The notes under the pieces were generated by a model. It did no database searches. It was not told the DNA's origin and worked only from the letters and a program-made list of their open reading frames with translations. From Paenarthrobacter aurescens TC1 (GTDB lineage: Bacteria; Actinomycetota; Actinomycetes; Actinomycetales; Micrococcaceae), in assembly GCA_000014925.1 (NCBI GenBank), contig CP000476.1:186001-250000 (forward strand): a stretch of DNA of 64,000 nucleotides. Direction: 5' to 3'. A program made the position numbers and the translations under genes. Below are positions 1-64,000 of the stretch, piece by piece (the stretch's first letter is position 1; the number at the start of each line of letters is the position of its first letter).

Positions 1-115
1 GGATCGCCTCAAGGTGAGGCCCCCTAGTGATGAGCGTGACGTCTTTGCCCGCCTTGGTCATGTATGCAGAAAGCACAGAGCCGATGGCTCCGCCACCGAT
101 AATCAGGTATTTCAT
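1..115 (-). CDS. 2-dehydropantoate 2-reductase-like protein, N-terminal part (cut by window edge)
   Basis: Only the first 38 codons lie in the window; the gene continues beyond base 1. The ATG is at 113-115 on the minus strand. The peptide opens directly with a Rossmann nucleotide-binding fold: a hydrophobic strand followed by GGGAIGS, then the second helix and strand. That start is typical of the ApbA/PanE ketopantoate reductase family, which reduces 2-dehydropantoate with NADPH or acts on related 2-oxoacids. Family assignment comes from this stretch alone, so another NAD(P)-binding oxidoreductase is possible and the substrate cannot be given. Confidence 0.6.
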   Translation of the reverse strand, partial: MKYLIIGGGAIGSVLSAYMTKAGKDVTLITRGPHLEAI

Positions 116-364
116 GCGTTCCTATCTCCTTTGATGAGAGCGATGTATACGCCGGCACTCAATGGCGGCGGTATCGGCGTTTCGGTTGGCCTGAGAGTGA
201 CCTCTTGCCCCGTACCGGGGAGGCCGGGGCTTCGAAGACACCATGCCCGGGAAGGTTAGGCATGAAACCGAGGTCGACGTCGACCGGCCATCGGCCATTT
301 TGGAGCACATCCAAAAGGGTGATGGCGACGCCGCTGCCACCTGCATGACCGAACACCTTGTCAG

Positions 365-646
365 ATGGAAGTCCGCGACGTGACCATGGACTTCGGCTAC
401 GGGCATTCCTTCACCGAATCCAGCCCCGAAGCGTATGAGCGGCTGATCCTGGACGTGCTCCTGGGTGAGCCGCCACTGTTCCCACGGCACGAGGAAGTGG
501 AGCTGTCCTGGAAGATCCTGGACCCGTTCGAAGACTACTGGGCGTCCCTGGACGAACAGCCCGAACCCTACACCCCGGGATCCTGGGGCCCGGCGTCGGC
601 GGATGAACTGCTGGCCCCCGACGGACGAACCTGGAGAAGGCCATGA
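365..646 (+). pseudogene. zwf: Glucose-6-phosphate dehydrogenase C-terminal fragment
   Basis: This 93-residue frame matches only the tail of actinobacterial G6PDH: the MEVRDVTMDFGYG strand, the SPEAYERLILDVLLGEPPLFPRHEEVELSWKI-type region (about residues 20-52) and the proline-rich end. The full enzyme is around 500 residues, so the N-terminal NADP and substrate domains are missing. Similarity begins at or very near the first ATG, which points to a recombination breakpoint at about 360. It overlaps the following opcA remnant by four bases (ATGA), preserving the ancestral zwf-opcA operon junction. It cannot be catalytic. Confidence 0.88.
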
Positions 647-1545
647 TTGTAGATTTACCGGACACCACCACCTCCAGGATCTCCAAAAAGATCATGTCCC
701 TGCGTGAGCAGGGCGGTGTGATCGCCCTGGGCCGGGTCCTGACCCTCGTGGTCGTCACCCGCTCCGGGCTGGAGGAAGAAGCGATCGAGGCCGCGAACGA
801 GGCCAGCCGGGAACACCCCTGCCGGATCATCGTCCTCGCCGACGCCGGCGCTGAGGCTCCCACCCGGCTGGACGCGCAGATCCGGGTCGGCGGGGACGCC
901 GGCGCCTCGGAAGTCATCGTGCTGCGGGGCTACGGCGAGCTCGCCCACGAGTCCGAGTCACTCGTCGCGGCTCTGCTGCTGCCGGACGCCCCGATCGTGG
1001 CCTGGTGGCCGCACGGGCACCGGAGAACGCCTGCGAAACCTCCGTGGGCCGGATCGCGCACCGCCGGATCACCGACTCCGCGAACGAACCCGACCCGGCC
1101 CAGGCCCTGGAAACCATCCGGGCCACCTACACAGCCGGGGACACCGACCTCGCCTGGACCCGCCTGACCGACTGGCGGATCCAACTCGCCGCCGTCCTGG
1201 ACCAGGCCGATTCCTCGCCCGTGACCGCCGTGGCCGTCGAAGGCGCGTCCGACTCGCCCTCGACCATCCTCCTCGCCGCGTGGCTCACCCTCGCCCTGGA
1301 CGCCCCCGTAACCATCGTCGCGGACCCCGCCGGCACCGGCATCCGCCGCGTCTGCCTCTCCCGGCCCGGCGGCGACGTCCAGCTCTTCCGCCCGGGCCTG
1401 TCCATCGCCGAACTCACCCAGCCCGGCCAACCCACCCAACGCATCTCCCTGCCCCGCCGCAGCCTCAAAGACTGCCTCGCCGAAGAACTCCGCCGCCTCG
1501 ACCCCGACCCAGTTTATGGAAACGTCATACAAGCGCTAATTCCCA
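643..1545 (+). pseudogene. opcA: Glucose-6-phosphate dehydrogenase assembly protein OpcA, frameshifted
   Basis: OpcA helps assemble and activate G6PDH in actinobacteria. The first frame runs from MIVDLPDTT to about base 1012 (VAAWWPHG-type strand near residue 125). Homology then continues in the +1-shifted frame (ENACETSVGRIAHRR onward) to LAEELRRLDPDPVYG at about 1530. Restoring one base near 1013-1018 would rejoin the frames. Beyond about 1545 the open frame continues to 1736 with sequence that does not look like OpcA. With the truncated zwf upstream this is a dead, transplanted fragment of the pentose-phosphate operon. Confidence 0.87.
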
Positions 1546-1997
1546 AAGCAGCCACGACGGCAGCACCCCCGCGAACTTCCAAACTCTTCAATCTTTGCGA
1601 CACGACCCCAAAACACGTTGGGACCACCGGACCTGACGTGTCGGGGCCCGGGACGCACAGAAAGGCTACACAGTCGGCCCGCACAAATAAGGCCATGAAT
1701 AGAACCGACGCGCTGCTGGAACCGACGCACACCTAGTGGTCACCGCCAGCCCCCAAAGAACGGCCGGGCCACGGCGGCGAGCCTCTCACTGCGGCAACGT
1801 CATCCGAAACCCCTGCGCCCGTCATCCGCAAACAGGTCGGCATTCTTGTTCCCCATCCACCTCAGCAACCGGCCCTTCCGACCAGGTAGTCGAACGCCCG
1901 CTCCGAACCCCAATAGCCCTCTCCCTTTGCTCACCTCAAGAGTGGCGGCGGCCAGTCATCTGCTGCCGCCACTCCTGCCTTTATCCGGGATGCCCCC
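1546..1997. other. Intergenic debris, no gene recognised
   Basis: The frame running out of the opcA remnant and the following short open frames have no recognisable domain or good ribosome binding site. I see no convincing terminator or RNA. Confidence 0.5.
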
Positions 1998-2294
1998 ATG
2001 ACTCGTAACCGAGCAACACCCCGAGAACACGTCGAATGGAGCCTGCTGATCGGTACCACAGTGGAAATTCGCCAAGACGTCAAGACCATTAGAACCGGCA
2101 TCGTTCAAGACGCCATGCCAGACTCCTCTGCCCTATAGATCGCTGCAGACGGCAACAACCCACGCCAAATGTTCGAGGCCCGCCAAGGGCACCGAGTCTG
2201 GCTCACCCCCCAAGAGCTCTCGGGCCACCTCCACTACCGTGACCACGAAACAGATACTTGGCTCAAGTTAGTGGTCCGGAGACTTTCTAAATGA
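1998..2294 (+). pseudogene. Small orphan protein, family A, with internal stop
   Basis: From ATG 1998 the frame reads 46 codons to a TAG at 2136-2138 and then continues open for 51 more codons to TGA 2292. The conceptual product resembles the intact small protein at 32878-33135: an LxG-x2-V segment, IR-x-GxV, a core ending in DGxxPRxxF, then a G-x-x-VW motif. Both copies end in an ATGA overlap with a second small frame. The function of the family is unknown; the internal stop makes this copy non-functional unless read through. Confidence 0.62.
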
Positions 2295-2482
2295 CAGTGG
2301 ATCCACTGTCTGCCTATACGGCGGGCGTCCGCGGAGTGAAGGTCCGAATGAGCGGGCACCAGGGGCGCCAATTCCTGACCCGCACCGTGGACTCGGTCAT
2401 GCCCCTGCTTCAGATCTGGACGCATGACGGAAGGATCTGGCAATCAATCCATGCCAGTGGGGCCAAAATCACCCGCAGCTGA
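2291..2482 (+). CDS. Small hypothetical protein (63 aa)
   Basis: The frame overlaps the preceding broken small gene by ATGA, the arrangement also seen at 33132. No domain, signal peptide or membrane segment is visible, and I cannot align it convincingly with the second small proteins at 13356 and 33132. It may be real by position or merely the tail of the decayed locus. Confidence 0.3.
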   Translation: MTVDPLSAYTAGVRGVKVRMSGHQGRQFLTRTVDSVMPLLQIWTHDGRIWQSIHASGAKITRS

Positions 2483-2800
2483 TTCCAAGATCGTTTCGAT
2501 TGTTCTCTACACGACACGACGCAAGGTCACTGGCCCGGAGATCACGTTTCTTCCCACTGGTCCAGTCTGTTTGGCCAGCCAGCCGCGTAGATAGCTGTAC
2601 TTGTGCGCCTGAAATACACCTCAAGCTGACAGAGTCGAGGTCAGTTGTTGACTTCCTTGTAGGACAAGTCCTAGAAACTCACCTCACAGGCAGAAAGTTG
2701 GGGGGCGGGGCAACGCCGTCCCACTTCCAAAAAAGTGCGACAGGCTTGTTGTGCCAAATTTCGGGCAGGGTTCAAGGGCGTGTTGGAGTTCCAGTTTCTG
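2483..2800. other. Intergenic region holding a promoter/resolvase-site-like sequence
   Basis: Apart from the repeat listed at 2648-2682, I see no gene here. It separates the left-hand debris from the convergent end of the GntR regulator gene. Confidence 0.5.
2648..2682 (+). repeat. Promoter/res-like repeat, left copy
   Basis: TTGACTTCC starts a segment containing the palindrome CTTGTAGGACAAG (2656-2668) and then TCCTAGAA. It has the same layout as the sequence upstream of the intact resolvase (56523-56557): TTGACT, about 17 bases, then TAGAA(A/C). An 18-base core TTGTAGGACAAGYCCTAG recurs at 13203-13220 on the other side of the sulfur cluster. Confidence 0.55.
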
Positions 2801-3484
2801 TCATGATGCGGTTTTGGCAGGTCGCGGGCCTGCTTCGACCAAATCCGAGAGGATCTGCTCGGCATCCTGGAGGTAGCTGTGAAGAGCCATTCCGGCTGCT
2901 GCCCGGGAGCCGGCCAGCATCAGATCGCAGATTTCGCGGTCGCGCGCGGCAAAGGGCTTCTGGAATTGTTCCTGGTTGATGGCGGGGGCGAAGGCCAAGC
3001 GGATCTGCGCAACGATGGGGACGAAAGTGGCATCCAGCCGCGGGCTGCCGAGAGTGCTGACGATGGCCTGATGAAACCGCAACCCGGCGGTGGCGACGCC
3101 TTCCCAATCGTCGGCCGAGCTGGCCTGGCCAACGGCGTAAGCTGCCTGCCGCAGTCGAGCTAGCGAGTCGGGGCTGGCCAGGGCGCTTTCCTCAATCGCC
3201 TTCAGTTCGATTGTTCTGCGGACGAGGTAGATGTCGTGGATGTCTTCAGTTGACATCATTTTGACGACCGCACCCTTGTGGCGCTCGATGTCGAGAAGGT
3301 TTTCCCAGGCGAGCCTGCGGAAAGCCTCACGAAGGGTATTCCGGGATACGCCTAGTTCTTCAGCCACCACGACCTCCCGCACCGCCGTTCCGGGAGGAAG
3401 GGCTCCGGTGACAATCCGTTCACGAAGGGTCGAAGCCGCCTTTTCGGCCGCCCCGGCGCTGACTGTTCCTGTGCCTGCATTCAT
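2801..3484 (-). CDS. GntR-family transcriptional regulator with FCD domain
   Basis: The 227-residue protein has an N-terminal winged helix (about residues 15-80, with GALPPG, VAEELGVSRNTLREAFRRL) and an all-helical C-terminal domain (about 90-215) of the FCD type that binds small carboxylates or amino acids, often with a metal. It is divergent from the creatinase-like gene starting at 3741. The 256-bp intergenic region holds two TGTTGAACAA sites, so it most likely represses the adjacent catabolic operon until the substrate or an intermediate is present. The ATG at 3482-3484 is taken as start. Confidence 0.9.
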   Translation of the reverse strand: MNAGTGTVSAGAAEKAASTLRERIVTGALPPGTAVREVVVAEELGVSRNTLREAFRRLAWENLLDIERHKGAVVKMMSTEDIHDIYLVRRTIELKAIEESALASPDSLARLRQAAYAVGQASSADDWEGVATAGLRFHQAIVSTLGSPRLDATFVPIVAQIRLAFAPAINQEQFQKPFAARDREICDLMLAGSRAAAGMALHSYLQDAEQILSDLVEAGPRPAKTAS

Positions 3485-3504
3485 TCCTGAATCTTACCGG
3501 CTGA

Positions 3505-3514
3505 TGTTGAACAA
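3505..3514. promoter_or_regulatory. Candidate GntR operator, site 1
   Basis: TGTTGAACAA, within the palindrome GTTG-AA-CAAC, lies 21 bp upstream of the gntR start. The same decamer recurs 84 bp away at 3589-3598. FCD-type GntR proteins bind short palindromes with TTG/CAA arms. Confidence 0.5.
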
Positions 3515-3587
3515 CTGTGATATTTCGCCGCCAAAATATGGGATTTTTTCGTGAAATGAGGCAGGCTGGTCGATATACCTACAAAAA

Positions 3588-3598
3588 TTGTTGAACAA
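3588..3598. promoter_or_regulatory. Candidate GntR operator, site 2
   Basis: TTGTTGAACAA has palindromic TTGT/ACAA ends and the same TGTTGAACAA core as site 1. It sits between the divergent gntR and the creatinase-like gene, where a repressor could block both. Confidence 0.5.
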
Positions 3599-3740
3599 AC
3601 CTCTTGCTACGTGGGTGCGATGGATGCATGATTATCATCACGAAGCTAAGCCGGGAACGAGAGCGGTCATGCCGAAGATCAAGCGCCCACCGCTGCGTTC
3701 CCGTGAACATTTCGATCATTGCAAGAGCAAGGAGAGCACA

Positions 3741-4952
3741 TTGACAACGCAGAGTATTGACGCCCAGGCCCCGTCTACTGAGGGGCCGGTGCAAATCAAC
3801 TTCACGCGGGAAGAATTCGCAGGCCGCCAGCTCCGGGTCCGCGAAGAGCTTGCCCGCCGAGGCCTCGACGGGCTTCTGGTCTTCCGCATCGAGGACCAAC
3901 ACTGGCTGTGCGGACTCGACACCACAGGATTCACAATCTTCCATGCGATGTTTATTGGCGTAAACGGCGAGCTGACCCACCTGTCACGTTCTGCTGACTT
4001 GGCGAGCATTGCGTATTCGTCGCTCTGTGCAGATGTTCGACTCTGGGATGAGGCTTACGGAACCACCCGTGCGGCTGGTATCAAGGGCATGCTGAAGAGC
4101 CATGGAATGCAGGGGCGGCGGATTGGCATTCAGCTCGACACCTTCGGCATGTTGCCCGACCTTTATAACGAATTGCAGTCCACCCTCGATGGCTGGTGCG
4201 AGCTTGTCGAAGCCTCCGACATCGTGCGGGTTTTGCGCTTGGTGAAGAGCAAGCAGGAGCTGGTCTACATGCGCCGCGCCGGCCAGATTTTGTCCCTAGC
4301 GAATGATGCTGCCGTCAGCCTGACAGTTCCGGGCGCATTTGAAGGTGACATTGTCGCGGAATTCAACAGGAGTGTCCTTTCCAACGACGGCGACATTTGT
4401 TCAGAGCCGAACTGGCCGATGGGATCTGGGCAGAAGGCCTTGCTTGTCAGGCACGCGACAGGGCGCGGCTTCGTAGGTGAGAACGACCAAGTGACTTTCG
4501 AACCCGGTGCTGCTTACCGTCACTACAACGTCGCAAACATGTTCACGGTACTTACGGGCCCTAATGTGGACCAACGCCACCTCGATATGCACGCCGCGTG
4601 CATCGATGCACTATCTGAAGTTCAAGCGACCATCAGGCCCGGAAACACCTTTGGTGACCTCTTCGCCGCGCACAAACGCATACTTACCAAGCACGGTTAC
4701 GGGCACGCCATCCTCAGGGGATGCGGTTACCCCATGGGGGCCATGTGGCCTCCCACGTGGATGGAAAAGCCGATGATCGTCGAGAACGATCCACTCGTCC
4801 TTGCCGAGGACATGACCATCTTCACGCACATGATTCTCACCGACCAAGCAGCGGGGCTGACCATGTCCCTCGGCGAAACCGTAGCTGTGACAAGCAACGG
4901 CCCCGAGATACTCTCCGCGGTCAGCCGAACCCCGATCATCAAGGGAGTGTAG
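3741..4952 (+). CDS. Creatinase/ectoine-hydrolase-like M24-fold hydrolase
   Basis: The TTG at 3741 follows AAGGAG at 3729-3734 and gives a 403-residue protein; an open extension to 3588 lacks a good ribosome site. Residues about 25-150 form the creatinase N-terminal domain and about 170-395 the pita-bread M24 domain. Metal ligands of aminopeptidase P are replaced (EPG where DxG is expected, NVANMF where DxTR is expected), while a histidine near 238 and glutamates near 254 and 379 are kept. Metal-independent relatives are creatinase (creatine to sarcosine plus urea) and ectoine hydrolase EutD/DoeA. The partner creatininase-like gene starts five bases after its stop, so the two probably act in sequence. 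Exact substrate is unknown. Confidence 0.85.
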   Translation: MTTQSIDAQAPSTEGPVQINFTREEFAGRQLRVREELARRGLDGLLVFRIEDQHWLCGLDTTGFTIFHAMFIGVNGELTHLSRSADLASIAYSSLCADVRLWDEAYGTTRAAGIKGMLKSHGMQGRRIGIQLDTFGMLPDLYNELQSTLDGWCELVEASDIVRVLRLVKSKQELVYMRRAGQILSLANDAAVSLTVPGAFEGDIVAEFNRSVLSNDGDICSEPNWPMGSGQKALLVRHATGRGFVGENDQVTFEPGAAYRHYNVANMFTVLTGPNVDQRHLDMHAACIDALSEVQATIRPGNTFGDLFAAHKRILTKHGYGHAILRGCGYPMGAMWPPTWMEKPMIVENDPLVLAEDMTIFTHMILTDQAAGLTMSLGETVAVTSNGPEILSAVSRTPIIKGV

Positions 4953-4957
4953 GAGAC

Positions 4958-5803
4958 ATGAACACTTTAAACCTCCCGAGCGTGTGGCTGCAGGACCTCA
5001 CCTGGGAAGAAGTCGATGGACATTTAGCCTCGGATCAATTGATCCTTCTACCCTTTGGCAGCACGGAGCAGCACGGGCCGGCCGGGACACTGGGCATTGA
5101 TACGTTCGTTGCGACCGGCATCGTCGAAGACGCTGCAACCCGCATGGGCGCCTTGTGCGCACCTCCGATGTGGTTTGGCGACTCGCCGCATCACCTGGCA
5201 TTTCCTGGAACCGTCAGCCTTAAGACCGAAACCCTCATGGCCGTTGTGCGGGACGTATGCACAAGCCTGGCCTCCCACGGTTTCCGGCAAATCATCCTGG
5301 TCAATGGGCACAAGGGTTCGAACCTGGCAGCACTAGGCTCCGCTGCCCGCGACCTGCATGAAAATCACCTGCCCGACGTCATGTTTGCAGTTGCAGACCC
5401 TCTGCACCTGGCACGAAACGCTGCTCCTCACATCAAAGAGACCAATGAACACCACGGCGGAGAACTGGAACTATCGCAGGTACATTTCCGCTACCCCGGC
5501 CAAGTCCGGATGGACCGGCTAACCGACGAAGGCGCGGATTTCGCAAGAGTATTCGGCGGCTTTGTTGGAGCAGATCTTTTCGGACCGGCCCCGGATGGCG
5601 TCGATGTCATCTGGTCCAGCCGAGAGCAGCGCGACTTTGCTCCAACCGGCAGCCTTAGCTCGTCCCTTGGCGTCGAATCAGACAAAGGACGCCGCTTCCA
5701 CGAGCACATCGTAGACCGCCTCTGCGAGGTCATCACATGGATGCGCGAAAACGACGGGCCACTCGCCGCAGCGAACGACTCACTCAAACAACAAATGAGC
5801 TGA
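4958..5803 (+). CDS. Creatininase-family amidohydrolase
   Basis: This 281-residue enzyme opens cyclic amides in known relatives (creatinine to creatine; also MftE in mycofactocin maturation). The dinuclear metal site is complete by eye: STEQHG near residue 33, LGIDT near 43, VNGHKGSN near 113 and EHHGGELE near 165. ATG 4958 follows AGGAG at 4951-4955. It is co-transcribed with the M24-like gene, which suggests ring opening and amidino or amide hydrolysis of one substrate. The sulfur-handling genes downstream make a sulfur-containing ring compound more likely than creatinine itself; that is inference. Confidence 0.88.
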   Translation: MNTLNLPSVWLQDLTWEEVDGHLASDQLILLPFGSTEQHGPAGTLGIDTFVATGIVEDAATRMGALCAPPMWFGDSPHHLAFPGTVSLKTETLMAVVRDVCTSLASHGFRQIILVNGHKGSNLAALGSAARDLHENHLPDVMFAVADPLHLARNAAPHIKETNEHHGGELELSQVHFRYPGQVRMDRLTDEGADFARVFGGFVGADLFGPAPDGVDVIWSSREQRDFAPTGSLSSSLGVESDKGRRFHEHIVDRLCEVITWMRENDGPLAAANDSLKQQMS

Positions 5804-6185
5804 CGTAAGCACGCCACACACCCTCGGTTCAAGACCGGCAGCAGCCAGCCTGTCAACTCCCCAGGTTCACTAACACGGACAGCCACATCCACATCGCTGT
5901 TTATCAAGAGACATTAGGCGCCTGCCGTCACCACCGTAAGCGGCAGGCCCGACAGCCGGCCCAGGAAGACTGCCACCCATAACCGTCCTCCAAGGCCCGA
6001 CTTCCCGGATGAACCAGGATTTATGGTGTTCATCCGCTTATCCCATGGCCGGACGCTGGACAAAGACGTTAGCGTCCCCGCCCAATAAGGCTTTCCGCCA
6101 CGGCGACCCCTCCGATTCCGACGATGACGCCGGAATCAAATTTCAACGAAAATACTCTTCGCAGAGTTTCACGTTAGGGATTCAT
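5804..6185. other. Intergenic region between creatininase-like gene and transporter
   Basis: It contains the hairpin at 5920-5948 and nothing else I recognise. An open frame upstream of ATG 6186 (from 6009) has no transporter-like character. Confidence 0.5.
5920..5948 (+). terminator. Hairpin after creatininase-like gene
   Basis: GCCTGCCG and CGGCAGGC form a perfect 8-bp stem around a 13-base loop. There is no U-tract, so termination is only likely from position. Confidence 0.4.
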
Positions 6186-7544
6186 ATGCCTACTCATACA
6201 GAATTATCCGGCCAATCAGTCCGCCGCAGCGTCAGCGCAGCCGCACTGGGTAACATCATCGAATGGTTCGACTACGGGATCTATAGCTTTGCCGCAGCCA
6301 CTATCGGAATGCACTTCTTCGACGTGCAGGAACCTTCCGTAGCGGCAGTATCATCCTTCGCCGTATTTGCGCTTTCATTCCTGATGAGGCCCATCGGCGG
6401 CGTCGTTATAGGCATCCTCGGAGACCGACGCGGCCGCCGGGACATGCTGATGCTGACAGTCGGTTTGATGACAGCCGCCACCGTCGTCATCGGCGTGCTG
6501 CCAACATACGCCCAGGTGGGCTTCCTTGCACCACTGCTCCTTACCCTTACACGCCTCATCCAGGGGTTCTCCGCAGGAGGCGAATACGGCGGGGCCAACA
6601 TCTTCATGGCCGAAATAGCAACTCCCAACCGCAGAGGCTTCTTCGCAAGCATCCTGGAATCAGGTGTGCTCGTGGGATACCTCGGAGGCGCCGGTATAGT
6701 GGTCGGCCTAATGTCTGCCATGTCTTCAGATGCGTGGCAGGACTGGGGCTGGAGGATCCCATTCATTGCTTCATTGCCGTTGGGTATTTTGGCCCTGCTC
6801 CTTCGACGGCACCTCGAGGACACCCCCGTATTTGAGAAAATGAAAGCGGCAGAAGAAATTGCGCACTCACCTTTGCGGGACACCTTCCGCCGGGCACCGA
6901 TGCCCTTGTTCGTGACGTTCCTGGTCGTCGCCTATGCAAACGGCGCCTACTACTTGGTTCTGACGTTCCTGCCCTCCTATGTGCAGACTGAAATTGGACT
7001 GTCAGCCAATGCCTCACTGATGCTGAGCATTGTGATCATGCTGATACTTCTGGTTACGATCCCTCTCTTCGGTCGTCTCGGAGACAGGGTTGGCCGACGC
7101 AAACTCATGACGCTTTCTGTCGTGGTTCACATCGTGGTGGCCATCCCCGCCGTCATGATGTTTAGTTCCGGTGACATTACGCTGGTCTACGTAGCGGCTG
7201 TTCTTCTTGGCATCGCAATGGCACCGCTGGCGTCGCAATATTCCGCGGCGCTCACGGTTCTTTTCCCTCGGTCAATCCGCTATACCGGATTCACTTTGTC
7301 GTTCAATGTCTCAACCGCGATATTCGGCGGGTCGGCACCCTTTATTGTGGGAAGCTTGCTTGCATCCACAGGAAATAACTTTGTCATTGCCTACTTCCTC
7401 ATTCTTGTTTCATTGTTGGCGCTCATTGGCATCAAATTACTGCCTGACAACACGGGCATGAGTGCCGATCACGATGTGAGCATGGGGGCACTTAGCCAAA
7501 GCAAGGTCCACGTGACGGAAGCAAGCGAAAAATCGCTGAATTAA
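6186..7544 (+). CDS. MFS transporter of the metabolite:H+ symporter (MHS) type
   Basis: From ATG 6186 the protein is 452 residues with about twelve hydrophobic segments. It opens with ALGNIIEWFDYGIYSFAAATIG, the usual MHS first helix (ProP, KgtP, ShiA relatives), and has the cytoplasmic loop motifs GDRRGRRDMLML near residue 82 and GRLGDRVGRRKLM near 300. GGEYGG appears in the fourth or fifth helix. Such proteins import betaines, organic acids or amino-acid-like compounds with protons. It lies between the two halves of the cluster and is the obvious importer of the starting compound. A strong terminator follows. Confidence 0.88.
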   Translation: MPTHTELSGQSVRRSVSAAALGNIIEWFDYGIYSFAAATIGMHFFDVQEPSVAAVSSFAVFALSFLMRPIGGVVIGILGDRRGRRDMLMLTVGLMTAATVVIGVLPTYAQVGFLAPLLLTLTRLIQGFSAGGEYGGANIFMAEIATPNRRGFFASILESGVLVGYLGGAGIVVGLMSAMSSDAWQDWGWRIPFIASLPLGILALLLRRHLEDTPVFEKMKAAEEIAHSPLRDTFRRAPMPLFVTFLVVAYANGAYYLVLTFLPSYVQTEIGLSANASLMLSIVIMLILLVTIPLFGRLGDRVGRRKLMTLSVVVHIVVAIPAVMMFSSGDITLVYVAAVLLGIAMAPLASQYSAALTVLFPRSIRYTGFTLSFNVSTAIFGGSAPFIVGSLLASTGNNFVIAYFLILVSLLALIGIKLLPDNTGMSADHDVSMGALSQSKVHVTEASEKSLN

Positions 7545-7554
7545 GCGGTCACCC

Positions 7555-7615
7555 CCAGAGGTCCCTCGATGAACCCGCCAAGTAATCAGACAGGGACCTC
7601 TGGAAACACGTTTTT
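7555..7615 (+). terminator. Rho-independent terminator after MFS gene
   Basis: Twelve-base arms CCAGAGGTCCCT (7555-7566) and AGGGACCTCTGG (7592-7603) pair perfectly around 25 bases, followed by TTTTT at 7611-7615. Confidence 0.75.
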
Positions 7616-7786
7616 CTATTACCGGCTCCAGCTCCAACCCGCACGTCTCCCGCCGCTGGCACACCGGCCCGCGACGTACCGGGCAGTCTGAGTCTTCGTT
7701 CACACACCCCGCAAGGCTCCTCTGGTGAGGTCACCAGATGGCCATCTTTTTTACGCCGTTCGGCCCCAACTGAGTCAGGAGGCTCC

Positions 7787-8914
7787 GTGTCTACCAGCAC
7801 AGCAATGGATTCAACAGTCGACCGTGAGGAAGACATCGACCGTTACGACCCTTCATACCGACAATGGATTGCCGAGGCGGTTCGTAAGATCAGGGCCGAA
7901 GCAAATCGGTCCTCGGATACCAATTTGATTTCCGTTCCGCTGCCGGCCGAGTGGGGTATCGATCTATACCTCAAGGACGAGTCAACCCACCCAACTGGAT
8001 CCTTGAAGCATCGATTGGCCAGGTCCCTGTTTCTTTATGCTTTGTGCAACGGATGGATCAAGCCCGGCCGTCCGGTGATTGAAGCTTCCAGCGGGTCAAC
8101 GGCCATTTCCGAGGCCTATTTCTCACGCCTCATCGGTGTGCCCTTCATAGCGGTCGTGGCCCGGTCCACCAGTGTGCAGAAGGTCAAACTCATCGAGTCC
8201 CACGGCGGGCAGTGCCATCTCGTCGAAAACCCCGGCGAAGTGTATGACGTTGCGGCAGCAGTTGCCGAGCGAACCGGCGGTCACTACATGGACCAATTCA
8301 CCTATGCCGAGCGGGCCACGGACTGGAGAGGAACGAACAATATTGCAGAGTCGATTTTCAGGCAGATGGCGCAGGAGCGACATCCTGAGCCTGCCTGGAT
8401 CGTCGCAACCGCAGGTACCGGCGGTACCTCGGCTACCTTGGCTCGTTACATCCGATATGCCGGAAAGTCCACGGGAATTTGCATCGCCGATCCCGAAAAT
8501 TCTGCATTCTTTCCGTCCTGGAAGGACCAAGACCCCACCGTCACCACGGCAATCGGCTCCCGCATCGAAGGCATCGGCCGCCAACGCGTCGAAGGCAGCT
8601 TTATCGGTTCCGCTATCGACCGAATGATGCTCGTGCCTGACGCCGCCGCGGTGGCTTCCATACGCCACTTGTCAGAATTGCTGGGCCGCCGCACCGGCGC
8701 TTCTACCGGGACCGGACTGTGGTCAGCATTCCGGATAATTTCTGAGATGGTCACCGCGGGGAAGCATGGAAGCGTTGTTTCACTGATCTGCGATGCCGGG
8801 GACCGATACCTCGACAAGTACTACTCAGACGACTGGCTCGCTAAAAACAACCTCCACGTCGAACCCTATTACCACCGCCTGGAATCGTTCATGCGCACAG
8901 GCACCCTCTCCTGA
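7787..8914 (+). CDS. cds1: Cds1-type PLP-dependent L-cysteine desulfhydrase
   Basis: GTG 7787 follows AGGAGG at 7778-7783; product 375 residues. It has the fold-type II PLP layout of the cysteine synthase family: [17 protein letters not shown] (Schiff-base lysine near residue 75), [13 protein letters not shown] and [12 protein letters not shown] (phosphate loop near 212). By recall it is close throughout to the M. tuberculosis enzyme Rv3684, including [16 protein letters not shown] and SRIEGIGR. Cds1 cleaves cysteine to H2S, ammonia and pyruvate by way of 2-aminoacrylate. The next genes encode an imine deaminase and sulfide oxidation enzymes, which supports this over synthesis of cysteine. 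Confidence 0.9.
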
Positions 8915-8955
8915 CAAACACCAATCTCATAACCCCATAAGAAACGAGATACGCA

Positions 8956-9441
8956 ATGAACTCAGCCGCAGCAGATGTGGACTCTCACTCACCAGAAGAA
9001 CGTCTGGCCAACCTTGGCGTCAATCTTCCGCCGGCACCGCAACCCGTTGCCGTTTACGTGCCAGCCGTACGTAGCGGGAACCTGATCTACAGTTCAGGGC
9101 AGTTGCCGATCGTAGACGGAACCGTAGCGCACCCAGGAAAAGTTGGCGCAGATGTGACTCTGGAACAGGCGCAAGAGGCCGCGCGTCTGTGCGCGCTGAA
9201 CGCACTGGCCGCCATTCGCCCACTCGCCGGAGACCTTAGCGCCATCAAGCGCGTCGTAAAAGTTGTCGGTTTCGTCGCCAGCACTGCTGACTTCACGAGC
9301 CAACCCAGTGTTATCAACGGGGCCAGCCAGCTGCTCGGGGACGTTTTCGGAGCCAGCGGTGAGCATGCACGAAGCGCTGTGGGCGTCGCGGCCCTACCGC
9401 TGGATGCACCAGTAGAAATTGAAATCGTCGTGGAAGTTTAA
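8956..9441 (+). CDS. RidA-family enamine/imine deaminase
   Basis: The 161-residue protein is a YjgF/YER057c/UK114 family member: GNLIYSSGQLPIVDGT near residue 38, and HARSAVGVAALPLDAPVEIE near 137 with the arginine that holds the substrate carboxylate. RidA proteins hydrolyse reactive 2-aminoacrylate and related imines. Placed 41 bases after the cysteine desulfhydrase, whose chemistry releases exactly that intermediate, it probably speeds its conversion to pyruvate and protects PLP enzymes. At 161 residues it is longer than the common 125-130, as in the larger RidA subgroup. Confidence 0.9.
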   Translation: MNSAAADVDSHSPEERLANLGVNLPPAPQPVAVYVPAVRSGNLIYSSGQLPIVDGTVAHPGKVGADVTLEQAQEAARLCALNALAAIRPLAGDLSAIKRVVKVVGFVASTADFTSQPSVINGASQLLGDVFGASGEHARSAVGVAALPLDAPVEIEIVVEV

Positions 9442-9495
9442 GTCCTCCTGACGATTCTGTTCCCTTCGTAAATTCGACCGAGGAGTTGTAAATAT

Positions 9496-10692
9496 ATGGC
9501 CATCCATCATCGGATCCTCATCATCGGTGGCGGTAATGCAGGACTTAGCGTGGCAGCGCGCCTCCGGAACCAGGGCCAGAGTGACGTTGGGATCATTGAA
9601 CCGGGTGAACAGCACTACTACCAGCCGTTGTGGACCCTAGTCGGTGGCGGCTGCGCGGACGCAAACGAGTCTGTGCGGCCACAGGCGTCAGTGACGCCGC
9701 AGGGGGTTGCCTGGATCAAGGACGCTGCCACTGGCATCGACCCGGAGTCGCGCAGCGTTTCCCTTGCCTCCGGAGCAACCATCAGTTACGACTACGTGGT
9801 GGTGTGCCCGGGGATACAGCTTGACTGGGACAGGATTCCGGGCATGGATAAAGCCCTTGAAACGCCGCAAGCGTCCAGTAATTACCGTTTCGACCTGGCC
9901 CCCAAAACCTGGGACATGATCCGCAGCCTGCGGTCCGGAACAGCGGTTTTCACGATGCCCGCCGGGCCGATCAAATGTGGTGGCGCACCCCAGAAAATCG
10001 CCTATCTGGCTGCCGACTACTGGCGGCAGCAGGGAGTCCTAAACGACATCCGCATCGTACTTGTGCTCCCCTCCCCCGGCATGTTCGGAGTAAAGGCGTT
10101 CGCCGACGAGCTGGAAAAAGTCGTAGCCCGGTACGGCATCGAAGTACATAAGAACAGTGAAATGACCGAGATCGACCCCGTCACCCAAACGGTGACGGTC
10201 GAGAACCATGCCACTGGATCCAGCGAAGATCTTTATTACGATTTCCTGCACACAGTCCCACCTCAGTCCGCCCCGGACTGGCTCAAGAAAACTCCCCTGG
10301 CCGACCCCGAGGACCCGCTCGGATATGTACAGGTGGACAAGCACACACTCCAGCACACGCGCTACCCGAACGTCTTCGCCCTAGGCGACGCCGGATCCAC
10401 ACCCAATTCCAAAACCGGCGCAGCCATCCGCAAACAGGCTCCCGTCCTGGTGCGAAACCTCCTGTCCGTCATGGACTCAGCCCAGCCCTCCGCCAGTTAC
10501 GGCGGTTACGCTTCCTGCCCGCTGACCACCGCGAGAAACAAAATGCTACTGGCCGAATTCGACTACAGCATGCAACCTGCAACCAGCATCCCGCTGATCA
10601 ATACCACCCATGAACGCCTGGATATGTGGCTGCTCAAGCGCTATGGACTGCCCTTCATGTACTGGAACCTCATCCTCAAAGGCCGGGCCTGA
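9496..10692 (+). CDS. sqr: Sulfide:quinone oxidoreductase-type flavoprotein
   Basis: The 398-residue protein begins with an FAD Rossmann motif (ILIIGGGNAGLSVAARL, residues 6-22) and has a second site near FALGDAGSTPNSKTGAAIRKQ. Two cysteines match SQR redox positions: IKCGGAPQK near 159 and YASCPLTT near 336. SQR oxidises H2S to persulfide or polysulfide and passes electrons to menaquinone at the membrane. Between a cysteine desulfhydrase and a persulfide dioxygenase it detoxifies and exploits the sulfide made upstream. An ATG with a modest AGGAG-like site (9481-9486) is used. Confidence 0.9.
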   Translation: MAIHHRILIIGGGNAGLSVAARLRNQGQSDVGIIEPGEQHYYQPLWTLVGGGCADANESVRPQASVTPQGVAWIKDAATGIDPESRSVSLASGATISYDYVVVCPGIQLDWDRIPGMDKALETPQASSNYRFDLAPKTWDMIRSLRSGTAVFTMPAGPIKCGGAPQKIAYLAADYWRQQGVLNDIRIVLVLPSPGMFGVKAFADELEKVVARYGIEVHKNSEMTEIDPVTQTVTVENHATGSSEDLYYDFLHTVPPQSAPDWLKKTPLADPEDPLGYVQVDKHTLQHTRYPNVFALGDAGSTPNSKTGAAIRKQAPVLVRNLLSVMDSAQPSASYGGYASCPLTTARNKMLLAEFDYSMQPATSIPLINTTHERLDMWLLKRYGLPFMYWNLILKGRA

Positions 10693-10722
10693 GAAGCGTC
10701 ACTAACCTAATTAGGAGAACTC

Positions 10723-12120
10723 ATGCTCATCGAGCGCATCTATGACGAGGACCTTGCCCAAGCCAGTTACGTGATCGGCTGTCAACGCACAGGTGAAGCA
10801 ATCGTTGTCGACCCTCGCCGGGACATCGCCGTTTATCAGACCGTAGCTGCCGCCAACGGCATGAAGATCATAGCCGTGACGGAGACTCACATCCATGCCG
10901 ACTATCTGTCAGGCACCCGCGAGTTGGCCGCAGCGACCGGCGCCGCCATCTACGTCTCGGGCGAGGGCGGAACAGACTGGCAGTACGAATTCGACGGCAA
11001 GCGGCTTTTCGACGGCGGCACGATCACCATGGGCAACATCGGAGTCCACGCCCTCCACACCCCCGGCCACACCCCGGAGCACCTGTCCTTCCTGCTCACT
11101 GACGGGGCGTTCAGCGACCAGCCCGGCTACCTGCTTTCCGGCGACTTTGTGTTCGCCGGCGACCTGGGACGCCCAGATCTGTTGGACGAGGCAGCTGGTG
11201 GGGTCGATACACGCTTCAATAGTGCCAGACAGATGTTCACCAGCCTGCGGGACAAGTTCCTGACCTTGCCTGATCACATCCAGGTCCACCCTGGGCACGG
11301 TGCAGGCAGCGCCTGCGGCAAAGCCCTCGGTGCCGTCGCATCCACGACGGTCGGCTATGAACGGCTCTATGCCTGGTGGGGGCCATACCTCAGTGCCAAC
11401 GACGAAGAAGGTTTCATTAAGGCACTCCTGGACGGCCAGCCCGATGCACCCGCGTACTTCGGACGCATGAAGCGTCAGAATCGACAGGGACCGGCGCTGC
11501 TGGGTGAACGCATGCCCTTGGCTGAACTCGAGGTAGGGGCCGTAGCTGAGGACCTTGCCGCCGGCAACGTGACCTTCGTCGATACCCGCTCAAACACGCA
11601 AGTGCATGACAGGGGCATACATGACGCCCTGAACATCCCGGCAGGCAGGAGTACAGCAACCTACGCGGCATGGGCCCTGGACCCGGAGCGTGATGTCCGC
11701 CCTGTGGTGTTGCTGGCCAAGGGCCAGGAGATGGCACAGGAACTGTGGGATCACCTGGTCCGCGTCGGAATCGACAACCTTCAGGGGTACGTTACCGCCA
11801 TTGAGGGACTGCCGCTAAGCAGTCCCCGGCTGGTAAACCCCGAAGAGATTGAGGGCTTTGAGGCGTCATTGGTCCTGGACGTTCGCGCCAAAAACGAACA
11901 CACCGCCGGGCATATCCCCGGCTCACAGCAACTCCACGGCGGCCGCGTCCTCTGGAACCTGGACCAGTTGCCGGATCGCGGCCCAATCGTCACGTATTGC
12001 CAAAGTGGTGTGCGCAGCTCAGTAGTAGCCAGCACCTTGCGCCGCGAAGGCTACGACGTAGTGGAACTCAAGGGCAGCTACGCCGCCTGGGCAGCACGCG
12101 AATGTGCAAACAGGTTGTGA
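10723..12120 (+). CDS. Persulfide dioxygenase-rhodanese fusion
   Basis: A metallo-beta-lactamase domain (residues about 1-240) carries THIHADYLSG near 55, HTPGHTPEHLSF near 110 and VHPGHGAGSACG near 187, the ETHE1-like iron site. Two rhodanese domains follow (about 275-360 and 370-465). Only the second has the active-site loop CQSGVRS near residue 426; the first reads LLAKGQEM where the cysteine should be, so it is probably structural. The enzyme oxidises glutathione- or mycothiol-type persulfides to sulfite, and the rhodanese can form thiosulfate. ATG 10723 follows AGGAG at 10713-10717. Confidence 0.9.
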   Translation: MLIERIYDEDLAQASYVIGCQRTGEAIVVDPRRDIAVYQTVAAANGMKIIAVTETHIHADYLSGTRELAAATGAAIYVSGEGGTDWQYEFDGKRLFDGGTITMGNIGVHALHTPGHTPEHLSFLLTDGAFSDQPGYLLSGDFVFAGDLGRPDLLDEAAGGVDTRFNSARQMFTSLRDKFLTLPDHIQVHPGHGAGSACGKALGAVASTTVGYERLYAWWGPYLSANDEEGFIKALLDGQPDAPAYFGRMKRQNRQGPALLGERMPLAELEVGAVAEDLAAGNVTFVDTRSNTQVHDRGIHDALNIPAGRSTATYAAWALDPERDVRPVVLLAKGQEMAQELWDHLVRVGIDNLQGYVTAIEGLPLSSPRLVNPEEIEGFEASLVLDVRAKNEHTAGHIPGSQQLHGGRVLWNLDQLPDRGPIVTYCQSGVRSSVVASTLRREGYDVVELKGSYAAWAARECANRL

Positions 12121-12312
12121 CATCCGAAAGGACCAACCCGCAAACACTGACTTCGCCAGTCGAGGCCAAGAGTAGTAACCAACGCCCTCCTTAGGGCGCC
12201 TCATAAAGACAGGAGGCAGGTCACACCCACATCTCCAACGCGAACGATGCCAGGTAGGTGTGATCCTCCCGATCGACGGGACCGAACCCACACCGAAAGG
12301 CGACTCACACCG
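12121..12312. other. Leader between sulfur dioxygenase and exporter genes
   Basis: No gene seen. A weak GAAAGG at about 12295-12300 may serve the exporter start. Confidence 0.4.
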
Positions 12313-13074
12313 ATGATGGCCCCAATGACATTTGGCCTGCTAGTAGGAGGCCTGCTCGGCCTGGTCGGCGGAGGGGGATCCATTCTGGCCGTCCCCGCCC
12401 TGGTCTACGGGGTCGGCATGCCACTGACGGCAGCCATACCCAGCTCTCTCTTGGTCGTGGGCGCCTCCTCAGCTGTGGCGCTTCTTCCCCGTCTCCGCCA
12501 AGGTCTCAATTGGACCCTCGCCCTCATCATCGGCGCAACCGGTGGTATTACGGCCTATGCCGGCACCCTCGTGAACCGGATGCTGGACCAGAGAACACTC
12601 CTCGTGGTGTTCGCTGCGATCATGATTCTCGCAGGGATCAGAATGTTCATGCCCACCAAGTCCTCTACGGGAAGCTGCTATAACGCCGGCAGAAGCGTAC
12701 GTTGGCGCCGCTGTCTGCCCAAAGCTCTGGCCACGGGTGTCGTTGTCGGTTTTCTCACGGGTCTGCTCGGAGTCGGGGGCGGTTTCCTGATCGTCCCGGC
12801 CCTCACCCTGGTACTGGGCCTTCCCATGGCACTAGCCGTCGGCACGTCATTGGCGATCATCGTCATAAATTCCATGGGCGGGTTCATTTCCCACTTGGGC
12901 AACATTGACGTCGACTGGAAGAACACGGTCGTATTCACAGTGACGGCCATGGCTGCTTCCCTTCTTGCCGGACGGTTAGGAAGGTCTCTTCCAGACAAAG
13001 CCCTCAAACACGGATTCGCCATACTCGTCATGCTTGTCGCGGGCTACGTCATCGTTCAGGCCTTCATGGTCTGA
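12313..13074 (+). CDS. TauE/SafE-family sulfite or organosulfur exporter
   Basis: From ATG 12313 the protein is 253 residues with about eight membrane segments in two related halves. The glycine-rich motifs GLLVGGLLGLVGGGGSILAVPALVY (residues about 8-32) and GFLTGLLGVGGGFLIVPAL (about 147-165) are the paired family signatures. Relatives move sulfite, sulfoacetate or other sulfonates across the membrane. As the last gene of the cluster it would remove sulfite or thiosulfate made by the persulfide dioxygenase-rhodanese. Start choice is uncertain because the ribosome site is weak; ATG 12316 is an alternative. Confidence 0.88.
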   Translation: MMAPMTFGLLVGGLLGLVGGGGSILAVPALVYGVGMPLTAAIPSSLLVVGASSAVALLPRLRQGLNWTLALIIGATGGITAYAGTLVNRMLDQRTLLVVFAAIMILAGIRMFMPTKSSTGSCYNAGRSVRWRRCLPKALATGVVVGFLTGLLGVGGGFLIVPALTLVLGLPMALAVGTSLAIIVINSMGGFISHLGNIDVDWKNTVVFTVTAMAASLLAGRLGRSLPDKALKHGFAILVMLVAGYVIVQAFMV

Positions 13075-13084
13075 CACTGGATCT

Positions 13085-13115
13085 TGCTGGGCGGTGGAAC
13101 CCCCATCGCCCAGCA
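13085..13115 (+). terminator. Hairpin after TauE/SafE gene
   Basis: TGCTGGGCG and CGCCCAGCA form a 9-bp stem around 13 bases, 10 bases past the stop codon. No U-run follows. Confidence 0.45.
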
Positions 13116-13193
13116 GAATCGTCTGTCCCGGGGCGTTGAACTCTCCTGAGTCGGCATGGACCACACCCTAACTTGACGGCCATGGGCCAGATC

Positions 13194-13224
13194 TTGAATT
13201 CGTTGTAGGACAAGCCCTAGGACC
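13194..13224 (+). repeat. Promoter/res-like repeat, right copy
   Basis: TTGAATT is followed by the shared core TTGTAGGACAAGCCCTAG (13203-13220), which differs by one base from the copy at 2657-2674. It lies in the same orientation just past the end of the sulfur cluster and could also drive the small gene at 13356. Confidence 0.5.
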
Positions 13225-13355
13225 GGACGTCAAGTGCAGTGGCTTGGAGCCCACGGCTGCATTTGGCGAGCTAATTGCGGGCAGGTGAATCCGCCAGGAA
13301 ACCACATAGAAGTAATTGACCATTACACGACGGTCGACCTAGTAGAGGAGGACTT

Positions 13356-13646
13356 ATGTCCCAAAATTCGAATTTATTGGTAGCCAGCGCTGCCTTCCCG
13401 ATAATGGACCGCGACTATTTCCCGAGCCGGCCGCTTCCACTTGCCCTTGAAGTCACTGTGGAGGAGCCGGAGGGAAGGGACGAAAGGCTTAACCATGCGG
13501 TCAATATACTCATACCCGCCGCTTTGGAACGAAAGCAGGGAATCCTCGTTATCCAACGCGATTACGGCAAGTACATCGTCCGCGTCGATCAAGAAGTGCC
13601 ATGCGGGGTGACTCTCGAGTCCCGTCATCAAATCCTGCAAAGCTGA
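13356..13646 (+). CDS. Small orphan protein, family B (96 aa)
   Basis: A strong GAGGAGG ends six bases before ATG 13356. The product has no signal peptide or membrane segment. Its C-terminal half (GILVIQRDYGKYIVRVDQEVPCG with a glutamate after) resembles the protein at 33132-33365: same GxLV strand, aromatic-containing turn, VPxG and trailing E, with a DExL-x2-A helix before it. Function unknown; the fold looks like a small beta-rich domain. It is followed by insertion-element debris. Confidence 0.65.
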   Translation: MSQNSNLLVASAAFPIMDRDYFPSRPLPLALEVTVEEPEGRDERLNHAVNILIPAALERKQGILVIQRDYGKYIVRVDQEVPCGVTLESRHQILQS

Positions 13647-13797
13647 ACTCATGACACCAGGCACTTGCACGCCCTCCTGTATGAGCTACACTCCAACCTG
13701 ATGCCAGAACCGGCTGACATGGGCGGACTTGGCCTGCAGGCGGAGCTTCCCCTGTTCTCCTACACGGTGACCCAGTCATTGAGACCGGGCCAGGACT

Positions 13798-14205
13798 TTA
13801 AACCTGCTCGGCTGTATCACTGTCACCGGTGATCGGGCGGTGATGGGCGTGGTCGGTGCGAACCAATTCGGCTAACACCAAAGCATCGCCCTTATCGCTT
13901 TTGGCTCCAGAGCTTCCGTGCCGCTCACGGTATCGGGCTGCCTGCAGTGGGTTGACTGCAAAAACGGTGTAGTCGGCTGCCAGCAGTGCGGCAACCCACG
14001 GGCCACGGTCCGTTTCGATGCCTACCATCACCTGAGTAGGCCCATCCCGTTCGTCCAGATGAGAGGCGATATGCCCATGCAAAGCTTCGATGCCCTGCAC
14101 ACCTTCTGGTAGCCGGCCGCGGGCCAGCAGGCGGCCTTCCTGGTTGATAAGAGCGACATCATGGTGGTCCTCGGCCCAGTCGTCACCGACGAATAGCATC
14201 TGCAC
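13798..14205 (-). pseudogene. IS110-family transposase, N-terminal fragment
   Basis: The 135-residue frame has the DEDD/RuvC-like start of IS110 transposases: FVGDDWAEDHHDVAL near residue 5, VGIETDRGPWVAAL near 60, and KSDKGDALVLAELVRTD near 102. The full enzyme is around 400 residues; the central helical part and the C-terminal serine domain are missing, with similarity ending near ITGDSDTAEQ. It is inactive alone. A C-terminal piece of the same family is at 30668-30976 in the opposite orientation. Confidence 0.88.
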
Positions 14206-14458
14206 CCTACCCTTTCCAAAGGCGTCCCGGTTTCCCGAGCCGCCCCGTGGAGAAGGAACTAGCTGCGACCTAATGGATTAGTGCTCAAGTGGCACGACAT
14301 CCCACCAGCGCTTTCGCCCTCCTCGCTCAACCGGCAGGGGCACGATCTTGATCTAGCACTGAACAACGACGTCCTGGCTCGTAAAGTGCTCACCTACCAG
14401 CGGCTCGGATACCAGTCTGTCCCGCACGGGCTAACCGGTACACTCCCATTAGGCTCTC

Positions 14459-14721
14459 TTGCCCCACGCAGACCGGGCAGTGGACTGGATCGTGAACGAC
14501 GGCGACAAGGACGGTGACGGATTCGTAGAATACCAGCGGCTCAACGATCAGGGACTGATCAACCAGGGCTGGAAGGACTCCTGGGACGGCATCAACTTTG
14601 CCGACGGCACCCTGGCCGAGCCGCCGATCGCACTGTGTGAGGTCCAGGCCTACGTCTACGTCGCGTACCTGTCGCGGGCATGGCTGGCGTACGAGGCCGG
14701 CGACACGGCCTTGGGTGAGGA
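14459..14721 (+). pseudogene. Glycogen debranching enzyme fragment
   Basis: About 85 residues match the catalytic (alpha/alpha)6 barrel of amylo-alpha-1,6-glucosidase/debranching proteins: RAVDWIVNDGDKDGDGFVEYQ, then [32 protein letters not shown]. Both ends are broken: upstream sequence (14281-14458) has no family character, and at about 14722 the match runs into an ABC transporter fragment on the other strand. A non-functional relic of a gene about seven times longer. Confidence 0.8.
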
Positions 14722-14723
14722 CC

Positions 14724-14853
14724 TCTCGGTTCGCAGGCGGCTGATGAGGTTCAGGATTTCTGCCTGGACAGAGAGATCGAGGGCGGATGTAATCTCATCG
14801 GCGATGATCAGCTTTGGCCCCACTGCCAGCGCGCGTGCAATTGACCGTGCTAT
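14724..14853 (-). pseudogene. ABC transporter ATP-binding protein fragment
   Basis: Read on the minus strand, about 43 residues give [38 protein letters not shown] sequence: the helix after the signature motif, Walker B (LIIADE) and the D-loop region (SALD) of an oligopeptide-type ABC ATPase. Walker A and the rest are absent. It directly abuts the debranching enzyme fragment, marking an illegitimate junction. Confidence 0.75.
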
Positions 14854-15000
14854 GACATGACCCTTGGCAGCAGTGCCAAACTATGCATGGGATTCCTGGC
14901 AGCACGGATGCTTATTTTTTCGCCTAGGGCGTCAGTTCGCTCGTGGGTCGTGCGTTCTATTGAGCCTGGTTCCGGGGCTCCAAAAGCCCGACGCGATCTA

Positions 15001-17031
<2,031 letters not shown>

Positions 17032-17076
17032 GTCTCTCCTTGGATTTTATAAGTAGGGAAGTAGGGCTGGCTGAGC

Positions 17077-17751
17077 TCAGGTCTGCAGGCTCGAGGCGGC
17101 GAACATTAGCGACATCGTGAGCGCGGAGCCGGCTTCAAAGGATCTTTCAAGAATGATGGGGAGGTGCATGGACGTCCTCGCCGTGCCGGGTGCCCTTACG
17201 GCCAGCCTGTCCATGACACGGTCCACTGGCAGCAGCCATACAAGGACGGCAGCGGCAAAGAGGAAAGCCAGGACTTGAGTTGCCGGCTGGGTCCACAGCG
17301 CGCTGAGGGGAGGAGCAAAGGGGGCATCGACGGTCAGCACGCCGCCAGTATGCGAAGCATGCCCACCAGCGTGACCAGGCAGAGTTGTGCGTTCAGAGGG
17401 GCCGGCCGCGTGGGGAAGTGCGAGCATAAAGACCATCGCGGCGAGCATGGCCGTATGGTAAAGGCAACTCAGCCGTCCGGCACGGCCGTGGCATCCGAGA
17501 GCAAATTCGCGCCGCGATACGGCCTGCAGGAGAAACCAAAAGGAAGCCGTGCCGAACAGCAGCAGCTGGGGTAGAAGCGGCAAGTTGACGTTGTGCCAAA
17601 CCATGTTCAGCATCCCAAGAGCCATGAGGGCCTGAAGAACGCAGTTCAATCGGGTGACCCATGAACTGCCCTGAAGTGCCTTGGTCAGGTGAAAGACTGT
17701 GCCGGCCGCGAGGATCATACTGACCGGGATGTTGAGGAATGGCGCCAGCAT
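17077..17751 (-). CDS. DUF5134-type membrane protein
   Basis: ATG 17749-17751 has AAGGAG upstream at good spacing; product 224 residues. About six hydrophobic segments are visible, with a histidine-rich loop (GHAGGHASH) near residue 125 between segments four and five. It looks like the DUF5134 group of actinobacterial integral membrane proteins of unknown function. The histidines and MVWHNVNLP suggest metal contact, which is only a guess. It lies downstream of the permease on the same strand, with a terminator between. Confidence 0.65.
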   Translation of the reverse strand: MLAPFLNIPVSMILAAGTVFHLTKALQGSSWVTRLNCVLQALMALGMLNMVWHNVNLPLLPQLLLFGTASFWFLLQAVSRREFALGCHGRAGRLSCLYHTAMLAAMVFMLALPHAAGPSERTTLPGHAGGHASHTGGVLTVDAPFAPPLSALWTQPATQVLAFLFAAAVLVWLLPVDRVMDRLAVRAPGTARTSMHLPIILERSFEAGSALTMSLMFAASSLQT

Positions 17752-17827
17752 GGGAATCTCCTTTGTTGGCACGACCGATGAACACGGCAGGGATGTTGTC
17801 AGTGGACAGAAGCGAGTGAATAAAGGT

Positions 17828-17862
17828 GTGGCCAGCCGCCAACGAATCTGGCGGCCGGCCAC
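17828..17862 (-). terminator. Terminator after ethanolamine-type permease
   Basis: Fourteen-base arms at 17828-17841 and 17849-17862 pair with a single G-U wobble around a 7-base loop, eight bases beyond the permease stop. Confidence 0.7.
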
Positions 17863-17869
17863 GGGCCGG

Positions 17870-19354
17870 TCAGGCTTTGGAGTCGAGTTCAGCCTCGGCT
17901 TGCTCGATTGCGGCGAATTCTTCCTCTGGTGCCTGTGCAACCAGTCGGTGGCGACTGTAGAAGGCGAAGTAGGCAATCATGACCGCGTAGGCTGCTGCTG
18001 CATAGAGAATCACGGACGGGTCTACGATGAATCCTGCGGTAAGGGCAGCTACGGCGAGGATGAGCGCGGTGGCAGAGGTGAAGATTCCGCCAGGTGTGCG
18101 GTAGGGCCGGTTCAGCTTGGGTTCCCGAACCCGAAGAATGATGTGTGAAAGCATCATCAGGATGTAGGAGATAGTGGCGCCGAAGACGGAGATGAGTATC
18201 AGCAGGTCACCGGACCCCGTCATGGAGAGCACAAAGCCGATGATTCCCGGGACGATCAGCGCAAGGAAGGGAACCTTCCGGCCATTTGTCAGCGACAGTA
18301 CCCGCGGAAGGTAACCTGCCCGGGATAGCGCGAACGTCTGCCTGGAGTAGGCGAAGGTGATGGCAAAGAAGCTAGATACCAGCCCTACAAGCCCGATGAC
18401 ATTGACGAACCAGCTCAGAGCCGTGGCTCCATTACCAATCAGGGGTGATTCAAGAGCATCAATGAGCGGGTTGCCGGAATCCTGGAGAGCAGCCGAACCG
18501 GCGCCGCCTGGTCCCAGCAGGAGGAGCGCTGCAGCCAGGACGGTCAGGATTACCACTCCCCCGATGAGCCCCTTCGGAACATCGAGTACCGGGTTACGGG
18601 CTTCTTCTGCAGCCAAGGGTACTCCCTCAACTGCCAGGAAGAACCACATCGCGTACGGCAAGGCTGCCCAGATTCCTACGATGCCGAACGGCAGGAAGGC
18701 GCTGGCACCGAAAGCATCTGTGGGCTCAATGTTGAGGAGGTTAGTTGCGTCGAAATACGGAAGCATCCCAATGGTCCATGCAATCAAGCCAATTACAGCG
18801 ACAACCGCGATGGCAAACATAAGTTTTAGTACTTGCTTGACGCCGTACAGGTGGAGTCCGATAAAAGCGGTGTAGAAGACAAAGTAGACAAGTGGGCCGC
18901 TGATGCCAAGCAGCGATTCCAGATAGGCGCCGATAAAAGTGACGACTGCTGCGGGAGCGAGCACAAATTCCAGCAAAATAGCAGTACCGGTGAGGAATCC
19001 TCCCCAAGGACCCATGGCGCGCCGGGCAAAACCGTAGCCTCCGCCGGCTGTAGGAATAATGGAGGACATTTCCGCCAGTGCAAAACACATGGTGGTGTAC
19101 ATGATTGCCATCAGTGCCGTGGCGATCACGAGGCCGCCCCAGCCGGCCTGGGCCAGGCCGAAGTTCCACCCTGCGTACTGACCAGCGATAACATAGCCGA
19201 CACCGAGTCCGACCAGCAGCACGGGACCTGCGGTGCCCCGGCGCAGCTGCCGGTTTTTCATGTAGTCATCGCTAACGTTCTGGTACTCGACTCCACGAGT
19301 TGCATGCCTGGTTGCGGGCTGCATCGGGGGTGCCGCCTGTGGTTCTTTTGACAT
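17870..19354 (-). CDS. Ethanolamine-permease-like APC transporter
   Basis: ATG 19352-19354 follows AGGAG; product 494 residues with about twelve membrane segments. The stretch GVGYVIAGQYAGWNFGLAQAGWGGL at the first helices and the EMSSIIPTAGGGYGFARRAMGPWGG motif match the ethanolamine permease (Eat) branch of the amino acid-polyamine-organocation family. It probably imports ethanolamine or another small primary amine for the copper amine oxidase encoded next upstream. A palindrome (19400-19415) lies 46 bases before the start. Confidence 0.85.
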   Translation of the reverse strand: MSKEPQAAPPMQPATRHATRGVEYQNVSDDYMKNRQLRRGTAGPVLLVGLGVGYVIAGQYAGWNFGLAQAGWGGLVIATALMAIMYTTMCFALAEMSSIIPTAGGGYGFARRAMGPWGGFLTGTAILLEFVLAPAAVVTFIGAYLESLLGISGPLVYFVFYTAFIGLHLYGVKQVLKLMFAIAVVAVIGLIAWTIGMLPYFDATNLLNIEPTDAFGASAFLPFGIVGIWAALPYAMWFFLAVEGVPLAAEEARNPVLDVPKGLIGGVVILTVLAAALLLLGPGGAGSAALQDSGNPLIDALESPLIGNGATALSWFVNVIGLVGLVSSFFAITFAYSRQTFALSRAGYLPRVLSLTNGRKVPFLALIVPGIIGFVLSMTGSGDLLILISVFGATISYILMMLSHIILRVREPKLNRPYRTPGGIFTSATALILAVAALTAGFIVDPSVILYAAAAYAVMIAYFAFYSRHRLVAQAPEEEFAAIEQAEAELDSKA

Positions 19355-19399
19355 CGTTTTCTCCTGGGTAATCGGCCCCAATCATGGCTCGATTGTTAA

Positions 19400-19415
19400 A
19401 TCACGTCATCGTGAT
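19400..19415. promoter_or_regulatory. Palindrome upstream of permease
   Basis: ATCACG and CGTGAT flank a four-base spacer. Position in the leader of the permease gene suggests an operator; the regulator is not identified. Confidence 0.35.
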
Positions 19416-19593
19416 GAGGGGGAGGAAGCTTGTTTTTTGGGCTTGAGTGTGGTGCGAGGTGGCCAAGGGGCTGGACGTCATCGCAGCTCGCCCGAAGAAC
19501 AGGACTCCTCCCCGGATGAGTCAGTTCAGGGAGCACGTGGGGATTAGACACTCGAAATGTTGAATTGGAGGATGTGTCTTTGGAACGAGGCCA

Positions 19594-19632
19594 CGGGAGC
19601 GCCGTCGCCGGATGCACGCTCGGCGCTTCCCG
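19594..19632 (-). terminator. Hairpin after amine oxidase
   Basis: CGGGAGCGCCG pairs with CGGCGCTTCCCG with one bulged base, 19 bases past the amine oxidase stop. No U-run. Confidence 0.4.
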
Positions 19633-19650
19633 GGCCCTAACTAAGGACTG

Positions 19651-21585
19651 TCAGTCCGTGGAGCAGCAATGCGGGGAATTGTTCGCTGGCGCGGCGGGGC
19701 GTGGCAGGTCCAGGGTCGGGTTCTGATCGAAGAACCCGTGGGGCTGGAGTATGAACCCGACGTGCTGGCGCGGCATGACGGGCCAGTCCTCAAGACGGAC
19801 CACGTGATGCATGCCGAAGGTGTACCAGACCACCAGGTCCTGATCAGTGATATCGCGGTTGGCCGCTGTCCAGGCTGGCAGGCCGTCCCCACCGATACTC
19901 TGGTTGGGGTATTCGCCTGCCGGAAAACGTTCTGTTCGGTCGTATGCGGTGACCCAGAGGTTGTTGCGTGCGAACTGGGCGCGCTGGCTTACGAAGGAGT
20001 CATTGTGTGCGGCCAGGGTGATAGCGTCGGTGGGCATGAGCCGGTAGGCGACGGGTTCATCGACGAGGTTCCGGCTGTCGTGATTGACGATCTTCCAGAA
20101 GCGGTGCTTGGAACTATCGGCCTTGCGGATGGCTTCCTGTTCTGTGCCCAGAAGTCGGTCCACGGTGTAGAAGCCGCTGAGGGTGGGGTTGTCCGCTGGG
20201 ATTTCGGTGTCCACTTCGTAGACCGCATTTTGCGGACCGTCGAGTTCAAAGTCCATGCGAACGTTGAAGATGTGCTGGTGGATCGGGGCGTAGAGGCCGT
20301 CATTGTTCAGCGTCTGGCCGTACTTGTTCTTTTCCCCTGCCTTCTGGCCCGCAGTTGAAAGAATGCCGGTGGCCTTCACCAGGAATTCAATGGTGCCGTC
20401 CAGGTACAGGTGCCAGTAGAAGCCGTACTCGTAGTTGGCCACAGTCGCGATGAACGAGATGACGAGCTTGCGGGAGCGGCGGACCTCCGCGGAGTTATTC
20501 CGGAAGTCGAAGTGCTTCCACATAATGCTGTCGTCTTCTTCGTGCATACAGACAGCGTTCTTGATTGTCATGGGGTTTCCGTGGCTGTCGGATACGATGC
20601 CGTCGAAGTATTGGATTTCGCCGAGGCAGTCGCAGCCAAGCTTCAGCGAGTTAGCCATAACGCCGATGTTGTATTCCCCGGCGTCAAACGCGTTCTTCTT
20701 TGACTGCACCGGCGAAGGGTCACCGTAGGGCACCACCATTTCAACAAGGGACGCCCTGTTGATGACGGAGCGGTCTTCGCCCTTGTCCCGGAACTTCATC
20801 TGGTGAAGCACGAGCCCTTCTCGCGGGGTGAAGCCCACTCGGAAAGACCAGTTGGCCCACTGGACGTGGTTTCCGGTCACTTTGAATGAGGGGCCCTCCG
20901 GCTGGGATATCTCGATCGGCTTGATGTCGGTGCGGGCAGGCCCGACGTGCTCGGGAAGATAGTTGCCGGTGGCCTTGGGCACCTCGACGAAGCCGTTGTC
21001 TTCAATTTCCACAACTTCTCCGGAATTGAGGTCGTAGATGACGACGAGGTTCTCAGCGGGATGCGCATAGGGGTTGTCGTTCGGGTCGAGCCTCGTGAAG
21101 ACGAGGCAGCGCATCAAGCGCCGGCCTTCGGCGTCGGTGCCGAAGTATCCTGCAGACCAGGGCTCAATACAAACGAGGTCAAGGTCGGTCATGCCACGGG
21201 CGGCAAGGACCTTCACAACGCGGGGGTCTTTTTTGCAGTTGATCTCGCACTCTTCGAATTCATCCAGCATGATCGGGGGCTGCGCGCCGTTGTCGAGTTC
21301 GGTCCATCGGGTGACGATGTTTGAATCAAGGTCAACCACAGCCTCATAGGCCAGGCCCGTTGCCCGGTTGATGAGGACAGAGTCCGCTTCCCGGCCAGAG
21401 ACAACTCCGCTGCGAAGTGCTTCCTTAGCCGGCTCGCGGAGCTCAACGCTGACAAATCGGAACGTGTCCGCAGCAGCGGGGCCTTCCCTCAGGACGGACA
21501 CCGCCTGGGATATTTCATCCCGGGAAAGCGGATCCAACGGATGGGCCGTCCCGACGAATGTCTGGGCTTCACTGTTGAGGGTCAT
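19651..21585 (-). CDS. Copper-containing primary-amine oxidase
   Basis: The 644-residue protein follows the Arthrobacter globiformis copper amine oxidases. It has FDAGEYNIG with the catalytic-base aspartate (near residue 305), NYEYGFYWHLYLDG whose first tyrosine becomes topaquinone (near 387), the copper histidines in HQHIFNVRMD (near 436), and the third in WYTFGMHHVVRLEDWP (near 595). It oxidises a primary amine to the aldehyde with release of ammonia and H2O2. The permease and aldehyde dehydrogenase nearby fit growth on ethylamine, ethanolamine or aromatic amines. An IS3 element sits 64 bases upstream of the start and may have cut its native promoter. Confidence 0.95.
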   Translation of the reverse strand: MTLNSEAQTFVGTAHPLDPLSRDEISQAVSVLREGPAAADTFRFVSVELREPAKEALRSGVVSGREADSVLINRATGLAYEAVVDLDSNIVTRWTELDNGAQPPIMLDEFEECEINCKKDPRVVKVLAARGMTDLDLVCIEPWSAGYFGTDAEGRRLMRCLVFTRLDPNDNPYAHPAENLVVIYDLNSGEVVEIEDNGFVEVPKATGNYLPEHVGPARTDIKPIEISQPEGPSFKVTGNHVQWANWSFRVGFTPREGLVLHQMKFRDKGEDRSVINRASLVEMVVPYGDPSPVQSKKNAFDAGEYNIGVMANSLKLGCDCLGEIQYFDGIVSDSHGNPMTIKNAVCMHEEDDSIMWKHFDFRNNSAEVRRSRKLVISFIATVANYEYGFYWHLYLDGTIEFLVKATGILSTAGQKAGEKNKYGQTLNNDGLYAPIHQHIFNVRMDFELDGPQNAVYEVDTEIPADNPTLSGFYTVDRLLGTEQEAIRKADSSKHRFWKIVNHDSRNLVDEPVAYRLMPTDAITLAAHNDSFVSQRAQFARNNLWVTAYDRTERFPAGEYPNQSIGGDGLPAWTAANRDITDQDLVVWYTFGMHHVVRLEDWPVMPRQHVGFILQPHGFFDQNPTLDLPRPAAPANNSPHCCSTD

Positions 21586-21664
21586 GTCATTCTCCTTGTT
21601 AAACTCTGGACCGATGGTCCGTGGGGTTGGGGAGCTGATTGGGCCCCCTTTAGCAGTCCAGCGG

Positions 21665-22558
21665 CTATGCGATAGCTGATTGGTGGTCTGCGGTCCACTG
21701 ATTCCAGTAGTTGGATGGTGTCATTCCATCCAGGGATCCGTGGGGCCGTTCATGATTGTAGATGTCTTTCCATTCGTCGGCCAAGTACTTTGCTTCGGCC
21801 ATGGTGTCGATGATTTCTCCGGAGAGTTGTTCCCTTCTGAATTGGGCGTTGAATGATTCGATGAACCCGTTCTGCCAGGGCGATCCCGGGTCGATGAACG
21901 CGGTCTTCACACCGGCTGTGCTGCACCATTCGATCAGTGCGGCGGCGGTGAATTCCGGTCCGTTGTCGCAGCGCACGTACGCCGGTTCGATACCGGTTTC
22001 GGCGATGATGTTCTCCAGCACGGCGACCACGTCGGAAGCCTTGAACGAGCGCCGCGGCACGATCGCCAGCGCCGTGCGGGTGCATTCGTCGATGACGTTG
22101 AAGAAGCGGATGTGGCGCCCGCAGGAGGTGACGTCGGACTGGAAGTCGAAGCTGATCACGTGCATCGGGTATTCGGCTTTCAGGCGCTTCTGTTCCCCGG
22201 CGTCCGGGCCGGTCCGGCGCTTCTTCTTCGGCTTGGGTTTACAAACCAGTCCCTCGTCGCGCCAGAGCCGGCGTACCCGCTTCTTGTTCAGCGCCACGTC
22301 CTGCCACTGCGGCTGGGCACGCAGGTGCCAGCGGGCCTTCTTCCAGCCCCACGCCGGGTGTTTCTGCGCGACTGCCCGCAGGTCAGCGCGCAGCCGTGTT
22401 TCCTCGAAACTCATTTCGGGTTTCTTCTTGCGCAGGGCGGAGCGGTTCTGCCCCAGCACTTTGCAGGCAAAGCGTTCCGACGCCCCGAACTTCTCCATCG
22501 CCATGCGCACGGCACGGCGGCGTGGTTCGGGGCTCAGAATTTTCCCTTGGCCACCTCG
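21665..22558 (-). CDS. IS3-family transposase OrfB (DDE integrase domain)
   Basis: The second transposase frame is open on the minus strand from beyond 22558 to 21665. Catalytic residues are visible: SFDFQSDVT, RCDNGPEFT with the second aspartate, and WQNGFIESFNAQFRRE with the glutamate, the DD35E layout of IS3 elements. An HTH_21-like segment (RADLRAVAQKHPAWGWKK) precedes it. It is probably made as an OrfAB fusion by -1 slippage near GGGAAAA at the orfA end (22537-22548). Confidence 0.9.
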   Translation of the reverse strand, partial: RGGQGKILSPEPRRRAVRMAMEKFGASERFACKVLGQNRSALRKKKPEMSFEETRLRADLRAVAQKHPAWGWKKARWHLRAQPQWQDVALNKKRVRRLWRDEGLVCKPKPKKKRRTGPDAGEQKRLKAEYPMHVISFDFQSDVTSCGRHIRFFNVIDECTRTALAIVPRRSFKASDVVAVLENIIAETGIEPAYVRCDNGPEFTAAALIEWCSTAGVKTAFIDPGSPWQNGFIESFNAQFRREQLSGEIIDTMAEAKYLADEWKDIYNHERPHGSLDGMTPSNYWNQWTADHQSAIA

Positions 22559-22812
22559 TTCAGGATGTCGATGGCTAGCTCTTTCTCGGCCAGCAGCCGC
22601 TTGAGCCTCGCGTTCTCCTTCTCGAGCTCCTTGGTCCGTTTCGTCGCCTCGGCGTTCTTCTCGGACCCGTACTGGTTCAGCCACCGGTACCAGGTCGCCT
22701 CGGTGACCTGCAGTTCCTTGACGACCTCGATGAGGGGCCGTCCTTCATTGAGCATTTTCTGGCCCTGCCGGACCTTCGCGATGACCTGCTCGGGGGTATG
22801 CCTACGTGCCAT
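22534..22812 (-). CDS. IS3-family transposase OrfA
   Basis: Starting at ATG 22812, the 92-residue product has a helix-turn-helix (ARRHTPEQVIAKVRQGQKML, then VTEATWYRWLNQYG) and a leucine-zipper-like coiled coil (ELEKENARLKRLLAEKELAIDIL). It binds the element ends and dimerises. The frame ends at 22534 and overlaps OrfB in the -1 frame. Confidence 0.9.
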   Translation of the reverse strand: MARRHTPEQVIAKVRQGQKMLNEGRPLIEVVKELQVTEATWYRWLNQYGSEKNAEATKRTKELEKENARLKRLLAEKELAIDILNEVAKGKF

Positions 22813-22933
22813 AACTAGTGAATTTCCTCCTGCGTCCATTCTCGGACACGAAACTCACATAGTCACCGGACTCCTACACGGGGACCCAACCAGAGCCGCA
22901 CATGTCTGTGCCGTCAGTCTTCTGTGGGCGGTG

Positions 22934-23362
22934 TCAGGCGGGCCAGTCCATCAGGGTTGAGCGGATGAGGAAACGCACTCCTTCGGGTGATTCCACTGAA
23001 AACCCGCTCCCTCTGCCCTGCACCACGTCGACTGTGAGATGCGTGTGGCTCCAGTAGGCGAACTGTTCGCGGGACATCCAAAAATCCACTGGCTGGGACT
23101 CCTTGTCAGCGCCGGGGGTTTCATAGCTGGCGGCAACGTCGAACCGTCCGAGCAGAACGTCAGCTGCTCCGGTCTGAAAATCTCCTGCCGGATAGCACAT
23201 GGGTGTTGATCCATCGCAGCAACCGCCTGATTGGTGGAACATTAGAGAACCATGCCTCACCCATAGTTTTCTCAGCAGCTCCACTGCGTCTGCTGTCAAA
23301 GCAACTCGGGAGAAACTCTCCCCGGGTATTACCGCTGCAGCGTCTAGACGAGCATTTGTCAT
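22934..23362 (-). CDS. DUF779 domain protein associated with aldehyde dehydrogenase
   Basis: ATG 23360-23362 gives 142 residues. Conserved features include MFHQSGGCCDGSTPMCYP with paired cysteines (near residue 40-50), a VDFWMSREQF segment and a histidine pair in YWSHTHLTVDVVQGRG (near 100). DUF779 proteins are habitual partners of acetaldehyde/ExaC-type dehydrogenases and their exact role is unknown. Here it follows such a gene, separated by a hairpin, and abuts the IS3 element downstream. Confidence 0.88.
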   Translation of the reverse strand: MTNARLDAAAVIPGESFSRVALTADAVELLRKLWVRHGSLMFHQSGGCCDGSTPMCYPAGDFQTGAADVLLGRFDVAASYETPGADKESQPVDFWMSREQFAYWSHTHLTVDVVQGRGSGFSVESPEGVRFLIRSTLMDWPA

Positions 23363-23440
23363 GATGGAATCCTCGAGACTGCCGTCAGCTCTGTGCTGGC
23401 AGCATCGGACCGATTGGGTTTCCGGGAGGCGTGCGGGTCC

Positions 23441-23479
23441 GTGCGGCAGGGCAGACAATCATTGCCAGCCCTGCCGCAC
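23441..23479 (-). terminator. Intercistronic stem-loop after aldehyde dehydrogenase
   Basis: Perfect 12-base arms GTGCGGCAGGGC and GCCCTGCCGCAC flank 15 bases. It lies between the dehydrogenase stop and DUF779, so it could attenuate or stabilise the message rather than fully terminate. Confidence 0.6.
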
Positions 23480-23492
23480 GTCCCTGGCCGGC

Positions 23493-25016
23493 TTAGAAGA
23501 AGCCGAGCTTGTTTTCGTTGTAGCTGACCAGCAGGTTCTTGGTCTGCTGGTAGTGGTCAAGCATCATCGCGTGGTTCTCACGCCCAATGCCGGAGGACTT
23601 GTACCCGCCGAACGCGGCACCGGCCGGGTAGGCGTGATAGTTGTTCACCCACACGCGGCCGGCCTGGATTTCCCGGCCTGCCCGGTAGGCAACGTTGCCG
23701 TTGCGGGACCAGACGCCGGCGCCGAGGCCGTAGAGGGTGTCGTTGGCGATCTCAATGGCGTCGTCGTAGTCATCGAAGCGCGTTACTGCCAGCACCGGGC
23801 CAAAGATTTCCTCCTGGAAGATCCGCATCTTGTTGTGGCCTTCGAACACCGTGGGCTGGACATAGTAGCCGCCGGCCAGGTCGCCCGGGAGCTCGGCGCG
23901 AGCACCGCCGGTGAGCACCTTGGCGCCCTCCTGCTTTCCGATGTCGATGTAGGACAGGATCTTTTCCAGCTGGTCGTTCGAGGCCTGGGCACCGAGCTGG
24001 GTGTCGGTGTCCAGCGGGTTGCCCTGAATGATCGCATTGGTGCGGGCTAGAGCGTCGGTGATGAAGGAGTCGTAGATGTCCTCCTGGACCAGGGCGCGGG
24101 ACGGGGCTGTGCAGACTTCGCCCTGATTGAAGGCGAACAGCGCGAAGCCCTCAAGGGCTTTGTCGTAGAACGCGTCGTCGGACTCGGCTACGTCGTTGAA
24201 GAAGATGTTCGGGCTCTTGCCGCCCAGTTCCAGGGTCACCGGGATGAGGTTCTGGCTGGCGTACTGGCTGATCAGGCGGCCGGTAGTGGTTTCGCCGGTG
24301 AAGGCGATCTTGCGGATCCGGGGGCTGGATGCCAAGGGTTTGCCGGCCTCCACGCCGAAGCCGTTGACTACGTTGAGGACACCGGCAGGGAGTAGGTCGC
24401 CGATGAGTTCCATCAGTACCAGGATGGACGACGGCGTCTGCTCTGCCGGCTTGAGGACCACGGCGTTGCCGGCGGCGAGTGCGGGAGCGAGCTTCCAGAC
24501 GGCCATGAGGATGGGGAAGTTCCAGGGGATGATCTGGCCGACGACGCCGAGGGGTTCGTGGTAGTGGTAGGCGGTGGTGTCGTCATCGAGCTGGGACAGC
24601 CTGCCCTCCTGGGCGCGGACGGCCGAGGCGAAGTAGCGGAAGTGGTCGGCCGCGAGCGGGATGTCGGCGTTGAGGGTCTCGCGGATGGGCTTGCCGTTGT
24701 CCCAGGACTCAGCCACTGCGAGCATTTCCAGGTTTTCGTCGATGCGGTCAGCGATTTTGTTCAGGATCGCGGCGCGCTCGGCCACCGACGTCTTGCCCCA
24801 GGACGGCGCCACCTTGTGGGCCGCGTCCAGTGCAAGTTCAATGTCTTCGGCCGTGCCACGGGCGACTTCGCAAAAGGCTTTGCCCGTTACCGGTGTGATG
24901 TTTTCAAAGTACTGGCCCTTCACCGGGGCCACCCATTCCCCCCCGATCCAGTTCTCGTAGCGGTCCTTAAAAGTGACCTTTGAACCTTCGGTCCCGGGTT
25001 GCGCGTAAACAGTCAT
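23493..25016 (-). CDS. Aldehyde dehydrogenase, acetaldehyde (ExaC/AldA) type
   Basis: ATG 25014-25016 follows AGGAG and yields 507 residues. The NAD-dependent ALDH signature is intact: [12 protein letters not shown] with the general-base glutamate (near 263) and [12 protein letters not shown] with the catalytic cysteine (near 302). The latter two and the DUF779 neighbour match the acetaldehyde dehydrogenase subgroup. It would oxidise the aldehyde from the amine oxidase; acetaldehyde would give acetate for AcsA. The leader carries a 28-base palindrome (25058-25085). Confidence 0.92.
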
Positions 25017-25057
25017 TGTTGTTCTCCTAAATCTGGAATTCCCGTTGCAAGAAATTC

Positions 25058-25085
25058 GATACACCTTTCGGCGGAAAGGTGTATC
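25058..25085. promoter_or_regulatory. Perfect 12-bp inverted repeat in ALDH leader
   Basis: GATACACCTTTC, a GGCG spacer and GAAAGGTGTATC form a perfect dyad 42 bases upstream of the aldehyde dehydrogenase start. It may be an operator or an RNA hairpin in the 5' leader. Confidence 0.6.
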
Positions 25086-25294
25086 TCAATGCACATGGGG
25101 AAACGGGCTAACTAATCCATAGTGATTCCGCAACAACTTTCCTTGTTGGGCGGTATTGCTGCTCATCATTGGAAAATGTGATCCGCGTCTCGCGGTGTTG
25201 GCTACAACAAAGGTACCCGGGTGTAAGCCGCAATGCGAGCGGTTTCAGGAAAATCTATATGGGAAATTAAGTGACAATTCTCCCAATTCAATTA

Positions 25295-25338
25295 ACATGC
25301 CGGAAACATGCCAGAAACATACCCGAAACATCCCGGAA
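25295..25338 (+). repeat. Four tandem 11-bp repeats
   Basis: Units beginning at 25295, 25306, 25317 and 25328 follow ACATnCCnGAA. The 11-base period places each unit on the same DNA face about one helical turn apart. They lie 120-160 bases before the permease start, a plausible activator-binding array. Confidence 0.65.
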
Positions 25339-25457
25339 TCCGTGTTCGCACCTTCCTTTTTGCCTCCTGAACGCCGTAAGGTGCTATGGTCGACCGACCG
25401 CCGGCGATGCCTTCCCGCCGCAGGGCCGGGTGGCCAGCCTTTGCGTTGAGAGTCAGA

Positions 25458-26930
25458 ATGCCCTCTACTCGCCGAAGCCGATTGGTCTCCAGCCGTTCAC
25501 CCGTCGCCGGGCTCAGTCGCCGGAACCTGCCCTTTATTCCTGTTTTTGCACAGGCGGTGGCGGCGGTTGCTCCAGCCGGCGCCATGTCGGTGATTCCAGC
25601 TCTGGTGTTTGGAGCGACGGGCTCCTATTTGGTTTTGTCCTTCTTATTAGCCATGGTTGTTATCCTGCTGGTCTCTTCCTGCCTGCGCCCGATGGCTCAA
25701 AGAATGGCAGCCGTCAGTGGCCTGTACAGCTACACGGCAAAGGGGCTCGGCCCGGTAGCGGCTATCACGGCAGGGTGGTCGGCGATATTTGGCTATGGCC
25801 TGGTGGCTATGGCGAGTCTCCTGGCAGTTGGGACATACGGGGCCAATATTTTAGAGAATCTGGGTGCTTCTGCCGGTAGCGGAACGCTGGTCGTGTGTTC
25901 AACCATTCTTGCTGCCGGTGCCCTGGCAGGCTTCTTCATGGTTCGCGGTATCCGTATTTCGGCAAAAGTGACCCTCGTAGTGGAATGCGTTTCGATCCTG
26001 CTTCTGGCGGCATTGCTAACGGCATACTTTGTACTGGCACGACCTCGCGTGGACTTTGCTTCGGTCTTTTCAGGAAGTGACGACTTTCATTCCCTGTCTC
26101 TGGGCGTCGTGGTGGCGGTAAGTGCTTTTGTCGGTTTCGAAAGCTCAACGACCTTAGGGGGTGAGGCGCAACGTCCGCTCATCAATATCCCGCGCACAAT
26201 CCGATGGACCCCAGTAGTGACAGGCGCGCTCTACCTTCTTGCCGTAACAGGACAGGATATAGCCCTCAGGGACGCGCCCGCTTCAATTGCCGCAAGTACC
26301 ACGCCCCTATCCGACATGTTCCATCTCAAAATTGCGCCATTTATGGCGGTCATGTTGGACGCTGGAATAGCCGGATCCTTTTTTGCGTGTACGGTTGCCT
26401 CCGTTAACGCGCTGGCAAGAACCCTTTTTTGTATGGGGCGGGAGGGAGTTGCGCCAAAGGTGATCGGGCGCGCTCATCCGGCCTTTAAGACCCCATGGAC
26501 AGCCATCGTGACCGCCATACCTGTTGTTGCCGGGGTGCCTATCGTCATGGTCCTGTCCGGGGTGTCACCTGAAAAAGGACTAATCGATCTTTTTACCTTG
26601 GGCGCCTACGGCTACCTTGGCACCTACGTTCTAGCCAGCGCATCCCTGCCCTTTTTCCTAAGGCGCATCGGGGAAAGCACGTGGCTCTCGTGGGGAATGG
26701 GAGGCCTGACGGTTGGCGCCGTAGTTTTCGTAGTCTGGAACGCAGTCGCAGTCTCAGTTCAGGAAGGCAACTTCCAGGCGGTCATCTACGGAGCCCTTAT
26801 TACGCTTAGCGTTCTATATGCACAGTTCCTCCTCCGGCACTCACCATCCCGCATGGATGCGGTGGGAATATACGATCAGACGAGTGACTCCGACGTCCAC
26901 GGCTCGTCACCGGCCGGGTGGATCAAGTGA
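25458..26930 (+). CDS. APC-family amino acid permease
   Basis: From ATG 25458 the protein is 490 residues with about twelve hydrophobic segments and the APC pattern: an early VAAVAPAGAMSVIPAL helix, AAVSGLYSYTAKGLGPVAAITAGWS, and GFESSTTLGGEAQRPLINIPRTI between helices six and seven. It probably imports an amino acid or amine; specificity cannot be read from sequence. It overlaps the IclR regulator gene, so the two form an operon. An upstream in-frame extension to 25386 has no better ribosome site. Confidence 0.85.
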   Translation: MPSTRRSRLVSSRSPVAGLSRRNLPFIPVFAQAVAAVAPAGAMSVIPALVFGATGSYLVLSFLLAMVVILLVSSCLRPMAQRMAAVSGLYSYTAKGLGPVAAITAGWSAIFGYGLVAMASLLAVGTYGANILENLGASAGSGTLVVCSTILAAGALAGFFMVRGIRISAKVTLVVECVSILLLAALLTAYFVLARPRVDFASVFSGSDDFHSLSLGVVVAVSAFVGFESSTTLGGEAQRPLINIPRTIRWTPVVTGALYLLAVTGQDIALRDAPASIAASTTPLSDMFHLKIAPFMAVMLDAGIAGSFFACTVASVNALARTLFCMGREGVAPKVIGRAHPAFKTPWTAIVTAIPVVAGVPIVMVLSGVSPEKGLIDLFTLGAYGYLGTYVLASASLPFFLRRIGESTWLSWGMGGLTVGAVVFVVWNAVAVSVQEGNFQAVIYGALITLSVLYAQFLLRHSPSRMDAVGIYDQTSDSDVHGSSPAGWIK

Positions 26931-27673
26931 ACCTGGGAAAATCGGACCGCTTGCAATCCAGTGCAACGGTGAATTCGCTCCGAATTCTGGAAACCATTGC
27001 CCGCTTCGGTCCCAGCACGACCGCAAAAGACATCGTAGACGCATTATCAATGCCCCCCGCCACTGCCTATCGGTTGCTCAATGCACTGGTAGGAGATGAA
27101 TATTTAGTACGCTCCCCTGACCTAAGAGGTTTCGCTTTGGGGCATTCGATTAGTGGATTAATTGCTGCTGGCGCCATGCCAATAGTTCCTACGGCCGCCC
27201 GCAATCTTTTGGAGGAATTCCGGGGCAAAACACGGTTTGGGGTACACCTCATAGCGTTTCAACCAGCATCTTTAAAAATTGTCGATTCCGATCCTGACCA
27301 TCCCCTTCGTTCTGAGGCGGAGCTGATGCGATACTTGCACGCCTCCGCAGCAGGCAAACTGTTCCTTTCCCAGCTTGAAGTTCTCTCAACTTTTCTTACG
27401 GATGGGCGGCTCAAGAAACTGACCGCCAAAACGCTCACAGACGTTGGGCCGCTCAAAGAGGAGCTAGAGCAAATCAGGCGGAGAGGATATGCAATGCAGG
27501 TCGACGAACTGGAAGAGGGCATGTGCTGTCTTGCATATCCTGTTGCCCTTCCAGGCTCACCTGCGGGAGGTTCATTATGTATCGCAGGCGCATCGGAAAG
27601 ACTTGAGGCAATTAAGGCGCAGACAGCATCAGCACTGCAAGCAGCCAACCAGCTCGCCCCTCTCCTATTCTGA
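26918..27673 (+). CDS. IclR-family transcriptional regulator
   Basis: The 251-residue protein has an N-terminal helix-turn-helix (about residues 10-70: NSLRILETIARFGPSTTAKDIVDALSMPPATAYRLLNALV) and a C-terminal ligand-binding domain with RYLHASAAGKLFL and ELEEGMCCLAYPV. GTG 26918 or GTG 26927 may start it; the latter overlaps the permease stop as GTGA. IclR proteins sense small acids and often control uptake or catabolic genes alongside them, here most likely the preceding permease. Confidence 0.88.
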   Translation: MDQVNLGKSDRLQSSATVNSLRILETIARFGPSTTAKDIVDALSMPPATAYRLLNALVGDEYLVRSPDLRGFALGHSISGLIAAGAMPIVPTAARNLLEEFRGKTRFGVHLIAFQPASLKIVDSDPDHPLRSEAELMRYLHASAAGKLFLSQLEVLSTFLTDGRLKKLTAKTLTDVGPLKEELEQIRRRGYAMQVDELEEGMCCLAYPVALPGSPAGGSLCIAGASERLEAIKAQTASALQAANQLAPLLF

Positions 27674-27789
27674 CAGCCGTGGCAGCAAGTGTGGTCGTTC
27701 GTTCCCTGCTCGGCGTCTACACGGTCCTCTTCCTGCCCCTAAGCCCCTGAAGCCCGCCGCGATACATCGTGTACGCGCCTCCCTCGGTC

Positions 27790-28180
27790 ACCGGCGAGCC
27801 ACTCGCCAGCGCTGGTGGCGACTGGAAGCTTTGTCGCTGAGATGTCCGGCCCTCCCGGGGCAGATGCGGCTCCAAGACTCTGACCTGGTCGATAGCTCCG
27901 GTTGCGTCTGATAGGACCTCAGCGGCGAAGCCGAGGGTTCGGCGGCGGAAGCGATCACACAGGTGTTCGTCATGTAGTCAACGGGGGTGATTGTGTCGAC
28001 GTTTTGGGCACGAAACCGGCCTCGAAGCCGCTTTCGGCGAAGATGCTGGAGAATTGCTCGCTGATGCGCGTTGCTGCCACGTTCTCGTGGGCAGCTACTT
28101 TGGGGTGGTCATCCGTTGGGAGAACTATCGCCTTTCGGAGAACCATAGGTTCCGCGAATAAGAAGCCAGGTATGCGTTCC
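27790..28180 (-). pseudogene. Decayed isochorismatase-family hydrolase
   Basis: On the minus strand two frames match consecutive parts of the intact hydrolase at 28495-29142. One covers the IFAESGFEAG region (intact: VFAGTDFEAW). After a frameshift the other gives VDTITPVDYMTNTCVIASAAEPS, against IDTITVIGYMTNNCDLATAAAAEP in the intact gene, and then a diverged EVLSDATGAI-like stretch. Frameshifts and loss of the N-terminal VDVQNDY region make it non-functional. It is a diverged homologue rather than a fresh tandem copy. Confidence 0.7.
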
Positions 28181-28494
28181 ATTCAGTTTGTCGCCTGCCA
28201 CTCAGGCTGACGACGCCTGCTCTTCAACCCCACCGACGGCATGCCTGAGCCCATGGTGCACAAACGTGCGCCTAGTATTCGGCGGGAGTTCAAGTATTCC
28301 TCGTAGCCATGTCTCCTTGCGGGTCTGATCCGTGTAACGGCTGGTTTACGGATCCTGGCTGTGGCTTCATCGCACCGGTATGTTCCAAAAGAGCTCAGGG
28401 CCAATCATCACCCCGGACAGCACCGAGGGCTGCAACCGAAACCATCGGTTGCAGCCCTCATCATTAGTGCCGCGTTTCGCGGTGGACGGCGCGA
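28181..28494. other. Intergenic region with terminator
   Basis: Other than the hairpin at 28425-28459 I recognise nothing; short minus-strand open frames here lack family features. Confidence 0.45.
28425..28459 (-). terminator. Strong hairpin after isochorismatase-like gene
   Basis: Perfect 15-base arms starting GAGGGCTGCAACCGA surround a 5-base loop, 36 bases past the stop of the minus-strand hydrolase. No clear U-tract on either strand. Confidence 0.7.
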
Positions 28495-29142
28495 TCAGGG
28501 GACAGTCTGGAATGCCTGACGCCCCTGGACGGCCGAGGTACCCAGGTCATTCTTGGGTATGGCGGTTCCGGCCTCGACAGCCCTGACCCACTTGTCCGTG
28601 GTGGCCACAGCGGCGAAGTTGGAATGCAGCAGCACCAGCAGAGTTTCATGCAACTGCTGGGCACTCACAGTTCCGGCTTCATTGGCCAGGTGGATTGCAC
28701 CGCTGGCATCGGACAACAACTCAACAGCGATGCCCAGTGGTTCGGCCGCGGCGGCGGTGGCGAGATCGCAGTTGTTCGTCATGTAACCGATCACCGTGAT
28801 GGTATCGATCCCGTTCTCCCGCAGCCAGGCTTCGAAGTCGGTGCCCGCGAAGACACTGCCATAGTTTTTGACAATATGCTTCCAGGAATCCTCGCGGCGG
28901 GAGGAAATCTCCGGGTGCAGCTCCCAGCCTTCGGACCCTTGTGCGAACACAGGCGCCCCGGCCGGGTACTCGTGCTGCACCACGGCAACGGGCAGGCCCT
29001 TCTGCTGGGCCAGGTCGATGGCCCGGGTGATGTTGGCCAGGGATTCGTTGCGGTCCGGGTACTGGATCTCCAGCGGCCCCCCTGCTGCAAAGTAATCGTT
29101 CTGCACGTCGACAATGACAAGTGCGCGGCGCAATTCAGCCAT
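28495..29142 (-). CDS. Isochorismatase-like cysteine hydrolase
   Basis: Starting at ATG 29142 (GGAG-like site upstream) the protein is 215 residues. The catalytic triad pattern is visible: VIVDVQNDYFAAGG with aspartate (near residue 11), WKHIVKNYGSVF with lysine (near 107) and GYMTNNCDLATAAAAEP with cysteine (near 140), plus the cis-peptide loop before it. Members hydrolyse amides, carbamoyl groups or isochorismate; nicotinamidase is a relative. It is divergent from a GlxA-type regulator that presumably controls it. Substrate not assignable. Confidence 0.88.
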   Translation of the reverse strand: MAELRRALVIVDVQNDYFAAGGPLEIQYPDRNESLANITRAIDLAQQKGLPVAVVQHEYPAGAPVFAQGSEGWELHPEISSRREDSWKHIVKNYGSVFAGTDFEAWLRENGIDTITVIGYMTNNCDLATAAAAEPLGIAVELLSDASGAIHLANEAGTVSAQQLHETLLVLLHSNFAAVATTDKWVRAVEAGTAIPKNDLGTSAVQGRQAFQTVP

Positions 29143-29246
29143 GGTGGCTCCGTTTCCTTGAAGGTTTCGTTGGTGTTCCAGCATGGCAGCGCCGGTCGGG
29201 TACGGTGAGGGGCGTACACGCATACTTTCGATGAAATTAGGCCAAG

Positions 29247-30194
29247 ATGAGAATCGCAGTCCACGCCTTCGACGGAATGACCATGTTCCACCTGGCAACC
29301 CCGCTGCTCGTGTTCGGCGAGGTGTCCCGATTGAACCTCGCCGAAGACTGGGAGACCCAGGTATTCACTGAAAATGGCCTGCCGGTGCGCAGCGCGGAAG
29401 ATTATGTGATTGGAAGAGTCTTCGGGCCGGACATCGCACATGACGCCGACATTGTGGTGTTCCCGTCGTGGCTATCCCACTTCCCGGAACCTTCCGGGGA
29501 CCTGCTTCAGTTGGTGCGGCAGTCACATGAACGGGGAGCGGCAATCGCCGGTCTATGCTTGGGCGCATATCCGGTGGCGCGCAGCGGCGTGCTCGATGGC
29601 CGCACTGCGGTGACGCATTGGGCAGCGGCCCCGGCCATGGCTGCCAAGCACCATGAAGTGGAGTTTGACGATTCCGCCTTGTACCTCGACCATGGTGATG
29701 TGCTGACCTCGGCCGGCACGGCCTCTGCCCTGGATGCTTGCCTGCACATCGTGCGCACACGCCTGGGATCGGCGGCCGCGGCCACCCTCGCCCGCCACAT
29801 CGTAGTCGCCCCGCACCGCGAGGGTGACCAAGCACAATACATTATCCGACCCCTGCAGGACCCCGAGCTTGACGGACCCCTAGGCAAGACCATCGAATGG
29901 GCCTTGGCGAACCTGGACCAAGACCTTGAAGTGGAAAGCATGGCAGCCCACGCCACCATGAGCAAACGCAACTTCACGCGCCGGTTCAAGGAAGTCACCG
30001 GCCTCTCCCCGGCGCGCTGGGTGCTCGGCCGACGGCTCGACGACGCCCGCCAACTGCTGGAAACCACGACCTGGAGCATCGCCCGCATTGCCGAGTCCTG
30101 CGGCTTTGGCAGCCCCGTGACCTTCCGGCAGAACTTCATTGCCGCCTATTCCACCACCCCAACCTCGTACCGAATTCGCTTCACCAGCCGCTGA
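29247..30194 (+). CDS. GlxA-family AraC-type regulator with DJ-1/PfpI domain
   Basis: The 315-residue protein joins an N-terminal DJ-1/PfpI-like domain (about residues 1-180; the nucleophile-elbow sequence AGLCLGAYPVARSG lies near 105) to two AraC helix-turn-helices (about 215-312: LEVESMAAHATMSKRNFTRRFKEVTGLSPARW, then IARIAESCGFGSPVTFRQNF). It resembles the GlxA group, which usually activates adjacent enzyme genes in response to nitrogenous metabolites. The divergent hydrolase 104 bases away is the likely target. Confidence 0.9.
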   Translation: MRIAVHAFDGMTMFHLATPLLVFGEVSRLNLAEDWETQVFTENGLPVRSAEDYVIGRVFGPDIAHDADIVVFPSWLSHFPEPSGDLLQLVRQSHERGAAIAGLCLGAYPVARSGVLDGRTAVTHWAAAPAMAAKHHEVEFDDSALYLDHGDVLTSAGTASALDACLHIVRTRLGSAAAATLARHIVVAPHREGDQAQYIIRPLQDPELDGPLGKTIEWALANLDQDLEVESMAAHATMSKRNFTRRFKEVTGLSPARWVLGRRLDDARQLLETTTWSIARIAESCGFGSPVTFRQNFIAAYSTTPTSYRIRFTSR

Positions 30195-30667
30195 CAGTCG
30201 GGGCTAGATCATCGGCGGGTCCACTGCTGGTGACTCCCACGGCCCGGGCCGCGGCCGCCTAACGGATGGACCCTAGTAGAGAAGCGGTTAGCTTCCGCGC
30301 TTCGGACCACGTTGGATGGTGGCTCGTCGCATGCCGTGTCAAAGCAGCATGGGTGCCAGACATGCTGCCAAACGTGTAGTGTTGCCAGCCCTTCGGTGCT
30401 TGATTACGCGCCAGCAGGGTCTTGACACATCGGCAGCGGACCTTCGTCGCTTCTCTGCACTTTTCAAGTGCGTAGCGACGAGACCCCGCAGGAACAGGTG
30501 TGACGGTGTGAATCAGACCACCCTATTGGTGGACCTCCAAGTAGCATGCCACCGAGTTCGGACTACCTCTGTCAGCGATGGTCGAAAAGTGAGCCATTTC
30601 GCGGGCGGTGGAATCCAGCAGTCGAATCTTCTATGTCTGTCAACCGCGTCGGTCGCATCTACCGCGC
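30195..30667. other. Intergenic region before IS110 remnant
   Basis: No gene recognised. A long hairpin lies at 30444-30481, 16 bases after a TTGACA (30422-30427). Confidence 0.45.
30444..30481. other. Imperfect palindrome/hairpin
   Basis: TCGTCGCT/AGCGACGA outer arms and GCACTT/AAGTGC inner arms give a 14-bp interrupted stem with a three-base loop. It may belong to insertion-element debris or be an operator. Confidence 0.45.
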
Positions 30668-30976
30668 CGCGCTGTCCCCCGTGAGTACGGACGAATCAGC
30701 GGGAACCTTCACCGACCCCGTCGCTTCAACCGCAGGCTCCTGCGAACCTGTTACCTCGCCGCCCTCTCCAGCCTGAAGAACAGCCCTGCATCAAGAACCT
30801 ATTACGACCGAAAGCGCCGAGAAGGAAAGTCCCATAAACAGGCCCTCATCGCCTTCGCAAGACGCCGCATCAACGTCCTCTGGGCCATGCTCCGCGACCA
30901 TACCATCTACCAGGAACCACGCCACGCATCACCGCTGTCTCCGGACTTCAGCACGACGGTGTGGCCGTGTCCCTAA
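30668..30976 (+). pseudogene. IS110-family transposase, C-terminal fragment
   Basis: In one frame the sequence gives SGNLHRPRRFNRRLLRTCYLAALSSL-type residues followed by PASRTYYDRKRREGKSHKQALIAFARRRINVLWAMLRD, the conserved C-terminal transposase_20 end of IS110 elements with its serine (PASRTYYDRKR). The N-terminal DEDD domain and centre are missing. Frame breaks upstream of about 30668 hide any further match. The N-terminal counterpart at 13798-14205 is inverted relative to it. Confidence 0.82.
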
Positions 30977-31074
30977 CTAGTGCAAGACGTGGACTGGAGC
31001 GCTAAGTTGCCTCGACCACGCAACCGCAGGATGCCCCCAACTTGGGCCATCTATGGCGGTTTGTCCTAGGTCAC

Positions 31075-31557
31075 CTAGAGTCCGAAGGCGCTTCCGTGAC
31101 CATGTTCGAACACGAGGTTGGTTTGGGTGCCTGCGACGGCAGGATTCGAAGACAAGTGGTCCAGTACGAATTGACGGATGTGCTCGGTGTTTTTGGCCGT
31201 GATGTGGATCAAGAAATCGTCGGCACCGCCGAGTACGAAGAACTGCTTGATTTCGGGAAGGTCCCGTAACTCGTTTCCGAAGGCGTTCATGAGGTGACGG
31301 GCGCCAGGTCTAAGCCGCACGCTAACCAGGGCTTGGAGCGGCAGGCCCATCGCTTCGGGTGCCACTTCGACGGTGAACCGCTTGATCACCCCCGACTCTT
31401 TGAGCGCCTTGAGGCGGGCAAGACAGGTTGAGGGCGCAAGTCCGAGGGCTTCCGACAAGGACTGATTGGTGCGCCTTGAATTCTTGGACAACAGGCCCAG
31501 AAGCTTCTGGTCGACTTCGTCCAGAGTCACGTGCTGCAGTTTCTGCGGGTCAGACAC
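31075..31557 (-). CDS. Lrp/AsnC-family regulator
   Basis: The 160-residue protein has an N-terminal helix-turn-helix (about residues 10-60: DQKLLGLLSKNSRRTNQSLSEALGLAPSTCLARLKAL) and a C-terminal RAM amino-acid-binding domain (about 75-150: VSVRLRPGARHLMNAFGNEL, FVLGGADDFLIHI). It is divergent from alanine dehydrogenase, 136 bases away, the same arrangement as the alanine-responsive regulator AldR and ald in mycobacteria, so alanine-dependent control of ald is likely. Confidence 0.92.
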   Translation of the reverse strand: MSDPQKLQHVTLDEVDQKLLGLLSKNSRRTNQSLSEALGLAPSTCLARLKALKESGVIKRFTVEVAPEAMGLPLQALVSVRLRPGARHLMNAFGNELRDLPEIKQFFVLGGADDFLIHITAKNTEHIRQFVLDHLSSNPAVAGTQTNLVFEHGHGSAFGL

Positions 31558-31693
31558 CGTGTAATGCTACTCACAAAGCAGGAATTATCCAATTGCTCAT
31601 ATTCTGCCGAAGATCCTGTGCTGAAACATCTATTTCTCGCAGTTTCTGTCATTCTTTTTCCCACAAGCATCAATCTCCCCAGAAAGCGTGAGC

Positions 31694-32809
31694 ATGATCA
31701 TCTCCGTCCCCAAGGAAATCAAGAACAACGAGTTCCGCGTCGCCATCACAGCTGCCGGCGTACATGAATTCAAAGCAAACGGCCACGACGTGCTCGTGGA
31801 AACCGGTGCCGGCGTTGGTTCCGGAATCAGCGATCAGGAGTACGCACTCGCCGGAGCTGAGATCGTTGAGACTGCAGAAGAGGTCTGGGCCCGACCCGAC
31901 ATGGTGATGAAGGTTAAGGAACCCGTGGCGTCCGAATACCGCCACTTCCGCGAGGGATTGCTCCTTTTCACGTACCTTCACCTTGCCGCGGAACCCGCAC
32001 TGACTCAGGCGCTTGTCGACTCCGGCGTCACGGCCATCGCGTACGAAACGGTCCAGGAAGGCCGGGCGCTGCCGCTGCTCGCACCCATGTCCGAAGTGGC
32101 CGGCCGGCTCTCCGTTCAGGTCGGCGCGACCTCCCTCATGGCTCCCGCCGGCGGCAAGGGCGTGCTGCTCGGCGGCGTACCCGGCGTCCGCCCCGCCAAA
32201 GTGGTTGTCCTCGGAGCAGGTGTCGCAGGCACAAACGCGGCAGCCATGGCCCTCGGCCTTGGTGCCGACGTCACCATTCTGGACATCAACATCAACCGCC
32301 TGCGCGAACTCGACGCCCAGTACCAGGGCCGGCTAAAAACGGTGGCGTCGAACTCGTACGAGATCGAAAAGTCAGTGATCGATGCAGATCTCGTCATCGG
32401 CTCCGTCCTGATTCCGGGAGCGAAGGCACCCAAGCTCGTCACCAACGACCTCGTGGCCCGGATGAAGCCCCGCTCGGTTCTGGTGGACATCGCGGTGGAC
32501 CAGGGAGGCTGCTTCGAGGACACGCACCCCACCACGCATCAGGAACCCACGTACAAGGTTCACGAGACGATCTTCTACTGCGTGGCCAACATGCCCGGAG
32601 CTGTCCCGAACACCTCCACATTCGCGCTGACCAACGTCACGCTCCGCTACGCGGTTGCTTTGGCCAACTACGGCGTCAAGGGTGCTTTCGACCGGCTCCC
32701 CGCTCTGGCGGGCGGTCTGAACGTGGCGGCGGGAAAGGTCACCCACAAGTCTGTCAGCGATGCCCATGGACATGACCTCGCCGACTGGCAGGACCTCGTA
32801 ACGGTTTAG
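31694..32809 (+). CDS. ald: Alanine dehydrogenase
   Basis: ATG 31694 gives 371 residues, the usual length (a GTG at 31688 is the alternative). MIISVPKEIKNNEFRVAIT at the start carries the pyruvate-binding arginine and the early lysine; VMKVKEP near 75 holds another active lysine; VVVLGAGVAGTNAAAMALGLGADVTILDIN (near 170-200) is the NAD site. The enzyme interconverts alanine and pyruvate plus ammonia, serving alanine catabolism or ammonium assimilation. It is followed by a hairpin terminator. Confidence 0.96.
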   Translation: MIISVPKEIKNNEFRVAITAAGVHEFKANGHDVLVETGAGVGSGISDQEYALAGAEIVETAEEVWARPDMVMKVKEPVASEYRHFREGLLLFTYLHLAAEPALTQALVDSGVTAIAYETVQEGRALPLLAPMSEVAGRLSVQVGATSLMAPAGGKGVLLGGVPGVRPAKVVVLGAGVAGTNAAAMALGLGADVTILDININRLRELDAQYQGRLKTVASNSYEIEKSVIDADLVIGSVLIPGAKAPKLVTNDLVARMKPRSVLVDIAVDQGGCFEDTHPTTHQEPTYKVHETIFYCVANMPGAVPNTSTFALTNVTLRYAVALANYGVKGAFDRLPALAGGLNVAAGKVTHKSVSDAHGHDLADWQDLVTV

Positions 32810-32815
32810 GACATC

Positions 32816-32849
32816 GGCTGTGCCTGCCCGAGAGAAGGCAGGCGCAGCC
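32816..32849 (+). terminator. Terminator after ald
   Basis: Thirteen-base arms GGCTGTGCCTGCC and GGCAGGCGCAGCC (one wobble) flank an 8-base loop, starting six bases after the ald stop. Confidence 0.7.
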
Positions 32850-32877
32850 CGCTCCATAGGAAGGGGCTCGGTATTAG

Positions 32878-33135
32878 ATGGCATTTCACCTGCAACCCAC
32901 ATGGCAGCCGCTGGTTGGCCAACTGGTCATCGTGAAACTTCTGGATGAGGAGATCCGCCGCGGAGTTGTCGATGCAGTAACCGATGATGATCAAATCTTG
33001 TGGCTCGACAGTGACGGCGCTGAGCCCCGCCGTCTCTTTCACCGGGCAGACGGTTTCAAGGTGTGGGTCGACTATAGATGGGAAACCGGCAGGTCCAGCC
33101 TCTGCCCTGGCTTCCAGCATGCTGCTGCACCATGA
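32878..33135 (+). CDS. Small orphan protein, family A (85 aa)
   Basis: An intact relative of the broken gene at 1998: LVGQLVIVKL, IRRGVVDAV, LWLDSDGAEPRRLFH and GFKVWVDY align with the same elements there. No signal or membrane segment; alternating strands suggest a small beta domain. AAGGGG (32862-32867) precedes the ATG at modest spacing. It overlaps the next small gene by ATGA, so the two are translated together. Function unknown. Confidence 0.62.
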   Translation: MAFHLQPTWQPLVGQLVIVKLLDEEIRRGVVDAVTDDDQILWLDSDGAEPRRLFHRADGFKVWVDYRWETGRSSLCPGFQHAAAP

Positions 33136-33365
33136 GGTGCGAACACTCCGCTGCGCCTGGACGCGTACAGCTTCTGGAACAGCTGCATGACGATAATGAG
33201 TTAGCAAGAGCGATTACTCGGCTGCGCTCTGAAACAGTCCAGGATGAAGCGTCAGGCGTTCTTGTCACCTGGCACGGCCCCTGGTCCTACACCCTTGAGC
33301 TTAGCCACCAGATTCCTCCTGGACTCGTCTACGAGTGCGTCGCCCCTGAACAACTGAACTTCTAA
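33132..33365 (+). CDS. Small orphan protein, family B (77 aa)
   Basis: Starting in the ATGA overlap with the preceding gene, it resembles the 13356 protein: a DNELARAITRLRSE helix, then GVLVTWHGPWSYTLEL, an IPPG turn and a glutamate. Cysteines and membrane segments are sparse or absent. Together with its upstream partner it may form a two-protein unit found in remnants elsewhere in the window. Function unknown. Confidence 0.58.
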   Translation: MRCEHSAAPGRVQLLEQLHDDNELARAITRLRSETVQDEASGVLVTWHGPWSYTLELSHQIPPGLVYECVAPEQLNF

Positions 33366-33667
33366 GACTGATTCAGGACCCGTCTGACTGATCGAGCCCA
33401 TCAGCGCCCCTCCCCCAACGTTGGCACGCCGGCGGCGCCCCCAGCAGGCTGTCAACCTCAATGACGAGCCGACCGCGGTGTCCATCGTCCCACACGGATG
33501 GGCGCCAGGCACACAACCGGTGCGAACGCTGTGCCCGCGGTACATGTCGATCATCTGTGCCGGCGCGAAAATGGTGAATATGAACAGTCGGTAAGCCACT
33601 GCCAATCCTGGTGTGTCGGGAGCGGGGCCCCGCCGGCCGTGTGCAACCTGGCAACGAGAAGGAACCC
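33366..33667. other. Intergenic region, nothing recognised
   Basis: GC-rich with short open frames on both strands that have no family features. Confidence 0.4.
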
Positions 33668-34165
33668 ATGATGTCCGAACCTACTGTGGAAAGAGCAGAT
33701 CTCGGCATGGCCTGGGCGGTGAAAGAGAGCTTTGTACAGTACGTGCAGTCTATGCGCGATGGACGCATACTCCTGCGCGAGGGTGCTGCCGTGACAAATA
33801 CCCGGCAGTTCTATTTCCCGTTCAGGAGCCGGGATCATTCTTACGGGGACAACTTTGTGCTCCAGTTCGGTGGAGAGGCCCGCTTCCTCGCCCATCACGG
33901 GCTTATGTCGGTCTCGATTTGCAACCCAAAAATAATAGTCGGGCCCGACGGGGCATGCCTGTCCATCGAACAAGGAAACGAGATCGTGCACCTCGCCCAT
34001 CTCGACTTGCCGGCGGTGTCTGTGGAAGACGGCATCAATATGTGGGCAAATGTCCCAGTAGCTTTGACCAGCGCAGGAGCGGCTGTTTTCGCAGATAGCT
34101 ATTCAGCCGGAGAAACGCTGGCTCCGCTGACCATGAGGGCACCATCCTTTGTGGAAGTATCCTGA
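33668..34165 (+). CDS. Stand-alone HtaA-domain protein
   Basis: ATG 33668 follows AAGGA (33659-33664); product 165 residues. AWAVKESFVQYVQSMRDGRILLREGA at the start and the later FLAHHGLMSVSICNPKIIV, with a VLQFGGEARF strand, match the HtaA fold used for haem binding by corynebacterial surface proteins. No signal peptide or sorting anchor is visible, so unlike HtaA it looks cytoplasmic. Such single-domain versions occur in actinobacterial catabolic loci without known role. It lies just before the P450 cluster, where haem or hydrophobic ligand handling could matter; that is only a suggestion. Confidence 0.7.
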   Translation: MMSEPTVERADLGMAWAVKESFVQYVQSMRDGRILLREGAAVTNTRQFYFPFRSRDHSYGDNFVLQFGGEARFLAHHGLMSVSICNPKIIVGPDGACLSIEQGNEIVHLAHLDLPAVSVEDGINMWANVPVALTSAGAAVFADSYSAGETLAPLTMRAPSFVEVS

Positions 34166-34384
34166 CCCGTTCTCGGGTGAACTGGCGGTACCAGCTGGGA
34201 CAAGGTCCTGGGCCAGACATGAAGACGCCGTGCTTTGCCCCGCTCCATGCTGGTGGATCCGGGCACGAGGTACTGGCAAGGGCTTGTTCCTGCCCGCAGA
34301 CTCAATGAGTCCAGGGGCAGGAATTGCTGCATCGACTAGTGTCTAACATCCACTCGCGGCCGCAGCGCCACCACGCACTGTTGG

Positions 34385-35149
34385 TTACTGAGTAGCCACC
34401 GTTGCCGTGGTTCGGACCAGGTGGGCGAAGCGTCGCGCCATCGCCTCGGTATGCTCCCTCACGATCTGGTCTTGATTCTCGAATGCTTCCATTCCGCGGC
34501 CGGCACGCTCCACGGCAACCGTGTCATTCTCATTGACTAGGGACAACCACCGGCGGTAGACCACCGGCGAGATCTCCGGGTGAAACTGAACTCCCCATGA
34601 CATCTCGCCTACCCGAAAAGCCTGATGCGGATACTGGGCCGTCATCCCGAGCCATACTGCTGACGGCGGGAGTTGGTCGATCATGTCCCCATGCATGGCG
34701 CCTCCGAAGAAGGGATTTGGCAATCCGGCCATCAAGGGATCCTCGGCAGCATCGGGCCGTAATGCCACCTCGACGACCCCCGCCTCGAGGCCTTGGTCTC
34801 CTCTGGCAACGGTCCCGCCGAACGTCTGTGCCATCAACTGAGCTCCAAGGCAGATCCCTAGTGTCGGTTTCCTCTGGCTGGCGGCGACCGCCATAAGGCG
34901 CCGGATGTCGGTAAGCCAGTGATAGTCACGGTCGTCCAATGAGCTCATGTCACCGCCAAGAACCACCAGACCGTCCTCCTGAATCACGTCCGGGATCACG
35001 TCACCACTGAAAGGCTGGATAATTCTGGTGGTTATCCCCTCATCCTGCAGCCAAACACCGAGACGGTCCAGCGGGCAGTGAAAATCTGGCTGTATGACGA
35101 GTGCCTGCAGGTTACCGGTACCTCGGGGCAGGTTTGGCTCATTGGTCAT
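34385..35149 (-). CDS. Class I glutamine amidotransferase-like hydrolase
   Basis: From ATG 35149 the protein is 254 residues. The GATase class I triad is visible: LGICLGAQLMAQTFGG with the nucleophile cysteine (near residue 99) and GVQFHPEIS with histidine and glutamate (near 188). There is no synthetase domain, so it probably acts on a free gamma-glutamyl amide. It is the second such enzyme near a glutamine-synthetase-like ligase, the other being at 39808. It is last on the minus strand of the P450 region, downstream of the regulator gene. Confidence 0.85.
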   Translation of the reverse strand: MTNEPNLPRGTGNLQALVIQPDFHCPLDRLGVWLQDEGITTRIIQPFSGDVIPDVIQEDGLVVLGGDMSSLDDRDYHWLTDIRRLMAVAASQRKPTLGICLGAQLMAQTFGGTVARGDQGLEAGVVEVALRPDAAEDPLMAGLPNPFFGGAMHGDMIDQLPPSAVWLGMTAQYPHQAFRVGEMSWGVQFHPEISPVVYRRWLSLVNENDTVAVERAGRGMEAFENQDQIVREHTEAMARRFAHLVRTTATVATQ

Positions 35150-35429
35150 TCTCAAAATTCCTTATCGGGCGGTCGGGTTTCAGCCTGCGAAACCCCGGGT
35201 TGTTAGGGACGTTGGCATTCCTGGGCGGTTAACCCGGACACCGAGGCCCCTGGCCTTTAGTCCCCGGACCCAGGCGGACAACTTCAATGTAGCGAACAGC
35301 ACGGCCGGGGTTGCAGTGCCGGTTGCACATTAGGATCCGAATGTGTGTGCCTTTTAGACAGCATGGTGCTCCTGGGCTCACCCGAATATTCCTCAGCGGA
35401 CCCCGGCCGCTGCTGCCGCCATTGAAGAG

Positions 35430-37214
35430 TCATTGAGGAACAGCACGGTGGCCTTCACGCATCGCCAGTCGCGCAGCAATGCCCGTGGGCAGCCAGTCGC
35501 CGGCTTCTTCGAATGAATGACCGATGAGCTGCTCTACGCGCTGGAGCCGTTGCCGGAGTGTGTTGCGGTGGATGTGCAGTTTGGAGACCGTGTCGGCACT
35601 GGACCCTTTATTGGACAGGAGCATGCCGACTGTTTCGGCCAGCTGGGTTCCATTTTCCGCGTCGTAGCGCATGAGGGACCTGAGTTCCGCGAGCACGTCC
35701 CTGATCTCCGCAGACATCCCCTCCCCAAGAAGAGGCAGCTCCTGCAGGTGTTCTATGTCGCTGAAAGAGGTGACCCGTCTCCCGGATGTCCTGCCGACCA
35801 GTTCTGTCCAGGCCAGTGCGGTTTCAGCGTCTGAGAGCGCTGGCTGCAGAGAGGCGACGTCCCGCGCCAGGGGACCTACGCCGGCGAAAGCTGAGACGCC
35901 ACGGTGTTCGTCGAGGTCAGAAAGAGTCGTCTCCAGCTTCGCCTTGATATCTTCTCCGGAGCCGGAAGGGGTATCGATAAAGAGCAGGCTGAGGGGGCCT
36001 TCCGTGAAGACCAGGGATCGGGGGCCGGCCAGCTCCTGAAGGTAGGGGGCGATGCGTCTGGACACCGCGTCAGAGTCGAATTTCAGCCGTTTCACCCGCA
36101 CCAGGACCGGCAGAGTGCGGCCCTTGGACCATCCTGACTCCTCGAGAATGCGGGCGAATGTGCTCGTGCCGACGTTTCGGAGCAGGCGTGAAGCATGGGA
36201 TGAGCCGACGGACTCCAGTTCTACTGCTTCAAAGAGGGCGGCCAGCTGAGAGCAAATGGCGCTGAGCCGATCGAGCTCTCTGGTGGAATAACGGCGTGGA
36301 CGATAGCACGTGACGATGCCCCGGGTGCTCGTCAGGCCAAAGGAGACAGATATCCGCTCGTGTCCGGCGAAGTTGGATTCAATGAATTCGGACGTTGCTG
36401 TTCGTGAGTGAGTGGTTCGAACTACGATTCCGCTTCGCTCGCCCTTGTCCATTGCGATGGCGGTGGGTGGCGATGTGGCTGCACCCCGGGCGAAATATTC
36501 AATGACGCAGCCGTCGGAGCTCATGTGCTTAAGAATCGCCTGCGTGGCCACTTGGGCGCATTGCAGGACGGAAGTGGCGGAGTTGATCGGGAAATCGACA
36601 AGGAAGTGCGCAGCTGCGGATTGGCGCCGCAAGTCCTCAACCGTCTCAGCCTGCAGCAGGCCGCTGGCAAGCAGCACTCCCACCTCGTCAGCAATCAGCT
36701 TTGACTCCCAGGTGAAGGTTTCCTCCTCATATGACCAGAGGCTGAACACGCCAAGGAGGGTCCCGGTCGGTGCCACGATCGGGACAACCAGCATCGAATT
36801 GAAATCTTCTTCCTGCAGTTCGCTGATGCTGGCGAACCTCGGGTCCTGCTGAATGTTCTTGTTTAGGACAACCGACTGTTTGGTGAGCCCTGCCCAGCCA
36901 GTTACACCTTCGCCGAGGCGAAGGGTGATTCGTCCCACTTGCTCGCTTTGCACTCCAGGGGTGCCTGCGCCCATGACAAGGACTTGTTCCTGTTCATCCC
37001 ACAGGTAGACGAAAACCCCTGCTGAGTTTGTTGCCCTGGCTACCAAGTCCACTGCTCTTTGTGCAAGTGCGAGTGGATCGGGTCCTTCCATCATGAGCTG
37101 CGTGAGCTCGGACAGGGTGTCTGCGCGAAGCTCTGCTATTTGGAGTTTGTGGCGATAGCCAGCGGGCAGGACCTCATTCGGTTGCGGGGCCGCGGGTTCA
37201 GCAGGGGGTTTCAT
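35430..37214 (-). CDS. GAF-domain PucR/CdaR-type transcriptional regulator
   Basis: The 594-residue protein has an N-terminal GAF domain (about residues 25-190: ATNSAGVFVYLWDEQEQVLV, RLGEGVTGWAGLT, NSMLVVPIVAPTGTLLGVFSLW), a second sensor-like region, a GGDEF-derived CdaR-type middle and a C-terminal PucR helix-turn-helix (about 535-585: HIHRNTLRQRLQRVEQLIG). It starts five bases after the ferredoxin reductase gene stops, so it is transcribed with the P450 operon. It likely activates this operon when the amine or a product is bound, possibly at the GTATGTGC-type palindromes. Confidence 0.87.
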   Translation of the reverse strand: MKPPAEPAAPQPNEVLPAGYRHKLQIAELRADTLSELTQLMMEGPDPLALAQRAVDLVARATNSAGVFVYLWDEQEQVLVMGAGTPGVQSEQVGRITLRLGEGVTGWAGLTKQSVVLNKNIQQDPRFASISELQEEDFNSMLVVPIVAPTGTLLGVFSLWSYEEETFTWESKLIADEVGVLLASGLLQAETVEDLRRQSAAAHFLVDFPINSATSVLQCAQVATQAILKHMSSDGCVIEYFARGAATSPPTAIAMDKGERSGIVVRTTHSRTATSEFIESNFAGHERISVSFGLTSTRGIVTCYRPRRYSTRELDRLSAICSQLAALFEAVELESVGSSHASRLLRNVGTSTFARILEESGWSKGRTLPVLVRVKRLKFDSDAVSRRIAPYLQELAGPRSLVFTEGPLSLLFIDTPSGSGEDIKAKLETTLSDLDEHRGVSAFAGVGPLARDVASLQPALSDAETALAWTELVGRTSGRRVTSFSDIEHLQELPLLGEGMSAEIRDVLAELRSLMRYDAENGTQLAETVGMLLSNKGSSADTVSKLHIHRNTLRQRLQRVEQLIGHSFEEAGDWLPTGIAARLAMREGHRAVPQ

Positions 37215-37218
37215 CGTT

Positions 37219-38379
37219 TCAGCTTAGAAGGCTCATGCCCATGGAGGCCCGGCTGAACTGCCTTGGCGCGTTGACGCCGATCCAAGCCACGTCCTCCTCC
37301 GCAGATCCAATCCGGTACAGGGCAGCGTTGCGTTCCTCCGCAGCGTATACCTGTACAAGTTCGCCTGCCGGCGGAAGCATTCCGTGTACCTGTACCTTTC
37401 GGCCGAACTGCTCCGTCCATCCGTACGGAGCCTGTTCCAGTTCGCTGGAGTCGAAGCCTGCAAAGTATTCAGCCAGGGCTGCGCCATGCCGTTGGGCCTG
37501 GGTCCAACTCTCGAACCGCCGAAAGGTTCCGTCCTCGGCCTGCCGGGCCGAAACGTCTCCGATAGCGAAGATCCCGTCGGCGATTCCACCGCTGGTCAGC
37601 ATGGCTTTCCCGTCCGCAGTGCAACGGACTCCGTTGGAAATGTCGAGCTCGCTGTAGGTCAGCCATTCGGTGTGGGGGCGTGCGCCCACAGCGCTGATAG
37701 CCAGGTCGGCGTGCAGGTCCAAGCCGCTGACCCGGACCGTCCACTGCGCATCCGTTTTTTGAATGGATTCCACAGCAACCCCAAAATGAGTTACGACACC
37801 GGCCTGATGCATCCATGCCTTCGCTTCCTCCCCTAGATGTCCTGAAAAGAAGCGCTGCATTGGTTGCGGAGCCAAATCCACTACCGTGACGGCAAGCCCA
37901 CGCTGGGCGAGTGTAGATGCCAGTTCCGCACCAATGGTTCCGGCGCCGATGATGATCGCACTGGAGGCTCCTGCATCCACGGCGCTGCGCAGGGCAAGGG
38001 CGTCCTGCGCGGTTCTTAGGGTGAGAACGCCCGCTGGCCCGTTCGGCAGCCGGATTGAGCCGGCTCCTGTGGAGATGACGACGGCGTCAGCGGCTACTTC
38101 TCCGAGCTTGTCCGTCAGGACAGTCCGCTTGTCGGTGAGCAGCCCGATGGCCTTTGCATTGAGGATCGGCGTAGCCTCCGGCCACCACTCGGCCGGTTCG
38201 ACCGGGCCGGTGCCAAGAAGGAATTGCTTGGACAGCGGGGGCCGGTCGTAGGGCGCGTTCGGGTCTGAATCAATGACGATAAATTCGCCTGCAAAGCCCA
38301 GCTCGCGGCTGCGGGCAATCAGCATCGCCGACGCAACGGAAGCGCCAATGACCGTAACCCGGTCTGGCAGATGTGTCAC
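37219..38379 (-). CDS. NAD(P)H:ferredoxin reductase (FAD-dependent)
   Basis: The GTG start (38377-38379) overlaps the ferredoxin stop. The 386-residue protein has the two dinucleotide-binding motifs of the class I P450 ferredoxin reductases (putidaredoxin reductase type): VTVIGASVASAMLIARSRELG near residue 9 and AIIIGAGTIGAELASTLAQRG near 140, plus DGIFAIGDVSA near 270. Its first motif is GASVAS rather than the common GAGxAG, and PPLSKQFL is retained. It should pass electrons from NAD(P)H to the adjacent ferredoxin. Confidence 0.9.
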   Translation of the reverse strand: MTHLPDRVTVIGASVASAMLIARSRELGFAGEFIVIDSDPNAPYDRPPLSKQFLLGTGPVEPAEWWPEATPILNAKAIGLLTDKRTVLTDKLGEVAADAVVISTGAGSIRLPNGPAGVLTLRTAQDALALRSAVDAGASSAIIIGAGTIGAELASTLAQRGLAVTVVDLAPQPMQRFFSGHLGEEAKAWMHQAGVVTHFGVAVESIQKTDAQWTVRVSGLDLHADLAISAVGARPHTEWLTYSELDISNGVRCTADGKAMLTSGGIADGIFAIGDVSARQAEDGTFRRFESWTQAQRHGAALAEYFAGFDSSELEQAPYGWTEQFGRKVQVHGMLPPAGELVQVYAAEERNAALYRIGSAEEDVAWIGVNAPRQFSRASMGMSLLS

Positions 38380-38612
38380 GATGCCGAAACCTCTGATGCT
38401 TTCTCGCTGGCCTCGTTCGTTTCCCGTTCCAGGATTGCCCGTTCGGGGCAGTTCCGGATGGCCTTGCGGACGTTGGGTTCATCGCCGCTGTTTTCGCGGC
38501 CAGGAATGACGTGCGCGTAGCCTTCCTCGTCGATCTCAAAGGTTTCGGGTGCCAGAGCCCAGCACCGGGCGTGGCCTTGACAACGCCCTCCGTCGACCAA
38601 AAGTTCTCCCAT
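38376..38612 (-). CDS. P450-type [3Fe-4S] ferredoxin
   Basis: The 78-residue protein has CQGHARC (near residue 10-16) and a distal NCPERAI cysteine (near 53). The CxxxxxC plus CP spacing, with histidine at the place of the second cysteine, is the 3Fe-4S ferredoxin type that serves actinobacterial P450s. It starts five bases after the P450 stop and overlaps the reductase gene by GTGA, so the three are a unit. The acidic, glutamate-rich tail is unremarkable. Confidence 0.93.
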   Translation of the reverse strand: MGELLVDGGRCQGHARCWALAPETFEIDEEGYAHVIPGRENSGDEPNVRKAIRNCPERAILERETNEASEKASEVSAS

Positions 38613-38617
38613 AGTGA

Positions 38618-39811
38618 TCAAGCTCCAATCTTGAGGGTAAGCGGGCCGACGCCGTGCCACGGTTCGTCGTCATTCGCCCGTTCGAAGTGCGGGACAGCCT
38701 TCAGGAATTCCTCCATGGCGATAACCATTTCGGCGCGGCCAAGGTTCGAGCCGAGGCACCGGTGGATCCCTCCGCCGAAGGCCAGGTGGCGGTTGTCTTC
38801 ACGGTCAATCTTGATGTCGTTGGGTTCTTCGTAGACCTCCGGGTCACGGTTGCCCGCGCCGAAGACAAGCACAACGCGTTCGCCAGCCTTGATTTCCTGG
38901 CCCCGGACAACTGTGTCCTTCTTCGCGGTGCGGGCCATGGCCTGGACCGGGGAGAGCGTCCGCAGGAATTCTTCGGCTGCGGTGGGGATCAGGTCCGGGT
39001 CTTCCCGCAACTGCTGCTGGGCCTGCGGGTTGCCGGCCAGGTACCAGAGGGCGGAACGGATCGCCCAGGCGGTCGTGTCGAGCCCGGCGAGGAAGAGCAG
39101 GTAGCAGTACGACAGCAGCTCTTCCCGCGTGAGCTTCCGGCCTTTCACTTCCGCTTTCAGGAGCTGGGTGATCAGGTCATTGCTGGCGTCCGCTCCCGGT
39201 CCGGCCTTTTCCCGTTCGTCGAGAAGGCGGTCGAAGTAGTCGTTGAGTTCGCGTCCGGCCGCATATGCGGTTTCCGGATGCGCGGTCCGCTCATAGATGA
39301 TTTCGTCGATCCACCGGTCGAAGATTGGCCAGTCCTGTTCCGGATATCCGGCCAGGCGGCTGAAGATAATGGTCGGCATCGGGCGGGCAAGCTTTGCCGA
39401 GACATCAACGACGTCTCCGGCTGTGAGGACTTCCTGGCACAGCTGCTGAGCGGTCTCCCGCATTCCGGGTGTCAGCTTTGAGATGTTCATGGGGGTGAAC
39501 ATCGGCAACAGGATTTTGCGGAAGTCAGCGTGGGCCGGCGGATCGATGTCGATCGGAATCAGGGGGACGTCAGTGCCGAACGCCGGGAGGAGCATTGAGG
39601 GTCCGACCGCGAACGTGTCGGGGTCCTGCTCGGCGTTGAAGATATCTTCGCTCTTGGTGATGTACCAAAAGCCTCCATACTTGTTACTGTGCCCGACAGG
39701 TCCGTTGGCTAGGATGTCCTGGTATTCGTCGAAAATGTTGTCGAGCGACCGTCCGTGGAAGTCAAAGTCTGACTTGTTGTGGCTGAGTCCCCGCTCAGTT
39801 TCTGTGCTCAT
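38618..39811 (-). CDS. Cytochrome P450
   Basis: From ATG 39811 the protein is 397 residues, usual for a soluble bacterial P450. The I-helix oxygen-activation motif AGLDTTAW (near 238), the K-helix EEFLR (near 281), and the haem loop FGGGIHRCLG with the thiolate cysteine (near 345) are intact. It overlaps the PuuD-like gene by ATGA. It probably hydroxylates or N-dealkylates the gamma-glutamylated or free amine handled by the ligase upstream. P450 plus glutamine-synthetase-like pairs are known from mycobacterial piperidine/pyrrolidine loci (pip); whether this substrate is cyclic is unknown. Confidence 0.95.
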   Translation of the reverse strand: MSTETERGLSHNKSDFDFHGRSLDNIFDEYQDILANGPVGHSNKYGGFWYITKSEDIFNAEQDPDTFAVGPSMLLPAFGTDVPLIPIDIDPPAHADFRKILLPMFTPMNISKLTPGMRETAQQLCQEVLTAGDVVDVSAKLARPMPTIIFSRLAGYPEQDWPIFDRWIDEIIYERTAHPETAYAAGRELNDYFDRLLDEREKAGPGADASNDLITQLLKAEVKGRKLTREELLSYCYLLFLAGLDTTAWAIRSALWYLAGNPQAQQQLREDPDLIPTAAEEFLRTLSPVQAMARTAKKDTVVRGQEIKAGERVVLVFGAGNRDPEVYEEPNDIKIDREDNRHLAFGGGIHRCLGSNLGRAEMVIAMEEFLKAVPHFERANDDEPWHGVGPLTLKIGA

Positions 39812-40548
39812 GAGAATTGCTCCTGAAGTGGTTTCTGTGACTGTGCGTACGCTGCGGCCTTCTCCACGAGATCGGCGAAGAGGGCCTTCTGGGCTTCGTG
39901 GTAGTCGACCATGTGCTCGGGATGCCATTGGACTCCGATGAGGTGGGCATCGTCGGCTTCAATTGCTTCGATAACATCGCCTTCCCGTCCCACGACACGA
40001 AGGCCTGTTCCGAGCTTTCCCAAGCCCTGGTGGTGGTAGCTGTTCACGGGAATGGTCAGGTCTTTGGCGATCCGGGCAAGTTCGGAACCGGGCTCCAGTT
40101 GTACCTGGTGCCATGGTTCATGAGAGGGATGGTCCTGCCAGTGCCCCCTGTCCGGGCTCACTTCCTGGACGAGGTTTCCGCCTCGAATAACGTTGACTAG
40201 CTGCATCCCCCGGCAAGTGGCCAGGATGGGCAGGCCGCGGAGCATGGCCTCGTTGTAAAGCTCGATTTCGAAGTCGTCCCTGATGTCGCACACGTCATAG
40301 ACCGTGTCGGCCGGGTCTTCCCCATACAGCCGGGGGCTGATGTCACCGCCGCCGGTGAGGATCAGCCCGTCGAATCCTTCAAGCGCCGCATCGGGGATCG
40401 TTGCCGTGGACGGAAGAATGGCGGGACGGCCGCCTGCGGCAAGCACGCCGTTGGCGTAGGCCATGTTTTGGACCGTTGAAGGCATCGGGCCAAAGGCGGT
40501 ATCGACGGTCTGCCGGGCCGCGGAAATGGCAATAAGGGGCGCCCGCAT
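39808..40548 (-). CDS. Gamma-glutamyl-amide hydrolase, PuuD-like (peptidase C26)
   Basis: The 246-residue protein has the class I GATase layout of PuuD: LILTGGGDISPRLYGE (near residue 60), ATCRGMQLVNVIRGG with nucleophile cysteine (near 108) and GVQWHPEHM with histidine and glutamate (near 217). PuuD removes glutamate from gamma-glutamyl-GABA at the end of the Puu putrescine route. Lodged between the SDR and P450 genes with one-base or overlapping junctions, it should remove the glutamyl group after oxidation in this pathway. Confidence 0.92.
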   Translation of the reverse strand: MRAPLIAISAARQTVDTAFGPMPSTVQNMAYANGVLAAGGRPAILPSTATIPDAALEGFDGLILTGGGDISPRLYGEDPADTVYDVCDIRDDFEIELYNEAMLRGLPILATCRGMQLVNVIRGGNLVQEVSPDRGHWQDHPSHEPWHQVQLEPGSELARIAKDLTIPVNSYHHQGLGKLGTGLRVVGREGDVIEAIEADDAHLIGVQWHPEHMVDYHEAQKALFADLVEKAAAYAQSQKPLQEQFS

Positions 40549-40549
40549 G

Positions 40550-41323
40550 TCAGTAAACCAGCCAACCGCCGTCGACGTGGATGGTGGTACCGGTCACCCA
40601 GCTGGCCTCGTCGCTGGCCAGGAACGCGACTGCGTTGGCAACGTCGGAGGGCCGTCCGATTCGTCCGAGCGGCGTGCGGTCGAGCAGGAACTTCACGGCG
40701 TCCTGGTTCTCCAGCACGGACTTGGTGAATGGGGTCTCGATGAAGCCGGGGGCGACAGCGTTGACGCGGATTTTGGAAGCTGCGGTTTCGATGGCCAAAG
40801 CTTTCGTGAACATAAGAAGTGCACCCTTGGATGCGTTGTAGTGGACCTGGGGGTGTCCGCTGCTGGCGATGACGATGTGGGCCTCGACAGAGGTGATGTT
40901 GACGATGGCACTGGTTGAATCGTCGCCCCGGGCGGCAGCGCCCTTCTCCAGCAGCGGCCGTGCGGCCTGGCTGACCAGGAACGGTCCGGTGGAGTTCACG
41001 GCGAAGACCTGGTCCCATTCCGCTACGCTCACGTCGTCGAAGTTGCTGCCCTTGACGATTCCTGCGTTGTTGACGAGGGTGTCGAGCCGGCCGAATTTTG
41101 CGTCGATCTCGGCCATGCCGCTGCGGACCGAGGCTTCGTCGGCGACGTCCATAACAACAGGCACCATTTCCGGGTGCTGGCCGATCAGACGTTCGAGCGC
41201 CGCCTCGTCACGGTCCAGGGCTACGACGGTGGCGCCCTCCTTGAGGAGCTTTTCTGCGATGGCAAGGCCGTTTCCGGACGCGGCTCCGGTGACTGCAGCG
41301 ATCTTTCCGGGGTGAGTGGTCAT
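40550..41323 (-). CDS. SDR-family oxidoreductase
   Basis: The 257-residue protein has TGAASGNGLAIAE at the N-terminus (dinucleotide site), NNAG near residue 85, a serine in the SSGHPQVHYNASKGA region and the catalytic YxxxK (near 160). GRIGRPSDVANAVAFLASDEASWVTGTTIHVDGG near the end is the usual tetramer-contact tail. It probably oxidises an alcohol intermediate with NAD(P)+ in the operon. The stop is one base from the PuuD-like start. Confidence 0.92.
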   Translation of the reverse strand: MTTHPGKIAAVTGAASGNGLAIAEKLLKEGATVVALDRDEAALERLIGQHPEMVPVVMDVADEASVRSGMAEIDAKFGRLDTLVNNAGIVKGSNFDDVSVAEWDQVFAVNSTGPFLVSQAARPLLEKGAAARGDDSTSAIVNITSVEAHIVIASSGHPQVHYNASKGALLMFTKALAIETAASKIRVNAVAPGFIETPFTKSVLENQDAVKFLLDRTPLGRIGRPSDVANAVAFLASDEASWVTGTTIHVDGGWLVY

Positions 41324-41384
41324 TGGGTGCTTCTTTCTGAGTATTTAAAAAATGGAAATGGAGCTCTTAGCGCTGCATTCTGCG

Positions 41385-42830
41385 CTAGATGCGTTCCAGG
41401 TAACGTGCGATCTCGAAGTCGGTGACGCTGGTCTGAAGCTTGCGGAGCTCCCAGCGCCTCGTCTGGACGTAGTGGGTCACGAAGGTTGCGCCGAAGTACG
41501 CCTTGGCGACCTCGCTTTTTTCGAACTGTTCGATGGCCTGGTCGAGTGTTCCGGGCAGCTGCTTTACCTGGTGTCCTTCCTCCAGGGCGTAGGCGTTTCC
41601 TTCCACCCGCTTCGGGGCGGTCAGTTCCTGCTCCACGCCGTGCAGGCCGGCAGCGATGTTAGCGGCGATGACCAGGTAAGGATTGGCGTCAGCGCCCGGT
41701 ACCCGGTTTTCAATGCGTGCGGCGCTGCTCTTTGACGGGATGGACCTGATGGCGACCGTTCGGTTGTCCAAGCCCCAGGTGGCGCTGGATCCGGCCCACT
41801 GCCCGCCTTCGGTCCGCTTGTAAGAGTTGATGGTGGGCAGGTAGAGGGCCGTGAGCTCCGGTGCCGTTTCGACGACGCCGGCCAGGTAGTTGTATCCGAT
41901 GGCGCTCAGTTCGCCGGGCTCCTCGGCATTGGCGAAGGCGGACTTGCCCGACTGCGGATCCCAAAGGCTCTGGTGCATGTGCCCGGAGGAGCCGGCCCAC
42001 TCCGGGTTGATCTTGGCCATGAATGATGCCGTGTAGCCGGCCTCAGCTGCAACCTCCTTGACGGTTGCCTTTAGCCGGAGGGCGTTGTCCGCGGCTGCGA
42101 GAGCATCCGAATAGTGGATGTTCATCTCGAACTGGCCCGGACCGTTTTCACTGTTGCTGGCCTCGATGAAAATGCCCTGCTCAGACAGGCGGCGTCGGAT
42201 CTCACCGATGAGGAACTCGGTGCCTGTGTCCCTGACGAGGCTGTAGGTGTGACTGCCCGCCGTGATGGGGGTCAGGTCGCGCCAGTCCTTGGCGGCAAGG
42301 TCCGTCGGGGTGCCTTTGAGCAGGTAGAACTCGAACTCGTAGGCGCAGACTGGCGAGTATCCAAGGTCTTCGGCTTTCTGCACGACTCGCTTGAGAATGC
42401 TCCGGGGACAAATTGCCGCAGGCTCGCCCGACATCTCGTAGGCGTCGCAAATGACGGAAGCCACGCCGGGTTCCCCCGGAACGACCTTCAGGGTACTGAG
42501 ATCGGGGAGGAGCGTCACGTCAGGGTAACCCGTGTCCCACCCCGTGTAGCTGAGATCAGAAATGATTTCGTCCTGAATGTCCCAGCCGAAGATGATGTTG
42601 CAGATATTCGTTCCGAGCTCAGCGACGCTTTCCAGGAAGTACCTGGCAGGGATGCGCTTGCCGCGCCATACGCCGTCCAGGTCCACGACGCCCACTTTGA
42701 ACGTTTTGATGTCGTTGTCGGAGACGAACTTTTGCAGTTCGTCATGCGCTGACGCGGCTGAGGATTGATCCTGCATGTCGATGGCCTCGAGTTCGTGGAG
42801 GTCCTCCGGGACCTGTGTGATGGGATTCAC
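41385..42830 (-). CDS. Glutamine-synthetase-like gamma-glutamyl-amine ligase
   Basis: A GTG (42828-42830) with GAGG upstream gives 481 residues; ATG 42776 is an alternative. GS catalytic elements are present: CAYEFEFYLL (near 150), NGPGQFEMNIHYSDAL (near 235), GSSGHMHQSLWD (near 285), NSYKR, and NRTVAIRSIPSKSSAARIENRVPGADANPYL (near 360-390). GlnA housekeeping features such as the adenylylation loop are not evident. Linked PuuD-like hydrolase, aldehyde dehydrogenase and P450 indicate a role like PuuA, IpuC or PipC: ATP-dependent addition of glutamate to a toxic amine. A palindrome lies 66 bases upstream. Confidence 0.92.
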   Translation of the reverse strand: MNPITQVPEDLHELEAIDMQDQSSAASAHDELQKFVSDNDIKTFKVGVVDLDGVWRGKRIPARYFLESVAELGTNICNIIFGWDIQDEIISDLSYTGWDTGYPDVTLLPDLSTLKVVPGEPGVASVICDAYEMSGEPAAICPRSILKRVVQKAEDLGYSPVCAYEFEFYLLKGTPTDLAAKDWRDLTPITAGSHTYSLVRDTGTEFLIGEIRRRLSEQGIFIEASNSENGPGQFEMNIHYSDALAAADNALRLKATVKEVAAEAGYTASFMAKINPEWAGSSGHMHQSLWDPQSGKSAFANAEEPGELSAIGYNYLAGVVETAPELTALYLPTINSYKRTEGGQWAGSSATWGLDNRTVAIRSIPSKSSAARIENRVPGADANPYLVIAANIAAGLHGVEQELTAPKRVEGNAYALEEGHQVKQLPGTLDQAIEQFEKSEVAKAYFGATFVTHYVQTRRWELRKLQTSVTDFEIARYLERI

Positions 42831-42895
42831 TATGTACCTCTTATCCTCATTGATATTGGTTACTAAAAACACTAAGAGCGGGGTCCTTTTGGCGT

Positions 42896-42912
42896 ATGTG
42901 CAAGGTGCACAT
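42896..42912. promoter_or_regulatory. Palindromic operator, copy 1
   Basis: ATGTGCA, AGG, TGCACAT, preceded by GT, lies 66 bases upstream of the ligase start. A near-identical site (GTATGTGCnnGGTGCACAT) is at 46253-46271. Confidence 0.6.
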
Positions 42913-42975
42913 CATGATTGCCGGCTACATGCATTCGGTAAGCCAGGTCACATTCCTGTGCGGTAGGCAGGCCAA

Positions 42976-43030
42976 GGCTTTTCCGTGTTCTGCCCAGTAC
43001 CCAGGACACGAAAGCCATGGTGCTGGGCAG
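42976..43030 (-). terminator. Two overlapping hairpins after the diflavin reductase
   Basis: One stem pairs 42976-42992 with 43002-43016 (interrupted, with AAAGCC/GGCTTT base). A second pairs CTGCCCAG (42990-42997) with CTGGGCAG (43023-43030). They share bases and cannot form together. Located 13 bases past the reductase stop. Confidence 0.5.
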
Positions 43031-43042
43031 GTCGAGCGGGGC

Positions 43043-44749
43043 CTAGTAGACGTCCTTGACGTAACGTCCTTCGCTCTTCAGGGACTGCAGGTAATCGTGC
43101 GCCTTTTCGGGGGTCATTGCGCCGTGGCTTCTGAGCACCGCCAGCAGGGCTTCGTCGATGTCAGGTGCTATTTGTTTGCCGCCGCACACATAGACCGAAG
43201 CTCCACCCGATAGCCAGGCAAAGATGCCGTCTCCTTCTTCGCGGATCCGGTCCTGGACATAGACCTTGCCCTGTTGATCCCGGGAGAAAGCCACGCTGAG
43301 GCGGTTCAGCACGCCGTTGCTTTGCAGTTCTTCCATTTCCTCCTGATAAAGCCAGGAAGGCTTTTCATGGCGGTCCCCGAAGAATAGCCAGTTTCGTCCC
43401 CGGGCTTGTGAGACTTCGCGGTCACGGAGGAAGCCACGGAACGGGGCAACTCCGACGCCCGGACCGACCATGATCACGTCAGCTGAGTTGTCGTGGGGCA
43501 GGTGGAACTCGTGCGCCGGCAGCGGGAAGACTTTTATGGTTGTCTTGGTCTGCGCGGCGGACTGGAGGAATCCGCTGCATGCACCCGAGTGCCGGCGGCC
43601 GGCGGTCTCGTATTGCACAGTGGAGACCGTCAAGTGGACGCGGTCGCCGTCAGCGAGGGGACTGGAGGCAATGGAGTACGACCGGTGCTGCAGGGGCCTC
43701 AGCATTGAGAGGAACTCGCCGGGATCGACATCCGTTGTCCGGGTTTCCTGCAGCACGTCCAGCATGTCCCGTCCCCACAGCCAGTCCTCCAGCGCATTGC
43801 GGTCACCGGACTCGACCAGGTTCCGCACGGGATGATCCGGGGCAAGATTTTCGACGAGCCAGGCCACGATGCCCAGATGGGGCAGCCGAAGCTCATAGTC
43901 GTTTTGAAGCGTCTCGCGTACGGTCTTGCCGTCTTCACCGAATACCTCGCTGCCCGCGAGGCCAAGGAATCCGAGGAGGTCTTCCACGAGTTCGATGTTG
44001 TTAGTGGGGATTACGGCAAGTGAGTCACCTGGCCGGTAGTTGCGGCTGTCGCCGCTGACCTCAAGCTCATAGTGCCAGACCTCTTTTTCGGACTCTGGAG
44101 CGCTGAGGAGGCGGGCCTCGACGACGGTGGCAGTGTCAGGTTCCCGGCGTGTGCCTTTCGGCTGCTCGGCGGGGTTTGCTCCTGGAACAGTGGAGTCTTC
44201 CGGGTTGTTGTCTCGCTTCTTGGGAACAACTGTCTTGAAGGTCTCGAGCATGCCCCTGATCCACTTGCCTGACGTCAGGTCATAGTCGACATCGCAGTCG
44301 AGGCGGTCAAGGATTCTCTTGCCGCCGAGTTTGCCAAGGCGCTCGTCAAGATCGCTGCCGGCTTTGCAGAAGTCTTCGTACATGGAGTCGCCAATGGCAA
44401 GGACTGCGAAGGGAACGTCCTTGAAGAGGTCTGAACCGGCGCTTTGAAGCTGGTCCCAAAACGGTTGCGCATTGTCCGGCATGTGGCCGTTGTCGTGTGT
44501 GGCGGTAACGATCAACAGGCGGTCCTTGCGTGCCGCTTCTTGCGGGGTCAGCATGTCCAAGCTCATAAGCTCGGCTGCGTAACCCTGGCCGTTTGCCTTG
44601 TCCACGATCTTGGACGCAAGGAACTCAGCGTTCCCGGTCTGGCTGCCGTAGAGGACGCTGAGGGTCTGCACGGCGGTACCTGTCTCACTGGATACTTCGG
44701 ATGAGGTGCCTTGGTTGGTCCGAACCAGCTCCCCTGTGTCAGTTGTCAC
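43043..44749 (-). CDS. Diflavin reductase (CysJ/cytochrome P450 reductase-like)
   Basis: The 568-residue protein has an FMN flavodoxin domain (about 28-175: LSVLYGSQTGNAEFLA, VTATHDNGHMPDNA), a linker, an FAD domain (YRPGDSLAVIP; RSYSIASSP near 360) and an NADPH domain (GPGVGVAPFRGFLRDR near 435; YVCGGKQIAPDI near 530). This is the NADPH-FAD-FMN chain of sulfite reductase alpha and CPR. No sulfite reductase haemoprotein is nearby, while a P450 lies 4 kb downstream. Its GTG start overlaps the upstream aldehyde dehydrogenase stop. It may be an alternative electron donor or reduce another acceptor. Confidence 0.92.
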   Translation of the reverse strand: MTTDTGELVRTNQGTSSEVSSETGTAVQTLSVLYGSQTGNAEFLASKIVDKANGQGYAAELMSLDMLTPQEAARKDRLLIVTATHDNGHMPDNAQPFWDQLQSAGSDLFKDVPFAVLAIGDSMYEDFCKAGSDLDERLGKLGGKRILDRLDCDVDYDLTSGKWIRGMLETFKTVVPKKRDNNPEDSTVPGANPAEQPKGTRREPDTATVVEARLLSAPESEKEVWHYELEVSGDSRNYRPGDSLAVIPTNNIELVEDLLGFLGLAGSEVFGEDGKTVRETLQNDYELRLPHLGIVAWLVENLAPDHPVRNLVESGDRNALEDWLWGRDMLDVLQETRTTDVDPGEFLSMLRPLQHRSYSIASSPLADGDRVHLTVSTVQYETAGRRHSGACSGFLQSAAQTKTTIKVFPLPAHEFHLPHDNSADVIMVGPGVGVAPFRGFLRDREVSQARGRNWLFFGDRHEKPSWLYQEEMEELQSNGVLNRLSVAFSRDQQGKVYVQDRIREEGDGIFAWLSGGASVYVCGGKQIAPDIDEALLAVLRSHGAMTPEKAHDYLQSLKSEGRYVKDVY

Positions 44750-46113
44750 GGTTCTGTCCTTACAAATACGGTCTTGAGTTCGGTGTATGCCTCGATGGCA
44801 GCCTGGCCCAGTCCGCGGCCGATGCCTGACTGTTTGAAGCCGCCATAAGGTGTCTGGATTCGAATGGATGAGTTTGAGTTGACCGACAGAGTCCCGGACT
44901 CAAGTGCCCGCGCCGTCCGCAGGGCCTGTCCGACATCGTTGGTCCAGATAGAGCCGCTCAGGCCGTAAATTGAGCTGTTGGCTAGCGCGATGGCTTCCTC
45001 TTCGGTGTCGAAGGGAATCACCGAGGCGATGGGGCCGAAAATTTCATCGGTTGCCACCCGGCTCTTGGGGTCCGGGGCGATGACGATTCTGGGCGCCATC
45101 CAGAAGCCGGGGCCATCCGGTGCTTCACCGGCGGTGACGACGTTGAGACCGTTTTCGAGGAAGCTGGAAACGGTGTCGCGGTGGGCAGCCGATACCAGAG
45201 GTCCCAGATCGGTCTTGCCGTCCAGCGGGTTACCGATTTTCAGTGCACGCGTAGTCTCGATGAATCCCTCAACGAACTCGTCGAAGATTCCCCGTTGCAC
45301 GAGAAAGCGGCTGCGTGCACAGCAGTCCTGGCCCGTGTTGTCGAAGACCGACATCGGGGCTGCCTGCAGACACTTGCCGAGGTCAACGTCGTTGTAGACG
45401 ATACTGGCGGACTTCCCGCCGAGCTCAAGAGAAACCCTTTTCATCGTCGTTGAAGCCGCCTGGACGATGGACCGGCCGACCTCGGTGGAACCAGTAAAAC
45501 TTATCTTGCTAACATCCGGGTGTTCAGCGAGGGCATTGCCGATCCGGGCGCCCGAACCAGTGAGAACCTGAAGCGCGTCCCCGACGACGCCCAGTTCCTT
45601 CACGATCTCACCAAATCGGACAGTTGACAGGGGGGTAAGGGCCGCGGGTTTCACAATTACCGAATTACCGCTGGCCAGAGCCGGGGCGATACTCCAGGAT
45701 GCGATAGGTAGAGGGAAGTTCCACGGGGCAATTACGGCCACAACACCCAGCGGCTCGCGGAAAGTCATGCTGACGCCGCCATCGACCGGAATGGTGTCCC
45801 CGAGGATCTTGTCGACCGTTCCGGCGTAGTACTTGAAGCACTCGGCGACACCAAGAACTTCCTGTCGGGCCGCCGCCAATGGCTTACCAACGTCGGTGGA
45901 TTCGAGCAAGGCCAGTTCGTCGCTGTGGGCGATGACAGCATCGGCAATAGCCCAGAGGGCATCACGGCGTTCAGCCAGTGGCTTGCGGACCCAGGCGCGC
46001 TGGGCGGCCCCTGCGCGTTCGACCGCTGCATTTACGTCCGGCAGGTCGTAGGCGGGCACCTCGCCTATCTGTTCTTCTGTAGCGGGGTTGTAGACCGAAG
46101 TAACGCTGCTCAT
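44746..46113 (-). CDS. Aldehyde dehydrogenase (P450 cluster)
   Basis: ATG 46113 has AAGGA upstream; product 455 residues, somewhat shorter than the common 475-500 at the N-terminus. The motifs SLELGGKSASIVY (general base near 232) and FDNTGQDCCARSRF (catalytic cysteine near 267) are present, with a double cysteine. It begins the minus-strand operon and is translationally coupled (GTGA) to the diflavin reductase. It would oxidise an aldehyde from P450 or aminotransferase chemistry to the acid, as PuuC does for gamma-glutamyl-aminobutyraldehyde. Confidence 0.92.
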   Translation of the reverse strand: MSSVTSVYNPATEEQIGEVPAYDLPDVNAAVERAGAAQRAWVRKPLAERRDALWAIADAVIAHSDELALLESTDVGKPLAAARQEVLGVAECFKYYAGTVDKILGDTIPVDGGVSMTFREPLGVVAVIAPWNFPLPIASWSIAPALASGNSVIVKPAALTPLSTVRFGEIVKELGVVGDALQVLTGSGARIGNALAEHPDVSKISFTGSTEVGRSIVQAASTTMKRVSLELGGKSASIVYNDVDLGKCLQAAPMSVFDNTGQDCCARSRFLVQRGIFDEFVEGFIETTRALKIGNPLDGKTDLGPLVSAAHRDTVSSFLENGLNVVTAGEAPDGPGFWMAPRIVIAPDPKSRVATDEIFGPIASVIPFDTEEEAIALANSSIYGLSGSIWTNDVGQALRTARALESGTLSVNSNSSIRIQTPYGGFKQSGIGRGLGQAAIEAYTELKTVFVRTEP

Positions 46114-46524
46114 AATCGGGTGTTCCTTCAGGAGAAGTGGGGTTTGTCGAAAATTTCCTAGTCCCGTATGGACTCTGGGAAGCTCCGTTAGTTCCGACAA
46201 TGCCTGAGGAAACTGCGGCCAGCGAGTGCTGGGAGCACCACGATAAGTAGCTGTATGTGCGCGGTGCACATTCCATAAACTCCTCGTTCATTGGACCGCG
46301 TCCATTTTTTTGCCAGCGAATAGCTGTGCATCAAGACCATGCGCAGGACGGATGTATGTGCAGGCTCAACACCGCAAACTCTGGGGCAACTCCTACGCTG
46401 TAATCCAACTCACAGTGACGTTCGGCAAGGGGGCCGGCCCGATTGTGGGTTCCGCGATGCCGCTCAACTCCGCCTTGTCGAAGGCATCGCGATGACACTC
46501 AGCTTCTACGTCCAGGAGGGACGA
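46114..46524. other. Divergent regulatory region between ALDH and APC permease
   Basis: Contains the operator at 46253-46271 and a half-site TGTATGTGC at 46353-46361. An open frame upstream of ATG 46525 lacks coding character. Confidence 0.5.
46253..46271. promoter_or_regulatory. Palindromic operator, copy 2
   Basis: GTATGTGCGCGGTGCACAT differs from copy 1 (42894-42912) at two central bases only. It lies 140 bases upstream of the aldehyde dehydrogenase and 254 upstream of the permease, which are divergent. Confidence 0.6.
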
Positions 46525-48021
46525 ATGGCAACTAAAGATGTTAAATTTGAGCCGGTGGATGCGGGACCCAACGGAATCTTGAGCCCAGACCGCTTGCTCA
46601 GCAGGGGCCTGGGAGTCCGGTCGATTGTGTTCATGGTTGTGGCGGGAGCTGCGCCCATGACAGCTGTCGTGGCTGGCTGGCCTGTTGTCGTTTCTGCATC
46701 GGGAAGCACGGGCGGTCCGCTGTTCTTCCTTATCGCGACCGCTATTCTGTTTCTGTTTGCCGTTGGTTTTACGAGGATGACGCCCTTTGTAAAAAATGCT
46801 GGAGCGTTCTATTCCTACATCCAAACGGGGCTGGGCCGAGGTGTTGGCATGGGGGCTGCCACTTTTGCGCTCGGAACATACTTGCTGCTGTTTCTTGCGC
46901 TGTGTTCATACCTGGGGTCAGCGGCCCAGACCACGGTTCACGATCTGGGCGGTCCGGAACTTCCCTGGTGGCTGTGCAGTCTTGTGCTGATGGCAACCTG
47001 CGGTGCTCTTGCATACCGGGACGTCGAGCTCTCCGCCAAGGTGCTGGGCGTGGTCCTGGTCATCGAAACAGTCGTTCTGCTGGCAGTAAACATCGGGGTG
47101 ATTGTCCACGGCGGCGCGGAAGGGTTGAGTGCTGACTCGCTGTCCCCCACGCGTTTGGGTGAAGGTGTCCCGCCTCTGGGCGTCATGTTTGCCTTCTTCT
47201 CATTCATCGGCTTTGAGGCCACCGCCGTCTTCCGGAACGAAGCACGTGACCCCGACCGCACTATCCCGCGGGCAACCTATATCGCCGTTATCGGCGTCGG
47301 CATCTTCTACACTTTCACTGCCTGGGCACTCCAGGCGGGAGTCGGAAGCAGCCAGATAGTCGAAGTCGCGACGAACGACCCCACCAGCATTGTTGTAGGG
47401 CTCGCGGGACAGTACGTGTCCCCGCTCCTTGCCACCCTGCTCCAGGTTTTCCTCATCACCAGCCTTTTCGCCTGCATCCTCACCTTCCAGAACGTACTGA
47501 CCCGGTACCTCTTTACCCTTGGTACGCAAGGTGTTCTTCCGTCTGGACTTGGTGCAATCCACCCACGTCACCACGCTCCATCCAGGGCAGCCTTGATCGT
47601 CTCGGTAGTTGCGATAGCACTGCTTGGTGTCGAGGCGATCATCGGGCTCGACCCGGTAACGCAGGCCTACACCTGGTTCTCAGGCTCGGCCACATTGGGC
47701 ATCGTTGTTCTGATGGCTCTCACGTCACTCGCGGTGATCGTGTTCTTCCGGAGGAATGCACACAACAAGAAGGTCTGGGGCACGTTGCTGGCCCCCGCGC
47801 TTGCCCTTCTCGGACTCGGGGGAATTGTCTTTCTGGTCCTTCAGAACTTCGGGCTTCTCGTCGGCGGCGACTTGGCGGCGGGAATACTGTTGACGCTCAT
47901 GGCTGCACTCTTCCTGGGCGGCGTGACTACCGCGCTGGTTATGCGATCCAAGCGGCCGGCGACGTATGCCGCACTGATCCCGGCAGGTTCCAGCAGCGAA
48001 GAAAGTTCCGCAGGGATTTAG
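46525..48021 (+). CDS. APC-family amine/amino acid permease
   Basis: ATG 46525 follows AGGAGG (46514-46519); 498 residues with about twelve membrane segments. The cytoplasmic start GLGVRSIVFMVVAGAAPMTAVVAGWP and AFFSFIGFEATAVFRNEARDPDRTIPRATY near residue 225 are APC signatures. It probably imports the amine for gamma-glutamylation, given the divergent aldehyde dehydrogenase/ligase operon and the shared operator. A hairpin at 48082-48112 ends the transcript. Confidence 0.88.
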   Translation: MATKDVKFEPVDAGPNGILSPDRLLSRGLGVRSIVFMVVAGAAPMTAVVAGWPVVVSASGSTGGPLFFLIATAILFLFAVGFTRMTPFVKNAGAFYSYIQTGLGRGVGMGAATFALGTYLLLFLALCSYLGSAAQTTVHDLGGPELPWWLCSLVLMATCGALAYRDVELSAKVLGVVLVIETVVLLAVNIGVIVHGGAEGLSADSLSPTRLGEGVPPLGVMFAFFSFIGFEATAVFRNEARDPDRTIPRATYIAVIGVGIFYTFTAWALQAGVGSSQIVEVATNDPTSIVVGLAGQYVSPLLATLLQVFLITSLFACILTFQNVLTRYLFTLGTQGVLPSGLGAIHPRHHAPSRAALIVSVVAIALLGVEAIIGLDPVTQAYTWFSGSATLGIVVLMALTSLAVIVFFRRNAHNKKVWGTLLAPALALLGLGGIVFLVLQNFGLLVGGDLAAGILLTLMAALFLGGVTTALVMRSKRPATYAALIPAGSSSEESSAGI

Positions 48022-48081
48022 GAATAAAGACTCATCTCCGTAGCCGCCGTCGCCCGAGCCTTCTTGGGAACGACGGTAATG

Positions 48082-48112
48082 GTGGCCGGCTGCGCAAGGC
48101 GCGGCCGGCCAC
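48082..48112 (+). terminator. Terminator after APC permease
   Basis: GTGGCCGGC and GCCGGCCAC form a 9-bp stem with a 13-base loop that itself is self-complementary. No U-tract. Confidence 0.5.
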
Positions 48113-48207
48113 TCGCGCCCATAGACAAAAGATCTTCCAGAGATTTCCCCACCCGTCACTGCAGATAGTGAGCTGCGAGAGCAGCTGCCGATATTTAGGA
48201 GCTTCCC

Positions 48208-49590
48208 ATTTCCGACAGCGCACTGTTAAAGCAAATCATCGACAAGAAGTACCCGACAGTTGCCTACGGCGAAGGCATCTTCCTGTATGACATGGAAGGG
48301 CGCCAGTTCCTGGATGGTTCAAGCGGCGCCATGACCGCCAGCATTGGTCATGGCGTGGACGAAATTGCGGAGGCGGTGAAAGAACAGTGCCGCCGCGTAG
48401 CTTTCACGTATAGAACCCAGTTCACCAACCTGCCCGCTGAAGAACTCGCCCGCCGGCTCACCGACATCGCTCCCGGGGACCTCGATATGGCGTTCTTCGT
48501 CAATAGCGGGTCCGAAGCATCCGAATACGCCATCCGCACCGCAGTGAGCTACTGGCGCGAAAGGGGGCTCCCAGGCAAAGTCAAAATCCTTGGCAGGACC
48601 ATCAGCTATCACGGCATGACAATGGGCGCCCTGTCGATGTCCGGGCATGCAGCGCGCCGCCCCGACTACGGATCCTTGCTCCATGCGTTCTCCTTCGCCC
48701 CGCCGGCCTACGCCTACCGCTTCGCCCTGCCAGGCGAGAGCGAGGAAGTGTACGCTGCGCGGGCTGCGAAAGCCTTCGAAGACGCCATTCAGAACGAGGA
48801 CCCCGGCACAGTCGCGGCAGTCATCGTCGAACCAATCGTAGGAGCCGCCGGCGGGGTCCTGACGCCGCCGGCCGGCTACTTCGCCCGCCTTCGCGACATT
48901 TGTGATCGGCTGGACGTGCTGCTGATCATCGATGAGGTCATCACGGGAATGGGGCGCACGGGCGACTGGTTCGCGAGTTCCTACGAGGACGTCGTGCCGG
49001 ACCTTCTTCTTATCGGCAAAGGAATGAGTGCCGGATACTCCCCTGTTGCTGGCGTCCTGCTGCGGAGCCACATCGTCGAGGCGCTCAGAGAGGGCAGCGG
49101 CGTCGCTCCGTTCGGGCACACCTTCTCGGGGAACCCACTGGGGGCAGCGACCTGCCTGGCGGTCCTGGACTTCATGGAACGCGAGGATATCCTCGCGAAC
49201 GTCCGGCAACGGGGGAAGCAGCTTGAAGAAGGTCTGCTCTCCCTGGCAACAAGGTACCGCTGCATCGCCGACGTCCGTGGGCGGGGCCTGCTCTGGGGCT
49301 TCGAGTTCGTTATGGACCAGGAAAGCAAGCAGGCACCCGATCCTGCGCTGGGAGCGGCTGGCCTATTCGTCGATGAATGCCTGGACCAAGGGCTCCTTGT
49401 CTACCCGGCCGGGATCGCCCCGCTGAACAATGCCGTGATTCTGTCCCCGCCCTTGGTGATCACCGAAGAGGAGACACGGGAACTGCTGGCGAAGCTGGAA
49501 AAAGCCCTCCGCGCCATGGAACGTCACGTTAAGCGCTGGGCCGCTGTAGGTGAGAACCGGCATGGATCCCGAGTTGGAACCGGAAGCTGA
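48208..49590 (+). CDS. Class III PLP aminotransferase with apparent ATT start
   Basis: The first ATG (48292) falls inside conserved sequence; codons before it give residues such as YPTVAYGEGIFLYDMEGRQFLDGSSGAM, typical of the family start. An in-frame TAG at 48196 limits the start to after 48199. Only ATT at 48208, six bases after AGGAG (48197-48201), has a good ribosome site; CTG 48223 is the other choice. The 460-residue product has IIDEVITGMGRTG (near 235) and LLIGKGMSAGYSP with the PLP lysine (near 270). It transfers an amino group from an omega-amine or amino acid to a keto acid. Confidence 0.9.
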   Translation: MSDSALLKQIIDKKYPTVAYGEGIFLYDMEGRQFLDGSSGAMTASIGHGVDEIAEAVKEQCRRVAFTYRTQFTNLPAEELARRLTDIAPGDLDMAFFVNSGSEASEYAIRTAVSYWRERGLPGKVKILGRTISYHGMTMGALSMSGHAARRPDYGSLLHAFSFAPPAYAYRFALPGESEEVYAARAAKAFEDAIQNEDPGTVAAVIVEPIVGAAGGVLTPPAGYFARLRDICDRLDVLLIIDEVITGMGRTGDWFASSYEDVVPDLLLIGKGMSAGYSPVAGVLLRSHIVEALREGSGVAPFGHTFSGNPLGAATCLAVLDFMEREDILANVRQRGKQLEEGLLSLATRYRCIADVRGRGLLWGFEFVMDQESKQAPDPALGAAGLFVDECLDQGLLVYPAGIAPLNNAVILSPPLVITEEETRELLAKLEKALRAMERHVKRWAAVGENRHGSRVGTGS

Positions 49591-49741
49591 CTCTGATCCC
49601 GGCCGTTCCAACGTCCGCGCTGGTCAGGTTGCACATAGTGCTCGTAAAGGCTGTTCCCTCCACACACTTTTGAAACTCGACCAGGGCTGAAGATGGTCGA
49701 AGCGACCCATCTGCCAGCTCCTCAACCACCAAGGAAGCCAA

Positions 49742-50857
49742 GTGACTACACCGATTCTTGCCGCCGTGCTGGAAAAGCCCGGAGCCCCTCTTCAGATCCG
49801 CGAACTGCTGCTTGATGATCCGGAGGACAATGAGGTTCTCATCCGGACCGAGCGAGTGGGCCTTTGCCATAGCGATCTGCACTATCTGAAGGGGTCGCTG
49901 GATATCTCCCTGCCGGTGGTCCTTGGGCATGAAGTCGCAGGCATTGTCGAGCGCGTCGGTTCTGCAGTCACAAGAATTAAGACTGGTGAAAGGGTCGTGG
50001 CAACGGTCACCCCCTCCTGCGGGGCATGCCGCAACTGCATAAGCGGGCGCCCGACCCAGTGCGAACGAGTCGACTCGATGCGTGAGCGGCAGCGACCCAG
50101 GCTGCTCTCACCTGATGGATCAAGCGTTGAGTCGCTCGGCGGTATCGGCGCATTTGCAGAGGCCTTCCTCGTGAAGGAGGCATCCGTTGCAGTGGTCGGC
50201 TCGGATCTGCCTCCCCAGGTGGCGTGTCTTCTCGGTTGCTGCATTAGTACAGGAGTCGGCGCGGTTATTCACGGCGCAAAGGTAGGACCAGAGGATACTG
50301 TTGCCGTGATCGGTTGCGGCGGTGTCGGAATAGCGGCCATTCAAGGTGCCAGGTTGGCTGGGGCACGACGAATAATTGCCATTGACGCTGTGCCGGCGAA
50401 GCTGGAGCTCGCCCGTAACTTCGGTGCCACGGACACTGTTGTCTCATCATCCGACCCGACAGAAACACTCATCCAGGTCCGATCACTTCTTCCCCAAGGT
50501 GTCAGCCATGCAATCGAGGCGGTGGGCCGCAGCCAGACAGCAGAACTCGCCTTTTCGCTCCTGCGCCCGAACGGAACCGCCACCATCCTCGGTCTCATGC
50601 CCACAGGGTCCGAACTGCGTATCCCAGCAGATGCACTCGTATACGGCGACCGACACCTGCAAGGCGCCTACATGGGCGCGAACAGGTTCCTCAGCGACGT
50701 CGACATGTTCACGGACCACTACCTGAACAACCGACTGGATCTCGATGCAATGGTCACCAAGGAACTGCCCTTCGAACGTATCAACGAGGGATTCGAAGCG
50801 ATGGCGGAAGCCTCGACGATCCGAGTTGTGCTGAACATGACCGACAGGCAACTGTGA
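49742..50857 (+). CDS. Zinc-dependent alcohol dehydrogenase (MDR family)
   Basis: GTG 49742 follows AAGGAAG; 371 residues. Catalytic zinc ligands (GLCHSDLHYLKG near residue 40; GHEVAG near 63) and structural zinc cysteines (CGACRNCISGRPTQC near 92-106) are complete, with NAD site GCGGVGIAAIQGARLAGA near 185. An insertion after residue 110 gives the longer class III/NDMA-dependent type. It oxidises an alcohol to aldehyde, presumably for the aldehyde dehydrogenase that starts 208 bases downstream. Confidence 0.92.
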   Translation: MTTPILAAVLEKPGAPLQIRELLLDDPEDNEVLIRTERVGLCHSDLHYLKGSLDISLPVVLGHEVAGIVERVGSAVTRIKTGERVVATVTPSCGACRNCISGRPTQCERVDSMRERQRPRLLSPDGSSVESLGGIGAFAEAFLVKEASVAVVGSDLPPQVACLLGCCISTGVGAVIHGAKVGPEDTVAVIGCGGVGIAAIQGARLAGARRIIAIDAVPAKLELARNFGATDTVVSSSDPTETLIQVRSLLPQGVSHAIEAVGRSQTAELAFSLLRPNGTATILGLMPTGSELRIPADALVYGDRHLQGAYMGANRFLSDVDMFTDHYLNNRLDLDAMVTKELPFERINEGFEAMAEASTIRVVLNMTDRQL

Positions 50858-51064
50858 TCCGGACAACTTTGAAGACCGTCTGGCAGCTGACTGTCAGGCC
50901 GATCACGATCTGATTTTGCGCCACGGCCAGCGCCGGAACGAAAGCTGCGCACTGTGGCGCTGCAAATCCTCCCGAACATAAACGGTCAAACGTCAATGCC
51001 CAGCCCCTGCCGTCGCTGGTCCTGGACGACAAAGACAACAACGAAAACCAGAGGAGCCCCTTGA

Positions 51065-52561
51065 ATGACTGCTGAAGGACTAGCACAACTGACCGCTAAT
51101 ACCCCCGACCTTGTCGAGCAACGCTCCTTTGTCGATGGCGCATGGCTGCAGCTCGACGAAAACGGCCGCTACCTTACCAACCCAAATACGGGCGAACCCC
51201 GGCAGCCGATGCGAAAGACCGGAAAGGCTGACGTCGAGTGCGCACTCGCCGCAGCGGCGACACTGCACGAGTCCGGGAAACTTGAAGACATCAAACTTCG
51301 GGACCGTCTTGAGCTCCTGACGAAGGTAGCCGCATCTCTCGATGCCCAGAGCGAAGAAATCGCGCTGCAGGACAGCATCAACACGGGAGTCCCTATCCGG
51401 ACCACTCGCCTGATTGCCGGTGCACTCGGGGACAGAGTCCGGGGAACTATCGCTGAAGCGGAGCAGCTTGGCGAGTCGGAGACCCTTGACGGCGATGACC
51501 GGTCTGTGGTTATCCTGCGCAAGCCCCTCGGCCCGGCCCTCATCGTTGGCCCCTGGAATGCTCCAACCTTCACCGTGGTAGGCAAGGTGGCGGCAGCAAT
51601 GGCGGCTGGTTGCCCGGTCATCCTCAAACCCTCCGAGAACGCCCCCGGCGGTTGCCAGCTCTTCGCCGAATCGATCGTCGCCGCCATGACCGAACTCGAT
51701 TACCCGAGCGCTGCGTTTCAACTGGTTCATGGGAATTCGGAGACAGGATCACTGCTGACCTCGGATCCCCGCATCGAGGCTCTTTCGTTTACAGGGGGCG
51801 ATTCGGCAGGCCGAACGGTCGCGAAGGCTGCGGCGTCCAATCTGGCTGTCATGCAGATGGAGCTCGGATCCAACAATCCCGTGATCATTCTGGATGATGC
51901 CGATGTCAGCTCAGCGGCACAGTCCATTGTGCAGGGCATGACCCGTCTCAATGGCCAGTGGTGCGAGGCGCCCGGCAAGGTACTGGTTGACGGGTCGGTT
52001 CACGACCGTTTCGTTGAAGCTATGAAGTTCGAACTCAGTAAGCTTCGGGTCGGAAATGCCTTGGATGAGACAACGGAAGTGGGTCCCCTTGCGTTTGAGC
52101 GGCAGCGTGATGGTTTGGTAGCCGCAGTGAATCGACTCGTCGAACTGGGGGGAACGCTGGTCACTGCCGGCGATCTACCAGATCTTAACGGCTGGTTCCT
52201 GGCACCGGGGATGATCGTCGGATGTCCGGCCGGAGCCGCCGAGGAAGAACTCTTCGGGCCACTGGTCACGGTACATCCCGTGCATTCCGTTGAAGAGGCG
52301 CTTAGCCATGCAAACGGACCGGCAACCGGTCTTGATGCCTACGTATTCGGCGGTGACGAAACACGGGCCATCGACGTGGCATCCCGTATTCGTGCCGGGG
52401 AGGTCCGCATCAACGGCACATTCATGAGCGACTTGGCCGGCAATTCGCGGCAGAGTTTCTGGGGTACCAGCGGTATTGGAGGCCACGGTCCCCAATACGG
52501 CGTTCGCTTCTTTACCGGCGACCGCGTGGTTGGCGTGGACAGGACGGATTTGCCGCTCTAG
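51065..52561 (+). CDS. Aldehyde dehydrogenase
   Basis: ATG 51065 has AGGAG upstream; product 498 residues. Catalytic elements: GPWNAPTFTVVGKVAAAMAAGCPVILKPSE near 160-190, MELGSNNPVIILDDADV with the general-base glutamate near 263 and LNGQWCEAPGKVLVDG with the nucleophile near 300. LNGQWC in place of the common GQ-x-C is somewhat unusual. It follows the zinc alcohol dehydrogenase and should take its aldehyde. Confidence 0.92.
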   Translation: MTAEGLAQLTANTPDLVEQRSFVDGAWLQLDENGRYLTNPNTGEPRQPMRKTGKADVECALAAAATLHESGKLEDIKLRDRLELLTKVAASLDAQSEEIALQDSINTGVPIRTTRLIAGALGDRVRGTIAEAEQLGESETLDGDDRSVVILRKPLGPALIVGPWNAPTFTVVGKVAAAMAAGCPVILKPSENAPGGCQLFAESIVAAMTELDYPSAAFQLVHGNSETGSLLTSDPRIEALSFTGGDSAGRTVAKAAASNLAVMQMELGSNNPVIILDDADVSSAAQSIVQGMTRLNGQWCEAPGKVLVDGSVHDRFVEAMKFELSKLRVGNALDETTEVGPLAFERQRDGLVAAVNRLVELGGTLVTAGDLPDLNGWFLAPGMIVGCPAGAAEEELFGPLVTVHPVHSVEEALSHANGPATGLDAYVFGGDETRAIDVASRIRAGEVRINGTFMSDLAGNSRQSFWGTSGIGGHGPQYGVRFFTGDRVVGVDRTDLPL

Positions 52562-52716
52562 GCGCCGTATCAGACCCCACCAAAGCGTAAGCGAGGCCCT
52601 GCGAGGCCTGCGACAGGCATTCCAGAAACGTGACGCCCGGCTAAGGCGGAGGCTCCGCGTCCTCTCGGGCAAGCAGCAGGCCAGGGCCTGGCAACATGAG
52701 ACGAGAAAGCCCTTCA

Positions 52717-53988
52717 ATGACAGATACTTCAACGACAGATACGGTGCGGTTTTCACCGCTGAGTTTCCTTGAGGGCGCCACGGCGGCGATCCCGGCCTTT
52801 GGAAGCGACCTGGTCGATTTCCGTAGGGAAATGCACACCGATCCTGAAGTCGGCCTGTATCTGCCCCGCAGCCAGGCCCGGGTCCTTGAGGCACTCAAGG
52901 GACTCGACCTCGAAATAAGCCTGGGAAAAGCGGCCTCGTCCGTGGTTGCGGTACTCCGGGGCGGGGCCACCCAGTCCGCCGTTGGGAGCCGTCCTACTGT
53001 ACTGCTTAGAGGGGACATGGACGCCCTTCCTGTGGCAGAAAAAACGGGTATACCCTTTGCCTCGACCAATGGCGCAATGCATGCCTGCGGTCATGACCTG
53101 CATACAGCGGGCCTGATTGGTGCCGCCCGCTTGCTCTCGTCCGTACGTCACAGCCTGACCGGCGACGTCATCTTCATGTTCCAACCGGGGGAGGAAGGAC
53201 ATGACGGGGCCCGCATCATGCTGGAGGAAGGCGTTCTTAATGCAGCCGGCAGGCGACCGGACGCTGCCTACGCCCTGCATGTCGTTTCAGACATGCCGTC
53301 AGGCGTGTTCACGACCCGGGCCGGCTCCTACATGGCAGCCTTCGGAGATCTGTCCGTCAAGGTTATCGGGCGTGGTGGGCACGGTTCGCGCCCCTTCCAG
53401 GCTCTGGATCCCATACAGGTAGCTGCTGAAATGCTTGGCGCGCTACAGACGTACATCACCCGGCGATTCAACGTTTTTGATCCCGTGGTTCTGTCCGTGG
53501 GCCAATTCCATGGCGGTTCCGCCTCTAATGTCATACCTGATTCGGCGGAATTCAGGGCCAGCGTCAGGTCTTTCAGCCCCGGTGTCGAAGCACGGCTCGC
53601 ACAGGAGTTGCCAGATCTTATCCGGCAACTGGCGACCGCTCATCAACTGACAGCCGAGGCAACGTTCACTCCGGTTATGCCGGCCACCGTCAATCACAAC
53701 AGTGACGCCGAACTTTGGGGCAGGACCGCACGGACGTTCTTCGGAGAGCACCGGTTCGTGCCCAGCCCGTCCCCTAGGACCGGCTCTGACGATTTCTCCC
53801 GTATCCTCGTGGAGGTCCCCGGAGCGTACGGGCACCTCGGAGCTGGGTCTCCAGATATCGACCCCATTGAGTGGGCTCCCATGCACTCGCCCAGGGCAGT
53901 GTTTGACGACAGTATCCTCGTCAATCAGGCACAATTTTTGGCGGGCGTGGCGCTTGGAAAGCTCCAGGAGTTGGAGGTCCTGGGGTAG
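52717..53988 (+). CDS. M20-family amidohydrolase
   Basis: From ATG 52717 (upstream GAGAAAG is a weak site) the protein is 423 residues. Metal-binding motifs of M20D amidohydrolases are visible: LLRGDMDALPVAEKTG (near residue 100), MHACGHDLHTAGLIGAARLL (near 123) and FQPGEEGHDGARIMLEEGVL (near 160), and a dimerisation domain near 200-310. Related enzymes hydrolyse hippurate, N-acyl amino acids or IAA-amino-acid conjugates. At the end of the alcohol/aldehyde dehydrogenase segment, it could release or remove an acyl group from the substrate. Confidence 0.9.
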   Translation: MTDTSTTDTVRFSPLSFLEGATAAIPAFGSDLVDFRREMHTDPEVGLYLPRSQARVLEALKGLDLEISLGKAASSVVAVLRGGATQSAVGSRPTVLLRGDMDALPVAEKTGIPFASTNGAMHACGHDLHTAGLIGAARLLSSVRHSLTGDVIFMFQPGEEGHDGARIMLEEGVLNAAGRRPDAAYALHVVSDMPSGVFTTRAGSYMAAFGDLSVKVIGRGGHGSRPFQALDPIQVAAEMLGALQTYITRRFNVFDPVVLSVGQFHGGSASNVIPDSAEFRASVRSFSPGVEARLAQELPDLIRQLATAHQLTAEATFTPVMPATVNHNSDAELWGRTARTFFGEHRFVPSPSPRTGSDDFSRILVEVPGAYGHLGAGSPDIDPIEWAPMHSPRAVFDDSILVNQAQFLAGVALGKLQELEVLG

Positions 53989-54064
53989 CTGAGGGCTTCC
54001 GGAGCGGCCAACACCTCACTTGAAGCAGTGGACCCAGCAGTACCGGTCTCGAAGCTCGAATGGA

Positions 54065-54470
54065 TGGCAATTCAACCACTATCAGGTTGCCGTACACCCC
54101 AATCTGACAAAAGTCCGTCCTCGTATGACTTCTTCCGGAGGCAGGCCTAGAACTCAACCTGGCGGCTCAGGGTTGGAGGTACCGGTGGCTGGACAGCGGA
54201 TCGGGTACGTGCGGGTGAGCACGCTGGACCAGAACGAGAAACGCCAGCTTGAAGGCCAGGTCCTTGGACCGGGTCTTCACGGACAAGGCCTCAGGTCGGG
54301 ATACTTCAAGGCCGGAGCTGACGGAGCTGTTGCGGTTCGCGCGGGACGGGGACACCGTGGTGGTGCACAGTATGGACCGGCTCGCGCGCAACCTCGATGA
54401 CCTGCGCGCCCTCGTCCAGGGCCTCACCCGTAAGGGGGTGCGGGTGGAGTTCGTCAAGGAGAGCCTGGTG
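54065..54470 (+). repeat. Direct repeat with resolvase gene, copy 1
   Basis: This stretch (GTACACCCCAAnCTGACA-like start, the CCTAGAACTCAACC motif at about 54146-54159 and the resolvase N-terminus) is strongly similar to 56470-56870 in the same orientation, about 2.4 kb apart. Confidence 0.75.
54185..54470 (+). pseudogene. Serine recombinase (resolvase), broken copy
   Basis: GTG 54185 begins GQRIGYVRVSTLDQNEKRQL, the serine-recombinase N-terminus with the catalytic serine (YVRVSTxDQ). One extra base near 54262 relative to the intact copy (CAGGTCCTTGG against CAGGTTTTGG) shifts the frame; homology then continues as DRVFTDKASGRDTSRPELTELLRFARDGDTVVVHSMDRLARNLDD. It stops at ESLV near 54470, where unrelated sequence follows, so the E-helix and DNA-binding domain are lost. 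Confidence 0.87.
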
Positions 54471-54764
54471 AAGACGACGACTGTTGCGAACCAGCAGCTG
54501 GCACAATCAGCCTCGCAATGTCCACGGCTCGTGCTTCTCAGGAGCGGGCCTACTGCGCCGGGTGCCGAGCCGATGCGGAACAGGCGCCGATGAACTTGAC
54601 ACTCGGTACAAAAGCGGTCGACCGGTGAGTGCTGTATCGGCCGCGCGGAACGTCCGGATCGCCATCTGGACCATCCTTGACGCCCTCATCACCATCGGCG
54701 TGATCTGATACGCCGCGGTCTCGGCCAACAAGCCCGCACCGGCGGGGACGATCCTCCTCACTAT
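54471..54764. other. Remnant region between broken resolvase and HxlR gene
   Basis: A short hydrophobic frame (about 54620-54760, IAIWTILDALITIGVI then a stop) suggests a membrane-protein relic. Nothing complete. Confidence 0.4.
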
Positions 54765-55118
54765 CTACCTGGCGCTGGCGGCGTCCGGCGTCTGCGGAAG
54801 CGCAGGGACGGAGAGCGCCCAGTCGTTCATGGAATTCAGGACCGTCCGCAGCTCCTGACCGGTCGGAGTCAGTTCGTAAACAACTCTGGGAGGAATTTCC
54901 GGGTAAACGGTTCGGGTCAGCAGCCCATGGTCTTCAAACTTTCTCAAGGAGTTCGTCAGAGTGTGTGCACTGATCCCTGTCAGGCGATTCTTGATTTCAC
55001 CGAACCTTAGCGGCCCTCCCAGCAGCTCGCGAACGATCAGCGTCGCCCAGGGTCCGTTCATGAGCCCCAAGAAATGGGCAACGCCGCATCCAGGGAAATT
55101 GGAAGCACAAAAGGTCAT
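54765..55118 (-). CDS. HxlR-family transcriptional regulator
   Basis: From ATG 55118 the protein is 117 residues, the usual size. It has an early cysteine (GCGVAHFLGLMNGPWATLIVRELL), the winged helix (LRFGEIKNRLTGISAHTLTNSLRKFEDHGLLTRTVYPEIPPRVVYELT) and a helical dimerisation tail. HxlR proteins of this type (HypR, QorR) respond to quinones or oxidants by cysteine modification and repress adjacent oxidoreductases. The divergent NmrA/QorB-like gene 60 bases away is the likely target. Confidence 0.92.
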   Translation of the reverse strand: MTFCASNFPGCGVAHFLGLMNGPWATLIVRELLGGPLRFGEIKNRLTGISAHTLTNSLRKFEDHGLLTRTVYPEIPPRVVYELTPTGQELRTVLNSMNDWALSVPALPQTPDAASAR

Positions 55119-55130
55119 ACTGAAATATAG

Positions 55131-55173
55131 CATTAGTGCACTTGATGTAACCGATGCACCCTATGCACTAATG
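55131..55173. promoter_or_regulatory. Inverted repeat in HxlR/NmrA divergent promoter
   Basis: CATTAGTGCA (55131-55140) and TGCACTAATG (55164-55173) are perfect 10-bp arms with a 23-base spacer, covering the gap between the two starts. A likely HxlR-type operator pair. Confidence 0.65.
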
Positions 55174-55178
55174 GATGT

Positions 55179-56018
55179 ATGGAATATCTCGTGCATGGCG
55201 CTACCGGCGCCCAAGGTTCGCCCGTCCTTACATCCCTCAAGGCAGCAGGTCACTTGCCTATCGCTGCGGTACGCGATGGCTCCGGTGTTCCCGGAGAAGC
55301 AGTAAGTGTGGATTTATCCTCAGTTGACTCGCTTACCGCCGCCTACACCGGCGCGGACGGTGTTTTCATCCACCTTCCCCTCGCAGCCCCTGGCACACAG
55401 GAGGACTTTGCCCGAAATGTTGCCGGCGCATTGGAGAAAACCCGGCCAGCCCGGGTCGTGTTCTCAACGAGCGGCTACCCCGCATCGACGGAAGCCCCTT
55501 TGACCGCACACGGGATTTTGGCCGCGTACCTCGGTACCAGCGGGTTGTCTTACGCGGTCGTTGAACCACGCCTCTACTTGGAAAACCTCCTCCTGCCACC
55601 GGTGCTCAGCGTCGTGAAGGAAGACGACACACTGCAATACCCGCTTAAGGGCAGCTACAAGGCCTCCTGGAGTTCCCACTTGGATGTCGCTGACGTTGTC
55701 GTCAAGCTCCTGACTGAAAGTCGAATCAACGGGAACGTGTCAGTTGGATCGCTGCCCGCACTCTCCGGCGCGGATCTTGCCCGGGGCTTCAGCGCATACC
55801 TGGGCACAACCATCAGATACGAAAGCATCAGCCCAAAGGAATTTGGTATTGCCACCGTTCCGCTTTTCGGCGAAGCCGGTGTCCAGCCGGTAGTCGAGGC
55901 TTATGAGTATCGTCAAAGCCAGCAGGGCGACGTCATCCTTGAAGCACGTTCTGCCCAGAAACTCCTCGGAATCGCACCGCGCACAGTTGAGGAGTGGCTG
56001 AAGGAACTGGCAGCCTAA
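55179..56018 (+). CDS. NmrA-like NAD(P)-binding protein (QorB-type quinone reductase)
   Basis: The 279-residue protein begins YLVHGATGAQGSPVLTSLKAAGH, an atypical SDR/NmrA Rossmann motif, followed by ADGVFIHLPL, VVFSTSGY and VEPRLYLENLLLPPVL. No catalytic YxxxK is apparent, as in NmrA and QorB-like proteins. It may reduce quinones with NADPH or act as a redox sensor. Paired with an HxlR regulator it looks like a quinone/aldehyde stress cassette. Confidence 0.85.
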   Translation: MEYLVHGATGAQGSPVLTSLKAAGHLPIAAVRDGSGVPGEAVSVDLSSVDSLTAAYTGADGVFIHLPLAAPGTQEDFARNVAGALEKTRPARVVFSTSGYPASTEAPLTAHGILAAYLGTSGLSYAVVEPRLYLENLLLPPVLSVVKEDDTLQYPLKGSYKASWSSHLDVADVVVKLLTESRINGNVSVGSLPALSGADLARGFSAYLGTTIRYESISPKEFGIATVPLFGEAGVQPVVEAYEYRQSQQGDVILEARSAQKLLGIAPRTVEEWLKELAA

Positions 56019-56043
56019 CCATCATCCGAAGGGCGCGTCTCTT

Positions 56044-56391
56044 GTGCCCGCGGATTGGCATCAATACGCCGGAGATTACGAAAACCAGCTATTTGACCTG
56101 GAGAACGATCCTCACGAACGGGTGAACCTGATCCACGACCCGGCCACTGCTCAGGTTGCCATAGAGATGAGCGCAGCATTGAGAAGCATCTGTGATCCGG
56201 AGGTAGTCAACGCACAGGCCTTCAACGACCAAGCGGCCATTATTGAGAAAGCCGGAGGGGAACAGGCTATTCGCCGCAGAGGATTCGTAACCCCCATGCC
56301 AGTGCCCGATGACGTTCGAGGAGATTTCGACGATGGAGCCGCTTCAGCGGGGAAGATCATAGACCCCCACAACCAAGTAGGGACTGCATAA
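56044..56391 (+). pseudogene. Sulfatase C-terminal fragment
   Basis: The frame matches only the end of type I sulfatases of the choline-sulfatase/phosphonate monoester hydrolase sort: NQLFDLENDPHERVNLIHDP (near residue 14), then LRSICDPEVVNAQAFNDQAAIIEKAGGEQ. The formylglycine CxPxR site and metal-binding N-terminus (about 400 residues) are missing. It begins 25 bases after the NmrA-like gene and lies inside the pair of resolvase repeats. Confidence 0.82.
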
Positions 56392-56469
56392 CCAGAAGCT
56401 GTAACCACCCCGCCGCCGAGCCGATGCGGAACGCCTCTTCAACTTCATGAGAAGCGGGGAGCAACATCG

Positions 56470-56870
56470 ATGGCAGGTTGAATTGCCGGTACACCCCAAC
56501 CTGACAAGGGAGTATCAGGGGCTTGACTTCTTTGTAGGAGGGTTCTAGAACTCAACCTTACGGGCGAAGGTTGGAGGCAGCAGTGGTCGGACAGCGAATC
56601 GGGTATGTACGGGTGAGCACGCTGGACCAGAACGAGAAACGCCAGCTCGATGGCCAGGTTTTGGACCGGGTCTTCACGGACAAGGCCTCGGGCAGGGACA
56701 CTGCCAGGCCGGAGCTTACTGAATTGCTGCGGTTCGCCAGAGATGGGGACACCGTGGTGGTGCACAGCATGGACCGGCTCGCCCGTAACCTCGACGACTT
56801 ACGGGCTTTGGTCCAAGGCATGACCTGCAAGGGCGTGCGGGTGGAGTTCGTCAAGGAGAGCCTGGTTTTC
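56470..56870 (+). repeat. Direct repeat with resolvase gene, copy 2
   Basis: Contains TTGACTTCTTTGTAGGAG (56523-56540) and TAGAAC (56546), a promoter-like layout for the resolvase, then its coding start. Partner of the repeat at 54065-54470; the upstream part is shared with the res-like sequence at 2648-2682. Confidence 0.75.
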
Positions 56871-57149
56871 ACCGGGGAGGACTCCCCCATGGCCAATCTC
56901 ATGCTCTCGGTGATGGGTGCTTTCGCTGAATTCGAACGTTCCCTGATTCGGGAACGCCAGCGGGAAGGCACTGCCCTGGCTAAACAGCGTGGTGCCTACA
57001 AAGGACGGAAAAAGACCCTCACACCAGAAGGGGCCGCCGAACTGGTCCAGCGCGCCGGCAGTGGTGTACCGAAGGCCGTACTTGCCCGTGATTACGGAAT
57101 CAGCAGGGAGACCGTCTACCAGTACCTGCGCCAGGCCAAGCTGGAGTGA
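56583..57149 (+). CDS. Serine recombinase (resolvase/invertase family)
   Basis: GTG 56583 (TTG 56571 in the same frame is alternative) gives 188 residues. The catalytic domain has YVRVSTLDQN with nucleophile serine (near residue 9), VVHSMDRLARNLDDLRALVQ with the arginine of the DRLxR motif (near 65) and the long E-helix LMLSVMGAFAEFERSLIRERQREG. A C-terminal HTH_7 domain (KAVLARDYGISRETVYQYLRQAK) binds DNA. It resolves or inverts DNA at short res-like sites, perhaps the palindromic repeats noted upstream. It is intact and may still act on the flanking copies. Confidence 0.93.
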   Translation: MVGQRIGYVRVSTLDQNEKRQLDGQVLDRVFTDKASGRDTARPELTELLRFARDGDTVVVHSMDRLARNLDDLRALVQGMTCKGVRVEFVKESLVFTGEDSPMANLMLSVMGAFAEFERSLIRERQREGTALAKQRGAYKGRKKTLTPEGAAELVQRAGSGVPKAVLARDYGISRETVYQYLRQAKLE

Positions 57150-57453
57150 CCCGCCCCCTGAGGGTGCTGTAATTGCGCCTTGGCCCTCGGCCGTAGCTTT
57201 GCGGAAGGTCCGTTATCGGCGATATGAAAATGGGCAGGGGAGCCGCTATTTTTTCTCCTTGATGTATTGCCCCACACAAGGGCAGCGCCCTGGCCAACAG
57301 TGGTGTTGACGCAGCAGTCGTTCCTATCGATGGCTTTTATACACAGAGCTCCTATAGTCCTTGAAGGTAGGCTCCTAAACCTGGACTACTGGGCCCAACG
57401 GGCATGGAACGACCTTGCAGTGGCCTGATACCTCACCGCTCTACCGTTGGGGA
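57150..57453. other. Intergenic region, nothing recognised
   Basis: No gene, strong hairpin or repeat seen between the resolvase and the response-regulator stop. Confidence 0.45.
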
Positions 57454-58233
57454 CTAGAGGGTCAGCCGGTATCCGAAGCCGTGTACCGTTTCGATCCAGC
57501 GGGGTCGTTTGGGGTTTTCCCCTAGTTTCTTGCGGAGGTTGCTGAGGTGCACCTCTACTGCACGCTCTTCTTTGGCGCTGACAAAGGAACCGTTGTTGTA
57601 GGGCTCATTGCGCAGCCAGCGTACGAGGTCGGCCTTGGTTTGAACGGTTCGTCCGTTTTTCAGTAGAGCCAGAAGGATGTCGAACTGGCTGCGTGTCAGG
57701 GCAGTAGGCACACCATCAATCGCTGCCTGTCGAGTGCCTTGGTCCAGGGTCAGCCCTTTGTGCATGAAGTCGGAGCTGTCAGCTGGAACGACAGGGATGG
57801 CGTGCGCATCGGTGGGCTTGGGAGGGACAGGAGGGGGATGATTGTTGTCGTTCTGATGGGTGCTTCTCGGTCTTCGAAGCATTGCTTTTATGCGTGCCCT
57901 GAGCTCCCGGGGGCGGAACGGTTTTGTGATGTAGTCATCGGCTCCCGCTTCAAATCCCATGAGCGCATCGGCTTCATCGGCCCGACCGCTAACGATAATG
58001 ACGTAGGCGTCGCTGAAGGTCCTGATGCGGCGAGACGCTTCAAGCCCGTCAAAGTCGGGGAGGCCGATGTCGATTGTCACGATGTCAGGGTTGTGTTCCT
58101 TTACACGCTCAAGGCCTTCAGATCCTGAGGAGGCTGCGTGCACGGCGAAGCCGGACTGCCGGAAAATTTCTGCCACGGCTGCCCTTATATCCTCGTCGTC
58201 TTCAATCACCACCGCCACGCCGCGCTCTCCCAC
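57454..58233 (-). CDS. OmpR-family response regulator (no kinase partner in window)
   Basis: GTG 58231-58233 with GGAG upstream gives 259 residues. The receiver domain (about 5-120) has the acidic pair (VVIEDDEDIR), the phosphoacceptor in VTIDIGLPDFDG near residue 56 and ADDYITKPFRPREL with the lysine near 107. A long Pro/Asn linker (about 130-150) leads to a winged helix (about 165-258: LTRSQFDILLALLKNGRTVQTKADLVRWLR, HLSNLRKKLGENPKRPRWIETVHGFGYRL). No histidine kinase gene is adjacent, so the signal is unknown; the Pel-like locus and galU nearby suggest polysaccharide control. Confidence 0.92.
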   Translation of the reverse strand: MGERGVAVVIEDDEDIRAAVAEIFRQSGFAVHAASSGSEGLERVKEHNPDIVTIDIGLPDFDGLEASRRIRTFSDAYVIIVSGRADEADALMGFEAGADDYITKPFRPRELRARIKAMLRRPRSTHQNDNNHPPPVPPKPTDAHAIPVVPADSSDFMHKGLTLDQGTRQAAIDGVPTALTRSQFDILLALLKNGRTVQTKADLVRWLRNEPYNNGSFVSAKEERAVEVHLSNLRKKLGENPKRPRWIETVHGFGYRLTL

Positions 58234-58386
58234 CGTTGCTCCCTCTGTCGTGGAACCCTGCTGCTGCGCTGATTGTTGCTTCCACCGGTGCCTGTGTGAG
58301 CTTTCTAATCAGCAGTAAGCCGGAATCCCGCTTTTGCTCTTTCTTCTACATTCGATGCGGTCCACCGTGTGGCTGGTTTGGTCACC

Positions 58387-59280
58387 TCAGTTGTTGACGA
58401 AGCCCTTCATCCAGGTCTTCAGGTCCTCGCCGAATTCCACCCGCTCGGACGCCAGAGTGATGACGGCTTTGAGGTAGCTCAGCTTGTCGCCTGTGTCGAA
58501 GCGGCGGCCTTTGAAGACGACGCCATACACGCCGGCTCCTTGGCTTTCGCCGGCGGCCAGGGCTTGGAGTGCATCTGTCAGTTGGATCTCGTTGCCGCGG
58601 CCTGGCTCTGTGTTTTCTAGGACGTCGAACACGGAGGGGTGCAGAACGTACCGGCCGATCACGGCCAGGTTTGACGGGGCCTCGTTAACAGCAGGCTTTT
58701 CCACCAGGCTGTTGACGCGGACGTAGTCCTCTCCCTCAATGGCGGTGATGTCAGCACACCCATAGGCACTTATCTGGGAGGGATCAACCTCTATGAGCGC
58801 GATTACGGAACCGCCGGTCTTCTGCTGCACTTCCATCATGGTTTCGAGCAGGGTCTCGGCCTCATCAATCAGGTCATCACCCAGAAGAACGGCGAACGGC
58901 TCGTTGCCTACGTGCTGTTTGGCGCATAGGACGGCGTGGCCCAGGCCCTTTGCTTCGCCCTGGCGAACGTAGTGAATGGGACCCAGCTCTGCGGCGTACT
59001 GAATCGACTCGAGGCGGTCTTTGTCGCCTTTAAGTTCCAGTACACGCTCGAGGCCGGGCGCGCGGTCGAAGTGGTCCTCAAGTGCTCGCTTGCTCCGCCC
59101 GGTAATCATCAGGACGTCGTCGAGGCCTGCCTTGATGGCCTCCTCTACTACGTACTGGATGGCTGGCCGGTCAACTACCGGCAGCATCTCCTTCGGCATT
59201 GCCTTGGTGGCGGGCAGGAAGCGAGTTCCCAATCCGGCAGCAGGAATAACGGCTTTGGTTACAGTTTTCCCCTTAGTCAT
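58387..59280 (-). CDS. galU: UTP-glucose-1-phosphate uridylyltransferase
   Basis: The 297-residue protein has AVIPAAGLGTRFLPATKAMPKEMLPVVDRPAIQYVVEEA (nucleotide and metal site) at residues 9-47, a mid QGEAKGLGHAVLCA segment, and VEKP near 175, typical of GalU. It makes UDP-glucose for glycogen, cell-wall and exopolysaccharide synthesis. It is on the opposite strand to the Pel-like genes, 900 bases away, and likely supplies their UDP-sugar precursors. Confidence 0.95.
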   Translation of the reverse strand: MTKGKTVTKAVIPAAGLGTRFLPATKAMPKEMLPVVDRPAIQYVVEEAIKAGLDDVLMITGRSKRALEDHFDRAPGLERVLELKGDKDRLESIQYAAELGPIHYVRQGEAKGLGHAVLCAKQHVGNEPFAVLLGDDLIDEAETLLETMMEVQQKTGGSVIALIEVDPSQISAYGCADITAIEGEDYVRVNSLVEKPAVNEAPSNLAVIGRYVLHPSVFDVLENTEPGRGNEIQLTDALQALAAGESQGAGVYGVVFKGRRFDTGDKLSYLKAVITLASERVEFGEDLKTWMKGFVNN

Positions 59281-60184
59281 AGCTGAACCCTACAAACGGA
59301 TGCGGCAATGTGACAATTTTGAAGCCGAAAATTTGGAGGCACCTTTTCACACCGGCAACAACTGTCACTCTATACGCAGCGTGGCTTAGTAACGGAATCC
59401 GCTAAACCAACCGGCACGGCTTGGATTAGAACAAATCTTTATCTAAACTCGGATCCCACTCGTGAGATTTTAGTCACACCTAGAGCTTTGATGGACAAGG
59501 TCCCCTTCTGGTGCCTTGTCCTGCATTGACCTCACTGCGCATACATCCACGCGCGGCGCAGCGGAGGCGCCTGACCTGCGGTGATGGTGGCTTGACATGC
59601 GAAACTGCGCTGCCCTGAGGAAATGTTGAGCATTAGCATGCGATTTGACGAGATCTTGATCAAGGGCAAAGAAAATGTTGAGGGGCGCCTGATTAGCTGG
59701 ATTTGTAGTCGCCCGTGGAGCTGGTGATTGCATGAAGGGTTTGAATGATTCTTCTGTTTTCTTGGTCGTTAAGAAACATGCAGCAGAGGGACGCTTGAGC
59801 GCTATTGGGAAAGCAAGTAGTGCTGCTAAGAAAAATAGAGTACTCGCTACTCGTGCGGACTCCTGCTGTCTTGTTTGTAATTGGTTTGCCGATTTTCGGC
59901 CTCCTTTGCGGGGGTCGGTATCTGCCGGAGTCGACGGCGGAAGCTAGCCCCTTGAGACCGGGTTGGCCCCCCAGCCCGCGGTCGACTCCCCTTCCGTGTT
60001 CACTTCCAGCGTTCCGTCCAGTTTCGATTGCAAAAACTAACGCCTGCCGCGTCTCAATCATCGAAGAGAGACCGGCGGGCGTTTCCATGCCCGCAGGCAA
60101 ACCGCGACCGCGGTTCAGCTGAAGGCCCCCGCCCCATGCCCGCCCGACCGCCTTAGCCTGTCCCAGAGGAAAGAACCAAATCTT
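59281..60184. other. Long leader/intergenic region before Pel-like genes
   Basis: About 900 bases with a terminator-like hairpin at 60039-60083. Short open frames occur; one (59805-60122) begins with a hydrophobic helix after a basic start, perhaps a small membrane protein, but ribosome site and homology are unclear. Confidence 0.45.
60039..60083. terminator. Long hairpin upstream of Pel-like operon
   Basis: AACGCCTGCCG pairs with CGGCGGGCGTT (one wobble) and an inner GTCTC/GAGAC continues the stem to 16 bp around a 12-base loop. On the minus strand it is followed by a T-rich TTAGTTTTT, so it terminates best for that strand, or acts as a leader element of the plus-strand operon. Confidence 0.6.
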
Positions 60185-61636
60185 TTGAAGTCCTTGTTAC
60201 AAGATTCGTATACCCGTCAGATGTCCATGGTCATTGTCGTAGGACTAGTGTTGTCGGCTCTTGTACCGTTCGTGGTTCAACTCTTTCCTGCCGGCACAGA
60301 CCTTCCCGTTCTCGCCGCAGCCGTGCTTCCTTTCCTGCTGGCCCTCGCCCTGATCATCAAGCCCGGCATTGTCGGGCCGGACCGCGCCGCGGATGGCCCC
60401 GCAACTGAGCGTTTGGGGGCGGCCCTCCTCCTGTACCTCTCCCCCGTGCTCCTGTTGAACGTTGTCTATCCGCTGGTCAGCCCTTCCATGGCCGCCGTGG
60501 ACATCGACGGGGTGCCGCTGACGCTGGTGGTGCTGGCCTCATCCATTACCGTGCCCTGGATGGCCCAGGCGGCATGCCTTCCCATTTACCGGGTACTTGG
60601 GGATCTCATGGCCGAACGGAACCTCGAAGAGATCACGCGGAGGTTCTGCCAGCACTGGCCCACGATATTGGTCCAGTCCCTGCCCCTGATTGCGGTGTTT
60701 GCTGTACCCATGTGGTTGGCAACGGGCTGGTCCGCCACAGTGATGATCGATTACGCAGTCCTTTGTGTCCTGCATCTGATCTTCGTCCAGTCACTTGTTC
60801 TCGCCAACGTCGCAAACCGCCGCGGCCTTTGGGCCATCGCCTGGTCAGGCTACGCTGCCGCCCTCTTTATAGCTCCCACCATGTGGTGGCTTCCGCCCTT
60901 GGTCGGGACCGTCACGCAGGTGCTGGCAATGCGCTCCGGCCTTCGTTACCTGGGTTTTGCCCAACGTCTGAGCATGCGCGTCTTCGGCATGGATCTGGTC
61001 CGGGGCCTCCTTATGGGCGCAGTCCTGTGGGCCGACAAGTTCGCCCTGTTCCTGGCATCCAAAGGCGACTTTCAGGTAGTCGCCGTGTTCGCCGCCATGC
61101 TGCCAGCCGTTGTTGCCTACAACTTCTACTTCGTCCATCTGGCCCCAGGGGTGGATCGTGCTCTCCACGGCATGCACCGTGATATTGCCGAAGCCCCCAT
61201 CGGCTCACTTAAGGGCAGTTCCCGGCGGCTCACCCGTGTTGTCGACCGGTCCGTACTGCTCACCGGAGCGATCGCAGCACTGCTGACACTGTCGGTCTCC
61301 CTTGTCATGGCAGGCGTTGATCCGCTGCACACACTGTTGGCGGTAGCCGCTGCCGCAGCATCCTGGGGATTTATGGTCCTGACGCTGCTGAGCTACGAAC
61401 TGGATTTCATCGGCGAGAAGACCACACCACAGATCATTGGGGCAGTGCATCTCGCAATCTGCGTCCTCGCTTTTACTGCCGGCGGACTCTTCGGTCCCCT
61501 CACCGGCGCGGCCGGAAGTTACCTCCTGTTGGGGGCCGTGGACTTCGTTCTCATCGGCGTCGCATGGGTGCTTTACAAGCACCACTGGAGCCAACCGGAG
61601 TACACGCTCTTCTGGCGCCACGCCACCACCTGGTAA
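60185..61636 (+). CDS. pelG: PelG-like polysaccharide transporter
   Basis: The 483-residue protein has about twelve membrane helices and the look of the PelG/polysaccharide-flippase group, with MDLVRGLLMGAVLWADKFALFLAS as a feature near 255-280. It would move the nascent Pel-like polysaccharide across the membrane with PelF. Start is uncertain: TTG 60185 (AGAGGAAAG upstream at loose spacing) or ATG 60221. Assignment rests on topology, length and the adjacent PelF-like gene. Confidence 0.72.
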   Translation: MKSLLQDSYTRQMSMVIVVGLVLSALVPFVVQLFPAGTDLPVLAAAVLPFLLALALIIKPGIVGPDRAADGPATERLGAALLLYLSPVLLLNVVYPLVSPSMAAVDIDGVPLTLVVLASSITVPWMAQAACLPIYRVLGDLMAERNLEEITRRFCQHWPTILVQSLPLIAVFAVPMWLATGWSATVMIDYAVLCVLHLIFVQSLVLANVANRRGLWAIAWSGYAAALFIAPTMWWLPPLVGTVTQVLAMRSGLRYLGFAQRLSMRVFGMDLVRGLLMGAVLWADKFALFLASKGDFQVVAVFAAMLPAVVAYNFYFVHLAPGVDRALHGMHRDIAEAPIGSLKGSSRRLTRVVDRSVLLTGAIAALLTLSVSLVMAGVDPLHTLLAVAAAAASWGFMVLTLLSYELDFIGEKTTPQIIGAVHLAICVLAFTAGGLFGPLTGAAGSYLLLGAVDFVLIGVAWVLYKHHWSQPEYTLFWRHATTW

Positions 61637-61723
61637 CCCACCTGAACGCACGACATCGGCGAAGACTCTTCGCGCCCAAGCAATCTCAATGCCTCAATGC
61701 CTGAATGACTAAGGGGAAACATC

Positions 61724-63415
61724 TTGTATTCGACTGTTAAGCACTGGACCACTCAACGCAAGGACGTTCTGCCTCTGCGCGCCTCCGCTCCGGAAGCGCC
61801 GGCCGAGCCTGTGTATGAAGACGTCGATGTGGCCATCGTGATGGAGTCCACCTACCCGTACCTCAAGGGCGGGGTCTCCGCGGTCGTTCATGACATCGTG
61901 ACCCATAACCCTGATCTGAGCTACGGCATCATCCACATCACCTGGGACTCGGACTCACCGATGACGGACCTGTACGGGATGCCCTCCAACGTCCGATGGG
62001 TACGCACCGTGTTCCTGAGCATGGAAGAACACCGCCACAACTTCCTTTCCGTCTCAGCAAAAGACCTCGGCATGACTGCACAGCAGCGTGAAGAACTCTC
62101 CCACCGCCTGTTCAACGCCCTCTACGCGCTGTCCGAGCGCGGTGAAGTTGAGCACCTTTGGGACCTGATCGACGAAGGCCTGAACGAACGCACCCGTCAG
62201 TACCCCCTGTGGGCCCTGCTCGGGTCCAGAGAGTTTATGCAGACCCTGCAGGAACGTATGCCCCAGTTGAACCTGTCCCTGGCGAACTCGTTCTGGACAC
62301 TGCGCAATTTCTTCTCGCTGGCCTTCGCCGTGCTCGGTGAAACCATGCCGCGGGCGAAGGTCTACCACGCCCACACGACGGGCTATGCGTCACTGCTCGG
62401 AGCGGCCGCGGCACGAGATCACGACACGGCGTTCCTGCTCACGGAGCACAACCTTTACGTCCGGGACACGGTTAACACCCTGCTGGACCGCAACATGGCC
62501 CTGTCCATCACAGAGGATGATTACCGGACCTTCGATGTGACCGCTGAGCAGCGGGCCTGGATGGCGTGGTGGACGGAAATGGGCCGGTTCTGCTATCCCA
62601 GCGCACGCCTGATCACCTACCTTTACCCGAGTGCCATCACGGAGGCGGCCCGCCTCGGCTCCGACATCGACAAGTCGGTGGTGGTGCCCAACGGCATGGT
62701 CATTGAAGAGTTCGACGATAAGTACCGCGCCCGTCAGCAAGCCCTGGTGAAAATGGAGCAAGAAGGCTCAGATTATGTCTGGCACCTTGTGTATATCGCA
62801 CGGGTAGTCCCCATCAAGGGGCTCCTGGATCTGCTGTCCAGCCTCGAGATCCTACGGGACCGCGGGTTCCCGAACCTGCACCTTGACGTCCTGGGCCCGA
62901 CCGAGCATGTTCCCGAATACTACGAAGCCTGCCTCGCGAAAATCGACGCCCTCGGCCTCCACGACCACGTCACGATCCACGGGACAGTCAACGTACGGGA
63001 CATGCTTGATCAGTTCGACCTCCTGGTCCTTCCCAGCTACAACGAAGGCCAGCCCATCGTCATCCTCGAAGCAATGGCCGCAGGCATCCCCACTGTTGGC
63101 TCCGACGTCGGCGGCGTCGCCCAGCAGATCGCCGACGACCTCTACACTGCGGACGGCCGCACCATAGGTCCCTGCGGAGAGACCGTCACCCCTGGCGACG
63201 TCGTACAAATGGCTGATGGTATCGAGGCAGTCATCGGCAACCTGGATTCCTACGCTGCGTACGCGGCGAACGCGCGTACCCGGGTCCAGGAACTCTTCCA
63301 GATGCACGAGGTGATGTCCTCGTATAACCAGATCTACCGTGCCCTGGGCGACCTGCCGGTTGTGGGCGAAACGATCGAGCTTCTCCACCATGAGCTGGCG
63401 TCGGTAGAGTCGTGA
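61724..63415 (+). CDS. pelF: PelF-like GT4 glycosyltransferase
   Basis: TTG 61724 follows AAGGGG; 563 residues. Near the start VAIVMESTYPYLKGGVSAVVHDIV is the PelF opening for donor binding, HTTGYASLLGAAAARDHDTAFLLTEHNLYVRD lies near 220, and the C-terminal GT-B half has VVPNGMVIEEFD, RVVPIKGLLDLL, VLGPTEHVPEYYEACLAKIDALGLHDHVTIHG and the E-x7-E motif in YNEGQPIVILEAMAAGIPTVGSDVGG. PelF polymerises UDP-amino sugars in Pel. It overlaps the next gene by GTGA. Confidence 0.9.
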   Translation: MYSTVKHWTTQRKDVLPLRASAPEAPAEPVYEDVDVAIVMESTYPYLKGGVSAVVHDIVTHNPDLSYGIIHITWDSDSPMTDLYGMPSNVRWVRTVFLSMEEHRHNFLSVSAKDLGMTAQQREELSHRLFNALYALSERGEVEHLWDLIDEGLNERTRQYPLWALLGSREFMQTLQERMPQLNLSLANSFWTLRNFFSLAFAVLGETMPRAKVYHAHTTGYASLLGAAAARDHDTAFLLTEHNLYVRDTVNTLLDRNMALSITEDDYRTFDVTAEQRAWMAWWTEMGRFCYPSARLITYLYPSAITEAARLGSDIDKSVVVPNGMVIEEFDDKYRARQQALVKMEQEGSDYVWHLVYIARVVPIKGLLDLLSSLEILRDRGFPNLHLDVLGPTEHVPEYYEACLAKIDALGLHDHVTIHGTVNVRDMLDQFDLLVLPSYNEGQPIVILEAMAAGIPTVGSDVGGVAQQIADDLYTADGRTIGPCGETVTPGDVVQMADGIEAVIGNLDSYAAYAANARTRVQELFQMHEVMSSYNQIYRALGDLPVVGETIELLHHELASVES

Positions 63416-64000
63416 CAGGTGTGGGCGCCTGGATCCGATACGGCGATCCAATCACCCCGGAGCAGATTTCCTTCGCTGCCGAGCACTACCGCGCTGCCAT
63501 CCTGCAGCCATGGGAACTGGACGCGGCAACCGAGCTCAAGCGGCTCCGCCCGGACATGACCGTCCTTTGCTACAAATGCCTGTCCTCCACCCGGGACTAC
63601 GAACCCGGGCCGGTCTACAGCTCAGGTGTGGCGCATTCCGAAGCCGAAGACGAGGGAGGGTCCTGGTTCGCGACCCGGCTGGACGGTTCACGCATCCAGT
63701 GGAACGGATATGGCGGGCATTGGCAGATGAACGTGCGGGATCCGGGGTACCGGGCCCGCTGGGTCCAGAACGTCACCGAGGAACTGGACGGTTCCCCTTT
63801 CGACGGGGTGATGGCTGACAACGACGTGTTCGACGACTATTACCAGCTGAACCTCCCGATTCAGGGCGCAGCTTCGATGGCTGATCTTCGCGACGGGCTC
63901 GATCTTCTCGTTCACGCAGCCGGTACGGCCTTGAACGGCGTCGGCAAACTCCTCGTACCCAACATTGCCGAATCACGGCGGCTCCCGGGGCGGTGGGCCT
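63412..64000 (+). CDS. Glycoside hydrolase-like protein, N-terminal part (cut by window edge)
   Basis: A GTG in the GTGA overlap with pelF opens a frame that runs off the end; 196 residues are visible. AAILQPWELDAATELKRLRPDMTVLCYK near residue 28, GGHWQMNVRDPGYRARWVQNVTEELDGSPFDGVMADND near 100-140 match the family of hypothetical TIM-barrel hydrolases (GHL-type, like the hydrolase domain of PelA). The aspartates in MADND are likely catalytic. It probably trims or processes the Pel-like polymer. No signal peptide appears at this start. Confidence 0.78.
   Translation, partial: MTGVGAWIRYGDPITPEQISFAAEHYRAAILQPWELDAATELKRLRPDMTVLCYKCLSSTRDYEPGPVYSSGVAHSEAEDEGGSWFATRLDGSRIQWNGYGGHWQMNVRDPGYRARWVQNVTEELDGSPFDGVMADNDVFDDYYQLNLPIQGAASMADLRDGLDLLVHAAGTALNGVGKLLVPNIAESRRLPGRWA

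Follow-up and report, generated by a model that had tools for sequence, protein, structure and literature searches.

The gene set analyzed here lies on C3, a 300,725-bp contig of the three-contig, 5.23-Mb genome of Paenarthrobacter aurescens TC1. Our window, the whole stretch of DNA analyzed, covers 64,000 nucleotides (positions 186001 to 250000 of C3). The contig is probably a plasmid, given its size relative to the 4.6-Mb contig C1 and the DNA that it has in common with Arthrobacter and Paenarthrobacter plasmids, with matches mostly at 15 to 24 kb. Profile searches recovered all eight genes named in a preliminary description of this DNA, along with a divergent GntR regulator gene, at the following window positions.

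2801..3484, minus strand: GntR/FCD transcriptional regulator, divergent from the set (PF00392 and PF07729 above cutoff)
3505..3513, no strand: TGTTGAACA palindrome, candidate operator (exact match between the regulator and M24 genes)
3589..3597, no strand: second TGTTGAACA palindrome, candidate operator (exact match in the same interval)
3741..4952, plus strand: DoeA-like M24-fold hydrolase, 403 aa, TTG start (M24 and Creatinase_N profiles, structure comparison)
4958..5803, plus strand: creatininase-family metal-dependent amidohydrolase, 281 aa (PF02633, 204.3 bits; cutoff, 31.3)
about 6186..7544, plus strand: MHS-family (ProP-like) symporter, probable importer (TIGR00883 and ProP models)
7555..7603, plus strand: hairpin 3' of the importer gene, possible terminator (fold compared with shuffles)
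7787..8914, plus strand: Cds1-like PLP lyase, probable L-cysteine desulfhydrase (NF052478, 568.5 bits; trees)
8956..9441, plus strand: Rid imine hydrolase (PF14588, residue alignment)
9496..10692, plus strand: SQOR-like sulfide:quinone oxidoreductase (SQR; alignment, both cysteines kept)
10723..12120, plus strand: CstB-type persulfide dioxygenase with metallo-beta-lactamase (MBL) and rhodanese domains (alignments, motifs)
about 12313..13074, plus strand: TauE/SafE exporter (PF01925, 154.7 bits; cutoff, 32.6)

The preliminary description saw the eight genes as one run in a single direction. They do share a strand, but a single operon is doubtful. From the M24 gene to the TauE gene, the intergenic gaps are 5, 382, 242, 41, 54, 30, and 192 bases, and packing is tight only for the M24-creatininase pair and for the lyase-Rid-SQR-dioxygenase stretch. 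The importer-lyase interval contains a 12-bp stem followed by a T-run, with a fold of −26.7 kcal/mol (z, −2.7) that 3 of 200 shuffles equaled. This hairpin was missed by a simple terminator scan, in which terminator-like sites were no more frequent than expected (8 versus 9.6); a promoter scan found 1 promoter-like site versus 3.4 expected. Together, the hairpin after the importer gene and the gaps of 382, 242, and 192 bases suggest that the set is expressed as at least two transcripts. The GntR protein would probably act at the two exact TGTTGAACA copies between its own gene and the M24 gene; with one mismatch allowed, this motif occurs 11 times in the window, which is not above chance (9.2). 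A third copy is found inside a transporter gene just beyond the window and is left out of the candidate operators. An RNA switch was considered and rejected, with no Rfam match over positions 2700 to 13500 at E values up to 1 and none window-wide at gathering scores.

The downstream genes were described as a chain from cysteine to sulfite. Genes for this entire chain, leading to sulfite or thiosulfate, are present, and the key residues checked in the Rid protein, SQR, and the dioxygenase are intact in the alignments. As with mycobacterial Cds1, the Cds1 equivalog NF052478 is by far the best NCBIfam model for the lyase and matches its whole length; unlike that enzyme, the window lyase falls below the curated cutoff of 600, which a second, chromosomal Cds1-like enzyme of the same genome just reaches (600.1 bits). 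SQR aligns over its full length with human SQOR (359 bits), including both of the cysteines that we take to be redox active. The dioxygenase matches two MBL-rhodanese proteins, 3r2u (281 bits over 2-445; presumably Staphylococcus aureus CstB) and 3tp9 (366 bits), and has the CstB-type architecture, with motifs THIHAD, HTPGHT, and TYCQSG. The exporter clearly belongs to the TauE/SafE Pfam family. The Rid protein, which we assign provisionally to Rid1, keeps the conserved arginine (in HARSAVG, aligned with 3d01 and 9bk9). Rid proteins that keep this arginine (RidA and Rid1-3) are predicted imine hydrolases, and genes for RidA, and sometimes Rid1, cluster with D-cysteine desulfhydrase genes, according to the sections of the Rid family study that bear on these points (PMC4433059).

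The genome also encodes a second SQR (52% identity) and, on contig C2, a second CstB-type protein (73% identity). The M24 protein has only a remote, partial match elsewhere in the genome (21%), and another creatininase-family protein, also encoded on C2, shows 36% identity along part of its length. Since another Cds1-like enzyme, SQR, and CstB-type protein are already available and the two hydrolases have no closer counterparts, the plasmid set looks dedicated to a flux of its own.

The label given at first to the two hydrolases, creatinase/creatininase-like, is misleading. In structure comparisons, DoeA is the top match of the M24 protein, prolidases rank after it, and creatinase lies 7 Z units below DoeA; CGYPxG and PPxW stretches are common to the M24 protein and DoeA. 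Thus, the first enzyme resembles ectoine hydrolase (DoeA) more than creatinase. It scores 132.2 bits against the DoeA/EutD NCBIfam equivalog, whose cutoff is 613. Matches to the M24 protein include genes in Mycolicibacterium goodii, Nocardioides, and Pedococcus. The second enzyme is a bona fide member of the PF02633 superfamily with its conserved acidic and histidine residues; E36, H38, D47, H117, and E168, presumably metal-binding residues, are invariant across 30 alignment rows. Creatininase TIGR04448 is its best-scoring NCBIfam model, yet the score is 103.4 bits versus a cutoff of 235, and a Gly is aligned with creatininase Glu122. A creatininase mutant, E122Q, is named among the comparison entries. 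A creatinine or creatine pathway is therefore highly improbable. Only family names (PF02633 and PF01321) and the rank of TIGR04448 suggest it. As with creatininase plus creatinase, members of the two superfamilies are encoded next to each other, but neither protein satisfies the curated models or has the expected residues, creatinase ranks below DoeA in structure, and the lyase would be left unexplained. We reject this pathway on cutoffs, residues, and structure.

The hydrolases could instead be peptidase- or deacylase-like and release cysteine from a small peptide or from N-acyl or N-carbamoyl cysteine, with no ring opened. Both folds include peptide-bond hydrolases, prolidases come next after DoeA, and the creatininase-family protein is hit by an MftE peptidase model (96 bits). 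However, at the five positions of the 1pv9 prolidase that we take to be metal ligands, the M24 protein has E254, A265, Y330, H363, and E379; four of the five are replaced, E379 alone is kept, and the CGYPxG and PPxW stretches are as in DoeA. We regard this explanation as unlikely.

The likeness of the M24 protein to DoeA lends support to ring opening. DoeA opens a cyclic amidine to yield an N-acetyl amino acid, as stated in the relevant part of an ectoine degradation study (PMC5924519). As in ectoine degradation (DoeA/EutD with DoeB/EutE), a DoeA-fold hydrolase gene in the window lies upstream of an amide hydrolase gene, and ProP is the next best model for the importer (327 bits, after 391 bits to TIGR00883, just below the cutoff of 443). 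Unlike in ectoine degradation, a creatininase-family protein takes the place of DoeB, lyase and sulfide genes follow, and the M24 protein is far from the DoeA cutoff.

The first part of the set is conserved. On plasmid pRHL2 of Rhodococcus jostii RHA1, genes for an M24 protein, a creatininase, an MFS transporter, a PLP lyase, and RidA follow in the same order as in the window, with identities of 62, 74, 57, 73, and 65%, respectively. A LysR gene replaces the GntR gene upstream, an integrase gene comes after RidA, and SQR, dioxygenase, and TauE genes are absent beside this core. Because this five-gene order is found twice, we conclude that the arrangement exceeds chance. Genome searches added few further members. 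For the creatininase, the only match at 1e-40 among 394 genomes of the class was the window's own, and three of 395 family genomes matched at 1e-50 (the window's own and two from a sister clade); at 1e-100, there was one match among 381 genomes of another family, at coordinates that fit RHA1. The M24 protein at 1e-110 matched one of 396 genomes of the phylum, again the window's own, and an exact peptide-pattern scan of genome contigs gave one 44% relative.

In metagenomes, linkage was judged from identical longest-contig sizes in the protein-database match lists of different genes. The creatininase and M24 lists share sizes 1442, 2012, 7768, 16703, 33216, and 55661, i.e., six coincidences versus a mean of 1.1 and a maximum of 5 with shifted sizes; above 4 kb, four are shared versus 0.155 expected (maximum, 2). 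The creatininase and lyase lists share sizes 6275, 7768, and 16703, i.e., three versus 0.6 (maximum, 4) over all sizes and three versus 0.12 (maximum, 2) above 4 kb. Indirectly, these coincidences imply that two or three core genes are probably linked on metagenome contigs. The lists are incomplete: that for the creatininase has no row for the window or the RHA1 contig, though both carry the gene. Long contigs without a partner include 18052, 38325, 52280, and 110795 in the M24 list and 157847 in the creatininase list.

The eight genes as a whole are not supported as a conserved unit: RHA1 has only the first five there, and SQR-dioxygenase-TauE genes occur without the hydrolases. At one locus (L045), a lyase 70% identical to that in the window is beside SQR (71%), a dioxygenase (62%), and a TauE-like stretch; this locus has only the last part of the set. 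On two Rhodococcus plasmids, SQR and TauE genes occur with no hydrolase genes, in one case on either side of an MBL-fold gene, and DNA 86% identical to the dioxygenase gene is present on a Paenarthrobacter plasmid. L045 is the one locus with this sulfide part among 14 fetched around related lyases (4.6 to 18 kb), all of which lack M24 and creatininase genes. SQR, persulfide dioxygenase, and TauE genes are also found together in the S. aureus cst cluster. In the Bacillus licheniformis yrk-sqr-pdo cluster, which likewise includes a hypothetical TauE, SQR and PDO oxidize cysteine-derived sulfide, according to the portion of that study dealing with the cluster (PMC9918477). Unlike in such clusters, none of the genes of the window set was seen as a CstR-type sensor, and the module comes after a lyase and two hydrolases. 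L045, the two Rhodococcus plasmids, and the B. licheniformis cluster lead us to conclude that SQR, the CstB-type dioxygenase, and TauE form a separable module of a known type.

Alternatively, the lyase could act on another beta-substituted alanine, e.g., cysteate, and merely adjoin a sulfide protection island. Its score below the Cds1 cutoff would fit, as would the dioxygenase match on a Paenarthrobacter plasmid, the SQR and TauE genes standing alone on Rhodococcus plasmids, and three loci (L036 to L038) at which related lyases directly follow a PF03601 protein. We nevertheless consider this arrangement quite unlikely, given the related lyase beside SQR, dioxygenase, and TauE-like sequences at L045 and the two short gaps that separate the lyase from SQR in the window.

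Both families do have other jobs, to judge by their neighbors. At L036 to L038, phosphotransacetylase, aminotransferase, and permease genes are upstream of the lyase (families were scanned in L036 only), and the nearest chromosomal relatives of the lyase sit among other amino acid genes. Sister-clade creatininases from two genomes belonging to the same family have different company: CT_A_B, biotin carboxylase, and LamB/YcsF genes in one case (L016) and, in the other, an Nramp-type transporter plus a GntR gene that shares 40% identity with that of the window (L017). The preliminary description would have abandoned its pathway had the hydrolase genes occurred elsewhere only with unrelated genes. 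The outcome here is mixed: close relatives of the creatininase do appear beside M24 genes, but the two sister-clade members have other neighbors, with neither an M24 gene nor a lyase gene within 19.5 kb.

Phylogenetic trees suggest how the hydrolases and the lyase came together. All linked creatininases fall within a clade of 23 of the 49 rows (support, 81; 94 for 22 of those), 16 of which carry no linkage evidence. No single clade unites the linked lyases: forcing together the lyases of the window and RHA1 with P0243, P0244, and P0253, assigned as linked through shared contig sizes, costs 311 log-likelihood units (AU test, P = 1.9e-41, for groups picked after a first tree and hence not a blind test). 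Even the window lyase and P0253 alone resist grouping (AU test, P = 0.0012, likewise for a preselected group), though the creatininases linked to them share 95% identity. The RHA1 lyase, whose linkage is known from actual annotation, clusters with other lyases (6 rows; support, 99). On the creatininase tree, the reverse test gave a weaker result (P = 0.0375). Since the linked lyases are polyphyletic and the linked creatininases lie inside one clade, Cds1-type lyases seem to have joined the same hydrolase pair more than once. Lyase replacement within a single ancient cluster would leave the same pattern and would imply the same function. This apparent repeated joining is the best evidence that the product of the hydrolase pair is cysteine or a near analogue of it.

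To account for the genes observed, their conserved core, and the polyphyletic lyases, we propose steps whose chemistry rests on the enzyme families. On balance, we favor a plasmid-borne catabolic set in which cysteine or a close analogue is freed from an imported precursor and then desulfhydrated. The MHS symporter would import a sulfur compound containing cysteine or a close analogue. The DoeA-like hydrolase would open a ring or cut a C-N bond of amidine type. Hydrolysis of the remaining amide or carbamoyl bond by the creatininase-family enzyme would free cysteine; the two enzymes may act in either order. By family chemistry, the Cds1-like lyase would take sulfide off cysteine, leaving 2-aminoacrylate, whose hydrolysis to pyruvate and ammonia the Rid protein would aid. 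SQR would then make a persulfide, the CstB-type enzyme would convert it to sulfite or thiosulfate, and TauE would export sulfite.

Opening of a thiazoline-type ring fits the enzyme families, and such a ring is to us the most attractive precursor, although we name it tentatively. Equally speculative is a full sulfur counterpart of ectoine catabolism, in which the DoeA-like enzyme would open a 2-substituted (2-methyl-, 2-amino-, or aryl-) thiazoline-4-carboxylate to N-acyl or N-carbamoyl cysteine, the creatininase-family enzyme would free cysteine, and a repeatedly recruited Cds1-family lyase would feed sulfide to SQR and the CstB-type enzyme. The bacterial route from 2-aminothiazoline-4-carboxylate (ATC) to cysteine is alike in logic, with two hydrolytic steps from thiazoline to cysteine; its enzymes, AtcB and AtcC, are set apart by belonging to other families. 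No publication on this gene set was found in our searches of open-licence PMC papers. If our proposal is true, two orphan enzymes would be assigned to the first steps of a pathway through which soil actinobacteria release cysteine from a stable sulfur compound, and DoeA-type ring opening would extend beyond ectoine. The repeated pairing of the hydrolases with a desulfhydrase-type lyase may offer an annotation clue for both families.

Two sister-clade relatives of the creatininase-family amidohydrolase lie among other genes. One adjoins CT_A_B, biotin carboxylase, and LamB/YcsF genes (L016, 9791-15059); the other stands beside an Nramp-type transporter and a relative of the window's divergent GntR/FCD regulator gene, itself a GntR gene (L017, 7444-10546). 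A protein 44% identical to the creatininase-family amidohydrolase of the window was found on a short contig with a Micrarchaeota MAG label (L004, 1278-2045); this label may be a binning error.

Around one of the related Cds1-like lyases (L036, 1987-9835), a PF03601 membrane protein is encoded immediately 5' of the lyase, and genes for alanine racemase, class-III aminotransferase, phosphotransacetylase, and an amino-acid permease are located upstream; the gene order is identical at two other lyase loci, L037 and L038.

A match to a Paenarthrobacter ureafaciens plasmid starts at the persulfide dioxygenase gene (window 10723-12120) and consists of two joined pieces with 86% identity; merA and an MBL-fold gene are annotated in the matching region of the same plasmid record.

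Three other regions of the window were recorded:

643-1736, + strand: two overlapping frames, like parts of one protein
15001-25064, - strand: amine catabolism genes
37219-46269: glutamine-synthetase-like protein, cytochrome P450, ferredoxin reductase, flavodoxin-type reductase, and aldehyde dehydrogenase

The overlapping frames are possibly one frameshifted gene; the protein is perhaps OpcA. The amine catabolism region contains genes for acetate-CoA ligase, an ethanolamine permease, primary-amine oxidase, an IS3 transposase, and an ExaC-type aldehyde dehydrogenase; an ethanolamine permease is also present on Rhodococcus jostii RHA1 plasmid pRHL2, ∼5 kb ahead of that plasmid's core gene set. 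The P450-containing region resembles a pathway for amines that runs by glutamylation or through the P450.
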